DNA from: Pseudorhodoferax sp. Leaf274
Lineage (GTDB): Bacteria; Pseudomonadota; Gammaproteobacteria; Burkholderiales; Burkholderiaceae_C
Assembly (NCBI RefSeq): GCF_001422445.1
Contig: NZ_LMNA01000004.1
Coordinates: 3,227 to 67,226, forward strand
DNA: 64,000 bases
Direction: 5' to 3'
A program made the position numbers and the translations under genes. The notes beneath the pieces are model-generated. The model had not been told where the DNA came from. It worked only from the letters and a program-made list of their open reading frames with translations, and did not search any database. Of the stretch, positions 1 to 64,000 are shown in pieces. The stretch's first letter is position 1, and each line of letters opens with the position of its first letter.

Positions 1-1214
1 CGCGGCAGCCCGACGGGCTTGATGCGCGACACCGCGACCGTTCACTGCGACGGCCGGGCATGGCGCATCTCCTTCGCGCTGCTCCAGCACGTCGTCGACG
101 TGACTGCCTGACGTTCATCGCCGTCGCCAAGGATGGCACTGGGCGGACTATTACATCCGATCCACGAAAAGAGAAGTGCCAGCAAGAACTCGCTCCGCGA
201 CAGGAAGTGCATCGGCCTGTTGAAAGGCGGGATCGCGCCTAACGTTTGGGTCGAGACCGGAGAAGCGTTCCACCTTCTCAGTTGAAGGAGGGCGTTGTAG
301 AGCTCGCCGTGGCCGGTTCCGCGACCTTCCGCGATGTAACCGCGGATCAGTTGGGCTGTTACCTTGGGCGACGGCACGTAGCCCCCTTCGAATGCCGCCT
401 TGAGCAATATGCTCGCCAAGTCCCGCGCTGCGCAGCTTCTGCGCAGTGGACGGCAGTTGAGGCGTTTCCTGCCCGTCCCATCACGCCCTCAGAGTGCATA
501 GCAAGCCTCACTGCTAGTAGCGTCGACCCGGTAGACCCTTTGCAACCCACGTCTTGAGACTAATGTCTTCGGTGTCCCCACCTCCTGACGGGCTGTCGTC
601 AGAAGAGATCGCTTGTCATGCGCGATGCGTCTCCCAAAAATCGCATCAGGATTGCGGCTACGAATCGTGGTGCGAGGAAGTAGCCGACCTGGGTTCGTCA
701 GCAGCGTAAGTTCAGCCGGCAAGAGGCGGCAACCTCTCGGAGCATCCACACGTTGTTCACCGGGACGACTACTTCGGAAATGCATCAAGAATCTCATAGA
801 TTGCCTCTTCATCATCGGATGATGGTAGACAAGAGATTGCCTCGCTGCGCAGGATTTCAATGAGGTCTAGATATGTCCTACCACAGTGAAATTGAACGTT
901 GGAGTTGTTTGATAACTATGAACTTTTTTCTTTTGAATCGTGTGCGATGTATCTTCAAACCATTGATATGTCAGTGGAAGTGGATCGTCGACAAATACAT
1001 TGAACGCAGCTTGATGTTCGAAGCTCGATTGCGCTCGTACAGTTGAAAAAGTGGCGAGGGATTCGGCGAGAACTTGGACTATCTAGGGAGATAGTTCATG
1101 TTTGATATGAGGATCATCTTCATACCGCGCAACGGTAGACAGAGCTCGGCAAACGCTTCGGACTCTCAACGCAGCTTTACGGCGATCACGCGATGCAGAT
1201 CCGAGGTCCGCCGC
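1..1214. other. gene-poor, decayed stretch
   Basis: No convincing gene was recognised here. Short open frames exist on both strands but lack family motifs, good ribosome binding sites or consistent codon use. Positions 860-1100 are clearly more AT-rich than the rest of the window, including a run of T at about 925. A small perfect inverted repeat, CTATCT-AGGG-AGATAG, lies at 1079-1094 just before an ATG at 1098 that opens a 65-codon frame of unknown meaning. The stretch probably holds remains of older mobile or accessory genes. Confidence 0.5.
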
Positions 1215-1703
1215 TTACGATCCGCCGGATCCATCAATGGTCATGTCCGGACTCATGCTGGAGATCTCCGGCACGATGCGGCGAACGCCGGCTGAAGCGG
1301 GGTCTTGGGTCGCAATCCATGCGGAGATCCCGCCTGCATAGTGCGCGACGAGGTTCGCTCTTAGGCGCAGTGTTCGCAGATGGTCAATCTCTCCGACATC
1401 GGGAAGATGCCTCATCACACGATCCAAATTTTTCGACAGTTCGGATGAACTCCGACTGCGCAACTCTGCGGCTACCGCATGGAGCAGCGATGAGCACTCC
1501 GACAACGAGGCGGCGACCTCTTGAGGCAGGCCTATCTCGTTGTCGTTGACCAGCCGTTCGAAATAGCGGTCTTCGGGGTATCCCGGAAGTACAGAATCTG
1601 CCCGAGAACGGAGCATCGGTGACAGGCGCCGGTCGGCCTGGATCGCCACGAGAACATCGCGAGCATTTGCAAGCGCCTTGAAACGTTCGTACGGCGTTGT
1701 CAT
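1215..1703 (-). CDS. BPSL0761-like small protein
   Basis: A 162-aa soluble protein of unknown function. Its N-terminus (MTTPYERFKALANARDVL, then D-x-x-L, LR-x-x-A and a Y-P pair) follows the pattern of the short BPSL0761-type proteins found in Burkholderiales, usually near regulators or in accessory regions. The ATG at 1703 was chosen over an in-frame start 72 nt upstream because it gives the family N-terminus. The family is normally about 80-110 aa, so the second half (roughly residues 70-162) may be an unrelated extension or read-through into decayed DNA. It stands alone with no operon partner. Family assignment is by pattern recognition only. Confidence 0.5.
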   Translation of the reverse strand: MTTPYERFKALANARDVLVAIQADRRLSPMLRSRADSVLPGYPEDRYFERLVNDNEIGLPQEVAASLSECSSLLHAVAAELRSRSSSELSKNLDRVMRHLPDVGEIDHLRTLRLRANLVAHYAGGISAWIATQDPASAGVRRIVPEISSMSPDMTIDGSGGS

Positions 1704-2453
1704 GTCGTGCTTCACCTTTGCCAGAAGGTACCCAGGATGTCGGGCGGCCGGCTGAGAAGCCCTTCGGTGCGTCATAAATTTCTAGACGTGTAGTCCTGAA
1801 ATATCTTTACGTACCAACAAGTTGCGCGCGACTCGCCACGCCTTCTGTATTGTTGTTGGCGTAGTGCTGCTGCCGGTATAGGCTCCTGGTATGAAATCGC
1901 TTAGCGATGCCCCAGCTCAAAGGCCGGCCATGGCGGAACAACCAAGCATCGGTTCTTCCGGCCGCGTTCACGGTACCGAGCGCCGAGACGACGACATGAC
2001 AACGCCAGACGATCATCCTCTGTGTCCAGCGGTCGTCTTAAACCGCGTCCTTCATCAGCACCTTGTTGCGACACGCAAGGTGAAGGCGTCAACGCTTGCT
2101 TCTGCGATGCATGCGCTTGAGCAGATCCGCAGTCAGAAGCCCACCGGCTCGCATGCCAAGCAGGCGCCGTGAAGGTACGACTTAAACAGGTGCAGGACGC
2201 GTGGAGATCGACTTTTTTGATGCACTGCGGCGCGGGCTAGAGCTGATCGCCACACGGGATCCGTGCAACCTCCGAACCGATCGACTTCGAAGACCAGGCG
2301 AGCGCTGCGAGCCGACGAGAACGGAGCCGGTCTCCGAACTCAACATGTCGCTGAACGACTTCGTAGATGCGACCGCCCCGGACATTGGCGAAGCGACGAG
2401 TGGCGCACCCTCCACGGCCGGACGCTGACGCGATGCCTGGCCGTCCCAGCAAG
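1704..2453. other. gene-poor stretch with one possible small frame
   Basis: No recognisable gene. The best candidate is a plus-strand frame from the ATG at 1996 to 2172 (58 aa). It ends in a basic, helix-forming segment and could encode a small protein, but there is no family match that I can name. A GTG-started frame at 2201-2428 looks like non-coding or remnant sequence. The stretch ends at the dead dnaE2 fragment. Confidence 0.35.
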
Positions 2454-3105
2454 TCAACGGAAGTCGCGTTACTCCGTTTCCAGCTCTCCAAGCAATGGCG
2501 TCAGATCTTTAAGTCGCTTAGCAATCAAACTGCACGCCTCTCCCATGCGCTGCCAATGACCAAGCACGGCAAGTTGACGGGAGCGGAGCAGTTCCTTCGG
2601 CGGTGCATCGCGCACGCTCGGCCAGACGATGACCTGCACGTTGCCGGTCTCGTCTCCAGGCTGACGAAGACCACGCCCTTCGCCGTTTCTGGCCTTTGTC
2701 GCAGCGTGACGATTCCGCAGAACGATGCCGCGACACCGTTGCGCTTCCCCATCAACTGCGCAGCCGCCGAGAAGCGCCGCCCTTACAACTTGGCCTTAGC
2801 AGCTTCATGGGGTTACTGCGCAGTGTCAGGTCCAGCGTGCGCTAGTCCCACACGACCTCTTCGCCCTCGGCTGCCGCTTTAAGAGTCAGGACAGGCTCAT
2901 CCACAGCAGCCTGCCTCAGCAGGGCAGGGGGCCGGCGCAAGGCTGCCGCATCCCATACCTGCTGGCGACGATGGCCGACAGCGAGTTTCCAGCGATGACT
3001 GCAGTGCGCCCGTTGCAGCCAGTCGCTCCGTGCGATCCAACAACTGCTCCGCCTGCCATTCCGGTCACTGGCTCGGGTCTTCTACTGCACCGCTGCGGTC
3101 ACGCG
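2454..3105 (-). pseudogene. dnaE2: dnaE2 (imuC) C-terminal fragment, frameshifted
   Basis: Remnant of the C-terminal OB-fold region of error-prone DNA polymerase DnaE2/ImuC, which works with ImuA and ImuB in SOS mutagenesis. Reading the minus strand and switching frames gives, in the correct family order: LAATGALQ (near 3015), GHRRQQVWDAAAL (near 2970), VDEPVLTL (near 2890), EGEEVVWD followed by a stop where Y is expected (near 2840), LTLRS-P-KLLRP, then GIVTLRQRPETAKGVVFVSL (near 2690). One missing base near 2650 shifts the frame into GNVQVIVWPSVRDAPPKELL, RLKDLTPLLGEL and a premature TAA at 2469. The family-like ending RDFR-stop follows at 2454. There are several frameshifts and two in-frame stops, and the polymerase core is absent, so the gene is dead. 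Confidence 0.85.
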
Positions 3106-3695
3106 GCGGCCGGTGGCGTCTATTAAGAAGGAGAGCAAACAACCTAGTCAGGCCTATGTGTAGTTGCCGGCGTCATGAGATGCAGCCATTCCATACCGCC
3201 GCTCGTCACATCAGAAGGTTTAAATGACCAGCGGTAGCGCGATTGCTCCAGTGAACACCTGCAGGACACAGGAAAAGTCGTTTGCGCAATGCGCGCCGCA
3301 GGCCCTGATCTCTCGCAAAAAAGGCAGCCCTGCCGCGCTCCACCGACGGACTAGGTATGACCGTGCCCCTATGTTGATCGCCACGGAAGCGTCCAGCCGA
3401 GCTGATGTTTCGGTAACGCACGCCAGCGCGCCTTGATCCCGATCTCCGCTAGTAAAGCGGCCTGCTCAAAATCTGCACCAATAGACCGCCAGCCATAGTA
3501 AACATAACCGGAACGATGATGGGAACGCGACAAAGTCGCGTTAGCAAGAGTTATCCTACGTCAATATGTCGCTATGTCTTACAAGTAACCGGCTGCTTTT
3601 GTGGCTACACCAACCATCAGGGTTGAATGTCATGAGCATTTCGGTACCGGCATGTTCGATGCTCTTCCATGGTCCCCACACAAAGGAGACCTGCC
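3106..3695. other. intergenic stretch, no gene recognised
   Basis: About 590 nt between the dead dnaE2 fragment and the PEP-CTERM gene. Open frames on both strands are short and unmatched. A small hairpin-forming sequence (GCGAC-AAA-GTCGC) lies near 3527-3539. No intact imuA or imuB, the usual partners of dnaE2, is visible. The promoter of the following gene should lie at its right end. Confidence 0.5.
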
Positions 3696-4574
3696 ATGAC
3701 CGCTCTCGCTCACCTTTCAACCGTTGCGGCGCTCAGCCTCGTTGCGGTCTCGGCGTTCGCCGGGCCAGTTCCCGGCGGAGCATCCGGCGTTCTCGATCCG
3801 TCCAACCCCTGCAACGTTGCCAACTGGAAGATCACCGGAGCGATTCCCAGCGCTTCGTACGCGGGCACGATCCCTTCGCTGGCGACACCCATCAATGCCA
3901 CCAGCTGCGCGGGCGTGTACACCGGCAACGAAGGCCCAGCGCTTAATCCGTCGCCAAACCTGGGCTATCTGAATGACGGACTGCTCAATGGGCAGTACGG
4001 GTTGCTGAGTCCCACGCAGTTCATCCAGTCGAGTCAGCTGCTACCTTTGCAGAACCCAGGCGCCCCAGTGGACCCAGGCTGGATCATGCTGGGCCAGCTC
4101 AATGGCAACGCCGGCCAGCTGAGCTACTCAATGGTGACGCCGCAGGGCGGCACAGCATTCTCCTTGGGCGATGTGCTGAAGTACACGCAGACGCAAACGT
4201 CCAACGTTGGTGGTACTTGGCAGCTTGAGGTTGACCCCGACATCAAAGCCATCTTCGCTTCCCTCAACCTGTTCTCGCGCAGCAATTTCGACCACCTTGC
4301 TTTCTCGGTCAAGTCAAGCACGAACTGGGCAGTCTATGACTTTGACTTCACCAAGATGGGAGGGCAGTTCGATTTGGGTATCCCGTACACGCTGAAGGGC
4401 AGCTGGACCATGGATACCGACTTTGAGAACGACAAGGGAAAGGACCAAGACATTTCGCACATCAGTGTTTGGGCGCGCGATCCAATAACAGTGGCGGAAG
4501 TGCCTGAACCCGCCTCCGTGCTGTTGATGGGGCTCGGCTTGATGGGCCTTGCAGCGATGCGCCGAAGGGTCTGA
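3696..4574 (+). CDS. PEP-CTERM sorting domain protein
   Basis: A 292-aa exported protein that would be recognised by an exosortase (EpsH/XrtA-type) and anchored or released at the cell surface, typically with exopolysaccharide. It has an N-terminal signal peptide ending near AVSAFA-GP and a classical C-terminal tripartite tag: VPEPAS, a hydrophobic segment (VLLMGLGLMGLAAM) and terminal RRRV. The body has no motif I recognise. Two cysteines near residues 45 and 70 could pair. The ATG at 3696 was chosen over one 27 nt upstream because AAAGGAGA sits at ideal spacing before it and it opens the signal peptide. No exosortase or EPS genes are in this window. An IS66 remnant lies just downstream. Confidence 0.85.
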   Translation: MTALAHLSTVAALSLVAVSAFAGPVPGGASGVLDPSNPCNVANWKITGAIPSASYAGTIPSLATPINATSCAGVYTGNEGPALNPSPNLGYLNDGLLNGQYGLLSPTQFIQSSQLLPLQNPGAPVDPGWIMLGQLNGNAGQLSYSMVTPQGGTAFSLGDVLKYTQTQTSNVGGTWQLEVDPDIKAIFASLNLFSRSNFDHLAFSVKSSTNWAVYDFDFTKMGGQFDLGIPYTLKGSWTMDTDFENDKGKDQDISHISVWARDPITVAEVPEPASVLLMGLGLMGLAAMRRRV

Positions 4575-4589
4575 GCACGGATGGTGTTG

Positions 4590-4790
4590 GCCGACGGAGC
4601 CAATTGGTTGTTCGCCGGCAGCTTGCGTGCTGGTCGGCGCGCCGCTGCCGTGATGAGCTTGGTGCACTCGGCGCGGCTCAACGGGCACGACCCTTATGCC
4701 TATCTACGCGACGTTTTGGAGCGACTGCCCACTCAGCCTGCAAGTCGTATCGGTGAGCTCTTGCCGCACCGCTGGGTCAATGCGGATGCT
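4590..4790 (+). pseudogene. IS66-family transposase (TnpC) C-terminal remnant
   Basis: The frame from about 4600 encodes NWLFAGSLRAGRRAAAVMSL, then HSARLNGHDPYAYL, DVLERLPTQPASRIGELLPH and RW. This is the highly conserved C-terminal tail of IS66-family TnpC transposases. The DDE catalytic core and the tnpA and tnpB genes are missing, so only about 65 codons remain. Homology ends at the HRW motif near 4775, where the frame runs into the 3' end of the convergent EamA gene. It marks an old insertion next to the metal operon. Confidence 0.85.
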
Positions 4791-5829
4791 GGTGATGTGC
4801 GTCGGGCACGTGTGGATGAGCATGTTTGACTGACGTATGGCGATGCCGGTGGCTGTGTGCGCCAGCAGGCATCACGTCATGCCCGTGCAGGTGATGGTTG
4901 TCGTCGTGGGTGTGCGCGTGCTCGTGCTCGAGGGTCTCGTGCGTGTGGGAGTGCTCGTGCCTCTCGGCAAGGTGCAGCACCACGCCGCAAATCATGAACA
5001 CCCCACCCAGGCCCATCAACCACGACCCCGACCGGTCACCCAACGCAAAGGCGCCCAGGGCGCCGATGAAGGGCGCGAAGGCGAACACCGAACCCGTGCG
5101 CGCGGCGCCGAATTCGCGCTGCGCCAGTAGGTAAAAGCGCAGGCTCAGGCCGTAGCCGGTTGCACCCACGGCCAACAATGCCAGCATGGTTGCCAGGCCT
5201 GGGACCGGCTCGCCCCATAGCCAGGCCATCAGAACGGTTGCCACGGTGCCCAGCGTGGCCTTGACCACGACGACCTGACCCGGGTCACGGTCGGCCACAC
5301 CGCGCGACAGCGTGTTGTCCACGCCCCAGGCGATGGTGGCCACCGTCACGGCGAGCAGTCCCAGCAACTGAACCTGGCCGGCCAGGCCTTGCTCCAGCAC
5401 CAACACCACACCGCCCAGCAGCAACAGTGCGACGGCCGCGATGACGCGCCGGTCCAGCGTCTCGCCGTACCAGCGCCAGGCCAGGATGGCCGTGAATACG
5501 GCCTCCAGCGTCAGCATCAGCGATGCGCTGGAACCGCTGGTGCGCTGCAGACCCCAAGCCAGCGCGACCGGCCCCACGACCGCACCCATGCCGGACATCG
5601 CCAGCAGGCGCGGCAGGTCGCCACGGCGCAGCTGCGCCTCGCGCGTGGCGGGCCGGCGCAGCAAGGCCGCCACCGCAGCGGCGCCGCCATAGAGCAGCGC
5701 TGCCGTGGTGAACGGCCCGATGCCGGCCCCGAAGCCCTGCACCAGCGGTGTGCTCAGGCCGAACAGGGCGGCAGCGAGCAACGCGAGCAGTCCGCCGCGC
5801 AGCGCGGGTGAGGCCAGGTCGCGCGGCAT
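4777..5829 (-). CDS. EamA/DMT-family transporter with histidine-rich tail
   Basis: A 350-aa inner-membrane protein of the drug/metabolite transporter superfamily. Two EamA repeats of about five helices each fill residues 10-280 (glycine-rich helices such as GGLLALLAAALFGLSTPLVQ and a second-repeat W-G-x-x-x). Residues about 285-350 form a cytosolic or periplasmic tail packed with His, Asp and Glu (HEHSHTHETLEHEHAHTHDD and more). The tail should bind divalent metal such as nickel, zinc or cobalt. Such a tail is not a usual part of EamA proteins. It is the last gene of a four-gene minus-strand run, 3 nt after the DUF6488 gene. Its extreme 3' end meets the IS66 remnant, so the tail end may have been altered by that insertion. 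Substrate unknown; metal export or import is inferred. Confidence 0.8.
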   Translation of the reverse strand: MPRDLASPALRGGLLALLAAALFGLSTPLVQGFGAGIGPFTTAALLYGGAAAVAALLRRPATREAQLRRGDLPRLLAMSGMGAVVGPVALAWGLQRTSGSSASLMLTLEAVFTAILAWRWYGETLDRRVIAAVALLLLGGVVLVLEQGLAGQVQLLGLLAVTVATIAWGVDNTLSRGVADRDPGQVVVVKATLGTVATVLMAWLWGEPVPGLATMLALLAVGATGYGLSLRFYLLAQREFGAARTGSVFAFAPFIGALGAFALGDRSGSWLMGLGGVFMICGVVLHLAERHEHSHTHETLEHEHAHTHDDNHHLHGHDVMPAGAHSHRHRHTSVKHAHPHVPDAHHQHPH

Positions 5830-5832
5830 GGC

Positions 5833-6183
5833 TTACTGCCCGGTGAAGTTGGCGGCGATGAAGTTGCCCGGCAGGCTGTAGTACATGTACAGCGTCTGCT
5901 TGCTGGCGTCGGTCACGGCCGGGTTCTTGAAGGTCAACTTCCACTCCTTGCCCTTCTTGCCGCCGATGGTCTCGACCTTCTCGGGCTTGATGGCGGTCCA
6001 CGAAGCATCGAGCTTGCCACCTCTGACCAGCGTCTGCTTGCGCTGTTCGGCGCAGCCGGTCACGACCGACTCGGCCGCAGGCTTGGAGCCATGGAAGTGG
6101 CAAGCGCCGCCCTCGTTGGCGTAGCCGGCAGGCGCGAAAGCAGCGGAGGACAAGATGATGGTGGCGATGAAAGACTTGTGCAT
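5833..6183 (-). CDS. DUF6488-like periplasmic protein
   Basis: A 116-aa exported protein. The signal peptide (residues 1-22, ending GYA-NE) precedes an H-F-H motif and then ESVVTGCAEQRKQTLVRGGK, DASWTAIKPEK and KEWKLTFKNPAV, ending PGNFIAANFTGQ. This matches my memory of the DUF6488 family of small periplasmic proteins found beside HupE-type and other metal genes. Function is unknown; the two cysteines and histidines could bind metal. The start at 6183 has AAGGA upstream and gives a clean signal peptide, unlike an in-frame start 72 nt earlier that overlaps hupE. It lies between hupE and the EamA gene, with a 3-nt gap to the latter. Confidence 0.65.
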   Translation of the reverse strand: MHKSFIATIILSSAAFAPAGYANEGGACHFHGSKPAAESVVTGCAEQRKQTLVRGGKLDASWTAIKPEKVETIGGKKGKEWKLTFKNPAVTDASKQTLYMYYSLPGNFIAANFTGQ

Positions 6184-6229
6184 GGTGCGGTCCTTGAGGG
6201 AGTGGATAAGAGAAGGAGAGGAAACGGGT

Positions 6230-7021
6230 TCAGTTGAGCGTGTTGAGGCTGTCATCCTGGGTGTTCTCGATGTTCATGTCGTCGTGCACGTGGCGATGCT
6301 CTTCAACGGGGATGCGGAAGCTGTCCGGGGCCGTGTCGTGCTGGTAGCCATGCAGCTGCGTGAACAGCAGGTAGACGCCGGCATAGACCAGCGCCAGGTT
6401 GGCCGCGTAACTGAAGCGCTTGAATGAGGGCCGGTGCCGCCAGGCGGCCAGCAGCGCCACCATGGCGGCCAGTGCCGCAATCTGGCCCAGCTCGACACCG
6501 ACGTTGAAGCTCAGGATGCGCCCGAGCATTGCCGCCGGGTCATCGCCCAGCGGCAGTTGCTGCAGTCGCGTGGACAGGCCAAACCCGTGCAGCAGGCCGA
6601 AAACGAACACGGCGCCCAGCAGGTTCGGCGACTTCATGTCGAACACGCGTTGGAAGCCGCCGTTGTTGTCGAATCCCTTGTAGATGACGCTCGCGGCGAT
6701 GATGGCGTCGACCAGGTAGTAGTTCCAGGTGATTTTGAAGTAGGTCGCGAACACCAGCGTGATGCAGTGGCCGACGGTGAAGGCGGTCACGAACTTGGCC
6801 ACGTCCTTGAATGTGGTTAGGAAGAACACCACGCCGAACAGGAACAACAGGTGGTCGTAGCCCGTCAGCATGTGGCTTGCGCCGAGGCCGACGTACTGCA
6901 GGTAGCCGCCATCGAGCATGCGCTGTCGGTCCTCCTCGGAGATGCCGTGGGCGAGGCCCACGAGCGGGATGAGGCCCAGCAGCAGCAATGCCACCAGGCG
7001 ATGGGAAATGGTTCGGGTCAT
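6230..7021 (-). CDS. HupE/UreJ-family permease
   Basis: A 263-aa inner-membrane protein of the HupE/UreJ family, whose members import nickel or related divalent metals. After a signal-like first helix ending GLAHG, it shows the family core: a GASHMLTGYDHLLFLFGVVF helix with the D and H residues expected to touch metal, then FTVGHCITL, FGLLHGFGLS and FNVGVELGQ. About seven or eight membrane helices are seen. The C-terminal tail carries EEHRHVHDD, another possible metal site. The start at 7021 was chosen to begin the first hydrophobic helix; the in-frame extension upstream has no membrane or family character. The gene sits in a minus-strand run with a His-rich CzcI-like protein before it and DUF6488 and EamA after it. 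Confidence 0.8.
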   Translation of the reverse strand: MTRTISHRLVALLLLGLIPLVGLAHGISEEDRQRMLDGGYLQYVGLGASHMLTGYDHLLFLFGVVFFLTTFKDVAKFVTAFTVGHCITLVFATYFKITWNYYLVDAIIAASVIYKGFDNNGGFQRVFDMKSPNLLGAVFVFGLLHGFGLSTRLQQLPLGDDPAAMLGRILSFNVGVELGQIAALAAMVALLAAWRHRPSFKRFSYAANLALVYAGVYLLFTQLHGYQHDTAPDSFRIPVEEHRHVHDDMNIENTQDDSLNTLN

Positions 7022-7199
7022 GGAGCAAGAGCCCTCTGTGTGTTGAGACAGCCCAAGCCGTCGCGGTGCGACGGCAGGGTTGGTCGCGGAAGATGTTCCG
7101 AGCGCGGCGCGCCTCCAGGGGCATGCCGAGCGGACAGATAGGAGGTGCTGGTGGACCACCAGCGCGGCCACGGCCTAGCGCGGCCGTGGCAAAGGCCTG

Positions 7200-7586
7200 T
7201 CAGGCCTGTTGTGTGCTGCGCTGCGGAGGCCGCAGGGGGCCTTCGAGATAGACAGGTGCATGCCCGACGCCTGCGCTTGGCACCAGGACCGATGGGACGG
7301 GGTCGCCTGCCGCAAGGCTCATCGCCGGGGCCAAACCAGGCAGCTGCGCCGCCTGGTTGGCATGCTGGTGAGGTGGTTCGCCGCTGTCGTCCTCGACGTG
7401 CAGTGTCTGGTCGGCGTGGTGGTGGTGGTCCACTTCCTGTGCGTGCACGACCATGTGCCCGATGACCTTGGCTTGGTGGTCAAGATGGGCCGGGGTGAGC
7501 CACGCCAATGCCTGCCAGACCATGGCAATCAGCAGGACGAGGGCTCGGCGTTTGGCGGTCACAAAAGAATTGTAGAGGTGGCGCAA
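7200..7586 (-). CDS. histidine-rich CzcI-like small protein
   Basis: A 128-aa protein with one N-terminal hydrophobic segment (ALVLLIAMVWQALAWL), probably a signal or anchor. It is followed by a His/Asp/Glu-rich middle (HAQEVDHHHHADQTLHVEDD and HQHAN) and a proline-rich tail with VYLEGPLRPPQR. This layout resembles CzcI-type periplasmic accessory proteins of heavy-metal operons, which end in a similar aromatic-Leu-Asp/Glu-Gly-Pro pattern. It is the first gene of the metal run, 178 nt before hupE, so it may share the promoter region in 7587-7994. Assignment to CzcI is tentative; metal binding is likely from composition. Confidence 0.55.
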   Translation of the reverse strand: MRHLYNSFVTAKRRALVLLIAMVWQALAWLTPAHLDHQAKVIGHMVVHAQEVDHHHHADQTLHVEDDSGEPPHQHANQAAQLPGLAPAMSLAAGDPVPSVLVPSAGVGHAPVYLEGPLRPPQRSTQQA

Positions 7587-7994
7587 ATTGCTCCGGACGC
7601 ATGACTACACGAACGCGTGCCTCGTTGTTCCGGGTCAAGACGAGTTTGCCGGACGGATACGTTGCAACGGTCGCAGAGCACGCGGTCACATTCGGTCAGC
7701 TGGTGAAATCTTGAGTGGCCGCAATTTGGCATACCAGACGGTCACTATAAGCGGCTCGACCGTCTGCTTATGGCCGGGAGCGGGTCCACGAGGTCGGCAG
7801 CTGTGCGCCCGTTGCAGCCTTTCGCTCCCCGCAGGTAAACGACAGGTTTCTAGAATTTCCGGTCGCCCATTCAGGCGTTGTGGCGTCACGGTCTCCATCT
7901 TTTGGCCGCCATGGGACAACAGCAGGACTTGCGGGCAGCTCACGCCCTGCAGGCTAAAAATCTTCGCGTGCTCTGTTCACTGGCCGAACGCGCA
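7587..7994. other. intergenic region before the metal operon
   Basis: About 400 nt with no gene recognised, between the 3' end of a LysR gene and the 5' end of the metal operon. A perfect 10-bp palindrome, CGTTGCAACG, lies at 7660-7669 and is a candidate operator for the metal genes on the minus strand. The sequence CGACCGTCTGCTTATGGCCG at 7757-7776 recurs with 18 of 20 bases at 21850-21869, suggesting a dispersed intergenic repeat. Confidence 0.4.
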
Positions 7995-8924
7995 TCAAGT
8001 GACGCATTCATCGGCGCGCCAGCTTGTCTCTGCCGCGCGCACGACATCGCCAACCCAATCCACGAACGCGCGCACCGTGGGTGACAGATGGCGGTTCTGC
8101 GGATACAGCACAGACAGCGGCGCAGCCGGCGCAGTGCAGTCGGCCAGCACCTGCCGCAGCCGCCCGCTGCGCAGATGGTGGCGCACCATGTAGCTGCCTG
8201 CGCGGATGAGGCCCAGGCCTTCGAGGCCGCAGGTCACGTACGCATCGGTGTCGTTGACGATGAGGCGCTCGCGCATCGTGATGGAACGGTCTTCGCCGTC
8301 GACCACGAAGTTCCACTCCAGCGACCGAGCGGTGCGGCTCGACAGGTAGCCCACCGCGTGGTGTTCGGCCAGGTCCTCAAGCGACTTCGGTGTGCCTTGC
8401 GCTGCCAGGTACTCTGGTGAGGCACAGGTCACCCATTCGAAGGCACCGATACGTTTGGCCACCAAGGTCGGCGAGTCCTCAGGCGTGCCCGCGCGGATGA
8501 CGCAATCGATACCTTCCTGCACCAGCTCGACTGTGCGGTCCGACACCGTCAAGGTGAGCTCGACGTCCGGAAAGCGCGCCTGGAAATCCTTGATGCAGGG
8601 CAGGACCACCAAACGCGCGAGCGACAGCGTCATGTCCACGCGCAGGCGCCCGCGCGGCTTGCCGGCGCTTCCAGGGAAGCTGGATTCGACGGCTTCGATA
8701 TCGGCCAGCAGGCGCCTGCAGTGGTCGAAATAGAGCGTGCCATCGGGGGTCAGGCTGATGTGGCGCGTCGTCCGCTGCAGCAGCCGCACACCGAGAAATG
8801 TCTCGAGGTCCTTCACCGCGCGCGTGACCCGTGAGGGGCGCACGGACAGGCTGTCGGCCGCCCGCGTGAAGCTGTGCATCTCGACCACGCGCGCAAAGAT
8901 CTGCATCGACTGGAGGCGGTCCAC
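7995..8924 (-). CDS. LysR-family regulator (CrgA-like)
   Basis: A 309-aa LysR-type transcription factor. The N-terminal winged helix-turn-helix (residues 1-60; SMQIFARVVEMHSFTRAADS, then SRVTRAVKDLE) is followed by the effector-binding domain from about residue 88. The GTG at 8924 is preferred over the ATG at 8942: it gives the family-typical V/M-D-R-L-Q-S-M-Q start and has AAGGAA upstream. The gene is divergent from the efflux operon starting at 9134, and the shared 209-nt region has strong inverted repeats. It is thus the likely regulator of that efflux operon, in the manner of MexT and mexEF-oprN, though its sequence is closer to CrgA-like regulators. The inducer is unknown. Confidence 0.85.
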   Translation of the reverse strand: MDRLQSMQIFARVVEMHSFTRAADSLSVRPSRVTRAVKDLETFLGVRLLQRTTRHISLTPDGTLYFDHCRRLLADIEAVESSFPGSAGKPRGRLRVDMTLSLARLVVLPCIKDFQARFPDVELTLTVSDRTVELVQEGIDCVIRAGTPEDSPTLVAKRIGAFEWVTCASPEYLAAQGTPKSLEDLAEHHAVGYLSSRTARSLEWNFVVDGEDRSITMRERLIVNDTDAYVTCGLEGLGLIRAGSYMVRHHLRSGRLRQVLADCTAPAAPLSVLYPQNRHLSPTVRAFVDWVGDVVRAAETSWRADECVT

Positions 8925-8944
8925 GTGGGCTGTTCCTTCCAAGG

Positions 8945-9057
8945 AATTTATTGCCTGAATGGCAACGAGTATAGAAACAGTTGCCGCCCCATCACCGAAA
9001 TTAGCTATGAATGCTACAGACGGCGCAGCTGGATTATTCCATCTGAGGCAATAAATT
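8945..9057. promoter_or_regulatory. divergent promoter region with 12-bp inverted repeats
   Basis: AATTTATTGCCT at 8945-8956 and its exact reverse complement AGGCAATAAATT at 9046-9057 flank about 90 nt between the LysR gene and the efflux operon. A second, overlapping inverted repeat, TTGCC-N5-GGCAA, lies at 8952-8966 and fits the T-N11-A form of LysR binding sites. These are candidate LysR operators for both directions. Confidence 0.6.
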
Positions 9058-9133
9058 TGCGCAGATTGCGGTCTGGATCAACTGGCGCGGCGCGCTCAGA
9101 CTGCGGGCCATCGAACTTCGTCAGGCACGTCGC

Positions 9134-10321
9134 ATGAACCCCCTCAAGAAACATCCGCTAGCATCCGCCATGGCGGCCATCGCGGTGGCCGGCGCCGGCA
9201 TCGCGCTGTGGAGCGATGGCTCCCCAGCACACGCCGAAGCCGCCGCCGCACCGCCTCCCACCGTCAAGTACCGGCCGGCCCCGCAACGGCCGGTGTCCGA
9301 TGCGCAGGACTACACCGGCCGGCTTGAAGCCGTGGACCTGGTCGACATCCGGCCCAAGGTGCCGGGCACGCTGCAGGCGGTCCACTTCAAGCCCGGCCAG
9401 CATGTGCGCCAGGGCGAGTTGCTGTTCACCATCGACCCGGCTCCGCTGGAGACCCAGGTGCGGCAGGCACAGGCCCAGTTGGCGGGCGCCGAAGAACGGC
9501 AGCGACTCGCCGACCTCGAACAGGCGCGTGGCCGGCGGCTGCTGGAGTCGAGCGCCATCGCGCGTAGGGAATTCGACGTGCTCGACAACGCGGCAAGGGC
9601 CGCCGCTGCCGCCCTGAAAGGCGCGCAGGCCGGGCTGGCCCAAGCGCAGCTCCAACTGAGCTACACGCAGGTCCGGGCCCCGATCGCGGGGCGCATCTCG
9701 CGCGCGGAGATCACCGCTGGCAATGTGGTGGTCGCAGGAGGCGACGCAACTGCACTCACGCGGATCGTGTCCGACGGCAAGCTCTACGCATCCTTCAACG
9801 TGGACGAGCAAAGCTACCTGCGGATCATTGCGCCCTCGCTGCGGGCTGGCGCGCAACCCGTAGTGAAGGTCGGCCTTGCGAACGACGATGCCTTCCCGTT
9901 TGCTGCCGCTATCGAGGCCATCGACAACCAGATGGACACCCGTTCAGGCACGGTGCGGGTGCGGGCGCGCATCGACAAGGTGACGCCCGAGATGCTTCCT
10001 GGGCTGCAGGCGCGTATCCGCCTGCAGGGCGGCACGCCCTACGACGCTGTGATGGTCGACGAGGCCGTCGTTGGTACCGACCAAGACCGCAAGTACGTCC
10101 TCATCGTCAATGCAGAGAACAAGGTCGAGCGCCGCTTTGTCGAACTCGGTGTGCTCCAGGGGCGCGATCGGGTGGTGCGCAGCGGCATCGCGCCGGGTGC
10201 CCGGGTCATCGTGGATGGGGCCTTCCGTGCGTCGCCCGGCGCGTCGGTGTCGGCGATTCCTGCCGAGGCAGCGGAGCCGCCCGAGGCGTCCGCCAGGGCC
10301 ACCCATGGAGACCGGTCGTGA
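9134..10321 (+). CDS. RND efflux periplasmic adaptor (MexE-like)
   Basis: A 395-aa membrane-fusion subunit that links the inner-membrane RND pump to the outer-membrane channel. It has an N-terminal signal sequence or lipid-free export segment (AMAAIAVAGAGIALWS), a biotinyl-lipoyl-like half motif (VDLVDIRPKVPGTLQAVHF, then KPGQHVRQGELLFTIDPAPL), a helical hairpin rich in Gln/Ala (residues about 110-175), the second lipoyl half (VRAPIAGRISRAEI) and a beta-barrel domain. It is the first gene of a three-gene operon; its stop codon overlaps the GTG start of the pump gene. Expression is probably controlled by the divergent LysR regulator. Confidence 0.9.
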   Translation: MNPLKKHPLASAMAAIAVAGAGIALWSDGSPAHAEAAAAPPPTVKYRPAPQRPVSDAQDYTGRLEAVDLVDIRPKVPGTLQAVHFKPGQHVRQGELLFTIDPAPLETQVRQAQAQLAGAEERQRLADLEQARGRRLLESSAIARREFDVLDNAARAAAAALKGAQAGLAQAQLQLSYTQVRAPIAGRISRAEITAGNVVVAGGDATALTRIVSDGKLYASFNVDEQSYLRIIAPSLRAGAQPVVKVGLANDDAFPFAAAIEAIDNQMDTRSGTVRVRARIDKVTPEMLPGLQARIRLQGGTPYDAVMVDEAVVGTDQDRKYVLIVNAENKVERRFVELGVLQGRDRVVRSGIAPGARVIVDGAFRASPGASVSAIPAEAAEPPEASARATHGDRS

Positions 10322-13300
10322 ACATCTCGAAGTTCTTCATCGACCGGCCGATCTTCGCGGGCGTGCTGTCTGCGCTGATCCTGCTGGCAGGCATCGTGGC
10401 AGCGTTCAGCATGCCGGTGTCGGAATACCCGCAGGTCATCCCGCCCTCGGTCGTCATCCACGCGCAGTACCCCGGCGCCAACGCCAAGACCATCGCCGAG
10501 ACAGTCGCCGCACCGCTCGAGCAATCCGTCAATGGCGTGGAAGACATGCTCTACATGGACTCGAAGGCCAGCGGCGACGGCCACCTGTACCTGACGGTGA
10601 CCTTCAAGCTGGGCGTCGACCCGGACCGTGCGCAACAGCTCGTGCAGACCCGCGTGTCGCAAGCCGTGCCGCGGCTGCCCGAGGATGTGCAGCGCTTGGG
10701 CGTCACGGCGGTCAAGAACCTGCCGATGATCACCATCGCCGTGCACATGGTGTCGCCCAAGGGAACCTACGACAACAACTACATCAGCAACTACGCCATC
10801 CTGCACGTGAAGGATCGGCTGGCGCGGATCCAGGGCGTCGGCGACGTGGCGATCTGGGGGCCTGGTGGCTACGCCATGCGCATCTGGCTGGACCCGGCCG
10901 CCCTCGCCGAGCGGGGACTGGGCGCCAGCGACGTCGCCAGCGCCATCCGGCGTCAGAACGTCCAGGCTGCAGTGGGAACCATCGGCAGTGCACCGACGAA
11001 TCCCGACACAGCCTTCCAGCTCACCGTCAACGCCGACGGTCGCCTCAGGACGCCGGAGGAGTTCAAGCGCATCGTCATCAAGTCGGACGCCGGTGGCGCC
11101 ATCACGCGCCTGGGTGACGTGGCGCGCGTGGAGCTCGGTGCTGAGGACTACGGCATCCGCGCCACGCTGGACAACGCACCGGCCGTCGCGGTGACGGTGC
11201 AGGAAGCGCCGGGTGCGAACTCGCTGCAAATCTCGCGCGACGTGCACAAGGCCATGCAGGAACTGGAGAAGGAATTCCCGGAGGACGTGGTCTACCGCGT
11301 GGTCTACGAGCCGAGCCGCGCGGTCCAGTCCGGCATCGATGCGGTCGTCAAGACACTGCTGGAATCCGTGGCCCTGGTCGTGCTGGTCGTGTTCCTGTTC
11401 CTGCAGACCTGGCGCGCATCCATCATTCCGCTGATCGCCGTGCCCATCTCCATCGTCGGCACCTTCACCTTCCTGCTGCTGGCGGGCTATTCCATCAACA
11501 CGCTGTCGCTGTTCGGGCTGGTGGTGGCGATCGGCATCGTGGTCGACGACGCCATCGTGGTGGTCGAAAACGTGGAGCGCAACATCGCGCGCGGGATGAC
11601 GCCACGCGAAGCCACCTACCAGGCCATGCGCGAGGTGAGCGGCCCCATCATCGCCATCGCGCTGACCTTGTCGGCTGTGTTCCTTCCGCTGGCTTTCCTG
11701 AGCGGCCTGACAGGCGAGTTCTACAAGCAGTTCGCGGTCACCATCGCCATCTCCACGCTCATCTCGGCGGTGAACTCGCTGACGCTGTCGCCGGCGCTGT
11801 CGGCCCTGCTCCTGAAAGGCCATGGCGACGCCCCTGACTGCTTCACGCGAGTCACGCAGAAGCTGTTCGGCGGCTTCTTTGGGCGCTTCAACCGGATGTT
11901 TGACCGCGCTTCCGAAGGCTACGGCGGCAGCGTCGGCCGGATCCTGAAGCACAGGGGCGCGATGCTTGTCGTGTACGCCGGCCTGCTCGGCGCCACCTGG
12001 TGGCTTACCGGCCACGTGCCGGGCGGCTTCGTTCCTGCGCAGGACAAGGAGTACCTCGTGAGCCTGGCCCAGATGCCGGAAGGCGCCACGCTGGACCGCA
12101 CCGAAGCGACGATGACGAAGATGAACGAGATCGCGCTCAGGCACCCCGCGGTCATGGGCACATCGAGCTACAGCGGGCTCTCGATCAACGGTGTGACGAA
12201 GAGCTCCAGCACCGCGCTCACGTTCGTGCTGCTCAAGCCGTTCAAGGACCGTGCAGGCATCAGCGCCGACCAAGTCGCGGCCGACCTGGGCAAGGAGTAC
12301 AGCGCCATTGGCCACGCCTTCACCGGCATCTTCCCGCCGCCGCCCGTCTATGGTCTGGGCACCCTGGGCGGCTTCAAGCTGCAGATCGAGGACCGGGCCG
12401 ACCTGGGCTACGAGGCGCTCTACAAGGCGACCCAGGCCTTCATCCAGGCGGCGTCCAAAACGCCCGAGCTCGGGCCGCTCTTTTCGACCTACACGGTGAA
12501 TGTTCCCCAGCTCAAGGTCGACATCGACCGCGAGAAGGCGCAACAGCTCGGCGTCGACACGCCGGCGGTGTTCAGCACGCTGCAGGCCTACCTCGGGTCG
12601 TACTACGTCAACGACTTCAACTTCCTGGGCCGCGTGTACCAGGTGCGCATGCAGGCTGACAGCCGCTTTCGCTCCAAGGCGGACGACATTGGGCAACTGC
12701 ACGTGCGCAGCGCGTCGGGCCAGATGATTCCGCTGGCCTCGATCGCGAAGGTCGGCCAGACCTACGGCCCCGACCAGGTGCTGCGCTACAACGGCTACAC
12801 GTCGGCCGACGTGGGCGGCAGCCCGGCACCGGGCTACTCGTCGGACCAGGCGATGGCAGCCATCCAGCGGATCGCGGCCGAGACCTTGCCGCCGGGCATG
12901 ACCTACGAATGGACCGACCTGACCTACCAGCAGATCATCGCGGGCAACAGCGCGGTCTGGATCCTTCCGCTGTGCGTGCTGCTGGTGTTCTTCGTGCTGG
13001 CCGCCCAGTACGAGAGCCTCACGCTGCCGTTGGCCATCATCTTGATCATCCCGATGAGCATCTTCTCGGCGCTGCTCGGGGTGTGGCTCACGAAGGGCGA
13101 CAACAACATCTTCACGCAGATCGGGCTCATCGTGCTGGTCGGCCTGGCGTCGAAGAACGCCATCCTGATCGTGGAGTTCGCCCGCGAGCTGGAGATGGCG
13201 GGCATGGCCACCCTTAAGGCCGTGATCGAGGCCTGCCGCCTGCGACTGCGGCCCATCCTGATGACGTCGCTGGCCTTCATCATGGGTGTGATCCCGCTGG

Positions 13301-13524
13301 TGCTGTCGACCGGTGCCGGCTCGGAGATGCGCCGTGCGATGGGCATCTCGGTGTTCTTCGGAATGATCGGCGTCACACTGTTCGGCCTGTTCCTGACGCC
13401 ACTGTTCTACGTGGTCATGCGGGCACTAGGGGGCAGCAAACCACTGCGCTCTGCGGTGCGTCACGACGCTCCCGCCACTGTCCCGCACCACCTCGCACTC
13501 CAGCAGCCGGAGGTCAAAGCATGA
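10318..13524 (+). CDS. RND multidrug efflux pump, HAE1 type (MexF-like)
   Basis: A 1068-aa inner-membrane proton-driven drug exporter, full length for the HAE1 family. It starts NISKFFIDRPIFAGVLSALI, the standard N-terminus, and has two sets of six helices with large periplasmic loops between. The helix-4 proton relay is visible as VVAIGIVVDDAIVVVENVER with the paired aspartates. The second half has GLIVLVGLASKNAILIVEFA. The GTG start overlaps the adaptor stop and the stop overlaps the next ATG, so all three genes are translationally coupled. By overall form and by the LysR neighbour it resembles MexF of MexEF-OprN; the drugs exported are not known. Confidence 0.92.
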   Translation: MNISKFFIDRPIFAGVLSALILLAGIVAAFSMPVSEYPQVIPPSVVIHAQYPGANAKTIAETVAAPLEQSVNGVEDMLYMDSKASGDGHLYLTVTFKLGVDPDRAQQLVQTRVSQAVPRLPEDVQRLGVTAVKNLPMITIAVHMVSPKGTYDNNYISNYAILHVKDRLARIQGVGDVAIWGPGGYAMRIWLDPAALAERGLGASDVASAIRRQNVQAAVGTIGSAPTNPDTAFQLTVNADGRLRTPEEFKRIVIKSDAGGAITRLGDVARVELGAEDYGIRATLDNAPAVAVTVQEAPGANSLQISRDVHKAMQELEKEFPEDVVYRVVYEPSRAVQSGIDAVVKTLLESVALVVLVVFLFLQTWRASIIPLIAVPISIVGTFTFLLLAGYSINTLSLFGLVVAIGIVVDDAIVVVENVERNIARGMTPREATYQAMREVSGPIIAIALTLSAVFLPLAFLSGLTGEFYKQFAVTIAISTLISAVNSLTLSPALSALLLKGHGDAPDCFTRVTQKLFGGFFGRFNRMFDRASEGYGGSVGRILKHRGAMLVVYAGLLGATWWLTGHVPGGFVPAQDKEYLVSLAQMPEGATLDRTEATMTKMNEIALRHPAVMGTSSYSGLSINGVTKSSSTALTFVLLKPFKDRAGISADQVAADLGKEYSAIGHAFTGIFPPPPVYGLGTLGGFKLQIEDRADLGYEALYKATQAFIQAASKTPELGPLFSTYTVNVPQLKVDIDREKAQQLGVDTPAVFSTLQAYLGSYYVNDFNFLGRVYQVRMQADSRFRSKADDIGQLHVRSASGQMIPLASIAKVGQTYGPDQVLRYNGYTSADVGGSPAPGYSSDQAMAAIQRIAAETLPPGMTYEWTDLTYQQIIAGNSAVWILPLCVLLVFFVLAAQYESLTLPLAIILIIPMSIFSALLGVWLTKGDNNIFTQIGLIVLVGLASKNAILIVEFARELEMAGMATLKAVIEACRLRLRPILMTSLAFIMGVIPLVLSTGAGSEMRRAMGISVFFGMIGVTLFGLFLTPLFYVVMRALGGSKPLRSAVRHDAPATVPHHLALQQPEVKA

Positions 13525-15041
13525 CCAAGACCCACCCAACGAGCCGGCGCACTGCTCGAACGATCCGCGGGGCGATCGTTGTGGCAGTGAGCCTGCTCCT
13601 CCTGACGGCATGCGCCGTTTCGCCGGTGGAGCGCCGGCCCGAGATGAGCGTGCCCTCGAAGTTCAGGCAAGCCGACGAGCATCCGCTGGCGCCGACGGAG
13701 GTTCCTGGCAACTGGAAGCCAGCCGAGCCCGCCGACCAGCAGCCGCCCTCGCCCTGGTGGGAGGTCTTCGGCGACCCGGTCCTCGTGCGGCTCGAACAAG
13801 AGGCGCTGCAGGCCAACCCCGACGTCGCCATCGCGATGGCCCGGCTCCAGCAATCGCGCGCGCTGGCCTCGCGCAGCGAAGCGGCGCGCCTGCCGCAGGT
13901 CGACGCAGGCTTCGGCCCGACCCGCCAGCGCAGCAGCGGTGCCGCCGCCGGGCGCGGAGACGGCGCACCGGGGTCGACGCAGACTCTGTGGCGCGCGCAG
14001 GCCTCGGTTGCGTACGAAGTCGATCTCTTCGGGCGCGTGTCGGCCGGCATCGACGCCGCGCGCGCCGATGCGGCGCAGCAGCAGGCCCTGGCGCACCAGA
14101 TGCTGCTGCTGGTGCAGGCCGACGTCGCCAGGACATACTTCAGCCTTCGGCAGCTCGAGGGCGAGCAGCGCCTGTTGCGGGACACTGTGGCACTGCGTGA
14201 AGGCGCCGTGACGGTGTTGGAGCGCAGGCTCGATGCCGGCTCCGTCGCCCGTTTCGTCGTCGAGCAGGCCAGGACGGAACTGTTCTCGGCACGTGCCGAG
14301 CTGGGTGCCGTGGCGCAGCAGCAAGCCTTGGTCTCCCATGCGCTGGCCACCTTGCTCGGCAAGGCACCGGCGGAGTTCTCGCTCGAAGCGAGGCCCCTGG
14401 AGAGCATCGCCGTCCAGCTGCCGCAGGGCCTGCCTTCGGCTTTGCTGGAACGTCGCCCGGACATCGCGGCTGCCGAGCGCGCGATGGCGGCGGAAAACGC
14501 CCGCATCGGGGTGGCCCAGGCAGCGTTCTTTCCGTCGCTGTCGCTCACTGGCGCGCTGGGCTACGAGTCGTCCAGCCTCGGCAACCTGGCCAACTGGTCG
14601 CAGCGGACATTCCTGCTGGGGCCGCTGGTGGGAGCGGCCCTGAACTTGCCGCTCTTCGACGGTGGGCGGCGCAAGGCCGACGTCGAGCGCCTGCGTGCGG
14701 TCTACGAGCAGCGGGTCGGCGAGTACCGCAAGACGGTACTGCAGGCGTTTCGCGAGGTCGAGGACTCCCTGGTTTCCATGCGCATCCTCGGCGAGCGAAT
14801 CGGCCACCAGCGCAGTGCCCAGGACGCATCGTCGAGCGTCGCGCGATCCGCACAGGCCCGGTTCGATGAAGGCGACATCGACTATCTCGCGGTCGTCGAT
14901 GCAGAGCGCACGCATCTGCACAGCCGCCAGTCGCTGATCCAGGCCGAAGGCGAACGCGCCCGCGCGACCGTCGACCTGGTGCGCGCCCTCGGCGGAGGCT
15001 GGAACGTCTCCAGCATCGGCAAGCCACGCACCGACGACTGA
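13521..15041 (+). CDS. outer-membrane efflux channel, NodT/OprN family
   Basis: A 506-aa outer-membrane factor forming the exit duct of the RND pump. The signal peptide ends in a lipobox (LLLLTA-C, cysteine near residue 31), so it should be lipid-anchored. Two repeated OEP domains follow; the first begins near SPWWEVFGDPVLVRLEQEAL and the second contains ALLERRPDIAAAERAMAAEN, the family signature. Its ATG overlaps the pump stop by 4 nt. It is the last gene of the efflux operon, 95 nt before the Old Yellow Enzyme gene. Confidence 0.92.
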   Translation: MTKTHPTSRRTARTIRGAIVVAVSLLLLTACAVSPVERRPEMSVPSKFRQADEHPLAPTEVPGNWKPAEPADQQPPSPWWEVFGDPVLVRLEQEALQANPDVAIAMARLQQSRALASRSEAARLPQVDAGFGPTRQRSSGAAAGRGDGAPGSTQTLWRAQASVAYEVDLFGRVSAGIDAARADAAQQQALAHQMLLLVQADVARTYFSLRQLEGEQRLLRDTVALREGAVTVLERRLDAGSVARFVVEQARTELFSARAELGAVAQQQALVSHALATLLGKAPAEFSLEARPLESIAVQLPQGLPSALLERRPDIAAAERAMAAENARIGVAQAAFFPSLSLTGALGYESSSLGNLANWSQRTFLLGPLVGAALNLPLFDGGRRKADVERLRAVYEQRVGEYRKTVLQAFREVEDSLVSMRILGERIGHQRSAQDASSSVARSAQARFDEGDIDYLAVVDAERTHLHSRQSLIQAEGERARATVDLVRALGGGWNVSSIGKPRTDD

Positions 15042-15136
15042 TCCGACCGCGCAGACCGCGCCGGCCTCAAGGCCTGCAGCCAGGCTTGTCCCGCGCCCGA
15101 TCACGGGTGCTGCCGCTACTTCTTTGGAGATTTTTA

Positions 15137-16225
15137 ATGCCCGTTTCAGAGCTGTTCAAACCGCTCACGCTCCTGCACGGCCCTGCCATGCGCAACCGCT
15201 TCATGCTGGCACCGCTCACCAACCAGCAAAGCGAAGCCGACGGTACCGCGTCCGAATTCGACCACCACTGGATGGCACAGATCGCGGAAGGCGGCTACGC
15301 CTTGGCCCAGACCTGTGCCACGACGGTGGAGGCGGGTGGCATCGCCTTTGCGCGCCAGCTTGGTATCCACAGCGATGCCCACCTGCCGGGCCTGACGAAG
15401 CTGGCCACGTCGCTGCGCATGGGCAACACCCTGTCGGCCGTGCAGTTGCACCATGCCGGACACCGGGCCAATCCGCTGCTGGGGGGCATCCCCGCGCCGG
15501 CCTCCAGCCACACGCTGCCGGGCGTCAAGGCGCTCACGACGCGGGAAGTCGAGCGCATCCGCGACAGCTTCATCGCCGCCGCATTGCGCGCGGAGAAGGC
15601 GGGCTTCAATGGCGTGGCCGCCCACGGGGCGTTCGGCTGGATCCTGTCGGAGTTCATGTCCCCATATCTCAACGACCGCACCGACCGGTACGGCGGCAGT
15701 GTCGAGAACAGGGCGCGTCTCACGCTGGAAGTCCTCGAAGGCATTCGGCGTGCCTGCGGACCCGATTTTCAGATCGGTTGGCGCCTGTCGATCGAGCGCT
15801 ACGGCCTGCAGTTGGAGGAGTTGCGCGAGATCACCGCCCACATCCTGGACCGCGAAACGATCGACTACCTGGATCTCGCCCTGTGGGACTCTGCCCAGAT
15901 CGTTCGGGAGGGACGGTTCCAGGGCAAGTCGATGCTCAGCGTCTTCACGGACCTCCCCCGCAAGGGCGTGCGCGTCGGAACGGCCGGCAAGGTCATGAGC
16001 GCCCAGCGCTGCGGGCAGCTGCTGGACGAAGGCTGCGACTTCGTGCTGATCGGCCGCGCCAGCATTCTTCAGCGGGACTTCCCGTTGCAGGTCCAAGCCA
16101 ACCCCCATTTCGACAGCCCGCGTATGCCGGTACCTGCGGGCTACCTGCGCGAGGGCGGGTTGAGCGAGCGCTTCATCAACCACATGCGTGGATGGCAGAC
16201 CTTTGTTGTACCTGGATCCCTGTAG
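15137..16225 (+). CDS. NADH:flavin oxidoreductase, Old Yellow Enzyme family
   Basis: A 362-aa FMN-dependent ene-reductase with a TIM-barrel fold. Such enzymes reduce activated C=C bonds, and often nitro groups or quinones, with NAD(P)H. Visible motifs are RNRFMLAPLTNQQ near the N-terminus, QLHHAGHR, GFNGVAAHGAFGWILSEFMS and LNDRTDRYGGSVENRARL, the barrel signature. The usual catalytic H-x-x-N or H-x-x-H and Tyr region appears partly altered (AAHGAFG where AAHGYL is common). The ATG at 15137 has GGAGA 7 nt upstream; the earlier in-frame start lacks family sequence. It heads a run with two glutathione transferases and a second OYE. Confidence 0.88.
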   Translation: MPVSELFKPLTLLHGPAMRNRFMLAPLTNQQSEADGTASEFDHHWMAQIAEGGYALAQTCATTVEAGGIAFARQLGIHSDAHLPGLTKLATSLRMGNTLSAVQLHHAGHRANPLLGGIPAPASSHTLPGVKALTTREVERIRDSFIAAALRAEKAGFNGVAAHGAFGWILSEFMSPYLNDRTDRYGGSVENRARLTLEVLEGIRRACGPDFQIGWRLSIERYGLQLEELREITAHILDRETIDYLDLALWDSAQIVREGRFQGKSMLSVFTDLPRKGVRVGTAGKVMSAQRCGQLLDEGCDFVLIGRASILQRDFPLQVQANPHFDSPRMPVPAGYLREGGLSERFINHMRGWQTFVVPGSL

Positions 16226-16234
16226 GAGAAACCA

Positions 16235-17116
16235 ATGACCGAACCCTCTCTCGACAACCAACCCGCAGGCTACGAGCCGCCCAAAGTCTGGCAACCCAAG
16301 ACTGCCTATGGTGGTACGTTCGCCAGCATCAACCGCCCCGAATCCGGCGCCCGCTTCGAGAGCGAACTGCCAATCGGCAAACATCCGATCCAGCTCTATT
16401 CGCAGGGCACACCCAATGGCCAGAAGATCACGATCATGCTGGAGGAGTTGCTGGCGGCAGGGCACGCCGGCGCCGAGTACGACGCCTGGCTGATCGACAT
16501 CTTCAAAGGCGAGCAGTTCGGCAGCGGCTTCGTCGGCCTCAACCCCAACGGCAAGATCCCGGCACTGGTGGACCGGTCGACCGACCCGGCCACTCCTGTG
16601 TTCGAGAGCGGCTCGATCCTGGTCTACTTGGCGGAGCGCTTCGGCGCGTTCCTGCCGACCGAGCGCCGGGCGAGGACCGAGACGTTCAACTGGTTGATGT
16701 GGCAGATGGGATCGGCGCCCTTCGTCGGTGGCGGCCTGGGCCACTTCTACGCCTATGCGCCCTTCAAGATCGAATATGCGATCGACCGCTACGCGATGGA
16801 GACCAAGCGCCAGCTCCACGTGCTGGACACGCACCTGGCCTCGCACGAGTTCCTTGCAGGCGACCAGTACACGATCGCCGACATGGCGGTCTGGCCTTGG
16901 TATCCCGGCAGTCTGTACGGCGTGTATGGCACGCACGAGTTCCTGGCTGTCGAGCAGTACACGCACCTGATGCGCTGGTACCGGGCGATTGCCGAGCGCC
17001 CCGCGGTGGCACGGGGCCGGGTCGTCAACCGCATCTCCGGAGCGTCTGGGGAATTCCTGCGCGAGCGCCACGACGCGAGCGACTTCGATGCACTGCGGCC
17101 GGCGGGCCCGCAATGA
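16235..17116 (+). CDS. yghU: glutathione S-transferase, YghU type
   Basis: A 293-aa protein matching the Nu-class GST/disulfide-bond oxidoreductase YghU, which uses two glutathione molecules to reduce disulfides or peroxides. The N-terminal extension (GYEPPKVWQPK, INRPESGARFE) and the thioredoxin-like domain with LYSQGTPNGQKITIMLEEL are characteristic. The C-terminal all-helical domain includes the DQYTIADMAVWPWYPGSLYG segment. It starts 9 nt after the first OYE gene and is probably cotranscribed with it. Confidence 0.88.
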   Translation: MTEPSLDNQPAGYEPPKVWQPKTAYGGTFASINRPESGARFESELPIGKHPIQLYSQGTPNGQKITIMLEELLAAGHAGAEYDAWLIDIFKGEQFGSGFVGLNPNGKIPALVDRSTDPATPVFESGSILVYLAERFGAFLPTERRARTETFNWLMWQMGSAPFVGGGLGHFYAYAPFKIEYAIDRYAMETKRQLHVLDTHLASHEFLAGDQYTIADMAVWPWYPGSLYGVYGTHEFLAVEQYTHLMRWYRAIAERPAVARGRVVNRISGASGEFLRERHDASDFDALRPAGPQ

Positions 17117-17155
17117 CCTGACCGACCGCCCAATCAACCATTTAACAACGGACTG

Positions 17156-17776
17156 ATGACGATGAAACTTTACTACTCGCCCGGCTCCTGCGGGCTCGCA
17201 TCCCAGATCGCCTTGCATGAGGCCGGGCAGGCGTTCGATCTGGTGAAGGTCGACTTCAAGACCAAGACCACGGTCGAAGGCGACTACTTCCGAGTGACGC
17301 CGAAAGGCTTCGTCCCTGCGCTCAAGTTGGACGACGGCGACCTGCTCACCGAAGGGGCCGTGATCCTGCAATGGATCGCCGACAAGCATCCGGACGCCAG
17401 GCTCCTTCCTTCGTTCGGGACCCGGGAGCGCTACACCGCGCTGGAGTGGCTCAACTTCGTGGCCAGCGACCTGCACAAGAGCATGGCCGTGATGTTCTCG
17501 CCCTTCCTGGACGACGCGACGAAAAAGCGGTTCGCAGATGGCAACCTGACCAGCAAGTTTGACTACATCGACGAACACCTGTCCAGGAACGACTACGTCC
17601 TGGGCGCGCAGTTCTCGGTCGCAGATGCGTACCTCTACAACGTCCTGTCATGGCCGCATCGCGTGAACATCGACATCACCAGCTACACCAACATCAAGAG
17701 CTTCATGGCACGCATGAACCGGCGGGCCAGCGTGCGGGCGGCGTTGGCGGCTGAAGGCCTCCAGGTGAATGGCTGA
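17156..17776 (+). CDS. glutathione S-transferase, beta class
   Basis: A 206-aa cytosolic GST. The N-terminal thioredoxin fold begins KLYYSPGSCGLASQIALHEA, with the Cys of the PGSC motif typical of the beta class (GstA). The GSH-binding VPAL-x-L and the ES/EG-A-I-x-x-Y/W element (LTEGAVILQWIADKHP) follow. The C-terminal helical domain ends near residue 200 with FSVADAYLYNVLSW. ATG codons at 17156 and 17162 are both possible; the second gives the family-standard M-K-L start. It lies in the run between YghU and the second OYE. Confidence 0.88.
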   Translation: MTMKLYYSPGSCGLASQIALHEAGQAFDLVKVDFKTKTTVEGDYFRVTPKGFVPALKLDDGDLLTEGAVILQWIADKHPDARLLPSFGTRERYTALEWLNFVASDLHKSMAVMFSPFLDDATKKRFADGNLTSKFDYIDEHLSRNDYVLGAQFSVADAYLYNVLSWPHRVNIDITSYTNIKSFMARMNRRASVRAALAAEGLQVNG

Positions 17777-17803
17777 ACAACCAGGACCTTGCGAGAACCC
17801 CCC

Positions 17804-18898
17804 ATGCCAACACTGTTCGATCCCATCGCGCTTGGTGCCGTCAAGGCTCCGAACCGCACATTCATGGCGCCACTGACACGGGCGCGCGCCACCCGCGACC
17901 ATGTGCCGACGCCCATCATGGCCGACTACTACGCGCAGCGTGCCTCGGCCGGGTTGATCATCGGGGAGGCCACTGGCATTTCGCGCCAGGCGGTTGGCTG
18001 GCCCTATGCGCCAGGGCTGTGGTCCGCAGAACAGGTCCAGGCGTGGAAGCTTGTCACGCAGGCGGTGCACGCCAAGGGCGGTCTGATCTTCGCGCAGCTC
18101 TGGCACATGGGCCGCATGGCTCATTCGGCTGTGACGGGCCACGCGCCTGTGTCGGCCAGTGCGACAACCATGCCAGGCGATGCGCACACCTATGAAGGCA
18201 AGAAGCCGTTCGAGCTCGCCAGGCCTTTGACGGCAGAGGAGATCACCGGCCTGATCGACGACTACGTGAGAGCGGCGAACAACGCCATGGCCGCGGGCTT
18301 CGATGGCGTTCAGATCCACGCCGCCAATGGCCAGTTGATCGACCAGTTCCTGCGCGACGGAACCAACGTGCGGGCTGACGAGTTCGGCGGCAGCATCGAG
18401 AACCGCGTGCGCTTGCTGAGAATGGTCACACAGGCCGTGGCCAACGCAGTGGGCGCTGATCGCACGGCCGTGCGGCTGTCTCCCAATGGCGAGAGCTACG
18501 GCGTGGACGACAGCCATCCGGCGCCACTGTTCACGGCGGCGGCGGACATCCTGCACGCCATGGGTATCGCCTTTCTGGAACTGCGCGAGCCTGGCCCGGA
18601 GGGGACGTTCGGCGCGACCGATGTGCCGCGACTGTCACCGCTGATTCGCAGGCATTTCAAGGGAGCGCTGGTACTGAACAGCGACTACGACATGGCACGC
18701 GCCAAGGCGGACCTCGACAGCGGGCTGGCAGATGCGATCAGCTTCGGGCGCCCCTTTCTGGCGAACCCCGATCTGGTTCAACGCCTGCGCGAAGGCGCTC
18801 CCTTGAACCAGGACGTGATGGAGACGTACTACAGCCAGGGGGCAGAGGGCTACACCGACTACCCCACGCAGGCACGGTGCACACAAGCCCTGGCCTGA
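17804..18898 (+). CDS. Old Yellow Enzyme, NemA-like N-ethylmaleimide reductase
   Basis: A 364-aa FMN ene-reductase of the NemA type, acting on maleimides, nitro compounds, glycerol trinitrate and similar electrophiles. It shows LFDPIALGAVKAPNRTFMAP, the FMN-binding QLWHMGRMAH, FDGVQIHAANGQLIDQFLRD with the catalytic-site H-x-x-N, and GGSIENRVRLL. The C-terminus carries the phosphate-binding SFGRPFLANPDLVQRL. The start at 17804 gives the family N-terminus; an in-frame TTG 15 nt upstream is unlikely. It is a second, clearly different OYE in the same run, 27 nt after the GST gene. Confidence 0.9.
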   Translation: MPTLFDPIALGAVKAPNRTFMAPLTRARATRDHVPTPIMADYYAQRASAGLIIGEATGISRQAVGWPYAPGLWSAEQVQAWKLVTQAVHAKGGLIFAQLWHMGRMAHSAVTGHAPVSASATTMPGDAHTYEGKKPFELARPLTAEEITGLIDDYVRAANNAMAAGFDGVQIHAANGQLIDQFLRDGTNVRADEFGGSIENRVRLLRMVTQAVANAVGADRTAVRLSPNGESYGVDDSHPAPLFTAAADILHAMGIAFLELREPGPEGTFGATDVPRLSPLIRRHFKGALVLNSDYDMARAKADLDSGLADAISFGRPFLANPDLVQRLREGAPLNQDVMETYYSQGAEGYTDYPTQARCTQALA

Positions 18899-19013
18899 GT
18901 GGCTGGCCGCTGTTCACGCAAGCCAGCAGTGCGCTGATGCAGCGGATTTTTTCACTCCCGCCTGGCGCCACGTTGGCGCCGGCATCCACAACCCCTGAAC
19001 AGGAACAAGCAGC

Positions 19014-19355
19014 ATGATGAAGGATTGGAACAGCTACCGGGCGTCTCTAGTGGAGCGCGTGGGCGACTTTGCCAGGCAAAGTCCCGATGTGATGCGTGGC
19101 ATGGTGACCCTGGACAACGCAGCCGTGAAAACCGGCCACCTTGAGCCCAAGATCCACGAGCTGATCTCGCTAGCCGTTGCCGTCACAACGCGCTGCGATG
19201 GCTGCATTGCCGTGCACACAAAGAAGGCCGCAGAGGCCGGCGCCTCGCTGGAGGAAGTCTCCGAGGCACTGGGCGTGGCCATTGCGATGAACGCCGGCGC
19301 TGCGCTTACCTACTCGGCCCGCGTGATAGAGACTTACCAGCAGCTGCCTGAGTAG
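19014..19355 (+). CDS. carboxymuconolactone decarboxylase/AhpD-like protein
   Basis: A 113-aa all-helical protein of the AhpD-like superfamily. It has the redox motif C-x-x-C-x-x-x-H (RCDGCIAVHTKKA, residues about 61-73) preceded by the conserved glutamate in ELISLAVAV. Members with this motif act as thiol reductants for peroxiredoxins or as small peroxidases. Two adjacent ATG codons (19014 and 19017) could start it. It stands 115 nt after the OYE gene in the same direction and fits the thiol and electrophile theme of the run. Confidence 0.85.
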   Translation: MMKDWNSYRASLVERVGDFARQSPDVMRGMVTLDNAAVKTGHLEPKIHELISLAVAVTTRCDGCIAVHTKKAAEAGASLEEVSEALGVAIAMNAGAALTYSARVIETYQQLPE

Positions 19356-19370
19356 TCAGCCGCTTGCCTG

Positions 19371-20285
19371 TCATGCCCCGGCATGGCGCGCGCCATCCAG
19401 GCGCTCGCGCAGTTGCACACAGAGGTGGTCCACTAACGTAGATAGGCGCGCCGAGCCATGCCGGTTGCGCGGGTACACCAGGGACAGAGGCCGGGCCTGC
19501 GGCGCGTGGCGTTGGAGCACGGGCACCAGCTCGCCACGCTCGCAGGCCTCGATCACTTGGTAGTGCAGAAAGCGGGCGAAGCCCTGGCCGGCGATGCAGG
19601 CGGCCAGGTTGGCGCCGACGGTGTTGCAAGCCAGGCGTCCGCCGACCTTGACGCGCTCGCGTCGGCCATCGGTGGAGAATTCCCACACGCCGGGGTCGCC
19701 CACGCCGCCAAACCGGATGCAGGGTTGGGCTGCGAGGTCTTTCGGCTCCAGCGGCAACCCCTGCGCCGCAAGCAGGGCGGGGCTCGCCGCAATGACCTGC
19801 CACACCTCAGTGACATGGCGTGCTACCAGGGACGAATCCGGCAGCGGCGCGATGCGAACGGCCAGGTCGATGCCCTCCTCGACGAGATTGACCACCCTGT
19901 CCAGCAGCAGCAACTGCACTTCCACCCGCGGGTGGCGCTGCAGGTAGCAGGCCACCAGCGGCGCCACGTGCATCTCGCCGAACTTGACCGAAGCCGTCAC
20001 CGTGATGCTGCCCGCCGGCTCGGCCTGGGCCTGGCGCATCGCCTGTTCCGACTCGGCCACCGCGGCGCGGATGGCCAGCGCATGCTCTCGATAGGCGCGC
20101 CCCTCGTCGGTGATGGCCAGGCGCCGCGTGTTGCGGTTGAACAAGCGCACGCCCAGGTGGGTTTCCAGCGCGGCCAATGTGCGCACAACGCTGGGCAGCG
20201 AGAGCGACAGCGCGTCGGCGGCCCGGGTCAGGCTGCCGCGCTCGGCGATTTCGAGGAAGACCTCGATGGCATGCAGGCGGTCCAT
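19371..20285 (-). CDS. LysR-family regulator
   Basis: A 304-aa LysR regulator with the N-terminal DNA-binding domain MDRLHAIEVFLEIAERGSLT, RAADALSLSLPSVVRTLAAL and a substrate-binding domain from about residue 90. The gene is convergent with the AhpD-like gene and divergent from the DsrE-like gene at 20433. A near-perfect LysR-type palindrome lies between it and that gene. It probably controls the DsrE-like/PNPOx-like pair and itself. It is a paralogue in form of the regulator at 7995-8924; the ligand is unknown. Confidence 0.88.
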   Translation of the reverse strand: MDRLHAIEVFLEIAERGSLTRAADALSLSLPSVVRTLAALETHLGVRLFNRNTRRLAITDEGRAYREHALAIRAAVAESEQAMRQAQAEPAGSITVTASVKFGEMHVAPLVACYLQRHPRVEVQLLLLDRVVNLVEEGIDLAVRIAPLPDSSLVARHVTEVWQVIAASPALLAAQGLPLEPKDLAAQPCIRFGGVGDPGVWEFSTDGRRERVKVGGRLACNTVGANLAACIAGQGFARFLHYQVIEACERGELVPVLQRHAPQARPLSLVYPRNRHGSARLSTLVDHLCVQLRERLDGARHAGA

Positions 20286-20301
20286 GTCGCTCCTTTGATC
20301 A

Positions 20302-20316
20302 CTGCAATTTTTGCAG
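20302..20316. promoter_or_regulatory. LysR-type operator candidate
   Basis: CTGCAA-TTT-TTGCAG, a perfect 6-bp inverted repeat with a 3-nt centre, lies 17 nt upstream of the LysR start codon and in the divergent intergenic region. Position and symmetry fit an autoregulatory LysR site. Confidence 0.5.
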
Positions 20317-20432
20317 CAATGAAGTCAACTTGTCGGCATTTATCTCTGTTTCTTGGATGGATAAATTTGTTGTCAGGGCGGCACACCTCACGCTTCTTTC
20401 ACCCAAGGCCGCCCCTCGAAAGGATTGCTCCA

Positions 20433-20804
20433 ATGAAAACTGTCATCGTCGTCTTCTCCGATCCCAAGGCGGGCAGCGAAGAATCCCTGGGCCGCGTCTT
20501 CAACGCGCTTTTTCTCGCCTACGAGTTGAAGGACAAGCAGCAGGATTTCGACCTGGTTTTCCAGGGTGCCGGCGTGCGTTGGCCTGCCGAACTGGCGCTG
20601 CCCGAGCACCCAGCACACGCGCTGTACGAATCCGTACGGGATCGCATCGTGGCGTGCGGCGGCTGTGCCGATGTGTTCGGTGCCGGCGCCGGCTTGGCGC
20701 CGACTGGCGTTGCGCTCGTGCGTGACAAGTCGATTCCGGGAACGTCCGGAGTCCTTGACTTGTCGCGCCACCTGGACGCCGGCCACCGGCTCGTGACGTT
20801 CTGA
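20433..20804 (+). CDS. DsrE-like protein
   Basis: A 123-aa protein with the DsrE/F-like Rossmann-type fold pattern: a hydrophobic first strand (KTVIVVFSDPKAG), a helix with FNALFLAYELKDKQ, the strand DFDLVFQGAGVRW, and a C-G-G-C pair (IVACGGCADVFGAG, residues about 72-85) placed where sulfur-carrying DsrE proteins have their active cysteine. Function is probably sulfur or thiol related. The start at 20433 gives a clean strand; a long in-frame extension upstream overlaps the LysR gene and is an antisense artefact. It is followed 20 nt later by the PNPOx-like gene. Confidence 0.7.
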   Translation: MKTVIVVFSDPKAGSEESLGRVFNALFLAYELKDKQQDFDLVFQGAGVRWPAELALPEHPAHALYESVRDRIVACGGCADVFGAGAGLAPTGVALVRDKSIPGTSGVLDLSRHLDAGHRLVTF

Positions 20805-20824
20805 CTTTGCAGGCGGGATCCCAC

Positions 20825-21748
20825 ATGGACGATGCCCACTTCCACCGCGGCGAACGCCTGGTCCAGGAGCGGACCGGTGAACGTGCCACCGCGCTGATCA
20901 ACAGCCGCAACATCAGCCCGCGCGTTCCGGCGGCGGCCCGTGCGTTCGTCGGCCAGCAGCAGTGGTGCGTCGTCGGCGCGGCCGATCACGCGGGCGACGT
21001 CCATGCCTGTCTGCTGACGGGCGAAGCGGGCTTTGTGCAAGTCAGCGAGGAGCTCAATCGACTGTGCATGGCGCTCGACGACCCGCACGGCCGCCTCGCG
21101 ACCACGGCGCCACTCGACGGTCTGCAGGCCGGCCAGTCCGTGGCCGTACTGCTCATCGAACTTCAGAAGAGGCGGCGCTTGCGGGTCAATGGTCACGTGG
21201 GCCTGGCTTCAGCCAGTCAACTCGAGGTTGTCGTGGGGCAGGCGTATCCGGTCTGCCCCAGATACATCCAGAAACGACAGCCAGAGGCCGTCGCGGCCAA
21301 CGCCGAGGCATCCACCGCCACGTCAGTCGCAGGCGAAATCCTCGATGCCGCCGCGACTGCCTGGATCGATGGAGCCGACACGCTGTTCATCGCCAGCCTG
21401 GGCCCTGCCGGCGAGGTCGACGTGTCGCACCGTGGAGGGCGGCCCGGCTTCGTGCAAAGGCGTGGCCAGGTGCTGCGCATCCCCGACTACAACGGCAACA
21501 GCATGTTCAACACGCTGGGCAATCTGGAGGTCGAGCCCCGCAGCGGCCTGGTGCTGCCCGATTTCGACGGTGCGCGCCAGCTGCAGTTGACGGGCCACGC
21601 TCGGGTTTGCTTCGATGTGGCCAACGACATCGAGCAGACCGGGGGCACCGGCCGTTGGATCGAGTTCACGGTCGAGCGCTGGCGCGCCACCCCCTTGAAC
21701 CGGCCTTTGCGTTGGCGCTTCCTGGAAGCATCGCCGTTCAACCCATAA
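20825..21748 (+). CDS. pyridoxamine 5'-phosphate oxidase-like flavin protein
   Basis: A 307-aa protein with two split-barrel FMN-binding-type halves. The first is around residues 40-130 (QQWCVVGAADHAGDVHACLL). The second, residues 165-300, has DTLFIASLGPAGEVDVSHRG, GGRPGFVQ and DYNGNSMFNTLGNLEVEPRS, which is the pattern of PNPOx-like proteins that reduce small molecules with a bound flavin. It is probably cotranscribed with the DsrE-like gene. The ATG at 20825 was chosen because an 18-nt-longer start has no support. Substrate unknown. Confidence 0.75.
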   Translation: MDDAHFHRGERLVQERTGERATALINSRNISPRVPAAARAFVGQQQWCVVGAADHAGDVHACLLTGEAGFVQVSEELNRLCMALDDPHGRLATTAPLDGLQAGQSVAVLLIELQKRRRLRVNGHVGLASASQLEVVVGQAYPVCPRYIQKRQPEAVAANAEASTATSVAGEILDAAATAWIDGADTLFIASLGPAGEVDVSHRGGRPGFVQRRGQVLRIPDYNGNSMFNTLGNLEVEPRSGLVLPDFDGARQLQLTGHARVCFDVANDIEQTGGTGRWIEFTVERWRATPLNRPLRWRFLEASPFNP

Positions 21749-22051
21749 GGAACAACGCGCAATCGCGGGGAAAGTTCTTTGCCCACGGCGGTCGTCAACC
21801 AGCGTCTGAGCGTCAGCAACTGTCTGAAGCGGTCAGACGTTCGGTGAGACGACCGTCCGCTGATGGCCGACTGCTGAGATAACGAATGCCCAACCGGGAC
21901 CATGTGCACCTACTACTGCAACCAAAGAAAAGTCTTCTGCAGACCAGCTAACGAACAGGCGACATGTTGGCGACAGGTCCCAAATGGATCCCCGAGCGCG
22001 AGAGCGACGAGCTCTCGACCATGAGCTGCCAAGCGGCTACGCGAGGATGGC
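21749..22051. other. intergenic stretch with dispersed repeat
   Basis: About 300 nt with no gene recognised, between two convergent transcription units. CGACCGTCCGCTGATGGCCG at 21850-21869 matches 18 of 20 bases of a sequence at 7757-7776. No clear hairpin followed by a T-run is seen for either gene. Confidence 0.4.
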
Positions 22052-24262
22052 TCATGAGCGTGGCGGCAAGGTTGCCTCGGCCGGGATGATCTCGTACCTC
22101 TGATTCGGCATGTCGATCACCAGGTCGAACCTATCGCCAGGCGCGACACCAGCCATGTTCGCGGCTAGCGCCAGGCTGAAGAATTGTTGGCTGTTCGCCT
22201 TGATATTGATGGGGGGGAAGTGCTCGCCTTTGTGCGCGAAGGTGCCATAGACCTTTCCGAAGAGGAATTTCGGAAGGTAGACGACCTGGCGCCGCAGCGA
22301 CACCTTCGACGCCGACTGCGTGACGCTGAAGCGATAGGGGCGAGTCAGGTCGACGGCCACTTCCAAGGGAGCATTGCGGCCGACCTCGACTTCCCTTCGC
22401 CGGCGGGCATCGATCAACCCCTGTGCAGGGATTGGTCGACCTCGGATCGCATAGATGGAGTGCTCTAGCTTCTGAATCGCAGGTGAGCTACTGAGGGCCA
22501 CCGAAACGGCCATGTTTGAGACGCCACTTGGAACCACCAGTCGCGCGGCAACTTCGGTGCGCGTGGCCGCGCCGCCGTGCTCCTCGATGATGCTGACAAT
22601 CGTGGCTTCTGTCGGCGAAAGGGCGTCACGCGCGACGGCGGCTTTTGGGGCGTACTTGTTGTGACCGTTCGCCGTAAGCCAATCCCAGCCCGCGATCAGT
22701 GCTGTCATAACGTGCAGCGGCGGCATGGCCAGCCCACGCCCGGCGCCTTCGCGATAGAACCAGGCATCATCGGTGACCAGCGCTGAAATCACGGCGTCAA
22801 TCTCGACGCTGCCGATGGCGACGCTCATGAGTTTGCGCATGCGCGCCGCGGCGGCACTGATGTCACTGTCGATGAGAGTGAACCATCCAGACTCGGCGTC
22901 CAGCATGCGGAACCCAGGTGCGCGCTCGAACAGCGAGCGAAGCGTGGCCTCGTCCTGCGCCACGCCCTCCTTGATCGCCAGGATCCCCGCAATGCGGATG
23001 AAGTTGGTGCAACCCACAAACGTGCAGTCGCGCCGTGCTTCCGAAAGGGCTACCCTCATCCATGTCGACGGTTCGACGGTGAGGTCTAGCATCACGATGC
23101 TTTTGACACCATCACTCGTGCTCGTGCGCGCGGCGACAACCTGGATCGTCGGTGCGACGCCTAGTTCCTTGGCGAAGTCGATTGCCGCGATGATCCCGAC
23201 GCCCTTCCCAAGGAAGCGCTGCAGCTGCTTGTTGGCCGCGGTGGCGGACAGCGGCATGACGCGCGCGGCCGCCGCGAATAGACGATCCAGCGCCGGTAGC
23301 GCGAGCGGCCGCGCACGCAGCGAGGCCAAGAGACCTTCACAGATTTGCCGCACCCGCTCGCGGGTGAGGTCATGCACGTCGGCCATCGCCTGCAAGGTCG
23401 CACCCTCCAAGCCGCCAAATCGGCCGAGGAAGAGTTCTCGGCGGCGCCGCAGGCCCGCGTGATCTGGGCGCAGGCCGGCGTCGACCAACGCGTGGCGCAG
23501 AAGGTCCTCGAGTTCCTGGGCCCAGGTCGCCTTGTGGGCGGCGATAAGGCGAACGCAGAGTTCGTGGGCGAACCCTGAGAGCGACGGCCTTGCGATCTGC
23601 CGTGCGAGCCACGTAGCGAGCGCAGAGCCCGCAACACCCGGAAACCTGAGGTCGTCGATGTCCAGGCCTTGAACCCAGGTTGCGTTGAGGCAATCTGCGA
23701 CGGCGGCGCGGAATGTGTCGTCGATGTCGACGTCAGGCGAGGCCTGGGGCGCTAGCGCGACCATCCTGGCGCGCACAGGTTGGCCAACCCAGTATGTCGC
23801 CTCGATGCGTGCGAGGAGGCCGAGCAGTTCGGCCACCGGAAACTTGAGGACGTCCTTCACCTGGCGAAGCGTCATCGATGGGAAGGCCTCGGAAAATCCC
23901 TCGCTTCGTGTGAGCGCAAGCAAATCGTCCCGCTCCGCCCCGCTGGCTGCCAGATGCCAGTTATCGGTCAGGCGCACACCGATGGGCGAACTCCAAATCA
24001 CATCGAAGCTGGCTCGCCGACGGGCAACGATCACCTCCCGCATCTCGGCGGCAAACCGCTCACTGGGAAGGCCCTGGCGCTGCCAGTTGAAAAGTTCGTG
24101 CGCCTCGACGTCACCGTGCACCGAAGGCAATGCGCTCTTGACGAAGGGCCTCATGAAACTTGGCACTACCCTGGCATGGCGGGCGATGGTGCCGCCTGAA
24201 GTTGGTGCAGTCTGGCCCGAGCACGCGGCGTCGGGCTGGGGGGCGGCGTCGTGCTGTTTCAA
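22052..24262 (-). CDS. large protein with sigma-70 region-4-like HTH, unknown function
   Basis: I do not recognise this protein as a named family. It is about 736 aa from a TTG at 24262 (GAAGGG six nt upstream) or about 700 aa from an ATG at 24154. Residues about 275-315 include ATLQAMADVHDLTRERVRQI, very like the region-4 helix-turn-helix of sigma-70 factors (the L-T-R-E-R-V-R-Q-I core). Residues about 547-607 look like a second, winged helix (LSPTEATIVSIIEEHGGAAT, RTEVAARLVV). The C-terminus is beta-rich. No nuclease, ATPase or transposase motif is visible. It is the first gene inside the Tn7-like element end next to glmS, transcribed inward, where tnsA lies in Tn7, but it does not resemble TnsA. 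A regulatory or defence role is possible but not shown. Confidence 0.75.
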   Translation of the reverse strand: MKQHDAAPQPDAACSGQTAPTSGGTIARHARVVPSFMRPFVKSALPSVHGDVEAHELFNWQRQGLPSERFAAEMREVIVARRRASFDVIWSSPIGVRLTDNWHLAASGAERDDLLALTRSEGFSEAFPSMTLRQVKDVLKFPVAELLGLLARIEATYWVGQPVRARMVALAPQASPDVDIDDTFRAAVADCLNATWVQGLDIDDLRFPGVAGSALATWLARQIARPSLSGFAHELCVRLIAAHKATWAQELEDLLRHALVDAGLRPDHAGLRRRRELFLGRFGGLEGATLQAMADVHDLTRERVRQICEGLLASLRARPLALPALDRLFAAAARVMPLSATAANKQLQRFLGKGVGIIAAIDFAKELGVAPTIQVVAARTSTSDGVKSIVMLDLTVEPSTWMRVALSEARRDCTFVGCTNFIRIAGILAIKEGVAQDEATLRSLFERAPGFRMLDAESGWFTLIDSDISAAAARMRKLMSVAIGSVEIDAVISALVTDDAWFYREGAGRGLAMPPLHVMTALIAGWDWLTANGHNKYAPKAAVARDALSPTEATIVSIIEEHGGAATRTEVAARLVVPSGVSNMAVSVALSSSPAIQKLEHSIYAIRGRPIPAQGLIDARRRREVEVGRNAPLEVAVDLTRPYRFSVTQSASKVSLRRQVVYLPKFLFGKVYGTFAHKGEHFPPINIKANSQQFFSLALAANMAGVAPGDRFDLVIDMPNQRYEIIPAEATLPPRS

Positions 24263-24465
24263 TGCATGCCCTTCGTCGAGGTCTTCATCATCGTCGTCTT
24301 CGACGTGATCGTGAGTCGCTACGGCTGGCGCGCCCGCGCGCCCCCACGCGCATGCGGGCGAGACAACCGCGACAGTTTACCGACTGGAACGCGCGCTCTT
24401 CGGGGCCGCAAAGCACCGGCCAGGGGCGTGCGGTAGGCCGCTACAGCCTGGAGCCTATGGAGGTG
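24263..24465. promoter_or_regulatory. upstream region of the sigma-r4-like gene
   Basis: About 200 nt between the TTG start at 24262 and the innermost repeat of the Tn7-like end. The frame stays open for some 35 codons above the TTG, encoding an acidic stretch (EDDDDEDLDEG), then meets a stop near 24380. A longer N-terminus would need a start codon that I do not see. The promoter must lie here or within the element end. Confidence 0.35.
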
Positions 24466-24540
24466 TACGACTTTATTAATTGGTCGCCCCCACAAGTTAC
24501 GACTCTATTCGCGGGTTTACGACTTTATTCGTACCAAACA
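24466..24540. mobile_element. Tn7-like transposon end with three TnsB-type sites
   Basis: Three direct repeats on the plus strand, TACGACTTTATTA (24466-24478), TACGACTCTATTC (24498-24510) and TACGACTTTATTC (24518-24530), end in ...AAACA at 24540. Read inward from the terminus this is TGTTTGGTACGAATAAAGTC, then repeats of GAATAAAGTCGTAA. This has the TGT terminus and AATAAAGTC core that I recall from the TnsB-binding sites of Tn7. The terminus is exactly 25 nt from the glmS stop codon, the Tn7 insertion point. The element lies to the left. No tnsABCD genes or opposite end are seen in this window. Confidence 0.85.
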
Positions 24541-24565
24541 GCTCCAGTCAGCCGCCCGCGATCAG
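24541..24565. other. attTn7 spacer between element end and glmS stop
   Basis: The 25 nt between the transposon terminus and the glmS stop codon. If insertion was of Tn7 type, the first five bases (GCTCC, 24541-24545) should be one copy of the 5-bp target duplication. The glmS coding end ([10 protein letters not shown]) is the conserved TnsD recognition region. Confidence 0.75.
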
Positions 24566-26467
24566 TCACTCCACCGTGACACTCTTCGCCAGGTTCCTGG
24601 GCTTGTCCACATCCGTCCCCCGGGCGCACGCCGTGTGGTACGCCAGCAGCTGCAGCGGCACCACGTGCAGCAGCGGCGACAACGCGCCGTAGTGCTCGGG
24701 CATGCGGATCACGTGGATGCCCTCCTCGCTCTCGATGCGCGTGTCGCCGTCGGCCAGCACGTACAGCACGCCGCCGCGCGCGCGCACTTCCTGCATGTTG
24801 CTCTTGAGCTTTTCCAGCAACTGGTCGTTGGGCGCCACCGTGACCACCGGCATGGTGCTGGTCACCAGCGCCAGCGGGCCGTGCTTGAGCTCGCCGGCGG
24901 CGTAGGCCTCGGCATGGATGTAGGTGATCTCCTTGAGCTTGAGCGCGCCTTCCAGCGCCACCGGGTAGTGCAGGCCACGGCCCAGGAACAGCGCGTTCTC
25001 CATCTTCGCGAAGTCTTCGGCCCAGGTGATGACCTGCGGCTCCAGAGCCAGCACGGACTGCAGCGCCACGGGCAGGTGGCGCATGGCCTTGAGGTGGCGC
25101 TGCTCCTCTTCTTCCGTCAGCCGGCCCTTGGCCTGGGCGAGCGCCAGCGTCAGCAGGAACAGGCCGGCCAGCTGCGTCGTGAAGGCCTTGGTGGAAGCCA
25201 CGCCGATCTCCACGCCGGCGCGCGTGATGTAGGCCAGCTTGCACTCGCGCACCATGGCGCTGGTGGCCACGTTGCACACGGTCAGCGTGTGTTCCATGCC
25301 CAGGCTCTGCGCATGGCGCAATGCGGCCAGCGTGTCGGCGGTCTCGCCGCTCTGGCTGATGGTGACGACCAGTGTGCGCGGATCGGGCACGGACTCGCGG
25401 TAGCGGTACTCGCTGGCGATCTCGACCTGCGTGGGCACCTTGGCGATGCCTTCCAGCCAGTACTTGGCGGTGCAGCCGCTGTAGTAGCTGGTGCCGCAGG
25501 CCAGGATCAGCACGCGGTCGATCTGCTGGAACACGCGGTGCGCGCTGGCGCTTGCGCCCTGCTCGTCGGGCTGGCCGTCGAACAGCTCGGGCGCGACGCC
25601 CACCAGGCCTTCCAGCGTGTCGGCGATGGCGCGCGGTTGCTCGAAGATTTCCTTCTGCATGTAATGGCGGTAGGGGCCCAGTTCGGCCGCGCCGCTGTGT
25701 GCCTGCACGGTCTTGACGGGCCGCGCCACGCTCTTGTGCGCCTTGTCGACGATCCAGTACTTGCCCAGCTGCAGATCGACCACATCGCCTTCGGCCAGGT
25801 AGACGATCTGGTCGGTCACGCCGGCCAGGGCCATGGCGTCGCTGGCGAGGAAGTGTTCGCCGCCGTCCTTGCCCACGCCCAGGATCAACGGCGACCCGGC
25901 GCGCGCGCCGACGACGCGGTGCGGCTCGTCCTTGGCAAACACTGCGATCGCGTAGGCACCGCGCAGCTGGCGCACGGCGGCCTTGACGGCCTCGAACAGG
26001 TCACCGTCGTACACGCTGTCGACCAGGTGGGCGATGACCTCGGTGTCGGTCTGGCTGTGGAACACATAGCCCTTGGCCTTCAAGGCCGCGCGCAGTTCGT
26101 CGTGGTTCTCGATGATGCCGTTGTGCACCAGCGCGATGCGGCCTGGCCGCTCGGCCGCCTCGGCGCCCGGGCCGTGGCTGAAGTGCGGATGGGCGTTGTG
26201 CACGGCCGGCGCGCCGTGCGTGGCCCAACGCGTGTGGGCGATGCCGGTGCCGCCCTCGATGTGGTCGGCCTGCACCTGTGCCACGAGTTCGGCGACGCGC
26301 GCCGTGCTGCGTGCGCGTTGCAGCGCTGTGCCCTGGGCGGGCCCGAGGCTGGCGGCATGGATGGCGACGCCACAGCTGTCATAACCCCGGTACTCCAGGC
26401 GCTGCAGGCCCTGGACCAGGATGGGGACGATGTTGCGCTTGGACACTGCGCCGACGATGCCGCACAT
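24566..26467 (-). CDS. glmS: glutamine--fructose-6-phosphate aminotransferase
   Basis: A 633-aa enzyme that makes glucosamine-6-phosphate from fructose-6-phosphate and glutamine, the first step of UDP-GlcNAc synthesis for peptidoglycan and LPS. The N-terminal MCGIVGAV carries the catalytic Cys2 of the glutaminase. Two SIS sugar-isomerase domains follow ([38 protein letters not shown] end). Length is close to the family's 605-610 aa with small insertions. The C-terminal [10 protein letters not shown] is the usual attTn7 region. The gene is divergent from the Lrp regulator; glmU lies about 1.3 kb further on in the same direction. Confidence 0.97.
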
Positions 26468-26601
26468 AGATGTTCTCCGTTGAATGAGCCGGCGGATGCT
26501 AGGCGATGCCTCATGTTCTTTTCGGTCAATTTCTCACAACATCTGGAACATTGTTTCCCAAACCAGATTCACAGATCAATAATTTCATCGATGATTGATA
26601 A

Positions 26602-27099
26602 ATGGAATCTTTGGATATCGATGCGACCGACTTGCGGCTGCTGGACCAACTGCAGCGCGACGCATCGCTGAGCAATCTGGCACTGGCCGAGCTAGTGCAT
26701 GTGTCGCCGCCGACCTGCCTGCGCCGCGTCAAGCGGCTGGTCGATGCAGGGTTGGTGGAGCGGCAGGTGGCCATCCTGTCGCCGGACCGGCTGGCGCCGG
26801 TGCTGGGCCATGGCCTGACCGCGCTGGTGGAGATCACGCTGGACCGGCAGGATGCGGAGCAGCTGGCCGCATTCGAGGAACGCGTGGTGGCCGACGACGC
26901 CGTGCAGCAGTGCTACCGCGTCTCGCCGGGTCCGGACTTCTGCCTGGTGGTGCATGCGCGCGACATGCCGGACTACCTGGCCCTGGCAGAGCGCCTGTTC
27001 ACAGCCAACGCCAACGTGCGCAACGTGAAGGCTTTCTTCAGCCTCAAGCGGGCGAAGTTCCAGACCCTGCTGCCGCTGCCGCTGCCTGCGGCAAGGTGA
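26602..27099 (+). CDS. Lrp/AsnC-family regulator
   Basis: A 165-aa feast/famine regulator. The N-terminal helix-turn-helix (DIDATDLRLLDQLQRDASLS, then PPTCLRRVKRLVDAGLV) is followed by the RAM ligand-binding domain (residues about 75-150, ending NVKAFFSLKRAKF). It is divergent from glmS. ATCAAT (26575-26580) and ATTGAT (26594-26599) flank a CATCGATG just before the start, in the AT-rich form favoured by Lrp proteins. No strong ribosome site precedes the ATG at 26602. Its 3' end overlaps the convergent histidine kinase gene by 56 nt. Confidence 0.9.
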   Translation: MESLDIDATDLRLLDQLQRDASLSNLALAELVHVSPPTCLRRVKRLVDAGLVERQVAILSPDRLAPVLGHGLTALVEITLDRQDAEQLAAFEERVVADDAVQQCYRVSPGPDFCLVVHARDMPDYLALAERLFTANANVRNVKAFFSLKRAKFQTLLPLPLPAAR

Positions 27100-27817
27100 G
27101 CCAGACCGCGCAGCCCTGGCCGGGGGCGCCTTCGGCGTGTGCGCTGCCGCCATGGCGGCGCATGACCTGCTGCACCAATGCCAGGCCGGTGCCCAGGCCT
27201 TCGAAGCGGGTGCCGTGCAGCCGGGCGAAGGGCTGGAACAGGCGCGCGGCCTGGGCGGACGGAAAGCCGGCGCCGTTGTCGCGCACGCACAGCTGAACGC
27301 CGCCGCCGGGCAGCACCGTGCCGTCGACCTGGATGCGGGGCTCGGCCACGGGCCGCGTGAACTTGAGCGCGTTGGCCAGCAGGGCCGCCAGCGCCTGGCG
27401 CAGCTGCAGCGCATCGCCGGGCACGGGCGGCAGGCCGGGTGCGATGTCCCAGCGGATGGCGCGCGCGCGGTCGGCGGCAGGCAACGCCGCCTCGGCCGCG
27501 CGGCGCGCCTCGGCGACCAGCAGCGCGCCATCGGTCAGGCCCGGCTGCAGCGGCGCACCCGACAGCCGCACCAGCGCCAGCACCGCGTCCAGCATGTCGC
27601 CCAGCTGGCGCGAGGAACGGTCCAGCTGGGCCAGGGCGGGCGCCACGTCTTCGCCGGAGGCGACCATCTCGCGCAGCACCTCGCCGTAGGCCAGCACATG
27701 GCGCAGCGGTGCGCGCAGGTCGTGCGAGACCATGCGCGCCATGTCCTCGGCGTCGGCGTGGGCCGCGCCCAGCTGCGCGCGCAGCGCCTGCAGTTCCCCG
27801 GGGGCGTCGGTGCTCAC
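27044..27817 (-). CDS. small histidine kinase coupled to glmU
   Basis: A 257-aa two-component sensor kinase without any membrane or sensory input domain. A short N-terminal coiled segment precedes the H-box (DMARMVSHDLRAPLRHVLAY, His near residue 31) and the HATPase_c domain with N-box ALAALLANALKFTRP, G1 RDNGAGFP and GLGTGLALVQQVMRRHGG. The GTG start at 27817 overlaps the glmU stop (GTGA), so the two are translationally coupled. No response regulator is adjacent. It would need a partner protein to sense a signal, or act as a phosphotransfer enzyme. The 3' end overlaps the Lrp gene on the other strand. Confidence 0.85.
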   Translation of the reverse strand: MSTDAPGELQALRAQLGAAHADAEDMARMVSHDLRAPLRHVLAYGEVLREMVASGEDVAPALAQLDRSSRQLGDMLDAVLALVRLSGAPLQPGLTDGALLVAEARRAAEAALPAADRARAIRWDIAPGLPPVPGDALQLRQALAALLANALKFTRPVAEPRIQVDGTVLPGGGVQLCVRDNGAGFPSAQAARLFQPFARLHGTRFEGLGTGLALVQQVMRRHGGSAHAEGAPGQGCAVWLTLPQAAAAAAGSGTSPA

Positions 27818-29223
27818 TTGGCCTTCTTCTGTGGCCGCTTCCAGTTGGCGATGCTGATCTGGCGCCCACGCGCCACGCTCAGCGCGCCGGCCGGCGCGTC
27901 CTTGGTGATGGTGGAGCCGCCGCCGACGGTGCCGCCGGCGCCGATCGTGACGGGCGCGATCAGCACGCAGTTGCTGCCCACGTGCACGTCGGCCTCGATC
28001 ACGGTGCGGTGCTTGTTGGCGCCGTCGTAATTGGCAGTGATGCTGCCGGCGCCGTAGTTGACGCGCTCGCCCACCGTGGCGTCGCCCAGGTAGGCCAGGT
28101 GGTTGGCCTTGGCGCCCTTGGCCAGGGTGGAGTTCTTCACCTCGACGAAGTTGCCGATGTGCACCTCTTCGCCCAGCTTCGCGCCAGGCCGCAGGCGGGC
28201 GTAGGGGCCGACGATGGCGCCCGCGCCCACCTGCACGTGGTCGGCGGCGGACACCCCGCCTTCGATGTGGCAGAAGGCCTGGATGACCGTGCCGGCCGCG
28301 ATCTGCGCGTTGGCGATCACGCAGTGCGGGCCGATGCGCACGCCGTCGCCCAGCGCCACCTGGCCTTCGAACACGCAGCCCACGTCGATCTCCACGTCGC
28401 TGCCGCATTCCAGCCGGCCGCGCACATCCAGGCGCGCCGGGTCGGCCAGGCGCACGCCCTGCTCCATCAGGCGCTGGGCGTGGCGCAGCTGGTATGCGCG
28501 CTCGAGTTCGGCCAGTTGCACCGGGCTGTTGACGCCATCGACCTGGATGCGGTCCGCCGTCTTGCTGGCGACCACCGGCACGCCGTCGCCGACGGCCATC
28601 TGCACGATGTCGGTCAGGTAGTACTCGCCCTGGACGTTGTCGTTGGTCAGCCGCGCCAGCCAGCGCTTGAGCTGCGCGCTGGGCACGGCCATCACGCCGG
28701 TGTAGATCTCGCGGATGGCGCGTTGCGCGTCCGTGGCGTCCTTGTGCTCGACGATGCGCTGCACGGCATCGCCGCTGCGCACGATGCGGCCATAGCCTGT
28801 CGGGTCAGGCATGTCCACCGTGAGCAGCGCCAGACGCTCGCCGGCGCAGCTGGCCAGCAGCGCGCGCAGCGTGTCGGCAGCGATCAGCGGCACATCGCCA
28901 TTGAGGACCAGGGTGATGCCCTCGTCGGGCAGCTGCGGCACGGCCTGCTGTACGGCGTGGCCCGTCCCCAACTGCGGCTCCTGTCTGACGCAATGCAGCG
29001 CCGCGGCGGCCTCCCCCGAGGCCACCTGTTGGACGAAACTCTCCACCGTTGCAGCGCCATGCCCGGTGATGACGATGGTGCGCCGGGGGGCCAGTTGCGC
29101 CGCGGTGTCCAGGACATGCCCCAACAGGGCGCGCCCGGCCAGACGGTGCAACACTTTGGGGATGCTGCTCTTCATCCGCGTGCCTTTGCCCGCGGCCATG
29201 ACCACCACATCGATGGATGCCAT
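27814..29223 (-). CDS. glmU: bifunctional UDP-GlcNAc pyrophosphorylase/GlcN-1-P acetyltransferase
   Basis: A 469-aa enzyme for the last two steps of UDP-GlcNAc synthesis. The N-terminal uridylyltransferase domain starts with VVMAAGKGTRMKSSIPKVLH, the nucleotide-binding signature, and has LNGDVPLI. The C-terminal left-handed beta-helix acetyltransferase domain (from about residue 250) carries hexapeptide repeats and NYDGANKHRTVIEADV with the catalytic region. Length is normal (about 455-465 aa). The start codon overlaps, on the opposite strand, the start codon of the DUF6279 gene; the histidine kinase is coupled downstream. Confidence 0.97.
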   Translation of the reverse strand: MASIDVVVMAAGKGTRMKSSIPKVLHRLAGRALLGHVLDTAAQLAPRRTIVITGHGAATVESFVQQVASGEAAAALHCVRQEPQLGTGHAVQQAVPQLPDEGITLVLNGDVPLIAADTLRALLASCAGERLALLTVDMPDPTGYGRIVRSGDAVQRIVEHKDATDAQRAIREIYTGVMAVPSAQLKRWLARLTNDNVQGEYYLTDIVQMAVGDGVPVVASKTADRIQVDGVNSPVQLAELERAYQLRHAQRLMEQGVRLADPARLDVRGRLECGSDVEIDVGCVFEGQVALGDGVRIGPHCVIANAQIAAGTVIQAFCHIEGGVSAADHVQVGAGAIVGPYARLRPGAKLGEEVHIGNFVEVKNSTLAKGAKANHLAYLGDATVGERVNYGAGSITANYDGANKHRTVIEADVHVGSNCVLIAPVTIGAGGTVGGGSTITKDAPAGALSVARGRQISIANWKRPQKKAK

Positions 29224-30106
29224 GCACTACCTCGCTTTGACTGGTTCGAATGCCGCGCGGATTATCGTGCTCGCCCTGGCCTGCCTGGTCGCAGGGTGCG
29301 GCTCGGTGCGCCTGGCCTACAACAACGTGCCTTCCTTCGGCACCTGGTGGCTCAACAGCTACCTGGATTTCGACGACTCGCAATCCACCCGCTTGCGCGA
29401 GGATCTCGCCAGCCTGCAGCAGTGGCACCGCAGCACGCAACTGCCCGAGATGGCGGGTGTCCTGCAGCGCGCCCAGGCGCTGGCGGCACAGGAGCACGTG
29501 GGTGCCGCCCAGGCCTGCGCGCTGGTGGACGACGTGCAGCGCCAGCTGGCAGACCTGGGCGCGCATTCCGAGCCCGGTGCCGCACAGTTGGTGCGCAGCC
29601 TCACGCCCGCGCAACTGCAGCACCTGGAAAGCAAGTACGCCAAGACCAACGAGGACTTCCGCAAGGAATGGCTGGACCTGAGCGCCGACAAGCTGCACGA
29701 GAAACGCTATGACAAGGCGCTGGACCGCGCCGAGCACTTCTACGGCCGGCTCAGTGGCGACCAGCGCGCGCTGCTGCGCCGCCAGGTCGATGCATCGAGC
29801 TACGACCCGCGCAAGCTGCAGGCCGAGCGCCTGCGCCGCCAGCAGGACACCTTGCAGACCCTGCGCGGCGTGGCTGGAGAACAGGCCACGCCCGAGCAGG
29901 CCGAACGCGCGCTGCGCGGCCTGTTCGCGCGCTACCGCCAGTCGCCGCAGGCAGACTACCGCGCCTATGCGCAGCGCCAGATCGAGGAAGGTTGCGAAGG
30001 CGTGGCGCTGCTGCACGACACCACCACGCCGGCACAGCGCGACAGCGCCGTGAAGCGGCTGCAGGCCTACGAGAAGGACTTCCGGTCGCTGGCAGGGCAG
30101 CGCTGA
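29222..30106 (+). CDS. DUF6279-family lipoprotein
   Basis: A 294-aa secreted lipoprotein of unknown function. The N-terminus has a signal peptide with lipobox LVAGC (Cys near residue 26), then GSVRLAYNNVPSFGTWWLNS and YLDFDDSQ, a motif I associate with DUF6279. The rest is helical with many Arg, Gln and Ala, as expected for a periplasmic helical bundle. The ATG at 29222 overlaps the glmU ATG on the other strand by 2 nt, leaving no room for a promoter outside coding DNA; a TTG at 29237 is an alternative start. Confidence 0.7.
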   Translation: MHYLALTGSNAARIIVLALACLVAGCGSVRLAYNNVPSFGTWWLNSYLDFDDSQSTRLREDLASLQQWHRSTQLPEMAGVLQRAQALAAQEHVGAAQACALVDDVQRQLADLGAHSEPGAAQLVRSLTPAQLQHLESKYAKTNEDFRKEWLDLSADKLHEKRYDKALDRAEHFYGRLSGDQRALLRRQVDASSYDPRKLQAERLRRQQDTLQTLRGVAGEQATPEQAERALRGLFARYRQSPQADYRAYAQRQIEEGCEGVALLHDTTTPAQRDSAVKRLQAYEKDFRSLAGQR

Positions 30107-30107
30107 A

Positions 30108-30344
30108 TCAGCGCTTGGCCAGGCGCAACGCGGGGCGAGGCCGCGGCAATTCGCCGCGCTGCTGGCTGCGTTCCAGGTAACCCTGCAGGCTGTGCGGCAC
30201 GTCCGGCACGCACCAGTCGTCGCCCTGTTGCGCCCGCGGCTGGAATTCACGCGTGCCGTTGTCTTGCTGCTGCTGACGGTTGTCGGGCGGCGCGCTGCGG
30301 TGCTGCAGCCCGCTCGACACGGAATCGCGGAAATCCTGGTGCAT
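30108..30344 (-). CDS. small hypothetical protein
   Basis: A 78-aa hydrophilic protein, rich in Gln, Arg and Pro, beginning MHQDFRDSVSSGLQHRSAPP and containing DDWCVPDVPHSLQGYLERSQ. I recognise no family. Its stop codon lies 1 nt from the stop of the convergent DUF6279 gene and it is 124 nt downstream of the Crp/Fnr gene on the same strand. It may be genuine because it fills the only space between two genes, but there is no strong ribosome site. Confidence 0.4.
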   Translation of the reverse strand: MHQDFRDSVSSGLQHRSAPPDNRQQQQDNGTREFQPRAQQGDDWCVPDVPHSLQGYLERSQQRGELPRPRPALRLAKR

Positions 30345-30467
30345 GAAAGATCGATCCTGATGCGCCGCGCGCCCAGGAAAGGGGCGCGCCGGCTTGTGCG
30401 CACCAGCTTAGGGCGCAACCCACGCCACAACCGTCGGCCACGGCTTGTTACAGCCGTCGGTGCCGTC

Positions 30468-31253
30468 CTACAGCAGCGGCAGCGGCTCCAATGGCTGCGT
30501 GGCGTAGTCGGCCAGCTGCGTCAGTGCGCCGGGGTTGCGCAACACCAGCCGCCCCTCGTCCAGTGTGTGCAGGCCCAGGGCCTGCAACCGGCGCAGCGTG
30601 CGGTGCGTGTGCACCAGCGACAAGCCGAGCGCATCGGCCATGTGCTGCTGCGTGAGCGGAAAGGGGCAGCCGTTGTCGCCATCCACCAGCCCTAGCCGCT
30701 GCATGCGCTTGAACAGGTGGATCAGCAGCACCGCGACGCGCTCCACGGCGCTGCGTCGGCCTGTGGTCAGCAGGTTCTCGTCGAGCATCTGCTCCTCGCG
30801 CGCGCACAGCCAGGTCAGGTCGTAGCCCAGGCGCGGATGCGCGCGGTACAGCTCCCACAGCCGCGTGCCCTGGAACACGCACACCGAGACATCGGTCAGC
30901 GCCTCCACGCCGTAGGTGGCGCCCTCGGAGAAGCGCTGCTGCAGGCCGAACAGGTCGCCGGGCAGCAGGAAGTTGAGGATCTGGCGCCGGCCATCGCTGA
31001 GCGTCTTGTAGCGAAAGGCCCAGCCAGCGTAGAGCGTGAACAGGCGGCCGCCATCGGCCTGCTCGCGGATCAGCGCGTGGCCTGCCGGCACGCGTTCGGT
31101 GGCGCTGCGCAGGTCTTCGACAAAGCCCAGTTCGCCGGGCGCCAACTGGTGGAATGCGCCGCTGGCGCGCAGGCCGCAGTGCGCGCAGCGCGGCGGGATC
31201 GGTGGAGCATCGGGCAGCGTCACGGCCCGGGAGTGTAGGCGGCTTGGCCGCAT
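30468..31253 (-). CDS. Crp/Fnr-family regulator with N-terminal CxxC
   Basis: A 261-aa transcription factor with a cyclic-nucleotide-like sensor domain (residues about 45-160, including LNFLLPGDLFGLQQRF) and a C-terminal winged HTH with FPLTQQHMADALGLSLVHTH and RTLRRLQALGL. The N-terminus has RCAHCG (Cys23 and Cys26) and another cysteine near 125, which recalls FNR, but FNR needs four cysteine ligands and only three such positions are apparent. It may sense redox or have lost the cluster. A GTG at 31223 is an alternative start. It is divergent from another Crp/Fnr gene. Confidence 0.85.
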   Translation of the reverse strand: MRPSRLHSRAVTLPDAPPIPPRCAHCGLRASGAFHQLAPGELGFVEDLRSATERVPAGHALIREQADGGRLFTLYAGWAFRYKTLSDGRRQILNFLLPGDLFGLQQRFSEGATYGVEALTDVSVCVFQGTRLWELYRAHPRLGYDLTWLCAREEQMLDENLLTTGRRSAVERVAVLLIHLFKRMQRLGLVDGDNGCPFPLTQQHMADALGLSLVHTHRTLRRLQALGLHTLDEGRLVLRNPGALTQLADYATQPLEPLPLL

Positions 31254-31309
31254 GTGCCGCCGCGCCTAGACTCGCACCGTCCCACTCCCGGGACGAGGAG
31301 GTGCATTGA

Positions 31310-31972
31310 ATGGGTTCCAGCCTGGATGCCGTGGCGCAAGCGTTCTGCGCCGACCCCGCCTATCCACAAAGCGTGCGGGCCTTGGCCGCCTTGGGCACGC
31401 CGCGCCGCTACAGCAGCGGCGCCAAGTTGCTGCACGAGGCCGACCGCGGCGACACGCTGTTCGTCGTGATGGAAGGCCAGGTGCGCGCCTACGGCCACGA
31501 TCCGCAGGAGCGCGAGATCACCTTCGGCTATGTCGGCGCGGGCGACTACTTCGGCGAGATGGCGCTGGACGGCGGGCCGCGTTCGGCCACGGTCGAGACG
31601 CTGGAGCCCACGGTCTGCGCCCTGGTCTCGCGCGACGCGCTGCTGGCCTACATCGCACGCCAGCCCAGCTTTGCGCTGGAACTGCTGTCCAAGGTCACGC
31701 GGCGCGCCCGCATGGCCACCAACAGCGCGCGCAACCTGGCCTTCATCGACGTGTACAGCCGCCTCGCCAAGGTGCTGGGCAGCGTGGCCCAACCCCAGGG
31801 CGAGGGCCGCGCCGTGCTGCCCGACGACCTGAGCCTGCAGGAGATCGCCCAGCGCGTGGGTTGCAGCCGGGAGATGCTCAGCCGCATCCTCAAGGACCTG
31901 CAGGCGGCCGGGTACCTGGAGCGGCCAGACGGCCGCGTGGTGCTGCGCACGCCGCTGCCTTCGCGCTGGTAG
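31310..31972 (+). CDS. Crp/Fnr-family regulator (first of a pair)
   Basis: A 220-aa Crp-type regulator. The cNMP-binding-like domain shows LLHEADRGDTLFVVMEGQVR and AGDYFGEMALDGGPRSATVE; the C-terminal HTH shows LSLQEIAQRVGCSREMLSRI. The GGGAGG-like ribosome site (GAGGAGG) lies 7-10 nt before the ATG. It closely resembles the gene at 32902-33564 along its whole length, including GDYFGEMALDGG and the R-x-A-x-x-A-T-N linker, so the two are paralogues separated by a LuxR-type gene. The effector is not predicted. Confidence 0.9.
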   Translation: MGSSLDAVAQAFCADPAYPQSVRALAALGTPRRYSSGAKLLHEADRGDTLFVVMEGQVRAYGHDPQEREITFGYVGAGDYFGEMALDGGPRSATVETLEPTVCALVSRDALLAYIARQPSFALELLSKVTRRARMATNSARNLAFIDVYSRLAKVLGSVAQPQGEGRAVLPDDLSLQEIAQRVGCSREMLSRILKDLQAAGYLERPDGRVVLRTPLPSRW

Positions 31973-32124
31973 TTCCCGAATTAGCACGGGTTTTTGAAAG
32001 AATTCGCTCAAAACTGTGTGCATACGTCACAAAGCGGCTGTGGGTTTCACACGGCGTCACGCTGGATCCGCCACCTAAGCTTCGCACCGGCCTCGCCCAT
32101 GCCGCGGGGAACAAGGAAGCTGCC

Positions 32125-32799
32125 ATGTTGGAAGGTTCTACGTCTGTCCACGCCGAGGCTGCCTGGGACATCGGCAGCGTCATCGCCGCCACGCCGCGGC
32201 GGCTTCTTCCCGACGCCACGACGATGCTGCGCTGCATCATCGAACACGTGGACTACGGGCTCGCACTGATTTCCATCGGCTCGCGGCGGCTGCACCTCGC
32301 GAATTCCGCCGCCCTCCTGGCCATGAGCGCCGACAGCAACCACAGCAGCGGCCTGGCGGTGGTGGCAGGAGAACTCTGCGCGCTGACGCCCGTCGGCGAG
32401 CGCGCGCTCGAACGCAGCCTCACGCTGGCGCGCACCGGCGTGCGCGACCTGCTCACCGCCAACAAGGGCGCCGGCCGCACCACGGTGGCCGTGGTACCGC
32501 TGGCCGGCCCCGAGGAAGACGGCCAGGCCTTGCTGATCTTCTCCAAGTCGCGGCTATGCGATGCCACCACGCTGGCCCTGTTCGCGCGCTCCTGCGACCT
32601 GACGGCCGCCGAGAGCAATGTGCTGGCCGCCGTGTGCGAGGGCAAGCGGCCGCACGAGGTGGCCCGCCAGCACGGCGTGCAGGTGTCCACCGTGCGCAGC
32701 CAGTTGCTGTCGATCCGGCAGAAGACGCGCAGCGGTTCGATCCGCGAACTGGTGCAGACCGTCTCGCTGCTGCCGCCGATGGCCCGCCACCTCGCTTGA
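32125..32799 (+). CDS. LuxR-type HTH regulator
   Basis: A 224-aa protein with an N-terminal region (residues about 30-130) that looks PAS-like (MLRCIIEHVDYGLALISIGS, LHLANSAALLAMSAD) and a C-terminal LuxR-type HTH (LTAAESNVLAAVCEGKRPHE, VARQHGVQVSTVRSQL). The ATG at 32125 has AAGGAAG upstream. A much longer in-frame extension overlaps the preceding Crp/Fnr gene and is an artefact. It is flanked by two paralogous Crp/Fnr genes in the same direction. Target genes unknown. Confidence 0.85.
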   Translation: MLEGSTSVHAEAAWDIGSVIAATPRRLLPDATTMLRCIIEHVDYGLALISIGSRRLHLANSAALLAMSADSNHSSGLAVVAGELCALTPVGERALERSLTLARTGVRDLLTANKGAGRTTVAVVPLAGPEEDGQALLIFSKSRLCDATTLALFARSCDLTAAESNVLAAVCEGKRPHEVARQHGVQVSTVRSQLLSIRQKTRSGSIRELVQTVSLLPPMARHLA

Positions 32800-32901
32800 C
32801 GCAGGTCATCGTGGCGTGGCCCAGGTGCCTGGGCCACGGGTGCATGGCTTAGACTGGCGCGAACACGCCACCAGCGCCGCCGCCGCGCGGCACGTCGAGC
32901 C

Positions 32902-33564
32902 ATGATGTCCGAGTTGAGTGCACAGACCGACGCGTTCAGTTCAAACGCTGCCACTTCCACGCCCTTGCACCGCCTGGCCGCGCTGGGCGACGTGCGCCAT
33001 TACCGCAAGGGCACCATCCTGATCCACGAGTCGGACCATGGCGACACGCTGTTCATCGTCATGGAAGGGCGCGTCAAGGTGTTCAGCACCGATGCCAACG
33101 GCCGCGAGATCACGCTGGGCGTGATCGTCTCCGGCGACTACTTCGGCGAGATGGCATTGGACGGCGGCGTGCGCTCGGCCAGCGTCATCACGCTCGAGCC
33201 GGCGGTGTGCTCGCTCGTGTCGCGCGCGACCCTGCTGGCCTTCATCGGCCAGGAACCGGGGTTTGCACTGGATCTGCTGGGCAAGGTGATCCGCCGCGCG
33301 CGCTCGGCCACCAACGCCGTGCGCAACCTTGCCTTCACCGATGTCTACGGGCGCATCACCCAGTTGCTGACCGAACTGGCCGAGCCGCAGCCTGACGGCA
33401 CCGCGCTGATGCGCGAACGCATGACGCAGCAGGACATCGCCAGCCGCGTGGGCTGCAGCCGCGAGATGGTCAGCCGCATCATGAAGGACCTGGAAGCCGG
33501 CGGCTACGTCGGCGTGCGCGACCGGCGCATCGCCCTGCTGGCGAGGCTGCCGGCGCGCTGGTAG
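32902..33564 (+). CDS. Crp/Fnr-family regulator (second of a pair)
   Basis: A 220-aa Crp-type regulator, paralogue of the gene at 31310-31972. The sensor domain has ILIHESDHGDTLFIVMEGRV and GDYFGEMALDGGVRSASV; the HTH has MTQQDIASRVGCSREMVSRI. Recognition helices of the two paralogues are nearly identical (VGCSREM-SRI), so they may bind the same sites. Its 3' end is separated by 1 nt from the convergent DUF2917 gene. Two ATG codons (32902, 32905) are possible starts. Confidence 0.9.
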   Translation: MMSELSAQTDAFSSNAATSTPLHRLAALGDVRHYRKGTILIHESDHGDTLFIVMEGRVKVFSTDANGREITLGVIVSGDYFGEMALDGGVRSASVITLEPAVCSLVSRATLLAFIGQEPGFALDLLGKVIRRARSATNAVRNLAFTDVYGRITQLLTELAEPQPDGTALMRERMTQQDIASRVGCSREMVSRIMKDLEAGGYVGVRDRRIALLARLPARW

Positions 33565-33565
33565 A

Positions 33566-34057
33566 TCAGGACTGCTGCTGCGGCACGCGGCCGCGCACCG
33601 GCGGCAGCACCAGGCCGACCACACCCAGCGCCAGCCGCGCCAGCGCCGCACCGGCCTGGCCCAGGGCCCGTCCGAGGTCGCGCACCGGTTGCACCACGGC
33701 TTGCTGCACGCGGCCCGACCGCAGCGCGCGGCCGACGGCCATGGCCTGGGTCTGCGGCAACGGGTCCCAGCTGAAGTAGGCCGCCGCACCACGGTCCGCA
33801 CCCGAGGACTCGACCACCACGCGCTGCCCCGCCTGCACCACCAGCCCCCGCCCCGGCACGAGGAACAGGTCGCCGGCGGCCTGGGCGTCGCTGCGCAGCG
33901 TGTCCATGGTGACCCACACGCGCCCATGCGCAATGCGCAACACACCCGCAGCAGACGGCGTCAGGCTCAGGGCCTGGCCCGCGTCGAGCTTCCAGCAGCC
34001 CGGGAGGGCGGCGGCGGACGAGGATTGATGCGTGCTGAGCGTGGCTTGGGTGAACAT
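33566..34057 (-). CDS. DUF2917-domain protein
   Basis: A 163-aa protein. Residues about 20-95 (WKLDAGQALSLTPSAAGVLR, IAHGRVWVTMD, DLFLVPGRGLVVQAGQRVVV) form the DUF2917 domain, a small beta-rich, cupin-like fold common in Burkholderiales. The C-terminal third is helical and ends in a hydrophobic stretch. Function is unknown. It is convergent with the second Crp/Fnr gene and divergent from the LysR gene at 34166. Confidence 0.8.
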   Translation of the reverse strand: MFTQATLSTHQSSSAAALPGCWKLDAGQALSLTPSAAGVLRIAHGRVWVTMDTLRSDAQAAGDLFLVPGRGLVVQAGQRVVVESSGADRGAAAYFSWDPLPQTQAMAVGRALRSGRVQQAVVQPVRDLGRALGQAGAALARLALGVVGLVLPPVRGRVPQQQS

Positions 34058-34165
34058 GGTGGGCTCCTGCGTTCGGTGCTTGGGAGGGAATGATCGTCGC
34101 CGGCCCCTTGGCGGTCCAATGAATTCGCGCTAGGCTATTGATTCGCCAAGCGCATCAATCACGCC

Positions 34166-35161
34166 ATGCAGCATTCCCAGACCCACCTGCGCACACGGCC
34201 GATTTCGGCCGGCTACCTGCGCGCCTTCCTGGCCGTGGCGCGCCACCTGAACTTCCGTGTCGCCGCGGAGGAGCTCGCGCTCACCCAGTCGGCCGTGAGC
34301 CGGCAGATCCAGTCGCTGGAGGAAGAAGTCGGCGTGCCGCTCTTCCTGCGCCACACCCGCGCCGTCGAACTGACGGGTGCCGGCGCCCAGCTGCTGGCGG
34401 CCAGCGCGCCGGCACTGGAGCGGCTGGACGGCGCGGTGCGCCAGATCCGCCAGAGCGCAGGGCGGCGCAGCGTGTCGCTGACGACCTTCGCCTCGTTCGC
34501 CTCGATGTGGCTGATCCCGCGGCTCGAGGCCTTCCAGCGCGACCACCCGGACATCGACATCCGCATCGACGCCACCGACGCCGTGGTCGACCTGGACATC
34601 GCCGACGTGGACATGTCGCTGCGATACGGCCACTTCACCAACATGCCGGCCGATGGGCGCCGCCTGTTCGGCGAACAGCTGACGCCCGTGGCCAGCCCCT
34701 GGCTGCTCAAGAGCGGCATGCGCCTGCAACGGCCCGAAGACCTGGGCCAGTTCACGCTGATCGAAGCCGGCGACGCCCACTACACCCACCTGCAGTGGCT
34801 GACCTGGCAGCGCTGGATCGACCTGCAGTTGCCCGCCCCCCAGGCGCGCAAGTTCCAGCCCCAGCGCTGGCTCTACTTCAACTATGCCTACCAGATGGTG
34901 CAGGCCGCTCTGGCCGGCCAGGGCCTGGTGCTGGCACGGCTGCCGCTGGTGGCCGAGAGCATGGCCAATGGTGACCTGGTCGAGGTGCTGCCCGGCCGGC
35001 GCATGGATTCGCCGATGACCTACTGGCTCAAGCTGGCCCCGCGCAGCGAGGCGCGGCCCGAGGTCCAGGCCTTCTGCGACTGGCTCATGGGCCAGGCCGC
35101 GCTGACGCGTGCGGCCGTGGGCGACGCGCCCGACCCCGACACCATCGACGACATCGACTGA
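34166..35161 (+). CDS. LysR-family regulator (GcvA-like)
   Basis: A 331-aa LysR regulator. The HTH (YLRAFLAVARHLNFRVAAEE, LALTQSAVSRQIQSLEEEVG) and the opening of the ligand domain (SLTTFASFASMWLIPRLEAF) match the GcvA branch, including the D-I-D-I-R-I strand and DVDMSLRYG. The C-terminus has an unusual acidic tail (DAPDPDTIDDID). It is convergent with fthC and has no obvious target next to it except the divergent DUF2917 gene. Confidence 0.9.
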   Translation: MQHSQTHLRTRPISAGYLRAFLAVARHLNFRVAAEELALTQSAVSRQIQSLEEEVGVPLFLRHTRAVELTGAGAQLLAASAPALERLDGAVRQIRQSAGRRSVSLTTFASFASMWLIPRLEAFQRDHPDIDIRIDATDAVVDLDIADVDMSLRYGHFTNMPADGRRLFGEQLTPVASPWLLKSGMRLQRPEDLGQFTLIEAGDAHYTHLQWLTWQRWIDLQLPAPQARKFQPQRWLYFNYAYQMVQAALAGQGLVLARLPLVAESMANGDLVEVLPGRRMDSPMTYWLKLAPRSEARPEVQAFCDWLMGQAALTRAAVGDAPDPDTIDDID

Positions 35162-35177
35162 AGCCGCGGCGGGCGTG

Positions 35178-35780
35178 CTAGCCGATCGGCCAGACCACGC
35201 CGTGGTCGTTGAGGATCGCGTCGAGCGGCACGTCGTGCGGCTCGGGCTCGAAATCGTCGAGAAAGGCGGTGCCGAAGCCCAGCCCCACCGTCATCGGCTT
35301 GGGCTGCAGCGTGGCCAGGGTACGGTCGTAGAAGCCGCCACCGTAGCCCAGCCGGTAACCGCCCGGGGCATAGCCCACGCACGGCACGAACAGCAGCGTG
35401 GGCACCACCACCTCGGTGCCCTTGGGCTTGGGAATGCCGTAGGCGTCCTCTTCCATCGGGCAGCCCGGGTACCAGGCGTGGAAGGTCAGCGTCTTGTGCA
35501 CCTTGTCCACCACGGGCAGGCCGATGCGCTTGCGGGTCGCCTCGCCCTGCAGCTCGCCGTCTTCCTTCCAGCGGTGCAATGCGGGCAACGGGTCGAACTC
35601 GCCCTTGATCGGCCAGTACGCGCCGATCACCGTGTCGGGCCGGCCGACCAGCCAGATCCGCATGACCTGCTGCAGGCCGCGCGCGCGCTCCTGCCGGTCC
35701 GGCAGGTTCAGGCGCGCTTCCAACAGCGCGGCGCGCAAGGCTTTGCGCTCGCGCGCCTTGTCCTCGGCCGATTTCTCCAT
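35178..35780 (-). CDS. 5-formyltetrahydrofolate cyclo-ligase
   Basis: A 200-aa enzyme (FthC/YgfA, MTHFS) that converts 5-formyl-THF to 5,10-methenyl-THF with ATP, in folate recycling. The N-terminal basic stretch (RERKALRAALLEAR) contacts ATP phosphate, and the substrate motif GYRLGYGGGFYDRTL is clear. The start at 35780 gives the normal length; the frame is open upstream but lacks family sequence. Only 10 nt separate its start from that of the divergent transglycosylase gene. Such cyclo-ligase genes often lie beside 6S RNA in proteobacteria, but none was recognised here. Confidence 0.9.
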   Translation of the reverse strand: MEKSAEDKARERKALRAALLEARLNLPDRQERARGLQQVMRIWLVGRPDTVIGAYWPIKGEFDPLPALHRWKEDGELQGEATRKRIGLPVVDKVHKTLTFHAWYPGCPMEEDAYGIPKPKGTEVVVPTLLFVPCVGYAPGGYRLGYGGGFYDRTLATLQPKPMTVGLGFGTAFLDDFEPEPHDVPLDAILNDHGVVWPIG

Positions 35781-35790
35781 AATCCTCCCC

Positions 35791-37782
35791 ATGCAAGTAC
35801 GGGCCATTCTGACATCGATCGTTCTCCTGGCCGGCCTGGGCGCGGCCCTGCCCAGCCCCGCCCAGACCAGTGCAGACCAGCTCATCCTGGACATGCAGCA
35901 AGCCGCCCGGCGCGGCGACAAGGCGCGCCTGGCCAGCCTGCTGCCGCAGGTGCGCGGCCATGTGCTGGAACCCTGGGCCGCCTACTGGGAAGCCCGCAGC
36001 CGCCTGGAGGATTTCACCAGCGCCGACATGCAGGCCTTCAGCGCCCGCTATTTCGGCAGCTACCAGGAAGACCGGCTGCGCAACGACTGGCTGCTGCTCC
36101 TGGGCCAGCGCCGCGACTGGACCACCTTCGCGGCCGAGCACCCGCAGTTCCGCATGGGCGATGACCGCCAGGTGCGTTGCTACGCGCTGCTGGTCGACCA
36201 GCTGCGCAGCAACCAGCCCGCCACGCAGGCCGTGGCCGACGACGTGCGCCGCCTGTGGCTGGCCCAGCGCGACGCCGACGACGGCTGCACGCAGGCCGCC
36301 GACCGCCTCTACGCCACCAAGCGGCTGCCGGCCGAGGATGTCTGGCGCAAGGCCCGCCTGTCGGTCGAGGCCAACCGCGGACGTGCCGCGCGCGATGCCG
36401 TGCAGATCGTCGCGCCCGAGGCGCTGGACCAGGTCGGCCAGTTGCTCGACAGCCCGGTGCGCTACCTGGCCGGGCGCGCCATCGCGGCCTCCAAGCTGCG
36501 CCGCGAACTGATCACGCTGGCCCTGGTGAAGCTGGCCGCGTCCGACCCCGACCAGGCCGCCGCGGCGCTCGACGGCAAGTGGAGCGTGCAGCTCACGGCC
36601 GAAGAACGCAACTGGCTCTGGGGCACGATCGGCAAGCAGGCCGCGATCCGCCGCTCGCCCTCCACCTGGGACTATTTCGACAAAGTGCAGCGCGACACCG
36701 ACCTGCACGACGAGATGCTGGCCTGGAAGGCCCGCACCGCGCTGCGTGAAGGCCAGTGGAAGGCGCTGACCACCACCATCCAGGCCATGGGCGACGACAG
36801 CCGCCTCGACCCGACCTGGATCTACTGGCGCGCCCGCGCGCTGCAGAAGATCGGCAGCGAGGCCGACCGCGCCGAGGCGCTGCAGCTGTATGACAGCATC
36901 GCCAGCGTGCGCGGCTTCTACGAACAGTTGGCGCTCGAGGAACTCGGCCGCAGGATCGAGGCGCCGCCGGCGCCACCGCCGCCCACGCCGGACGAGAAAG
37001 CCCTGGCCCGGGCCAACCCCAGCCTGCAGCGTGCGCTGTACGCCATCGGCATCGGCCTGCGCAGCGAGGGCGTGCGCGAGTGGAACTACGCCACCAACCT
37101 GCACGCGCCCGGCGGCATGGCCGAGCGCGACCTGCTGGCCGCGGCCGACCTGGCCTGCGAACGCCAGGTCTGGGACCGCTGCATCAACACCAGCGAGCGC
37201 ACGCGCCAGTCCATCGACTTCAGCCAGCGCTTCCCGATGCCGCTGCAGGACTCCGTGGTGCCGCGCAGCCGCGCCATCGGTCTGGACCCGGCCTTCGTCT
37301 ACGGCCTGATCCGCCAGGAGTCGCGCTTCATCATGGACGCGCGCTCGCACGTCGGCGCCTCCGGCCTCATGCAGGTGATGCCGGCCACGGCGCGCTGGAC
37401 GGCACGCAAGATCGGCCTGAACGACTTCACGCCCGGCCAGATCAACGACCGCGAGACCAACATCGCCATCGGCACCGGCTACCTCAAGCTGGTGCTGGAC
37501 GATTTCGCCGGCTCCATGCCCATGGCCGCCGCCGCCTACAACGCCGGCCCGGGCCGCCCGCGCGTGTGGCGCGGACAGGCTGGCGCGCCGACGCTGGAGG
37601 CCGCGATCTGGGCCGAGAACATCCCTTTCACCGAGACGCGCGACTACGTCAAGAAGGTGGTCTCCAACGCCACCAACTACGCTGCCATCCTCACGGGCCA
37701 GCCGCAGTCGCTCAAGGCCCGCATGGGCACCGTCGGCCCGCTGGCCGCAGGCGCACCCGACCCGAGCAAGGAACTTCCGTAA
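35791..37782 (+). CDS. soluble lytic murein transglycosylase (Slt70-like)
   Basis: A 663-aa periplasmic enzyme that cleaves peptidoglycan to 1,6-anhydromuropeptides. After a signal peptide (AILTSIVLLAGLGAALPSPA) comes a long helical U-domain (residues about 30-480). The C-terminal SLT domain has GLIRQESRFIMDARSHVGAS with the catalytic Glu in R-Q-E-S-R-F, GLMQVMPATARW and AAAYNAGPGRPRVW. The ATG at 35791 follows a poor ribosome site (CCTCCCC on the sense strand). It is divergent from fthC and is followed 9 nt later by the MgtC-like gene. Confidence 0.93.
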   Translation: MQVRAILTSIVLLAGLGAALPSPAQTSADQLILDMQQAARRGDKARLASLLPQVRGHVLEPWAAYWEARSRLEDFTSADMQAFSARYFGSYQEDRLRNDWLLLLGQRRDWTTFAAEHPQFRMGDDRQVRCYALLVDQLRSNQPATQAVADDVRRLWLAQRDADDGCTQAADRLYATKRLPAEDVWRKARLSVEANRGRAARDAVQIVAPEALDQVGQLLDSPVRYLAGRAIAASKLRRELITLALVKLAASDPDQAAAALDGKWSVQLTAEERNWLWGTIGKQAAIRRSPSTWDYFDKVQRDTDLHDEMLAWKARTALREGQWKALTTTIQAMGDDSRLDPTWIYWRARALQKIGSEADRAEALQLYDSIASVRGFYEQLALEELGRRIEAPPAPPPPTPDEKALARANPSLQRALYAIGIGLRSEGVREWNYATNLHAPGGMAERDLLAAADLACERQVWDRCINTSERTRQSIDFSQRFPMPLQDSVVPRSRAIGLDPAFVYGLIRQESRFIMDARSHVGASGLMQVMPATARWTARKIGLNDFTPGQINDRETNIAIGTGYLKLVLDDFAGSMPMAAAAYNAGPGRPRVWRGQAGAPTLEAAIWAENIPFTETRDYVKKVVSNATNYAAILTGQPQSLKARMGTVGPLAAGAPDPSKELP

Positions 37783-37791
37783 GGTGGTTGC

Positions 37792-38292
37792 ATGGACAGC
37801 GTGCTGGCCCGCATCGGCGACACCGTCGCGCTGGAGTTCAGCGACCTGCGCAGCGTCGAGGACGCCACCCGCATCGTGCTGCGCCTCGCACTGGCCGCGC
37901 TGCTCGGCGGCCTGCTGGGCATCGAGCGCGAAGCCAAGGGCAAGGCGGCCGGCGTGCGCACCCACATGCTGGTCTCCATGGGTGCGGCCATGTTCGTGCT
38001 GGCCTCGCAGCAGTTCGACATCGGCGCGGCCGACATGAGCCGTGTGCTGCAGGGCGTGATCGCCGGCGTCGGCTTCCTGGGCGCCGGCACCATCCTCAAG
38101 GGCGATGCAGAGAACCAGGTCAAGGGCCTGACCACCGCGGCCGGCATCTGGATGACCGCCGCCATCGGCGTCGCCGCCGGACTCGGCAAGGAGAGCACGG
38201 CGATCCTGGCCACCTTGCTGACACTGGTCATCATGGCTTCGCTGCCGCTGTTCGCGAAGCTGTTCGAGCGCGACGACGACCGCCGGCCCTAG
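37792..38292 (+). CDS. MgtC/SapB-family membrane protein
   Basis: A 166-aa inner-membrane protein of the MgtC/SapB family. It has the signature LRLALAALLGGLLGIEREAK, then AAGVRTHMLVSMGAAMFVLA and GVGFLGAGTILKGD with four or five membrane helices. MgtC proteins help survival at low magnesium by acting on the F-type ATP synthase or on PhoR; whether this short form does so is unknown. Two residues just before the first helix (R-T/I-V) and the G-x-R-T-H turn are conserved. It lies 9 nt after the transglycosylase gene and probably is cotranscribed. Confidence 0.9.
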   Translation: MDSVLARIGDTVALEFSDLRSVEDATRIVLRLALAALLGGLLGIEREAKGKAAGVRTHMLVSMGAAMFVLASQQFDIGAADMSRVLQGVIAGVGFLGAGTILKGDAENQVKGLTTAAGIWMTAAIGVAAGLGKESTAILATLLTLVIMASLPLFAKLFERDDDRRP

Positions 38293-38350
38293 CGCGGCCG
38301 CCATCCGCGGCGGGCAGGGACAAGCGCACGCGCCTTGTTCCGACAGAACG

Positions 38351-38368
38351 GTGACAACGGCGTGACAG
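38351..38368 (-). promoter_or_regulatory. Pho box upstream of ppk2
   Basis: On the minus strand this reads CTGTCAC-GCCG-TTGTCAC: two 7-bp half-sites with the 4-bp spacer (11-bp period) of PhoB boxes, close to the CTGTCAT-N4-CTGTCAC consensus. A weaker third half-site (GACAG) lies 11 bp further at 38342-38346. The box ends 59 nt before the ppk2 start. Confidence 0.65.
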
Positions 38369-38427
38369 CATTGACATGCGGCTGTCACACCCGATTCCTA
38401 GCATCCGCCCTGCAAAGGATCCGCACC

Positions 38428-39345
38428 ATGAACGACAAGCTCATTCCCGACCACCACGACAGCGTGATGCAACGCATCGAACGCGACCTGCTCGACAGCT
38501 ACGACGAGGAGCTGGAGATGGAGATCGACGACGGCCGCCTGGACGCGGCCGGGGAAGCCGGAGCCGAGGACAGCCTGGGCCGCCAGGCCTACTTCCGCGA
38601 GCTGCTGCGCCTGCAGGGCGAACTCGTCAAGCTGCAGGACTGGGTGCAGTTCCACAAGAAGAAGGTGGTGATCCTGTTCGAGGGGCGCGACGCCGCAGGC
38701 AAGGGCGGCGTGATCAAGCGCATCACCCAGCGCCTGAACCCGCGCGTGTGCCGCGTGGCCGCGCTGCCGGCGCCCAACGACCGCGAGAAGACCCAGTGGT
38801 ACTTCCAGCGCTACGTCTCGCACCTGCCGGCCGGCGGCGAGATCGTGCTGTTCGACCGCAGCTGGTACAACCGCGCCGGTGTCGAGCGCGTCATGGGCTT
38901 TTGCAACGACGCCGAGTACGAGGAGTTCTTCCGCTCGGTGCCCGAGTTCGAGAAGATGCTCATCCGCTCGGGCATCACGCTGGTCAAGTACTGGTTCTCC
39001 ATCACCGACGACGAGCAGCACCTGCGCTTCCTGGGCCGCATCCACGACCCGCTCAAGCAGTGGAAGCTCAGCCCCATGGACTTCGAGAGCCGCCGCCGCT
39101 GGGAGGCCTACACCAAGGCCAAGGAGACCATGCTGGAGCGCACCCACATCCCCGAAGCCCCGTGGTGGCTCGTGCAGGCGGTGGACAAGAAGAAGGCGCG
39201 GCTGAACTGCATCAGCCACCTGCTGGCGCAGTTCCCGTACGAAGAGGTCGAGCACCCGTCCATCGTGCTGCCCGAGCGGGCCCGCAATCCGGAGTACACG
39301 CGCAACCCGGTGCCGGCCAACATGTACGTGCCGGACCGGTACTGA
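38428..39345 (+). CDS. ppk2: polyphosphate kinase 2
   Basis: A 305-aa PPK2-family kinase that transfers phosphate between polyphosphate and nucleoside diphosphates (usually making GTP or ATP from polyphosphate). Walker A is FEGRDAAGKGGVIKRI, Walker B is VLFDRSWYNRAGVERVMGF with the lid arginines. The single PPK2 domain (residues about 55-285) is the class I layout. The ATG at 38428 follows AAAGGA at good spacing; an in-frame start upstream would run through the Pho box. That box suggests induction on phosphate starvation, when polyphosphate would be drawn down. Confidence 0.93.
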   Translation: MNDKLIPDHHDSVMQRIERDLLDSYDEELEMEIDDGRLDAAGEAGAEDSLGRQAYFRELLRLQGELVKLQDWVQFHKKKVVILFEGRDAAGKGGVIKRITQRLNPRVCRVAALPAPNDREKTQWYFQRYVSHLPAGGEIVLFDRSWYNRAGVERVMGFCNDAEYEEFFRSVPEFEKMLIRSGITLVKYWFSITDDEQHLRFLGRIHDPLKQWKLSPMDFESRRRWEAYTKAKETMLERTHIPEAPWWLVQAVDKKKARLNCISHLLAQFPYEEVEHPSIVLPERARNPEYTRNPVPANMYVPDRY

Positions 39346-39450
39346 CGCCCGATTGATTCGGAGCGCGCATCGATCGCGCGCACTTTCGGCATCCATGGCG
39401 CGGCAGCGCCACGCTAGCATGGCCAGCTCCTGAACAGCCCCGGTGCCGCC

Positions 39451-40134
39451 ATGCTCAAGCTCTACATCGCCAACAAGAACTACTCGTCCTGGTCGCTGCG
39501 GCCCTGGCTGCTGATGGCGCAGTCCGGTATCGCCTTCGACGAGGTCATGGTGCCCTTCGACGACCTGGCCGCGGGCTCGCCTTTCAAGCAGACGCTGCAG
39601 CCGCTCGCGCCCACCGGCCAGGTGCCGCTGCTCGTCGATGGCGACCTGGTGGTCTGGGACACGCTGGCCATCGCCGAATACCTGGCCGAGAAGTTTCCCG
39701 AGAAGAAGCTGTGGCCAGCCGATGCCCGCGCACGCGCCAGGGCGCGCAGCGTCTGCGCAGAGATGCATGCCGGCTTCGGCGCGCTGCGCAACCACTGCCC
39801 CATGAACCTGGAAGCCAGCCTGCCCGAGATGGGCCGGGTGATCTGGCGCGACCAGGCCGGCGTGCGGGCCAACGTGGCGCGCATCGTGGCCATGTGGCAG
39901 GAGCTGCTCGACAGCCATGGCGGGCCCATGCTGTTCGGCGACTTCGGCATCGCCGACGCCTATTACGCGCCGGTCTGCGTGCGGCTGGCGAACTTCGCGC
40001 TGCCGGTGCCGCCGGCGATCACGGCCTATGTCGAACGCGTGCGCGCGCTGCCGGCCATGGTGCGCTGGACCGAGGCGGCCCTGGCCGAGCACCGCTTCGT
40101 GGACTTCGACGAGCCCTACCGGGCCGCGCCCTGA
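39451..40134 (+). CDS. glutathione S-transferase family protein
   Basis: A 227-aa GST with an N-terminal thioredoxin fold (KLYIANKNYSSWSLRPWLLM, the S-x-R/C active region) and the GSH site TGQVPLLVDGDLVVWDTLAI. The W-S-L-R-P-W pattern places it with the Zeta/YfcF-like group. The C-terminal helical domain extends to about residue 215. It lies alone downstream of ppk2, convergent with a hypothetical gene whose stop is 3 nt away. Substrate unknown. Confidence 0.9.
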   Translation: MLKLYIANKNYSSWSLRPWLLMAQSGIAFDEVMVPFDDLAAGSPFKQTLQPLAPTGQVPLLVDGDLVVWDTLAIAEYLAEKFPEKKLWPADARARARARSVCAEMHAGFGALRNHCPMNLEASLPEMGRVIWRDQAGVRANVARIVAMWQELLDSHGGPMLFGDFGIADAYYAPVCVRLANFALPVPPAITAYVERVRALPAMVRWTEAALAEHRFVDFDEPYRAAP

Positions 40135-40137
40135 GCT

Positions 40138-40431
40138 TCAGCTGTCCAGCCGGCGCACGCGGTAGGTGGCGTCGAACACCAGCCGCCCCGGCTCGCCCTG
40201 GTTCATCACGGTGTAGCGCAGCAGCTTGATCGGCGTCTCGCCGAAGGTGGCGTAGAGCTGGCCGGCCATCATGCGCGCGGCGGCCTGGCGGATCGCAGGC
40301 TTGGCCGCGTCGATCCGCACGGTCAGGCGGTCGGGCCCGCTCTGCACCGCAGACATGCATTGCAGGCCGCCGAGTTCCTCGAAGGCGGGAATCGTCAACC
40401 GTTCGGTGCTTGTCTGGGCCTGGGCGTGCAT
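40138..40431 (-). CDS. hypothetical protein
   Basis: A 97-aa soluble protein not recognised. It has mixed alpha/beta character (RLTVRIDAAKPAIRQAAARM, then LYATFGETPIKLLRYTVM and FDATYRVRRLDS). The ATG at 40431 follows AAGG at a fitting distance; a longer in-frame start at 40587 would overlap the terminator of the FAH operon, so it is unlikely. It may be a single-gene unit ending the region between the GST and the sugar-acid cluster. Confidence 0.6.
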   Translation of the reverse strand: MHAQAQTSTERLTIPAFEELGGLQCMSAVQSGPDRLTVRIDAAKPAIRQAAARMMAGQLYATFGETPIKLLRYTVMNQGEPGRLVFDATYRVRRLDS

Positions 40432-40549
40432 CTGTGACCTTCCGCGTTTCGGCGTGTTCGCAAAACGCAGCATTCTGGAGACCGCCCCCGGGCCCTCGCG
40501 TAGGACAAAGCCGCCCGGCGCTGCGAGCCAAGGCAAGCAAAGACGCCCC

Positions 40550-40575
40550 AAAAAAAAAGGGGCGCCGAGCGCCCC
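40550..40575 (-). terminator. rho-independent terminator of the FAH-SDR operon
   Basis: On the minus strand GGGGCGC-TCG-GCGCCCC (40559-40575) is followed by nine T residues (40558-40550). It lies 24 nt after the stop codon of the FAH hydrolase gene. Confidence 0.85.
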
Positions 40576-40599
40576 TTGCCATGGCACGCCCGCGGCGTG

Positions 40600-41448
40600 T
40601 CAGAGCTTGAACGGCACCACTTCCTGGCGCTGCTCGCCCAGGCCTTCGATGCCCAGCGTGATGACGTCGCCCTTCTTGAGGAACACCGGCGGCTTCATGC
40701 CCATGCCCACGCCGGGCGGCGTGCCGGTGGTGATCACGTCGCCGGGGTTCAGGGTGTTGAGCTGGCTCACGTAGGCCACCAGCTTGGCCACGTTGAAGAT
40801 CATGGTCTTGGTGTTGCCGGTCTGCATGCGCTGGCCGTTCACGTCCAGCCACATGCCGAGCTTCTGCACGTTGGCGATCTCGTCGCGCGTGACCAGCCAG
40901 GGGCCGATCGGGCCGAAGGTGTCGAAGCCCTTGCCCTTGTCCCAGGTCAGGCCGTGCTCGAGCTGCCAGGCGCGTTCGCTCACGTCGTTGACCACGCAAA
41001 AGCCCGCCACGTAGTTCAGCGCATCCTTCTGCGAGACATAGCGCGCACGCGTGCCGATGACCACGCCCAGCTCCACCTCCCAGTCGGTCTTGACCGAGCC
41101 CTTGGGCAGCATGACGGGATCGTTCGGGCCCTGGATGCAGCTGTTGGCCTTGGTGAAGACCACGGGCTCGGCCGGGATCGGCATGTTGGACTCTGCCGCG
41201 TGGTCGGCGTAGTTCAGGCCGATGGCGATGAACTTGCCGACGCCGGCCACCGGGCTGCCGAAGCGCGGCTTGCCGCGCACCAGCGGCAGCTTGTCGGCCT
41301 TGACCCTGCGGATCTTGGCCAGGGCCGCATCGCCGAGCTGGGCCGCGCCGATGTCGGGCACCACGGACGACAGGTCGCGCAGCTGGCCGTTGGCGTCGAT
41401 GAGGCCGGGCTTTTCCTTGCCGGGGTTGCCGTAGCGGACGAGTTTCAT
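40600..41448 (-). CDS. fumarylacetoacetate hydrolase-family protein
   Basis: A 282-aa C-C bond hydrolase with the FAH fold. FIAIGLNYADHAAESN is the substrate segment; the metal-binding residues lie in TDWEVELGVVIGTRARYVSQ (E-x-E-L) and in CVVNDVSERAWQ. The C-terminal GDVITTGTPPGVGMG is the family turn. With two SDR genes on the same operon and a UxaA-type dehydratase across the operator, the best guess is a 2,4-diketo-3-deoxy-acid hydrolase such as the L-fuconate/L-rhamnonate enzyme that releases pyruvate and lactate. It is the last gene, followed by a terminator. Specificity is inferred from context. Confidence 0.85.
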   Translation of the reverse strand: MKLVRYGNPGKEKPGLIDANGQLRDLSSVVPDIGAAQLGDAALAKIRRVKADKLPLVRGKPRFGSPVAGVGKFIAIGLNYADHAAESNMPIPAEPVVFTKANSCIQGPNDPVMLPKGSVKTDWEVELGVVIGTRARYVSQKDALNYVAGFCVVNDVSERAWQLEHGLTWDKGKGFDTFGPIGPWLVTRDEIANVQKLGMWLDVNGQRMQTGNTKTMIFNVAKLVAYVSQLNTLNPGDVITTGTPPGVGMGMKPPVFLKKGDVITLGIEGLGEQRQEVVPFKL

Positions 41449-41470
41449 GTCTTGTTTTCCTTCTGAAGGG

Positions 41471-42217
41471 TCAGTAAGTGGAGCGGCCGCCCGAGAGGTC
41501 GAACACCGCGCCTGTCGAGAACGAACAGTCTTCGGAGCACAGCCAGCCGACCATGGCCGCCACCTCCTCGACTGTACCGAAGCGCCCCATGGGGATCTTG
41601 GACAGCATGAAGGCGATGTGCTCGGGCGTCATCTGGTCGAAGATCGGCGTCTTCACGGCGGCCGGGGTGACGCAGTTCACGCGGATGCCGGTGTCGGCCA
41701 GTTCCTTGCCGAGCGACTTGGTCAGCCCGATGACGGCGGCCTTGCTCGCGCTGTAGGCGCTTGCGTTGGGGTTGCCGTCCTTGCCGGCCACCGAGGCGAT
41801 GTTGACGATGCGTCCGTAGTTGCGCGCGCGCATGAGCGGCACGATCTCGCGGCAGCAGAAGAACAGCCCGTTCACGTTGACCTGCTGCACCTGCTCCCAG
41901 GCCTCGGGGGGGTAGTCCCACAGCTTGACGTTGGGGCCTGTGACGCCCGCGCTGTTGACCAATATGTCGATGGCCGCATGCGCGGCGCCGGTCTGGCGCG
42001 CGGCCTCGGCCACGCTGGCATGCGCCGCCACGTCCACCTGCACCGTGTCCACCCCGGTGCCCAGCGCGGCCTTGGCCTGGTGCAACGCCTCGGCATTGCG
42101 GTCCCACAGCGTCACCGTGGCACCGGAGGCCAGCATGCGCTGCGCGATGCCGAAGCCCAGGCCCACGGCACCGCCCGTGATGACCGCGTGGCGGCCCTTC
42201 AGGTCGAGCTGGTTCAT
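41471..42217 (-). CDS. SDR-family dehydrogenase
   Basis: A 248-aa NAD(P)-dependent short-chain dehydrogenase. The Rossmann glycine motif is TGGAVGLGFGIA, the N-S-A-G motif is LVNSAGVTGP, the catalytic Ser lies in IVNIASVAGKDG and Y-x-x-x-K in AYSASKAAVIGLTKSLG. The ATG at 42217 gives this normal N-terminus; the in-frame region above it lies within the next SDR gene. Its start overlaps the stop of the upstream SDR by 4 nt. It probably oxidises a sugar acid or keto-deoxy acid in the same pathway. Confidence 0.9.
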   Translation of the reverse strand: MNQLDLKGRHAVITGGAVGLGFGIAQRMLASGATVTLWDRNAEALHQAKAALGTGVDTVQVDVAAHASVAEAARQTGAAHAAIDILVNSAGVTGPNVKLWDYPPEAWEQVQQVNVNGLFFCCREIVPLMRARNYGRIVNIASVAGKDGNPNASAYSASKAAVIGLTKSLGKELADTGIRVNCVTPAAVKTPIFDQMTPEHIAFMLSKIPMGRFGTVEEVAAMVGWLCSEDCSFSTGAVFDLSGGRSTY

Positions 42218-42972
42218 ATCGTCATGCCGCCATCGACCGAGAACACCTGCCCGGTGGCGAACTGCGATTCGTCGCCCGCCAGGTAGACGACGATGGGCAC
42301 GATCTCTGCCGCCTGCGCGAGCCGGCCCATGGGCTGGCGCGCCACGAAGGCCTTGCGCGCCTGCACCGGATCGGCCTGGGCATTGATGCGCTCGCCCAGG
42401 GAAGGCGTGTCCACCGTGCCCGGGGCGATGGCATTGCAGCGGATGCCGCGCGCCACGTAGTCGGCCGCCACGCTCTTGGTCAGGCCGATCACCGCGGCCT
42501 TGCTGGTGCCGTAGACGCAGCGGCTGGGCAGCCCCTTCAGGCTGCTGCACACGCTGGCCATGTTGATGATGCTGCCCTTGCCCTGCCCGCCCTGGCCGTC
42601 GTCGTTGGCCAGCATGCGCGGCAGCGCCGCCTGGATGGCCCAGAACTGCGCACGCACATTGAGGTTGAGCGCGAACTCCAGGTCGTCGTCGGTCGCATCG
42701 AGGATGGGGCCGTTGTGCACCACGCCAGCGCAGTTGAACAGCACGTCGATGCCCGGCATGCCGGCCACCACGTCCGCGATGGCGGCCTTGTCCAGCACGT
42801 CCAGCCGCTGGATGTGCACCAGCGGCTGCCGCCCGTAGGCCTGCTCCAGCAGGCCCTGGTTGACGTCGGTGGCCCAGACCTCCGCGCCCTCGCGCGCCAG
42901 TGCCTCGACCGCCGCACGGCCGATGCCCTGGCCGGCCGCGGTCACCAGCACTCTCTTGCCCTGCAATCGCAT
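42214..42972 (-). CDS. SDR-family dehydrogenase (keto-deoxy sugar-acid type)
   Basis: A 252-aa SDR with TAAGQGIGRAAVEALAREGA, DVLFNCAGVVHNGPI, NMASVCSSLKGLPSRCVYGT and Y-G-T-S-K. The sequence IRCNAIAPGTVDTPSLGERI and the end SVDGGMTI recall bacterial 2-keto-3-deoxy-L-fuconate dehydrogenases (DHRS6-like). It is the first gene of the minus-strand operon, 112 nt from the divergent GntR gene and next to the GntR operator. The predicted step is oxidation of a 2-keto-3-deoxy-acid to a 2,4-diketo acid, feeding the FAH hydrolase. Confidence 0.88.
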   Translation of the reverse strand: MRLQGKRVLVTAAGQGIGRAAVEALAREGAEVWATDVNQGLLEQAYGRQPLVHIQRLDVLDKAAIADVVAGMPGIDVLFNCAGVVHNGPILDATDDDLEFALNLNVRAQFWAIQAALPRMLANDDGQGGQGKGSIINMASVCSSLKGLPSRCVYGTSKAAVIGLTKSVAADYVARGIRCNAIAPGTVDTPSLGERINAQADPVQARKAFVARQPMGRLAQAAEIVPIVVYLAGDESQFATGQVFSVDGGMTI

Positions 42973-43030
42973 CGCTTCTCCTCGTGTTCAGGGTTTCGCC
43001 GGATGGGTGCCATCCGCCAGCTGTGGAATT

Positions 43031-43060
43031 ATCAATTGGTCAGACCACTTGGCCAATTCA
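43031..43060. promoter_or_regulatory. GntR (FadR/PdhR-type) operator
   Basis: TGGTC-A-GACCA at 43037-43047 inside AATTGGTCAGACCACTT is a perfect 11-bp palindrome close to the PdhR-type AATTGGT-N3-ACCAATT. A second dyad, TTGGCCAA, follows at 43050-43057. They lie between the divergent SDR and GntR starts. Confidence 0.65.
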
Positions 43061-43083
43061 GTACAAGCCCTAAGAGAGCCGCC

Positions 43084-43800
43084 GTGCCACTGCAGTCCAT
43101 CGCCCCGCAACGCCTGTACCGCCAGATCGCGGACCAGCTCCGCGACCTCATCACGCGCGGCGAGTTCGGCGTGGGCGCGCGGCTGCCGGCCGAGCGCGAC
43201 CTGGCGCAGCAGCTGGGCGTGAGCCGCCCCTCGGTGCGCGAGGCGCTGATCGCACTGGAGGTCGAGGGCTGGGTCGAGGTGCGCACCGGCTCGGGCGTCT
43301 ACGTGCTGGAGCGCGAGCGCCGCGCCGCCACGCCCGTGGCCGAGACCGAATGGGGCCCGCTGGAGCTGATCCGCGCGCGCCGCGTGGTCGAGGGCGAGAC
43401 CGCCGCCATCGCCGCGCTGCAGCGCAAGCGCACCCACCTGGACGCCATGGCCCGCGCCGTCGACACGATGCGCGAGCTGGCCGACCAGAAACGCATGCCG
43501 CTGGAGGGCGACCGTGCCTTCCACATGGCCATCGTCGAGGCCTGCGACAACCAGGTGCTCAGCGAGACCGTGCAGGGCTTCTGGGACTCGCGCCGCGGCC
43601 CGATCTTCACGCGGCTGGGCGGCTACTTCGAGACCGTGCCCTCCTGGCGCATGGCGATTGCCGAACACGAGGCCATCCGCGAGGCCATCGCCGCACGCGA
43701 CGCCGAGGCCGCGCGCGCAGCCATGCACCAGCACATGGACAAGTCGCACCAGCGTTTTTCCGCCAGTTGGCGCCGTGCCAAAGAGCTTTCCTCAACCTGA
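43084..43800 (+). CDS. GntR-family regulator, FadR subfamily
   Basis: A 238-aa transcription factor. The winged HTH (LYRQIADQLRDLITRGEFGV, ARLPAERDLAQQLGVSRPSV, REALIALEVEGWVEVRTGSG) is followed by the all-helical FCD ligand domain (from about residue 95; E-G-E-T-A-A-I-A, then H-x-A-I/V-x-x-A-x-x-N and the C-terminal H-M-D metal ligand in AAMHQHMDKSHQRF). The GTG at 43084 follows AAGAGAG. It lies at the head of the TRAP operon and divergent from the SDR-FAH operon. It probably represses both until a sugar acid binds. Confidence 0.9.
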   Translation: MPLQSIAPQRLYRQIADQLRDLITRGEFGVGARLPAERDLAQQLGVSRPSVREALIALEVEGWVEVRTGSGVYVLERERRAATPVAETEWGPLELIRARRVVEGETAAIAALQRKRTHLDAMARAVDTMRELADQKRMPLEGDRAFHMAIVEACDNQVLSETVQGFWDSRRGPIFTRLGGYFETVPSWRMAIAEHEAIREAIAARDAEAARAAMHQHMDKSHQRFSASWRRAKELSST

Positions 43801-43826
43801 CCCCACCCAACCCTAGGAGACAAGCG

Positions 43827-44825
43827 ATGCACAACGACAAGCGAATCGCCCTGAAGACCCTGGCCCTGGCCGCCACCATGGCCTGCACCCTGGGCGCATC
43901 CGGCCTGGCCCACGCGCAGACCAAGCTCAAGTGGGCCCACGTCTACGAGACCTCCGAGCCCTTCCACAAGTACTCGGTCTGGGCCGCCGAGGAGATCAAG
44001 AAGCGCAGCAACGGCAAGTACGACATTCAGGTGTTCCCGGCCTCCAGCCTGGGCAAGGAGGCCGACATCAACCAGGGCCTGACCCTGGGCACGGTGGACA
44101 TCGTGCTGACCGGCGCGAGCTTTGCGGGCCGCAGCTACACGCCGCTGTCGATCAGCTACTTCCCGTTCATCTTCCGCGACGCCGAGCACCAGCTGAAGTA
44201 CGCCAAGAGCGATGTGTTCAAGGAACTCGCCAAGGGCTACGACGACAAGACCGGCAACCACATCACGGCGCTCAACTACTACGGTGCGCGCCACGTGACC
44301 AGCAGCGCCGCCAAACCGGTGAACAAGCCCGAGGACATGAAGGGCCTGAAGATCCGCGTGCCCGATGCACCGGCCTACCTGGCCTTCCCGAAGGCGCTGG
44401 GCGCCAACGCCACGCCCATCGCCTTTGCCGAGGTCTACCTGGCCCTGCAGAGCGGCACCGTGGACGCGCAGGAGAACCCGCTGCCCACCATCGAGGCCAA
44501 GAAGTTCTACGAGGTGCAGAAGAACATCTCGCTGACCGGCCACATCGTCGACTCGCTGCTGACGGTGGTCTCGGGCCAGCTCTGGGGCAAGCTGTCGGCC
44601 GACGAGAAGAAGATGTTCGGCGAGGTCATGGAAGAGGCCGCCGACAAGACCGGCCGCGAAATCATCGCGTCCGAGGCACGTCTGGTCGAGGAGTTCAAGA
44701 AGAAGGGCAACAACGTGATCACGGTCGACAAGGCCGCGTTCCGCGAGGCCGTGCTGAAGAACACCAAGCCGACCGACCACGGCTACCGCCAGCAGGACTA
44801 CGACCGCATCCTCGCCATCAAGTGA
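43827..44825 (+). CDS. dctP: TRAP transporter substrate-binding protein DctP
   Basis: A 332-aa periplasmic receptor. The signal peptide ends near ASGLAHA-QT; the mature part starts KLKWAHVYETSEPFHKYSVW, typical of DctP/SiaP receptors. The conserved arginine that binds carboxylates is in KGLKIRVPDAPAYLAFPKAL. The run LALQSGTVDAQENPLPTIEA is the family signature. GGAGA lies before the ATG at 43827. It is cotranscribed with DctQ and DctM; the neighbouring enzymes suggest a hexuronate or aldonate substrate. Confidence 0.92.
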   Translation: MHNDKRIALKTLALAATMACTLGASGLAHAQTKLKWAHVYETSEPFHKYSVWAAEEIKKRSNGKYDIQVFPASSLGKEADINQGLTLGTVDIVLTGASFAGRSYTPLSISYFPFIFRDAEHQLKYAKSDVFKELAKGYDDKTGNHITALNYYGARHVTSSAAKPVNKPEDMKGLKIRVPDAPAYLAFPKALGANATPIAFAEVYLALQSGTVDAQENPLPTIEAKKFYEVQKNISLTGHIVDSLLTVVSGQLWGKLSADEKKMFGEVMEEAADKTGREIIASEARLVEEFKKKGNNVITVDKAAFREAVLKNTKPTDHGYRQQDYDRILAIK

Positions 44826-44881
44826 TGCGCGCCGGGCCGGCGCCGCCGGCCCTTGAGACCGATAACAAGGGAGACCACACG

Positions 44882-45433
44882 ATGAGCGACAAGCTGCTGG
44901 GCGACGACGGCGAATTCCATGTCGAGGACGAAGCCGTCGATCTGTCGGGAACGACCGTCGAGGCCTGGATCGCATTGGGCATCTTCTGGCTGCTGGGCCT
45001 GACGGTGCTCTACCAGTTCGTCACGCGCTATGTGCTGAACGACTCGGCCGCCTGGACCGAGGAGATCGCGCGCTACCTGCTGGTCGGCGTGGTCTTCGTC
45101 GGCGCGGCCATCGGCGTGGTCAAGAACAACCATATCCAGGTCGACTTCTTCTACCGCCACATGCCGCCGGCCCTGGGCCGCGCGCTGGGCCTGCTGGTGG
45201 ACCTGCTGCGCACGCTGTTCTTCGTCGCGGCCGTGGTCATGACGGTGCAGATGATGCGCAAGATCGGCAGCAGCTCGATGACCATCGTCGACCTGCCGAT
45301 GAACGTGGTCTACGGCGTGTGCCTGTTCGGCTTTGCCGCGATGCTGGTGCGCTCCATCCAGGTCAGCGTGCTGCACCTGCGACGCGGCTACTGCGTGCTC
45401 GAACGCCCCGAGACCACCATGGCCGACCGCTGA
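44882..45433 (+). CDS. dctQ: TRAP transporter small membrane subunit DctQ
   Basis: A 183-aa protein with four membrane helices (IALGIFWLLGLTVLYQFVTR; YLLVGVVFVGAAIGVV; LLVDLLRTLFFVAAVVM; VVYGVCLFGFAAMLV). The W-T-E-E-I-A-R motif between helices 1 and 2 is the DctQ mark. An acidic N-terminus precedes the first helix. It lies between dctP and dctM and forms the membrane part with DctM. Confidence 0.9.
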   Translation: MSDKLLGDDGEFHVEDEAVDLSGTTVEAWIALGIFWLLGLTVLYQFVTRYVLNDSAAWTEEIARYLLVGVVFVGAAIGVVKNNHIQVDFFYRHMPPALGRALGLLVDLLRTLFFVAAVVMTVQMMRKIGSSSMTIVDLPMNVVYGVCLFGFAAMLVRSIQVSVLHLRRGYCVLERPETTMADR

Positions 45434-45455
45434 TCCTCCCCACAAGAACACATCC

Positions 45456-46850
45456 ATGCTGAAGATCGCCTTCCTGCTGTTCATGAGCGCCGGCCTGCCC
45501 GTGGCCGTGGCCATGGCCGCCGCCTCGCTGGCCTACATCTGGTGGGCCGGCAGCCCGCCGCCCTTCGTCGTGATCCACCGCATGGTCAGCGGTGTCGACA
45601 GCTTCCCGTTGCTGGCCGTGCCCTTCTTCATCCTGGCCGGCAACCTCATGAACAACGCCGGCATCACCAACCGCATCTACAACTTCGCGCTGGCGCTGGT
45701 GGGCTGGCTCAAGGGCGGGCTGGGCCATGTGAACATCCTGGGCTCGGTGATCTTCTCGGGCATGAGCGGCACGGCCATCGCCGACGCGGCGGGCTTGGGA
45801 ACCATCGAGATCAAGGCCATGAAGGAGCATGGCTACAGCACCGAGTTCGCGGTCGGCGTCACGGCCGCCTCGGCCACGCTGGGGCCCATCATTCCGCCCA
45901 GCCTGCCCTTCGTGATCTACGGGATGATGGCCAACGTCTCAGTCGGCGCGCTGTTCATCGCCGGGCTGATGCCGGGCCTGATCATGACCATCCTCATGAT
46001 GCTGACGGTGGCCTACTACGCGCACAAGAACGGCTGGGGCTCGGACGTCAAGTTCCAGTGGCCGCGCCTCATCAAGGCGCTGGGCGAGTTGCTGGTGGTC
46101 TGCGCATGGCCCACGCTGCTCTGGTACGCGGTCGACACGCTGGGCGCGCCCGCGCAGCCGGCCGTGATGATCGCGCTGGTCATCCTGTTCGTGGCCGACA
46201 AGATCTTCAAGTTCGAGGCCGTGCTGCCCATCATGACGCCCGTGCTGCTGATCGGCGGCATGGCCACCGGCCTGTTCACCGCGACCGAGGGTGCCATCGC
46301 GGCCTGCGTCTGGGCCATGGTGCTGGGCTTCTTCTGGTACCGCACGCTGAAGTGGAAGATGTTCGTCAAGGTCTGCCTGGAGACCGTGGAGTCCACCGCC
46401 ACCGTGCTGTTCATCGTGGCCGCCGCGTCCATCTTCGGCTGGATGCTGACGGCCACGGGCGTCACGGCCGACATCGCCAACTGGGTGCTGAACTTCACCA
46501 AGGAACCCTGGGTGTTTCTGCTGCTGGCCAACCTGCTGATGCTGTTCGTGGGCTGCTTCCTGGAGACCACGGCCGCCATCACCATCCTCGTGCCCATCCT
46601 GCTGCCGATCTCCAACCAGCTCGGCATCGACCCGGTGCACTTCGGCGTGGTCATGGTGCTGAACCTCATGATCGGCGTGCTGCATCCGCCCATGGGCATG
46701 GTGCTGTTCGTGCTGGCGCGCATCGCCAACCTCAGCATCGAGCGCACCACCATGGCCATCCTGCCCTGGCTGGTGCCGCTGCTGCTGAGCCTGGGCATCA
46801 TCACGTACTGGCCGGCCACCGTGCTGTGGCTGCCGAAAATCATGCAGTGA
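45456..46850 (+). CDS. dctM: TRAP transporter large permease DctM
   Basis: A 464-aa sodium-coupled permease with about 12 helices. It has the family features FPLLAVPFFILAGNLMNNAG, FSGMSGTAIADAAGLGTIEI and AATLGPIIPPSLPFVIYGMM-like sequence (here ASATLGPIIPPSLPF), plus a late LHPPMGMVLF. It is longer than usual (about 425 aa) because of an extra loop near residues 185-300. It is followed 22 nt later by the dehydratase gene. Confidence 0.92.
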   Translation: MLKIAFLLFMSAGLPVAVAMAAASLAYIWWAGSPPPFVVIHRMVSGVDSFPLLAVPFFILAGNLMNNAGITNRIYNFALALVGWLKGGLGHVNILGSVIFSGMSGTAIADAAGLGTIEIKAMKEHGYSTEFAVGVTAASATLGPIIPPSLPFVIYGMMANVSVGALFIAGLMPGLIMTILMMLTVAYYAHKNGWGSDVKFQWPRLIKALGELLVVCAWPTLLWYAVDTLGAPAQPAVMIALVILFVADKIFKFEAVLPIMTPVLLIGGMATGLFTATEGAIAACVWAMVLGFFWYRTLKWKMFVKVCLETVESTATVLFIVAAASIFGWMLTATGVTADIANWVLNFTKEPWVFLLLANLLMLFVGCFLETTAAITILVPILLPISNQLGIDPVHFGVVMVLNLMIGVLHPPMGMVLFVLARIANLSIERTTMAILPWLVPLLLSLGIITYWPATVLWLPKIMQ

Positions 46851-46872
46851 CCCCCTACAACGAGACTCCACG

Positions 46873-48399
46873 ATGACCCCCTTCATCCGCCTGCACCCCT
46901 CTGATGACGTGGTGATCGCGCGCGCCCAACTGGTCGGCGGCGCCAGCGTCGAAGACTTCACCGTGCGCGGCCTGGTCCCGGCCGGGCACAAGGTCGCTGC
47001 GCACGCCATCGCGCAGGGCGCGCCGGTGCGCCGCTACAACCAGATCATCGGCTTCGCGAGCAAGCCCATCGCCCAGGGTGAGCATGTGCACACGCACAAC
47101 CTCGACATGGGCCCGGACAAGGGCGACTTTGCGCGCGACTACGCGTTTGGCGCCGACGTGAAGCCCGCGCCCGCCAGGCGCGAAGCCACCTTCATGGGCA
47201 TCCAGCGTGCCGACGGCCGCGTGGCCACGCGCAACTACATCGGCGTGCTGACCAGCGTGAACTGCTCGGCCACGGCGGCGCGCGCCATCGCCGACCACTT
47301 CTCGCGCCAGACCAACCCGGCCGCGCTCGCCGCGTTCCCGAACGTGGACGGCGTGGTCGCGCTCACGCACGGCACGGGCTGCGGCATGGACACGCAAGGC
47401 ATGGGCATGCAGATCCTGGAGCGCACGCTGACGGGCTATGCCACGCATGCCAACTTCGCCGGCGTGCTGGTCGTGGGCCTGGGCTGCGAGGCCAACCAGA
47501 TCAACGCCTGGCTCGCCACGGGCCACCTGGCCGAAGGCGAAAACTTCCGAACGTTCAACATCCAGGACACGGGCGGCACGCGCAAGACCGTGGCCAAGGG
47601 CATCGCGCTGATCGAGGAGATGCTGCCGCGCGCCAATGCGGTCAAGCGCCAGCCCTGCAGCGCGGCCCACATCACCATCGGGCTGCAGTGCGGCGGCTCG
47701 GACGGCTACTCCGGCATCAGCGCCAACCCGGCCCTGGGCGCGGCCGTGGACATCCTGGTCGCGCATGGCGGCACGGCCATCCTGTCGGAGACGCCCGAGG
47801 TCTACGGCGCCGAGCACCTGCTCACGCGCCGCGCCGTGCGCCGCGAGGTCGGCGAGAAGCTGGTCGAGCGCATCCACTGGTGGGAGCGCTACACCGCCAT
47901 CAACGAGGGCGAGATGAACAACAACCCCTCTCCCGGCAACAAGGCGGGCGGGCTGACGACCATCCTCGAGAAATCGCTCGGCGCCGTGGCCAAGGGCGGC
48001 ACCAGCAACCTGGAGGCCGTCTACGAATACGCCGAGCCGGTCACGGCGCACGGCTTCGTCTACATGGACACGCCGGGCTACGACCCCGTCAGCGCGACCG
48101 GCCAGGTCGCCGGCGGCGCCAACATGATCTGCTTCACCACGGGCCGCGGCTCGGCCTATGGCTGCGCGCCCTCGCCCTCGCTGAAGCTGGCCACCAACAG
48201 CGTGCTGTGGCAGCGCCAGGAGGAGGACATGGACATCAACTGCGGCGAGATCGTCGACGGCAAGGCCAGCATCCAGGAGATGGGGCAGCGCATCTTCGAA
48301 CTCGTGCTGGCCACGGCCTCCGGCCAGCAGAGCAAGAGCGAGCAGCACGGCTATGGGCAGAGCGAGTTCGTGCCCTGGCAGGTCGGCGCGGTCATGTGA
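46873..48399 (+). CDS. UxaA-family sugar-acid dehydratase
   Basis: A 508-aa enzyme of the UxaA/altronate dehydratase family, which removes water from a sugar acid to give a 2-keto-3-deoxy acid using iron. The N-terminal SAF domain (VVIARAQLVGG, HKVAAHAIAQGAPVRRYNQI, GEHVHTHNLDM) is fused to the large domain with GYVRADGRVATRN-type sequence (here RADGRVATRNYIGVLTSVNC), LTHGTGCGMD and LQCGGSDGYSG, with conserved cysteines. The single-chain length is right. Located between the TRAP genes and an Ldh-type gene, and facing FAH and SDR genes, it fits a non-phosphorylative pathway for L-fuconate, L-galactonate, D-arabinonate or D-altronate. Which acid is not decided. Confidence 0.88.
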   Translation: MTPFIRLHPSDDVVIARAQLVGGASVEDFTVRGLVPAGHKVAAHAIAQGAPVRRYNQIIGFASKPIAQGEHVHTHNLDMGPDKGDFARDYAFGADVKPAPARREATFMGIQRADGRVATRNYIGVLTSVNCSATAARAIADHFSRQTNPAALAAFPNVDGVVALTHGTGCGMDTQGMGMQILERTLTGYATHANFAGVLVVGLGCEANQINAWLATGHLAEGENFRTFNIQDTGGTRKTVAKGIALIEEMLPRANAVKRQPCSAAHITIGLQCGGSDGYSGISANPALGAAVDILVAHGGTAILSETPEVYGAEHLLTRRAVRREVGEKLVERIHWWERYTAINEGEMNNNPSPGNKAGGLTTILEKSLGAVAKGGTSNLEAVYEYAEPVTAHGFVYMDTPGYDPVSATGQVAGGANMICFTTGRGSAYGCAPSPSLKLATNSVLWQRQEEDMDINCGEIVDGKASIQEMGQRIFELVLATASGQQSKSEQHGYGQSEFVPWQVGAVM

Positions 48400-48411
48400 A
48401 CTGTGAGCCCC

Positions 48412-48495
48412 CCGGCTTTTCACTCCCTTCGGCCGTGCAACTCCCCCCGAGGGGGAGGCGCGGCCGCCTTGGGGCGGCCCGGCGGCGGCCGCATA
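48412..48495. repeat. GC-rich palindromic intergenic repeat
   Basis: A hairpin-rich sequence between the dehydratase and Ldh genes: CTCCCCCCGAGGGGGAG near 48440, then GCCTTGGGGCGGCCCGGCGG. From general knowledge, similar CTCCCCC...GGGCGGCCCGGCGG units occur between many genes in Comamonadaceae. It may act as a terminator or RNA stabiliser. Confidence 0.55.
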
Positions 48496-48509
48496 TCCTC
48501 GGAACCCTC

Positions 48510-49574
48510 ATGAGCAAAACCATTTCTTCCGAACAGCTGACGGCCCAGGTCGCGCAGATCATCGCCGCAGCTGGCAGCAGCGATGCCGAGGCGCAGACGG
48601 TCGCGGCCAACCTGGTCATGGCCAACCTCTCCGGCCACGACTCGCACGGCGTGGGCATGGTGCCGCGCTATGTGGACGCCGTGCTCGAAGGCGGCTTGAA
48701 GCCGAACACCGGCGCGAAGGCCACCGTGGACATCGGCACCATGCTCGCGCTGGACGGCCAGCGCGGCTACGGCCAGGTGGTCGGCGAGCAGGCCATGCAG
48801 TTGGGCATTGCGCGTGCGCAGCAGCACGGCAGCTGCATCATGACGGTGGGCAACAGCCACCACCTGGGCCGCATCGGCCACTTCGCCGAGATGGCGGTGG
48901 CGCAGGGCCTGGTGTCGCTGCATTTCGTGAACGTGCTGTCGCGCCCCGTGGTCGCGCCCTTCGGTGGTGGCGACGGGCGCTTCGGCACCAACCCCTGCTG
49001 CATCGGCGTGCCGCTGCAGGGCCAGGAGCCCTTCATCCTCGACTTCGCCACCAGCCGCCAGGCCCAGGGCAAGATGCGCGTGGCGCACAACAAGGGCGAG
49101 CGTGTGCCGCCGGGCACCTTGATCGACGAGCACGGCCGCCCGACCACCGACCCCGGCGTGGTCGTGGTGCCGCAGAGCAACGGGCTGTTCGGCGCACTGA
49201 TGACCTTCGGCGAGCACAAGGGCTACGGCATGGCGGTCGCCTGCGAGCTGCTGGGCGGCGCGCTCAGCGGCGGCGGCACCTGGCACCGGCCCGCGGATCA
49301 GGCGCGCACGGTGCTGAACGGCATGCTGACGGTGCTGATCGATCCGGCCAAGCTGGGCACACAGCAGAGCTTCGAGCAGGAGGCCCATGCCTTCGTGGAC
49401 TGGCTGCGCCAAGGGCCAGCCGGCGAAGGCTACGAGAAGGTGCTGGTGGCCGGCGAGCCCGAGCGTGCCTACCGCAAGGCACGCGCGGCGGCGGGCATCG
49501 TCGTGGACGACCAGACCTGGGCGGAGATCGTCGAGGCGGGCCGCAAGGTGGGGTGCGCGGTGACAGCCGGCTGA
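48510..49574 (+). CDS. Ldh/malate dehydrogenase-family oxidoreductase
   Basis: A 354-aa NAD(P)-dependent dehydrogenase of the Ldh2/ComC (type-2 malate/L-lactate) family. Marks are NLVMANLSGHDSHGVGMVPR with the active-site His, TVGNSHHLGRIGHFAEMAVA, PFGGGDGRFGTNPCCIGVPL, DFATS and GEHKGYGMAVACELL. Members reduce or oxidise 2-hydroxy acids, ureidoglycolate or keto-deoxy sugar acids. In this operon it could oxidise a hydroxy acid end product or an aldonate. It is separated from the dehydratase by the palindromic repeat. Confidence 0.88.
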   Translation: MSKTISSEQLTAQVAQIIAAAGSSDAEAQTVAANLVMANLSGHDSHGVGMVPRYVDAVLEGGLKPNTGAKATVDIGTMLALDGQRGYGQVVGEQAMQLGIARAQQHGSCIMTVGNSHHLGRIGHFAEMAVAQGLVSLHFVNVLSRPVVAPFGGGDGRFGTNPCCIGVPLQGQEPFILDFATSRQAQGKMRVAHNKGERVPPGTLIDEHGRPTTDPGVVVVPQSNGLFGALMTFGEHKGYGMAVACELLGGALSGGGTWHRPADQARTVLNGMLTVLIDPAKLGTQQSFEQEAHAFVDWLRQGPAGEGYEKVLVAGEPERAYRKARAAAGIVVDDQTWAEIVEAGRKVGCAVTAG

Positions 49575-49600
49575 GCGCGTCTTCCGCGTCTACCGCCCCG

Positions 49601-50635
49601 TCAGCCGGCCGCCCCCCGCGGCACGAGCCGCACCGGCTTCTCGGCCCGCGCACGCAGTTGGCCGCAGCCGCCATCGATGTCTTGGCCGGCCGAGTCGCGC
49701 AGCTTGGTCAGCACGCCGCGCTGGTGCAGCGTGCGGGCGATGGCCTTGGCCTTGTCCCAGTCCGGCCGCCGGAACGCGAGGCCCGGGATGGTGTTGTACG
49801 GGATCATGTTCAGCAGCGCGTACTTGCCCTTGAGCAGGCGAACGATGCCGTCGATCTCGTCCTCGCCGTCGTTCACGCCGTCCAGCAGCGTCCACTGGTA
49901 CTGGATCGGGTAACCGGTGGCCCGCGCATAGCGTTCGCCCGCGGCGACGAGTTCTTCGGGCGCGAGCTTGGGCGCGCGCGGCAGCAATCGCTCGCGCAGC
50001 GCACGCTTGCTGGTGTGCAGCGACAGGGCCAGCGCCGGCTTCACCGGGCCCTGCGGCAGCCGCTCGAACACCCGCGGGTCGCCCACGGTGGAAAACACCA
50101 GGTTCTTGTGCCCGATGTTGCCGTGCAGGCCCAGCACCTCGATGGCCTCCATCACCTGGTCGAGGTTGTGCGCCGGCTCGCCCATGCCCATGAAGACCAC
50201 CTTCTTCACCGGCCGCAGCGCGCGCGCCAGCGCGACCTGGGCGATGATTTCCGCGCTGCTGACCTGGCGCACCAGGCCTTCGCGCCCAGTCATGCAGAAC
50301 TGGCAGCCCACCGCGCAGCCCACCTGCGAAGACACGCACAGGCCGTCGCGCGGCAGCAGCACGCTTTCGATGGACTGGCCGTCCTGCAGGCCGACCAGCA
50401 GGCGGGCCGAGCCGTCTTCGGCCGGGTGCTGCGACTGCAGCGTGGCCAGCGCGGCCAGGTCGCGCGTCAACTGTGGCAGGTCTGCGCGCACACGCTGCGG
50501 AAAGAAGTCGTCGTGCCAGCGCCGTGCGCCATCGATCAGCGGGCGGCCTTGGGCCCATTGGCGCAGCACCCTGCCCTCGTGCAGCGGCAGCGCGCCCAGC
50601 GCGCGCAGGCGTTGGCGGAGTTCGGTGAGGGTCAT
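49601..50635 (-). CDS. RlmN/Cfr-family radical SAM RNA methyltransferase
   Basis: A 344-aa radical SAM methyltransferase that would methylate C2 of an adenosine in 23S rRNA or tRNA. The iron-sulfur cluster motif CAVGCQFCMTG (C-x3-C-x2-C), the GMGEPAHNLD SAM motif, LHTSKRALRERLLPRAPK and the second catalytic cysteine in DIDGGCGQL (DIDAACGQL in RlmN) are all present. The N-terminal accessory domain is reduced relative to RlmN. It is probably an accessory paralogue, since a standard rlmN normally lies with ndk and pilW-type genes. It stands between catabolic operons with no partner. Confidence 0.85.
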   Translation of the reverse strand: MTLTELRQRLRALGALPLHEGRVLRQWAQGRPLIDGARRWHDDFFPQRVRADLPQLTRDLAALATLQSQHPAEDGSARLLVGLQDGQSIESVLLPRDGLCVSSQVGCAVGCQFCMTGREGLVRQVSSAEIIAQVALARALRPVKKVVFMGMGEPAHNLDQVMEAIEVLGLHGNIGHKNLVFSTVGDPRVFERLPQGPVKPALALSLHTSKRALRERLLPRAPKLAPEELVAAGERYARATGYPIQYQWTLLDGVNDGEDEIDGIVRLLKGKYALLNMIPYNTIPGLAFRRPDWDKAKAIARTLHQRGVLTKLRDSAGQDIDGGCGQLRARAEKPVRLVPRGAAG

Positions 50636-50692
50636 CTGCGCGCGGGCGGCGGTGGCGGGGCGCGGATTGTCGCCGGCTGGCGCGGGTCGACC

Positions 50693-51670
50693 TCAGTCCA
50701 GCCGCAAGCCCAGCTGTGCCGTGACGGTGCCGAAGCGCCGCAGGTCGCGCGCCACCAGCGCGCCGAAGGCCTGCGGCGTGCCCTGCTCGCCCTGCGTGAG
50801 CGTGTAGCCCAGCCTGCGCAGCTGGGCATGCAGCTCGGGGTCGGCCAGGCCTTGCACCAGCACCTGGTTGAGCCGCTGCACCACCGCCGCGGGTGTGCCG
50901 GCCGGCGCCAGCAGGCCATGCCACTGGTCGAGCTCGAAGCCGGCCAGGCCCTGCTCGGCCACCGTGGGCACGCCGGGCAGTTGCGCCGTGCGCTGCGGCG
51001 ATGTCACGGCCAGCGCGCGCAGCTTGCCGGCCGCCAGCAGCGGCGCGGCGCTGCTGGCCGTCACGATGCCCAGGCCGACCTGGCCGGACATCACATCGGC
51101 CAGCGCCGGGCCGCAGCCCTTGTACGGCACCTGGGCCATGCGCACGGGCGCGGCCAGCTGCAGCATCTCGCCGGCCAGGTGCTGCGGCGTGCCGGCGCCG
51201 CAGGAGGCGAACAGCGCGGGCGCTGCCGGCGGCCTGGCGGACTGCAGCAGGTCGCCGAGGTTGCGCAGCGGTGAGGCCGGCGGCACCACGAGCACCGAAG
51301 GCACGAAGCCCACGTTGAACACGGCCGCGAAGTCGCGCGACGGCGAGAAGTCCAGCGGGCCGTAGACGCCCGGGTTGATCGCGAACGAGCTGTTGACCAT
51401 CAGCAGCGTGTGCCCATCTGGCGCGGCCTTGGCCACATGGCTGGCGCCGATGTTGCCGCTGGCGCCGGGGCGGTTCTCCACCACCACGGGCTGGCCCAGC
51501 GCCTGCTGCAGCACGGGCGCAAGCTTGCGCGCCAGCAGGTCGGTGCCGCCGCCGGGCGCGAAGGTCACGACGATGGTGATGGGTCGGCTCGGGTAGTCGG
51601 CCGGGCCGGCGTGGGCCGCGCCCACGCCGACCACCGCCAGCGCGGCATGCAGGAACAGTCTGCGCAACAT
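50693..51670 (-). CDS. Bug-family solute-binding protein in the nadC operon
   Basis: A 325-aa periplasmic receptor of the Bug/tripartite tricarboxylate family. A signal peptide ending GAAHA-GP precedes YPSRPITIVVTFAPGGGTDL, the ligand-loop signature, and ENRPGASGNIGASHVAKAAP. PYKGCGPALADVMSGQVGLG is the second ligand loop. Its ATG lies 3 nt after the nadC stop, so it is translated from the same mRNA as nadC. No TctAB permease is adjacent. Some Bug proteins bind nicotinate-like pyridine carboxylates, and the nadC link makes that the best guess here. Confidence 0.9.
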   Translation of the reverse strand: MLRRLFLHAALAVVGVGAAHAGPADYPSRPITIVVTFAPGGGTDLLARKLAPVLQQALGQPVVVENRPGASGNIGASHVAKAAPDGHTLLMVNSSFAINPGVYGPLDFSPSRDFAAVFNVGFVPSVLVVPPASPLRNLGDLLQSARPPAAPALFASCGAGTPQHLAGEMLQLAAPVRMAQVPYKGCGPALADVMSGQVGLGIVTASSAAPLLAAGKLRALAVTSPQRTAQLPGVPTVAEQGLAGFELDQWHGLLAPAGTPAAVVQRLNQVLVQGLADPELHAQLRRLGYTLTQGEQGTPQAFGALVARDLRRFGTVTAQLGLRLD

Positions 51671-51672
51671 GG

Positions 51673-52557
51673 TCAGGCATCCAAGCCGATGTCGAGCACG
51701 GCCGCGCTGTGCGTGATCCAGCCGACCGCGATCTGGTCCACGCCGGTCTCGGCGATGCCGGGCGCCGTCTCCACCGTCACGCGGCCCGAGGCCTCCAGCA
51801 CGGCGCGGCCGGCCGTCAGGCGCACGGCCTCGCGCAGCGTGGGCAGGTCCATGTTGTCCAGCAGCACGATCGGCACCTGCAGGTCCAGCGCCTCGCGCAG
51901 CTGCGCCAGCGTGTCGACCTCCAGCTCGATCTGCACCATGTGGCCGATGGCCGCGCGCGCCCGCTCCACCGCAATGCGCAGGCTGCCCGCGATGGCGATG
52001 TGGTTGTCCTTGATCAGCACGGCATCGTCGAGCCCGAAACGGTGGTTGCTGCCGCCACCCACGCGCACCGCGTACTTCTGCAGCGCGCGCAGGCCCGGCA
52101 GCGTCTTGCGTGTGCAGGTGACGCGCGCGGGCGTGTGCGCAATCGCATCGGCGATGCGCGCGGTGGCGCTGGCCACGCCCGACAGGTGGCCGAGGAAGTT
52201 GAGCGCCGTGCGTTCGGCCGTGAGGATGGCGCGCGCCGACCCCTCGATCTGCGCGATCGCGCTGCCCGGCGCCAGCCGCGCGCCGTCGGCCAGCAGCGGC
52301 TGCCAGGCGATGGCCGGATTGCACAGCGTGAAGGCCAGCCGCGCGAGGTCCAGCCCGGCCAGCACGCCGGCCTGGCGCGCCACCAGCGTCAGGCGGCTGC
52401 GCGCCTCCTGCGGCACCACGGCGTTGCTCGTGATATCGCCGGCGCGGCCCAGGTCTTCCAGCAGTGCGGCGCGCACGAGCGGCTCCAGCATCACCTGGGG
52501 CAACGGAGGCAGCGGCAGGGGCGCCGCGGCCTGGCGGGTGGTGGAAGACTTCTCCAT
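51673..52557 (-). CDS. nadC: nicotinate-nucleotide pyrophosphorylase (quinolinate PRTase)
   Basis: A 294-aa enzyme that makes nicotinate mononucleotide from quinolinate and PRPP, in de novo NAD synthesis. Visible are [58 protein letters not shown] (with the R-K-T and GGG-x-x-N-H substrate residues, as in [10 protein letters not shown]), and EVDTL and DNM motifs of the barrel. Start at 52557 was chosen to keep the normal length; the open frame continues upstream only as antisense. It lies 115 nt after the NadQ-like gene, with two palindromes in the gap. Confidence 0.95.
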
Positions 52558-52562
52558 GGTAT

Positions 52563-52632
52563 TGCTCAGTCTGAGTATTAGTGGCGCAAAAAAAGGCGTA
52601 AGCCCTGTTTTTACACTCAACTTGAGCATAAA
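52563..52632. promoter_or_regulatory. two NadQ-type operator palindromes before nadC
   Basis: CTCAG-T-CTGAG (52565-52575) and CTCAA-C-TTGAG (52616-52626), the second extended by TTTA and TAAA arms 23 bp end to end (52610-52632). They are centred 51 bp apart, directly upstream of the nadC start. Their position fits binding by the adjacent NadQ-like regulator. Confidence 0.65.
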
Positions 52633-52672
52633 GCCAGCGCCAAGGTGTAACCCAGGCGTCACACAGGAGCAA

Positions 52673-53665
52673 TCAGCGCGAGAGGGGGAGCTTGCTACCC
52701 GAGATCGCGCGCTCCAGCAGCACGTCGTCGCGGAAGCGGAACAGCATGGCCGGCCGGCCCGAGCCGCCCTGGGCCAGCGCGCCGGTCTCCTCGACCAGCG
52801 CCTGCTGCTCCACCAGGCGGCGGAAGTTCTGCTTGTGCAGCGCGTGGCCGGCCAGCACCTCCACGGCCTGCTGCAGCTGCAGCAGCGTGAACGCGTCGGG
52901 CATGAGCTCGAACACCACGGGCCGGTACTTGATCTTGGCGCGCAGCCGCGCGATGCCCGTGGCCAGGATGCGGCGGAAGTCCTGGCGCATCGGCTGGCCG
53001 GTGGGCAGCGGGGCTGCGCCGGCGCGGCCACGGCCCAGCGCCTCGGGCACGAGGCGCGCCTCGTACAGCAGCTCGTAGCGCTGCAGCACGAAGTCCTCGT
53101 TCCAGGCCGAGCCGCCCAGGCCGAAGGCCGTGTCCATGCGCACGCGGCGCTGCTGCCGCCCGGCGTCGTCGGGTGCGGCGTCGCGCCAGGCCGACAGGGC
53201 CGGCACGATCTGCCCGGCCAGCAGCGCGTCGGCCGCGTCCGAGCGCCGGTCTTCCCACGGGAAGTAGCGGTACCAGTCGCGCCAGCCGCTGGCCTCGTCC
53301 ATGGCCGGCGCTTCGCGCGTGAGCCCCAGGTAGCTGACCGAGATCGCGCGGCTGGCCTGGCCGCGCGCACGGTCGCGGTCGGCGAAGGTGTAGAGCTGCT
53401 CGATGTAGCCGATGGGGTGGTGCGTCTGCCGCTCGATCCAGGCGCGCATGCCGGCCTGCAGCGAGCGGTGCGTCTGCTCGAACGGCCCGCTGGGCAGCGC
53501 CTGGCCGCCGTGCGTGGTCAGGATGCGCGCCTGCCCCTCCGTCACGGCGACGAGCACGGCCACCAGTTCGGCGGCAATCTGCTGGGACGGCGGGGCGGCT
53601 TCGGGCAAGGGTGTGGGGCGGGTCTGCAAAAGGCCCGCATTGTGCCGCCGCCACGCTCCTATCAT
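52673..53665 (-). CDS. NadQ-like NAD biosynthesis regulator (Nudix-HTH)
   Basis: A 330-aa regulator of the NrtR/NadQ kind (COG4111-like): an N-terminal Nudix-like domain without the full Nudix box (residues about 30-210; [54 protein letters not shown]) and a C-terminal winged helix (residues about 245-320; [40 protein letters not shown]). Y-I-E-Q-L-Y-T-F is typical of this group. The ATG at 53665 has GGAGG 5 nt upstream. It heads the nadC-Bug unit and is divergent from a LysR gene by 33 nt. Probable repressor of NAD synthesis. Confidence 0.8.
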
Positions 53666-53698
53666 TCCGCCTCCCCACGCCCTGAAGGCCCAGCACCG

Positions 53699-54589
53699 GT
53701 GCGCCTGAACCTCTATTCGCTGCAACTGTTCGTCGCCGTCGTCGAGGAGGGCAGCATCGCCGCGGCCGCCGCGCGCGAGCACATCGCCACGTCCGCGCTC
53801 AGCAAGCGCATCTCCGAACTGGAGCGCCAGGTCGGCACGCCGCTGTTGATCCGCCGCGCGCGCGGTGTCGAGCCGACCGAGGCCGGCCGCGGCCTGGCGC
53901 GCGGTGCGCGCACCTTGCTGCACAACGCCGAAGGCCTGGCCGACGCAATCCTCGACCAGGCCAGCGGCGCGGCCGGCCATGTGCGGCTGGCGGCCAACCT
54001 GTCGTCGATCACGCAGTTCCTGCCGAACGACCTGGCCCGCTTCGCGCGCCAGCACCCGCGCGTGCAGATCGACCTGGAGGAGCGCGTGAGCTCGGTCGTC
54101 ACGCGCCTGGTGCTGGACAACGCGGCCGACATCGGCATCTTCACGAGCGCGCTGGACCTGCAGGGCCTCACGGTGTTCCCCTACCGGCGCGACCGCATGG
54201 TGCTGGTGGTGCCGGCCGCGCACCCGCTGGCCGGCCACAAGACCCTGGCCTATGCCGACACGCTGGAATACGACCAGGTCGGCATGCACCGCGGCAGCGC
54301 CGGCAACGAGATGCTGATGCGCGCGGCCACGGCCGCGAACCTGCCGCTGCGCATGCGTTTCCAGGTGACCTCGTACGACGCGATGATCGCCATGGTCAAG
54401 GCCGGCTTCGGCGTGGGCGTGATGCCGGGCGATGCGCTGGCGCTGTACGCGGGCGATGGCTTGGCCACCATCGCCCTGTCCGACGACTGGGCCCGGCGCG
54501 AACTCAAGCTGTGCGTGCGTTCGGGCGACGGGCTGCACGGCGCGGGCCGGCTGCTGCTGGCCCACCTGCAGGCAGCCGCCCTAGGCTGA
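53699..54589 (+). CDS. LysR-family regulator
   Basis: A 296-aa LysR regulator, HTH LYSLQLFVAVVEEGSIAAAA, AREHIATSALSKRISELERQ and a ligand domain with HVRLAANLSSITQFLPNDLA. The GTG at 53699 is the only start near the family N-terminus. Its 3' end overlaps the convergent CoA-transferase gene by 9 nt. It lies next to the CaiB-HMGL-Bug group, which it may control, although it is not divergent from it. Confidence 0.88.
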   Translation: MRLNLYSLQLFVAVVEEGSIAAAAAREHIATSALSKRISELERQVGTPLLIRRARGVEPTEAGRGLARGARTLLHNAEGLADAILDQASGAAGHVRLAANLSSITQFLPNDLARFARQHPRVQIDLEERVSSVVTRLVLDNAADIGIFTSALDLQGLTVFPYRRDRMVLVVPAAHPLAGHKTLAYADTLEYDQVGMHRGSAGNEMLMRAATAANLPLRMRFQVTSYDAMIAMVKAGFGVGVMPGDALALYAGDGLATIALSDDWARRELKLCVRSGDGLHGAGRLLLAHLQAAALG

Positions 54590-55744
54590 CACCGCGGCGA
54601 TCTCGGCCGCGCTGAACCCGGCCTCGCGCAGCACCTCGGCGGTGTGCGCACCCGGGTCCGGCGCCGGGAGCCGCACGGCGCATGGCGCCTCGGAGAACTT
54701 CACCGGAAAGCCGTTCATGCGCACCGGGCCGTGGCCGGGGTGCTCCACCTCCAGCACCATCTGCTGCGACAGCACCTGCGGGTCGCTGTAGACCTCGGCC
54801 AGGTTCATGACCGTGCCGCAGGGCACGCCGGCGGCGTTCAGCGTGGCGATCCAGTGCGCCTTGTCGTGGGCCAGCAGGGCCGCGTTCACGCGCGCGTTGA
54901 TCTCGGCGCGGTGGCGCAGGCGCAGCGCGTTGGTGGCAAAGCGCGGGTCCTCGCGCAGGTGCGTGATGCCGAGCGCCTGCAGCAGCTTGTGGTAGACGGC
55001 ATCGTTGGACGGCGCCACCGCGATCTCGCCGTCGCTGGCCGTGAACAAGCCGTAGGGCGCCACCAGCAGGTGGTCGTTGCCGGTGGGCACGGGCAGCCGG
55101 CCGCTGGCCAGGAAATCGGCGCTGGCGAAGGCGCCGAAGCTGATCAGCCCGTCCACCAGCGAGGCACCCACGCGCTCGCCCTGGCCGGTGCGCGCCCGCC
55201 GCACCAGCGCGGCGGCCGTGCCCAGCGCGGCATAGCAGCCCGCGATCAGGTCGCTGATGGGCAGCGTGCTGCGCATGGGGCCGGTGTGCGGCGTGCCGTT
55301 CATGCTCATGAAGCCGCTCATGGCCTGGGCGATGAAGTCGAAGGCCGGCCGGTCCACGTAGGGGCCGGACTGGCCGAAGCCGCTCACGCTGGTGTGCACG
55401 ACGCCCGGGGCCAGCGCGCGCAGCTGGTCCCAGCCCAGGCCCATGCGTTCCATCACGCCGGGGCGGAAGTTGTCGACCACCACGTCGGCCCCCGCGATCA
55501 GCCGGCGCAGCGCCGCCATGCCGGCCTCGGATTTGAGGTCGAGCTGCACCGAGCGCTTGTTGCGGTTGAACGAGGCGAAGTACCAGCTCAGGCCGTCGAC
55601 GATCTCGCCCTGGGCGCGCACCGGGTCGCCCTCGGGCGTCTCGATCTTGACGACGTCGGCGCCCATGTCGGCCAGCAGCATGGTGCAGAACGGGCCGGAG
55701 AGGATGCGCGTCAGGTCGATGACGCGGATGCCGCTCAGCTGCAT
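54581..55744 (-). CDS. CaiB/BaiF-family CoA-transferase
   Basis: A 387-aa class III CoA-transferase. It starts QLSGIRVIDLTRILSGPFCT, with ADMGADVVKIETPEGDPVR, the FNRNKRSVQLDLKSEAG motif and the catalytic Asp region PAFDFIAQAMSGFMSMNG. AGGAGG lies 7 nt before the ATG at 55744. It is divergent from the HMG-CoA lyase gene at 55892. It would activate an organic acid as a CoA ester for cleavage by that lyase. Confidence 0.9.
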   Translation of the reverse strand: MQLSGIRVIDLTRILSGPFCTMLLADMGADVVKIETPEGDPVRAQGEIVDGLSWYFASFNRNKRSVQLDLKSEAGMAALRRLIAGADVVVDNFRPGVMERMGLGWDQLRALAPGVVHTSVSGFGQSGPYVDRPAFDFIAQAMSGFMSMNGTPHTGPMRSTLPISDLIAGCYAALGTAAALVRRARTGQGERVGASLVDGLISFGAFASADFLASGRLPVPTGNDHLLVAPYGLFTASDGEIAVAPSNDAVYHKLLQALGITHLREDPRFATNALRLRHRAEINARVNAALLAHDKAHWIATLNAAGVPCGTVMNLAEVYSDPQVLSQQMVLEVEHPGHGPVRMNGFPVKFSEAPCAVRLPAPDPGAHTAEVLREAGFSAAEIAAVSA

Positions 55745-55891
55745 GAAAACCTCCTGGATCTGAAGCAGGCGCGATGTTGCGGCATGCGCGCGGCCCACGC
55801 ATCGCATTTGGCGATGCCCCCTTGCCCATCGGCCAAGCCTGTGCCCGTGCGCGCCGCTATGCTGCCCGGCACACCCTGGCAGAGGAGACCC

Positions 55892-56842
55892 ATGCACACC
55901 CCACCGCCCTACCCCGCGCAGGTCCGTATCACCGAAGTCGGCCTGCGCGACGGCCTGCAGTCCGAGGCCGAGTTCGTCCCTACCGCCACCAAGGTCGCGC
56001 TGCTGGAGCGGCTCATGGACGCCGGCGTTCGCCACTTCGAGGCCACCTCCTTCGTCTCGCCGCGCGCCGTGCCGCAATTGCGCGATGCGGCCGAACTGCT
56101 GGCCACCGTGCGCCGCCGCCCGGGCGTGCAGCTGTCCGTGCTGGCCCCCAACCGCAAGGGCGTGGAGCGCGCGCTGGCCGCCGATGCCGACGAGGCCGTC
56201 GTCTTCCTCTCGGCCTCCGAGACCCACAACCGCAAGAACCTGAACCGCAGCATCGCCGACTCGCTGCAGGACATGCGCGAGATCGCCGACGCGGCGCGCG
56301 GCGCGCCCATGCGGCTGCACGGCGCCATCGCCTGCGCGTTCGGCTGCCCGTTCGAGGGCGATGTGGCGCTCGACCAGATCGAGGCCATCGCGCGGCAGTT
56401 CGCCGAACTCGGCTTCGCCGGCCTCACGCTGGGCGACACCACGGGCATGGCCACGCCGCCGCTGGTGCGCCGCACGGTGCAGCGCCTGGCCGAGCGCGTG
56501 CCGCAGTTGCCGGTGGCGCTGCACTTCCACAACACGCGCGGCCTGGGCCTGGCCAATGTCATGGAAGGGCTGGCGCTGGGCGTCACGCGCTACGAATCGG
56601 CGCTGGGCGGCACGGGAGGCTGCCCGTTCGCGCCCGGCGCCACCGGCAACGTCTGCACCGAGGACACGGTGCACCTGATGGAGCAGCTGGGCGTGCAGAC
56701 CGGCATCGACCTGGACGCGCTGTGCGAGGCCGCGCGCGAACTCGAGCGCGTGCTCGGCCGCACCCTGCCGGGCCAGGTCATGCGCGCCGGCCCGCGGCTG
56801 CGGCGCTACGCCGCGGAAGCCCAGGCCGCCGCAGTCGGCTGA
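55892..56842 (+). CDS. hydroxymethylglutaryl-CoA lyase-like enzyme
   Basis: A 316-aa TIM-barrel lyase of the HMGL/DRE family. The signature TEVGLRDGLQSEAEFVPTAT has the catalytic R-D, LSASETHNRKNLNRS and the ALHFHNTRGLGLANVM metal-site motif are clear, and GTGGCPFAPGATGNVCTEDT holds the catalytic cysteine. It may cleave HMG-CoA or a related acyl-CoA such as citramalyl-CoA. It ends exactly where the convergent Bug gene ends (no gap). Confidence 0.92.
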   Translation: MHTPPPYPAQVRITEVGLRDGLQSEAEFVPTATKVALLERLMDAGVRHFEATSFVSPRAVPQLRDAAELLATVRRRPGVQLSVLAPNRKGVERALAADADEAVVFLSASETHNRKNLNRSIADSLQDMREIADAARGAPMRLHGAIACAFGCPFEGDVALDQIEAIARQFAELGFAGLTLGDTTGMATPPLVRRTVQRLAERVPQLPVALHFHNTRGLGLANVMEGLALGVTRYESALGGTGGCPFAPGATGNVCTEDTVHLMEQLGVQTGIDLDALCEAARELERVLGRTLPGQVMRAGPRLRRYAAEAQAAAVG

Positions 56843-57805
56843 CTATTCGAGCTGAATCTTCGCCGCCGCGATCACCTCGCGCCACTGCGCGATGTCGGCG
56901 GCCAGGCGCTCGCCCAACGCCTGCGGCGTGCCGGGCCGCACCTCGCCGCCCTGGGCCTCGATGGCGGTGCGCAGCTCGGGCATCTGCAGCATCTTGTGCA
57001 GCGCGGCGTTGAGCTGCGCGACCACGGGCGCGGGCACGCCGGCCGGCGCGAACACCGCGTACCAGACGTTGACATCGAAGTCCTTCACGCCGCTCTCGGC
57101 GATCGTCGGCACGTCCGGCAGGATGGGACTGCGCCGCGCCGAACTCACGGCCAGCGGCCGCAGCTTGCCGGCCTGCACCTGCGACAGCGCCGAGGGGATG
57201 GACGACGACAGCACCGTCACCTGGCCGCTGACCACGTCCACGAGCGCCGGCGCCGAGCCCTTGTACGGGATGTGCTGCATCTTCGCGCCCGCGCGCAGCT
57301 GGAACAGCTCGCCCACCAGGTGCGAGACCGTGCCGTTGCCGGCCGAGGCGAAGGTGATGCGGCCCGGCTCGCGCGCGGCGGCCACCACGTCGGCCAGCGT
57401 CCTGTAGGGCGAGGCCGTGGAGGTCAGCAGGATGATCGGGAAGTCGGCGACGTTGATGACGGGCTGCAGGTCGCGCTGCGGCTGGTACGGCAGGCTCTTG
57501 TAGAGCAGCGGCGCCACGCCCAGGTTGTCGAGCTGGCCCAGCACCAGCGTGTGGCCGCTGGCCTCGGCCTTGGCCGCCTCGGCCACGCCGATGGTGCCGC
57601 CGGCGCCAGCCTTGTTGTCGGCCACCACGGTCCAGCCCGTGGATTCGGCCAGCCGCATGGACACGGTGCGCGCGATGAAATCGGTGCCCCCGCCCGGCGG
57701 GAACGGCACGATGAGGCGGATCGGCTTGTTCGGGAAGGCCTGCGCACGTGCCGGCGCGGCGGCCGCCAGCGCCAGGGTGGCGGCCAGCAGTTGTCTGCGG
57801 TCCAT
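56843..57805 (-). CDS. Bug-family solute-binding protein
   Basis: A 320-aa periplasmic receptor. The signal peptide (RRQLLAATLALAAAAPARAQ) precedes FPNKPIRLIVPFPPGGGTDF, DNKAGAGGTIGVAEAAKAEA, then IPYKGSAPALVDVVSGQVTV. No TctA or TctB is nearby, so it must share a permease coded elsewhere or act as a sensor. It lies convergent with the HMGL gene and divergent from lldP. Its ligand is presumably the organic acid used by the CaiB and HMGL enzymes, or a carboxylate like lactate. Confidence 0.9.
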   Translation of the reverse strand: MDRRQLLAATLALAAAAPARAQAFPNKPIRLIVPFPPGGGTDFIARTVSMRLAESTGWTVVADNKAGAGGTIGVAEAAKAEASGHTLVLGQLDNLGVAPLLYKSLPYQPQRDLQPVINVADFPIILLTSTASPYRTLADVVAAAREPGRITFASAGNGTVSHLVGELFQLRAGAKMQHIPYKGSAPALVDVVSGQVTVLSSSIPSALSQVQAGKLRPLAVSSARRSPILPDVPTIAESGVKDFDVNVWYAVFAPAGVPAPVVAQLNAALHKMLQMPELRTAIEAQGGEVRPGTPQALGERLAADIAQWREVIAAAKIQLE

Positions 57806-58122
57806 GGTGTCTCCTGTTGTCGTCGCCGGGGTTGCTCCAGCCCGTGCGCTGGTCCATGATCCCGGCCTGTGCGGCGGGCTGCATCCATTTTTTTCGGCCA
57901 TGCATCGCGCAGCGCGACGGCAGCGCCACCAGCCGGCTGACACAGCACTGACAACATGCCGCCCGCCCCCGTGAAAAACCTTCACATGCATGCTGGCGGC
58001 ATTTCACGCCCCGGCACGGCCGCGGGCCCTACAGTCCGCCGCGCCGTGCACCGTGCGCCCTGGCAGACGGCGCCGCACATCCTCTGCACCACACTTTCTT
58101 CAAAACCAGCAGGAGACCCGCC
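57806..58122. promoter_or_regulatory. divergent intergenic region before lldP
   Basis: About 317 nt between the Bug and lldP starts. GTGAA-AAACC-TTCAC (57971-57985) is a perfect inverted repeat, with another TTCAC at 58002-58006. These could bind an activator or repressor of the lactate genes. No LldR gene is adjacent. The rest shows no gene. Confidence 0.45.
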
Positions 58123-59784
58123 ATGACCTGGCAGCAGATCTACGACCCCTTCGGCAACATGATCATCTCGACCGCGCTGGCGGCGATTCCGGTGGTCGTG
58201 ATGCTCGGCGCCCTCGGCTTCTTCCACATCAAGGCCCACGTCGCCGCCGGCATGGGCCTCGTGGCGGCCATCGTCGTGGCCGTGTTCGCCTACGGCATGC
58301 CGATCGACATGGCCGGCCGCGCCGCCATGCTGGGCGGCTTCACGGGCCTGTTGCCCATCGGCTGGATCGTGCTGAACATCATCTTCCTGCACCAGTTGAC
58401 CGAGCAGAACGGCAGCTTCAAGGTACTGCAGGATTCGCTGTCGGGCATCACCGAGGACCGGCGCATCCAGCTGCTGCTGATCGCGTTCTGCTTCGGCGCG
58501 TTCTTCGAGGGCGCGGCCGGTTTCGGCACGCCGGTGGCGGTGACGGCCGCGATCCTGATCGGCCTGGGCTTCTCGCCGCTGGCGGCCTCCGGCCTGTCGC
58601 TGATCGCGAACACCGCGCCCGTGGCCTTCGGCGCGCTGGGCACGCCCGTCATCACGCTGGCCCAGGTGCACGGCTACGACCTGCACCAGGTCACGGCCAT
58701 GATCGGCCGCCAGCTGCCGTTCTTCTCGCTGCTGGTGCCGTTCTGGCTGGTCTGGGCCTTCGCCGGCCGCAAGGGCATGGTGGAGATCTGGCCCGCGATC
58801 CTGGTCACCGGCCTGTCGTTCGCGATCCCGCAGTACCTGGTGTCCAACTTCATGGGCCCGGAACTGGTGGACATCATCGCCGCCATCATCTCCATGGTCT
58901 GCCTGGTGGCCTTCCTGCGCGTGTGGCAGCCGAAGAAGGTCTGGACCTCGCCCGCGCTGCGCGGCAAGGACGTCAGTGCCGCCGAGGCCAAGCCACCGCA
59001 GCCCATCGTGCGCCACTCCCGGGAGGCGCTCATCGCCGCCTGGACGCCCTGGGCCATCCTGTCGGTGTTCGTGTTCATCTGGGGCCTGCCGTCCGTGAAG
59101 GCCTGGCTCAACGGCATCTTCGCGCCCAAGTTCCCCATCGAGGGCCTGCACAACCTGATCATGAAGGTGCCGCCGGTGGTGCCCACGCCGCACCCCGAGG
59201 CCGCCGTCTACACGCTGAACCTGCTGTCGGCCACCGGCACCGGCATCCTGCTGGCGGCACTCGTCAGCGCCGCCATCATGAAGTACAACCCGGTCGCCAT
59301 CGTGCGCACCTTCTTCAAGACGGTCTGGCTGGTGAAGTACTCGCTGCTGACCATCGTGCTGATGCTGGCGCTGGGCACGCTCACGCGCTTCTCGGGCACC
59401 GACACCACGCTGGGCCTGGCCTTCGCCAACACGGGCGTGCTGTACCCCTTCTTCGGCACGCTGATGGGCTGGATCGGCGTGGCGCTGACGGGTTCGGACA
59501 CGGCCTCGAACGTGCTGTTCGGCGGCATGCAGAAGGTGGCGGCCGAGCAGTTGGGCCTGTCGGCCAACCTTATGGGTGCGGCCAACAGCTCGGGCGGTGT
59601 GATGGGCAAGATGATCGACGCGCAGTCCATCGTGGTGGCCTCCACCGCGACGCGCTGGTTCAACAAGGAAGGCGAGATCCTGCGCTACGTGTTCTTCCAC
59701 TCGATCGCGCTGGCCTGCCTGGTGGGCCTGTACGTGACCATGCAGGCCTACGTCTGGCCGTTCACCCTGATGGTGGTGAAGTGA
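58123..59784 (+). CDS. lldP: L-lactate permease
   Basis: A 553-aa lactate:proton symporter (LctP family) with about 12 or more membrane helices. Marks are WQQIYDPFGNMIISTALAAI, CFGAFFEGAAGFGTPVAVTA, LFGGMQKVAAEQLGLSANLM and GVMGKMIDAQSIVVASTAT. Length is normal. The ribosome site AGGAG precedes the ATG. It is followed 16 nt later by lldD, so the two form an L-lactate uptake and oxidation operon. Confidence 0.95.
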   Translation: MTWQQIYDPFGNMIISTALAAIPVVVMLGALGFFHIKAHVAAGMGLVAAIVVAVFAYGMPIDMAGRAAMLGGFTGLLPIGWIVLNIIFLHQLTEQNGSFKVLQDSLSGITEDRRIQLLLIAFCFGAFFEGAAGFGTPVAVTAAILIGLGFSPLAASGLSLIANTAPVAFGALGTPVITLAQVHGYDLHQVTAMIGRQLPFFSLLVPFWLVWAFAGRKGMVEIWPAILVTGLSFAIPQYLVSNFMGPELVDIIAAIISMVCLVAFLRVWQPKKVWTSPALRGKDVSAAEAKPPQPIVRHSREALIAAWTPWAILSVFVFIWGLPSVKAWLNGIFAPKFPIEGLHNLIMKVPPVVPTPHPEAAVYTLNLLSATGTGILLAALVSAAIMKYNPVAIVRTFFKTVWLVKYSLLTIVLMLALGTLTRFSGTDTTLGLAFANTGVLYPFFGTLMGWIGVALTGSDTASNVLFGGMQKVAAEQLGLSANLMGAANSSGGVMGKMIDAQSIVVASTATRWFNKEGEILRYVFFHSIALACLVGLYVTMQAYVWPFTLMVVK

Positions 59785-59800
59785 ACACGACAATCGCACC

Positions 59801-60952
59801 ATGACCGTCATCACCACCATCGAGGACCTGCGGGTCCTGGCCGAGAAGCGCGTGCCGCGCATGTTCTACGACTACGCCGATTCCGGTTCGTGGACCGAGG
59901 GCACCTACCGCGCCAACGAGGCCGATTTCCACAAGATCAAGCTGCGCCAGCGCGTGGCCGTGAACATGGAGAACCGCAGCACGGCCACGACCATGGTCGG
60001 CCAGGCCGCCAGGATGCCGGTGGCCATCGCGCCGGTGGGCCTGACGGGCATGCAGCATGCCGACGGCGAGATCCACGCCGCACGCGCGGCCGAGAAGTTC
60101 GGCATCCCGTTCACACTGTCGACCATGAGCATCTGCTCCATCGAGGACATCGCCGAGAACACCACCGCGCCGTTCTGGTTCCAGCTCTACATGATGCGCG
60201 ACCGCGACGCCATGGCCCGCATGATCGAGCGCACCAAGGCCGCCAGGTGCAGCGCGCTGGTCCTCACGCTCGACCTGCAGGTGATCGGCCAGCGCCACAA
60301 GGACTTGAAGAACGGCCTCACGGCGCCGCCGCGGCCCACGCTGCGCAACATCGTCAACCTGGCGACCAAGCCGCGCTGGTGCCTGGGCATGCTGGGCACG
60401 CAGCGCCGCACCTTCCGCAACCTGGTGGGCCACGTGAAGGGCGTCAGCGACATGCGTTCCCTGTCGGCCTGGACCAACGAGCAGTTCGACCCGCGCCTGT
60501 CGTGGGCCGACATCGAATGGGTCAAGAAGCAGTGGGGCGGCAAGCTGATCCTGAAGGGCATCATGGTGGCCGAGGACGCGCAGCTGGCCGTGGACGCCGG
60601 TGCCGACGCCATCGTGGTCAGCAACCACGGCGGCCGCCAGCTCGACGGCGCGCCCAGCAGCATCGAGGCGCTGCCGCCCATCGTCGATGCGGTGGGCAGC
60701 AAGACCGAAGTGTGGATGGACGGCGGCATCCGCGGCGGGCAGGACGTGCTCAAGGCCTGGGCCCTGGGCGCGCGCGGCACGATGATCGGCCGCGCCATGG
60801 CCTACGGCCTGGGCGCCATGGGCGAGGCCGGCGTGACCAAGGCCTTGCAGATCCTGCACAAGGAACTGGACGTGACCATGGCCTTCTGCGGCCACACCGA
60901 CATCCAGAAGGTGGACCGCAGCATCCTGCTGCCCGGCACGATCCCGGGCTGA
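59801..60952 (+). CDS. lldD: FMN-dependent L-lactate dehydrogenase
   Basis: A 383-aa flavin enzyme that oxidises L-lactate to pyruvate and feeds electrons to the respiratory chain. The glycolate oxidase-type barrel shows RVPRMFYDYADSGSWTEGTY, the active-site LILKGIMVAEDAQLAVDAGA and SNHGGRQLDGAPSSIEALP (with the catalytic His and Arg), and GGIRGGQDVLKAWALGARGT. Full length. A short palindrome TGAGCG-CTCG-CGCTCA lies over its stop and the convergent GGDEF stop. Confidence 0.95.
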   Translation: MTVITTIEDLRVLAEKRVPRMFYDYADSGSWTEGTYRANEADFHKIKLRQRVAVNMENRSTATTMVGQAARMPVAIAPVGLTGMQHADGEIHAARAAEKFGIPFTLSTMSICSIEDIAENTTAPFWFQLYMMRDRDAMARMIERTKAARCSALVLTLDLQVIGQRHKDLKNGLTAPPRPTLRNIVNLATKPRWCLGMLGTQRRTFRNLVGHVKGVSDMRSLSAWTNEQFDPRLSWADIEWVKKQWGGKLILKGIMVAEDAQLAVDAGADAIVVSNHGGRQLDGAPSSIEALPPIVDAVGSKTEVWMDGGIRGGQDVLKAWALGARGTMIGRAMAYGLGAMGEAGVTKALQILHKELDVTMAFCGHTDIQKVDRSILLPGTIPG

Positions 60953-60962
60953 GCGCTCGCGC

Positions 60963-62801
60963 TCAGGACAGGGCGCCGTACACGCTCACCTGGTCGCGCC
61001 CGGCCTGCTTGGCAGCGTACATGGCCTGGTCGGCCCGCTGCAGCACGGTGTCGAAGCCGGGGTCGTCCTGCTCGACGATGCTGACGCCGAAGCTGGCCGT
61101 GCAGCGCAACACCCGGCCGTCGAATGCGCCGCGCCAGTCGGCGACCAGCTCGCGCAGGCGCTCGGCGGTCCGCTGCGCGTCCGCCAGCTGCACCTCGGGC
61201 AGCAGCACGGCGAACTCCTCGCCACCGATGCGCGCCACGAAGTCCACCTCGCGCACCGCGCCGCGCACGATGCCCGCCACGGCGCAGATCACCATGTCGC
61301 CCGCTGCATGGCCATGGGTGTCGTTGACCTGCTTGAACAGGTCGATGTCGAACACCAGCACCGCCAGCGCATGGCTGTAGCGCCGCGCGCGCAGGAACTC
61401 GCGCTCGGCCACCTCCTGGAACGAACGCCGGTTGGCCACGCCGGTCAGCACGTCCAGCCGCGCCAGCTGCTCGGCCTCGTCGCGCGCGCGTGCCAGTTCG
61501 GCCGTGCGTTCCTGCACCTGGTGTTCGAGCCGGATGTTGGCCTTCTCCAGCAGGAACGAGGCCTGCAGGCGCTGGCGCGTGGCCTGCGCCTGCGCCGCCC
61601 GGCGCTCCTGGTGCATCAGGTTGATGCGGTCGGCCAGCGCCAGCGACAGCAGCACCACGTCGACCAGGATGCCGAACTCGGCCGCGTGGAAGCGCGCGAA
61701 GGTATAGGGCAGCAGGCCGCTCACCGTGAGCGCGGTGACGAAGGCACCCGTGAGGCTGGCCATGGTGGCCAGCACGAAGAAGCGCGCCGCCCGGTAGCCG
61801 CGCCACCAGGCGCGCAGGCCGGCCGCCAGGATCAGCGGCGTGCCGAGGAAGATGCAATACACCGGCGCCGCGTTGTAGGCCACGGGGTCGCCAGCCAGCG
61901 TCACGGCCACCCAGGCCGCCAGCGTCAACCCGAGGTACAGCTGCATCAGCCGGTGCACGCGCGGCGTGCGCGTGCGCGACTCCAGGAAGTGCATCGTGAA
62001 CCACAGCGCCACCACCTGGAACGCGAAGATGAAGGGCGTGTGCGCCCAGTTGCTCCAGCGCGGCGACTGGGGCCAGAAGTACTGGTAGGCGAAGCCGTTG
62101 TAGGCGGCGTTCATGAGAAAGAACGACAGCAGGTAGGCGCAGTACGCCAGGTAGTTGCGGTCGCGCGTGGACGTCCAGATGAAGGCGTTGTAGAGCACCA
62201 TCACGGCCAGGATGCCGTAGAACATGCCGTAGTAGGCCGACCACAGCCGGTCGCTGTCGTGGAAGGCCTGGGGCTCCCAGAGCTCCATGGGCGCCATGAA
62301 GGCCTGGGTGCTGGTGATGCGCAGGTAGTAGGTCTGCTGGCCCGGTGGGACCGGCAGGTCGACCAGGAACTGCGGCGTGGCGTATTCGCGCTCCTGGAAC
62401 GGCAGCGTGTCGCCGAAGCGGCGGTGCACGACCTGCCCGTCTGCGCCGGGCACGTAGAGGTCCACCGTGTCCAGCCAGTTGGTGCGCAGCACCAGCAGCC
62501 GCGGCAGCGTGGCGGTGCCGGGGTTGTCGAGCGTGAAGCGGAACCAGTAGCTTGATGCCGTGAAGCCGAAGCTGGACAGCCCGCCCGCAGGCGGCGCGAA
62601 CCGCTGGCCGCGCACCGCGTCCAGCGTCAGCCGGCCCGTGGGGTCTTCGAGCACCGAGGCGGCATCGTGCAGCAACAGCTGGCCCTGTCCGGGCGTGACC
62701 TGCAAGACCACGGCGGGCGCCGGGCCAGCCCAGAGCCACAGACAGACCAACCACAGCCACCCCAGAGACCTGCACATGGATCGGCACCCGGACGCCCGCA
62801 T
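60963..62801 (-). CDS. 7TMR-DISM diguanylate cyclase
   Basis: A 612-aa membrane sensor that makes c-di-GMP. After a signal peptide (GWLWLVCLWLWAGPAPA) come a periplasmic 7TMR-DISMED2 domain (residues about 30-170; SYWFRFTLDNPG), seven helices (about 180-390), a coiled-coil (about 400-450) and a GGDEF domain (about 450-605). The catalytic site reads RIGGEEFAVLLP (G-G-E-E-F) and LTGVANRRSF is the opening. An RxxD inhibitory site is not evident. ATG codons at 62801 and 62777 are both possible. The 3' end meets lldD. Confidence 0.9.
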   Translation of the reverse strand: MRASGCRSMCRSLGWLWLVCLWLWAGPAPAVVLQVTPGQGQLLLHDAASVLEDPTGRLTLDAVRGQRFAPPAGGLSSFGFTASSYWFRFTLDNPGTATLPRLLVLRTNWLDTVDLYVPGADGQVVHRRFGDTLPFQEREYATPQFLVDLPVPPGQQTYYLRITSTQAFMAPMELWEPQAFHDSDRLWSAYYGMFYGILAVMVLYNAFIWTSTRDRNYLAYCAYLLSFFLMNAAYNGFAYQYFWPQSPRWSNWAHTPFIFAFQVVALWFTMHFLESRTRTPRVHRLMQLYLGLTLAAWVAVTLAGDPVAYNAAPVYCIFLGTPLILAAGLRAWWRGYRAARFFVLATMASLTGAFVTALTVSGLLPYTFARFHAAEFGILVDVVLLSLALADRINLMHQERRAAQAQATRQRLQASFLLEKANIRLEHQVQERTAELARARDEAEQLARLDVLTGVANRRSFQEVAEREFLRARRYSHALAVLVFDIDLFKQVNDTHGHAAGDMVICAVAGIVRGAVREVDFVARIGGEEFAVLLPEVQLADAQRTAERLRELVADWRGAFDGRVLRCTASFGVSIVEQDDPGFDTVLQRADQAMYAAKQAGRDQVSVYGALS

Positions 62802-62898
62802 GACGACGGGCGCACCATGCGCACCGCCCCACGGCAAAGCGGCGCATTGTCGCCCCGCCGGCGCGGCACGCCCCATACGCCGAATGGCGGCGGGCGCG

Positions 62899-63675
62899 CT
62901 ACGCGGGCCAGGAGAACCGGGGCGGGCGCTTGTGCAGGAAGTCCTGGATGGCCGTCTTGTGCTCGGGCGAGCCCATCGCCAGGGCCTGGGCATCGGCCTC
63001 CAGACTCAGCTGGCCGACCAGATCGCCGGTGGACGCGCAGGCGCGCTTGATCAGGCTCACGGCCATGGGCGAGGCGCCCTCGAAGCTCTTGGCCAGCGCC
63101 AAGGCGCGCGGCAGCAGCTGGTCGGCCTCGACCACCTCCATCGCCAGGCCCAGGCGCAAGGCCTCCTCGGCGCCGACCTCGCGCGCCGACAGCATGAGCT
63201 CGCGCGCACGCTGCGGACCGACGACGCGCGGCAGCGTGTAGAAGATGCCGCAGTCGGGCACCAGCCCGACCTTGAGGAAGGACACGCTCATGCGCGCGCG
63301 GGGCGTGGCGATCAGGAAGTCGCCCGCCAGCGCCAGGCCGAAGCCGGCGCCGTAGGCCGCGCCGTCGACGGCGCAGATGACGGGCTTGTCCAGGCTCAGC
63401 AGCTTGGCCAGCCAGCTGTGCAGCAGGTGCAGGCGGTCGCGCCAGCCGGCGTTGTCCAGGCCCGCGTTGGCGATGTTGCGCAGGTCGCCGCCCGAGCAGA
63501 AATGGCCATTGGCGCCAGCGATCACGAGGGCGCGGATGGCGGCGTCGGTGCGCACGCGCTCCACCACCTCTGCGACCTCCACGCGCATGGCGGGCGACAG
63601 CGCGTTGCGCACGGGTGCGTCGTCCAGCGTCAGGATGGCGGTGGCGCCCTGTTGTTCGAAGCGGATCTTGCTCAT
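62899..63675 (-). CDS. enoyl-CoA hydratase/isomerase family protein
   Basis: A 258-aa crotonase-fold enzyme. Motifs are DAPVRNALSPAM, ANGHFCSGGDLRNIANAGLD (oxyanion hole) and KPVICAVDGAAYGAGFGLAL with the second oxyanion glycines, plus LVPDCGIFYTLPRVVG. The acidic pair of true hydratases is only partly evident. The start at 63675 gives the normal N-terminus. It lies 13 nt after the SDR gene in the same direction, suggesting fatty-acid or aromatic degradation. Confidence 0.9.
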   Translation of the reverse strand: MSKIRFEQQGATAILTLDDAPVRNALSPAMRVEVAEVVERVRTDAAIRALVIAGANGHFCSGGDLRNIANAGLDNAGWRDRLHLLHSWLAKLLSLDKPVICAVDGAAYGAGFGLALAGDFLIATPRARMSVSFLKVGLVPDCGIFYTLPRVVGPQRARELMLSAREVGAEEALRLGLAMEVVEADQLLPRALALAKSFEGASPMAVSLIKRACASTGDLVGQLSLEADAQALAMGSPEHKTAIQDFLHKRPPRFSWPA

Positions 63676-63688
63676 CGATAGGTCCTTG

Positions 63689-64000
63689 TCATTGCGGCGT
63701 GGCGCCCAGGTCGCGGCCACCGGGCAGCGAGCTGCCGCCGTCCACATTGAGGATGGCGCCGGTCACGTAGCTGGCCAGCGGCGAGGCCAGCACCATGGCC
63801 ATGTTGGCGATCTCCTGCGTGCTGCCCATGCGGCCCAGCGGCACGGAGTCGGTCACGCGCTTCTCGGCCGCGGCATCGGGCGCCAGCCGGCGCATGCCCT
63901 CCGTGCCGGCGATCGGGCCGGGCACCAGCGAGTTGACACGGATGCCGTCGGCGCCCCACTCCATCGCCAGCACGCGCACCATCATGTCCAGCCCGGCCTT
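63689..64000 (-). CDS. SDR-family oxidoreductase, truncated by window edge
   Basis: C-terminal part (about 100 residues visible) of an SDR whose start is beyond the window; the frame is open to 64000. The visible sequence [20 protein letters not shown], then [12 protein letters not shown] and [14 protein letters not shown]-like sequence ([13 protein letters not shown]), matches SDRs of the 2,4-dienoyl-CoA reductase (DECR2/FadH-like SDR) type. It precedes the enoyl-CoA hydratase gene by 13 nt, so the two probably act in one acyl-CoA pathway. Confidence 0.8.

Follow-up and report, generated by a model that had tools for sequence, protein, structure and literature searches.

The DNA just downstream of glmS is the standard safe site for Tn7-like elements. 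In the window (the whole 64,000-nt stretch of DNA analysed here), three direct repeats lie at exactly this place, which raises the question of whether they mark a transposon end and, if so, what kind of element it belonged to and how that element got there. A sequence-only reading had proposed a Tn7-like end at glmS, and the supporting features have since turned up: an opposite end, a GCTCC duplication, an empty site in a relative of the same genus (G002) and tns genes. We are highly confident that a large, degraded Tn7-like transposon (element A) has its glmS-proximal end at 24432-24540. Probably directed by TnsD, it inserted ~25 nt beyond the glmS stop codon and into the tip of an older element (element B). 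Below, contigs of the draft genome are numbered with C, genomes with G and loci with L.

The end beside glmS

The end carries three boxes of the pattern TACGACTYTATT, all within 64 nt, i.e., it is compact (Table 1). The exact pattern occurs three times in the window, whereas 100 dinucleotide-shuffled versions of it contained 0.00 copies on average. Across the whole 6.74-Mb draft genome (30 contigs), it is confined to these three sites, and the single match with one mismatch lies within the opposite end on contig C18. The array runs out to an ACA terminus at 24540, exactly 25 nt from the glmS stop, so the repeats, terminus and spacing first reported for this locus are confirmed, coordinates included. 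Homology between the neighbouring cargo and genome G025 breaks off at 24431, and we therefore place the end region at ~24432-24540.

Whether relatives share this array was checked at 30 glmS loci, each scanned over 150 nt. Three exact boxes were present at the window's own locus and at none of the 29 relatives' loci; one exact box each was found in L034 and L040, and the other 27 loci had none.

Table 1. Coordinates of features in the window
Feature	Position	Strand	Basis or remark
Right-hand end of IS66-family insertion sequence interrupting tnsA	30..154	+	family called from the copy that opens C4
8-bp duplication ATCCGATC of the IS66-family insertion	155..162	.	equals C19 flank GATCGGAT on the other strand
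tnsA N-terminal piece, open frame without a fixed start codon	162..488	-	frame; cut by the IS66-family element
LysR gene beside the RND efflux operon	7995..8942	-	cargo
RND efflux operon (HlyD-type, AcrB-type, OEP)	9134..15041	+	cargo
Two FMN oxidoreductases (15086-16225, 17789-18898) and two GST-like genes (16235-17116, 17156-17776)	15086..18898	+	cargo
LysR regulator	19371..20285	-	cargo
Cargo module adjoining the A end	21982..24431	-	87% DNA identity to G025:C22
Right-type, compact, glmS-proximal end of Tn7-like element A	24432..24540	-	sequence, cargo homology limit, terminus adjoining duplication
TnsB-type box TACGACTTTATT, innermost	24466..24477	+	sequence read and shuffle test
TnsB-type box TACGACTCTATT	24498..24509	+	sequence read and shuffle test
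TnsB-type box TACGACTTTATT, outermost	24518..24529	+	terminus 11 nt further on; start 20 nt after previous box
Terminal ACA (TGT when read inward)	24538..24540	+	sequence read
5-bp target duplication GCTCC	24541..24545	+	second copy at C18:7533-7537, ahead of TGTTTGATTCG
GCTCCAGTCA, tip of B (the older Tn7-like element), severed when A inserted	24541..24550	+	restored 25-bp inverted repeat; uninterrupted in G002
glmS	24566..26467	-	stop TCA at 24566-24568

The opposite end

The inverse end preceded by GCTCC, for which the sequence-only reading suggested a search, is on C18: the duplication is followed directly by TGTTTGATTCG at 7538 and by inward-facing boxes at 7549, 7616 and 7669. Compared with the right-end box, they have 3, 2 and 1 mismatches in 12 positions, respectively, and they are spaced over 132 nt. 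At both ends of A, the outermost box starts 11 nt inside the terminus. A 5-bp duplication would match by chance with a frequency of ~0.002, given the base composition. Element A thus has its compact end facing glmS and its spaced end distal, an asymmetry that a review also reports in Tn7 and many of its relatives, where the end with overlapping sites is nearest the att site (PMC11406308 section 11).

An older element and an empty site

The GCTCC beside glmS is borne out as a target duplication, but it is not native attTn7 sequence: it is the tip of B. Once A is removed and its flanks are rejoined to give CGACGAACTTTATTTGCTCCAGTCA, TGACTGGAGCAAATAAAGTTCGTCG is whole again; over 25 bp it matches, perfectly and in inverted form, the left end of B that starts at C6:197274. 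The same B end stands intact beside glmS in G002 (L051:2753-2776), where it provides an empty site for A, and a decayed version is present at glmS in G003 (L013). Because removing A restores an end that is intact in G002, we read A as inserted, with a 5-bp duplication, inside the tip of B, and the site as a record of successive insertions.

B takes in the final 5 kb of C6, an IS66-family copy and C18 as far as 7532, and its ends, like other B-type ends, have TGA/TCA termini. In our genome and in G002, 15 nt separate its terminus from the glmS stop, and the same holds for G003 (counted by hand). A search of the genus found the B-end pattern, within 2 mismatches, in two of six genomes (our own and G002). 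For B itself, the putative target duplication reads CGCCG against GCCGC, offset by one base. B encodes a 137-aa piece of TniQ (over cut-off), but those of its ORFs that were scanned gave no match for tnsABC, and the TnsB query matched one place in the genome, on C19. Also inside B is a 1139-aa protein (L009:1544-4963, on C18) with weak SIR2 and nSTAND matches, both under their cut-offs; it is perhaps a candidate defence gene, and no PADLOC match to it was found.

Contig order and extent of the island

Contigs of the draft genome overlap by 99 bp at repeated sequences, so we used target duplications to pair their flanks. C6 joins C18 via an IS66-family copy with duplication GTCCGTTC, C18 joins C22 via a second insertion sequence with duplication GGCGGCCC, and C19 joins the window via an IS66-family copy with an exact 8-bp duplication (Table 1). 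Between C22 and C19 there is a gap: C22 terminates in an element which we take to be IS3-like, and C19 terminates in another repeated sequence. Attempts to bridge this gap failed; at the IS3-like element, the duplication is not long enough for linking contigs. A piece of another copy of that element has an rve_2 (integrase-core) match. The known sequence of A amounts to ~35 kb, recognised insertion sequences excluded.

We rejected the deposited contig order at the window's left edge. There, C4:3226, the base immediately to the left of the window, is a lone N, a scaffold join that sets an unrelated IS66-family copy (C4:2-3137) beside the window start. The right flank of that copy, CGCATACG, fits neither the C18 flank nor the C19 flank, whereas the window's own IS66-family end fits C19.

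On the far side of the island, and in independent support of the order proposed here, the DNA that starts ~5 kb beyond glmS in G005 corresponds to C6:188453-193484 here, which faces the island in the right orientation, and part of the same segment sits ~17 kb beyond glmS in G003. On C22, a short ORF (L079:96-443) that encodes a CTNCH motif has no Pfam match and is apparently cut by the IS3-like element; it is possibly a c-type cytochrome, and a gene for a LuxR-type response regulator adjoins it.

Transposition genes

The search for tnsABCD or tniQ that the first reading called for yielded a tnsA-tnsB-tnsC operon, a tnsD and a second tniQ, all on C19 and linked to the window. TnsB (833 aa) aligns to the Tn7 TnsB structure PDB 7pik (E 7.7e-9), and its DDE columns D360, D450 and E485, presumably the counterparts of D273, D361 and E396 in Tn7, are kept in 11/11 alignment rows. 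Neither Pfam nor NCBIfam gave a match for this TnsB, and the NCBIfam scan of four C19 proteins gave none for any of them. The TnsC-like AAA protein (514 aa) matches AAA_22 over the cut-off and TniB at 6.4e-4, under the cut-off. TnsD is a 594-aa ORF on the strand opposite to tnsABC and matches both PF15978 (6.4e-20) and the Tn7 TnsD structure PDB 8glu (4.8e-8). The second TniQ is 350 aa as read, its end running into repeated sequence.

The tnsA gene is broken. Its N-terminal piece is in the window and the remainder continues in frame at C19:100-801, made up of C19:100-576, an in-frame TAG at C19:577-579 and a C-terminal part. Searched apart, the pieces match TnsA of relatives in order (L129 for the N-terminal piece, 3.5e-10; L130 for the middle one, 5.7e-21, and for the last, 2e-5), and they also match the annotated Tn7 TnsA of L131 (1.5e-6). 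A Pfam scan of two of the three pieces at 0.01 gave no match. PF08722 (TnsA N) has no match genome-wide, and none was seen in any control either, so this absence says little. Since an IS66-family element splits tnsA, which also has the in-frame TAG, A is probably immobile now.

TnsE is almost universal among glmS-targeting elements (PMC11406308 section 8). Here, the TnsE_C model (PF18623) found nothing in the genome at E 0.1, a search in which 1/14 controls matched, under cut-off, so that a divergent TnsE could escape it.

Place of A among Tn7-like transposons

A is a divergent member of the Tn7-like transposons, an already known group. We base this placement on TGT...ACA termini with several TnsB-type boxes per end, a 5-bp duplication (GCTCC on both sides of A, whose removal restores the 25-bp repeat of B), a TnsA endonuclease recognised by match to relatives' TnsA (gene broken), a Tn7-type TnsB DDE transposase (the 7pik match and the catalytic columns), and a TnsC AAA ATPase together with TniQ/TnsD (TniQ and TnsD models over cut-offs). 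With its compact end proximal and its insertion point ~25 nt past the glmS stop, A belongs to the glmS-targeting group. TnsE, the mark of Tn7 proper, was not detected, with a weak positive control.

Compared with Tn7 itself, A shares the distance of ~25 nt after glmS, the 5-bp duplication, the TGT/ACA termini and the arrangement of a compact proximal and a spaced distal end, as well as TnsA, TnsB, TnsC and TnsD and the catalytic columns of TnsB. However, its box core is GTCGTAA where that of Tn7 is GTCTTAA, its TnsB is only 23% identical to the annotated Tn7 TnsB in L131, and, unlike in Tn7, its cargo separates tnsA from the glmS-proximal end. Further differences are an inverted tnsD, a second TniQ and the lack of a TnsE_C match.

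The suggestion that the repeats might belong to a separate Tn7-like lineage gains support from a TnsB tree of 11 rows. The TnsB of A falls in a seven-row clade (100/100 support), apart from a four-row group containing the annotated Tn7 TnsB; its branch is long (1.8) and was flagged as unsure by the tree program, and the protein is 21-28% identical to the ten remaining rows. Clade members come from plasmids of Azonexus, Janthinobacterium and Acidovorax (Betaproteobacteria) and from genomes G214, G061 and G290 of the window's own family. At E 1e-10, TnsB matches were found in 8/299 family genomes (our own included, the others at 23-29% identity) and in 263 of 72,556 plasmid records, all under 60% identity; a genome-contig scan with TnsB gave no relative. 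Among literature titles and the opening parts of abstracts, none concerned this TnsB lineage or insertion inside another Tn7-like end.

The elements of this clade resemble A in having a TnsA-like gene upstream of TnsB (in the Azonexus one with PF08722), TnsC and TnsD (TnsD also in the Azonexus plasmid), and a further TniQ-like stretch in L056-L058. They differ in sequence (24-28% identity to the TnsB of A, up to 30% over a shorter stretch) and in the placement of tnsD, which is in line with tnsABC in all five of the loci L056-L060. We did not find glmS in these five stretches. Dual TniQ-TnsD Tn7-like transposons, as described in section 11 of PMC10293859, also carry one long TnsD and one short TniQ, but the short TniQ of A runs into repeated sequence, so its original length may differ from 350 aa. 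With regard to a CRISPR-associated transposon (CAST), no CRISPR-like repeats (exact 22-mers repeated at 45-90 nt) were found in window 1-24600, C18, C19 or the C6 tail.

Cargo

The G+C content of window 155-24431 is 64.2%, compared with 69.7% to the right of 24566. Besides the efflux and oxidoreductase genes (Table 1), this region ends in a module next to the A end whose counterpart in G025 is on C22, while glmS of G025 is on C1. Because that counterpart sits on a contig other than the glmS contig, the module looks like captured DNA. It contains an ORF at 22052-24262 (736 aa) whose sigma-70 region 4-like HTH match falls slightly short of the curated cut-off; only HTH-type matches were found for this protein, and none in the defence library. 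The 736-aa protein is present in 5/299 family genomes (our own included), with two adjacent copies in G214.

Mechanism and alternatives

We propose that TnsB would bind both putative box arrays of A, that TnsA and TnsB would together excise it, and that TnsD, known here by its PF15978 match, would bind the 3' end of glmS as its presumed recognition site. Via TnsC, A would then have inserted ~25 nt beyond the stop, in a fixed orientation and with 5 bp duplicated. The point reached was, by chance, inside the tip of B, and the proteins of A may have differed from those of B enough to escape target immunity. Now that tnsA is broken, A would no longer move by cut and paste. In Tn7, TnsD binds +23 to +58 inside glmS (the middle of the duplication being 0), and the insertion point needs no particular sequence (PMC2918618). 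On this scale, the last base of the glmS stop codon here is +23, and the C-terminal parts of GlmS show 99% protein identity in G002 and G003.

The two ends of A, its duplication, the split of B and the link from the window to the tns genes are read directly from the assembled DNA. We infer that the proteins encoded on C19 work on these ends and that A arrived by the TnsD route. Several points count against this reading of A: tnsD is inverted, the outermost left box is 3/12 off the right-end box, TnsE was not found and PF08722 gave no match.

The draft-assembly gap between C22 and C19 also leaves room for a further element on the stretch from the left end to the tns genes. The end at 24540 could then derive from a transposon that has lost its tns genes, with the C19 operon belonging to a different, nested Tn7-like element, and the stacking of several different Tn7-like ends in the island would suit this. 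However, tnsA is shared between C19 and the window, split by one IS66-family insertion with its 8-bp duplication, and a scan of the whole window for A-type boxes with 2 mismatches gave, apart from the three already described, a single site, at 52589, with none between tnsA and the end. We consider this explanation improbable. At a site crowded with related ends, A might also have come by recombination between old transposon ends, with TnsD-directed insertion playing no part; yet the clean 5-bp duplication and the exact cut inside the B terminus are marks of transposition, and the 25-nt distance fits the Tn7 rule, with a TnsD site from +23 (PMC2918618 section 5), making this very unlikely. We give almost no credence to the repeats being an ordinary intergenic feature of glmS, such as a terminator or regulatory repeats: they do sit just after a gene, but the array is missing from all the relatives' loci scanned, the other end, duplication and tns genes were all found, and the empty site in G002 rules out the regulatory-repeat reading. 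A TnsD-directed insertion of A into the tip of B is the reading we prefer.

Other Tn7-like ends near glmS

The glmS end was matched in 52 of 60 genomes (our own included), of which 30 loci were inspected (our own and 29 relatives) and 22 genomes left out. Paired Tn7-like boxes within 150 nt of the glmS stop were present at 6/30 loci, i.e., our own and those of five relatives from the same family. The pair is 20 nt apart in all five relatives, as are the last two boxes of the window. Taking the terminus by rule as box + 11 nt, the distances to the stop are 25 nt for A, 15 nt for B in G002, and 22, 21, 23 and 23 nt for the rest.

Relic ends of another type (TTGTCTCAGACATTAATGGCA..GAACA) occur in the same island at L121:13409-13478 and 14731-14798 (C6). 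A relative of this type is near glmS in G004, and one was seen by eye in G005.

The least ordinary features of this locus are the B family, with its 15-nt distance, and the fact that one Tn7-like element has inserted into the end of another. It is conceivable, though on balance doubtful, that B-type elements form a Tn7-like family with TGA/TCA termini that inserts about one helical turn nearer glmS (15 nt, compared with 21-25 nt), which would imply that its TnsD/TnsC ruler has another length. If so, the attTn7 site of this genus would be a stratified record of elements with different rulers invading each other's ends.

Implications

These results add a divergent Tn7-like lineage for which both ends, the duplication and an empty site are available. 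Because the insertion point fell in the tip of another transposon, the locus also offers natural evidence that distance from glmS, not sequence, sets the point of insertion. Tn7 shows target immunity (PMC11406308 section 15), and on this basis the stacked ends suggest that glmS islands may grow when elements differ enough that one does not bar the next.
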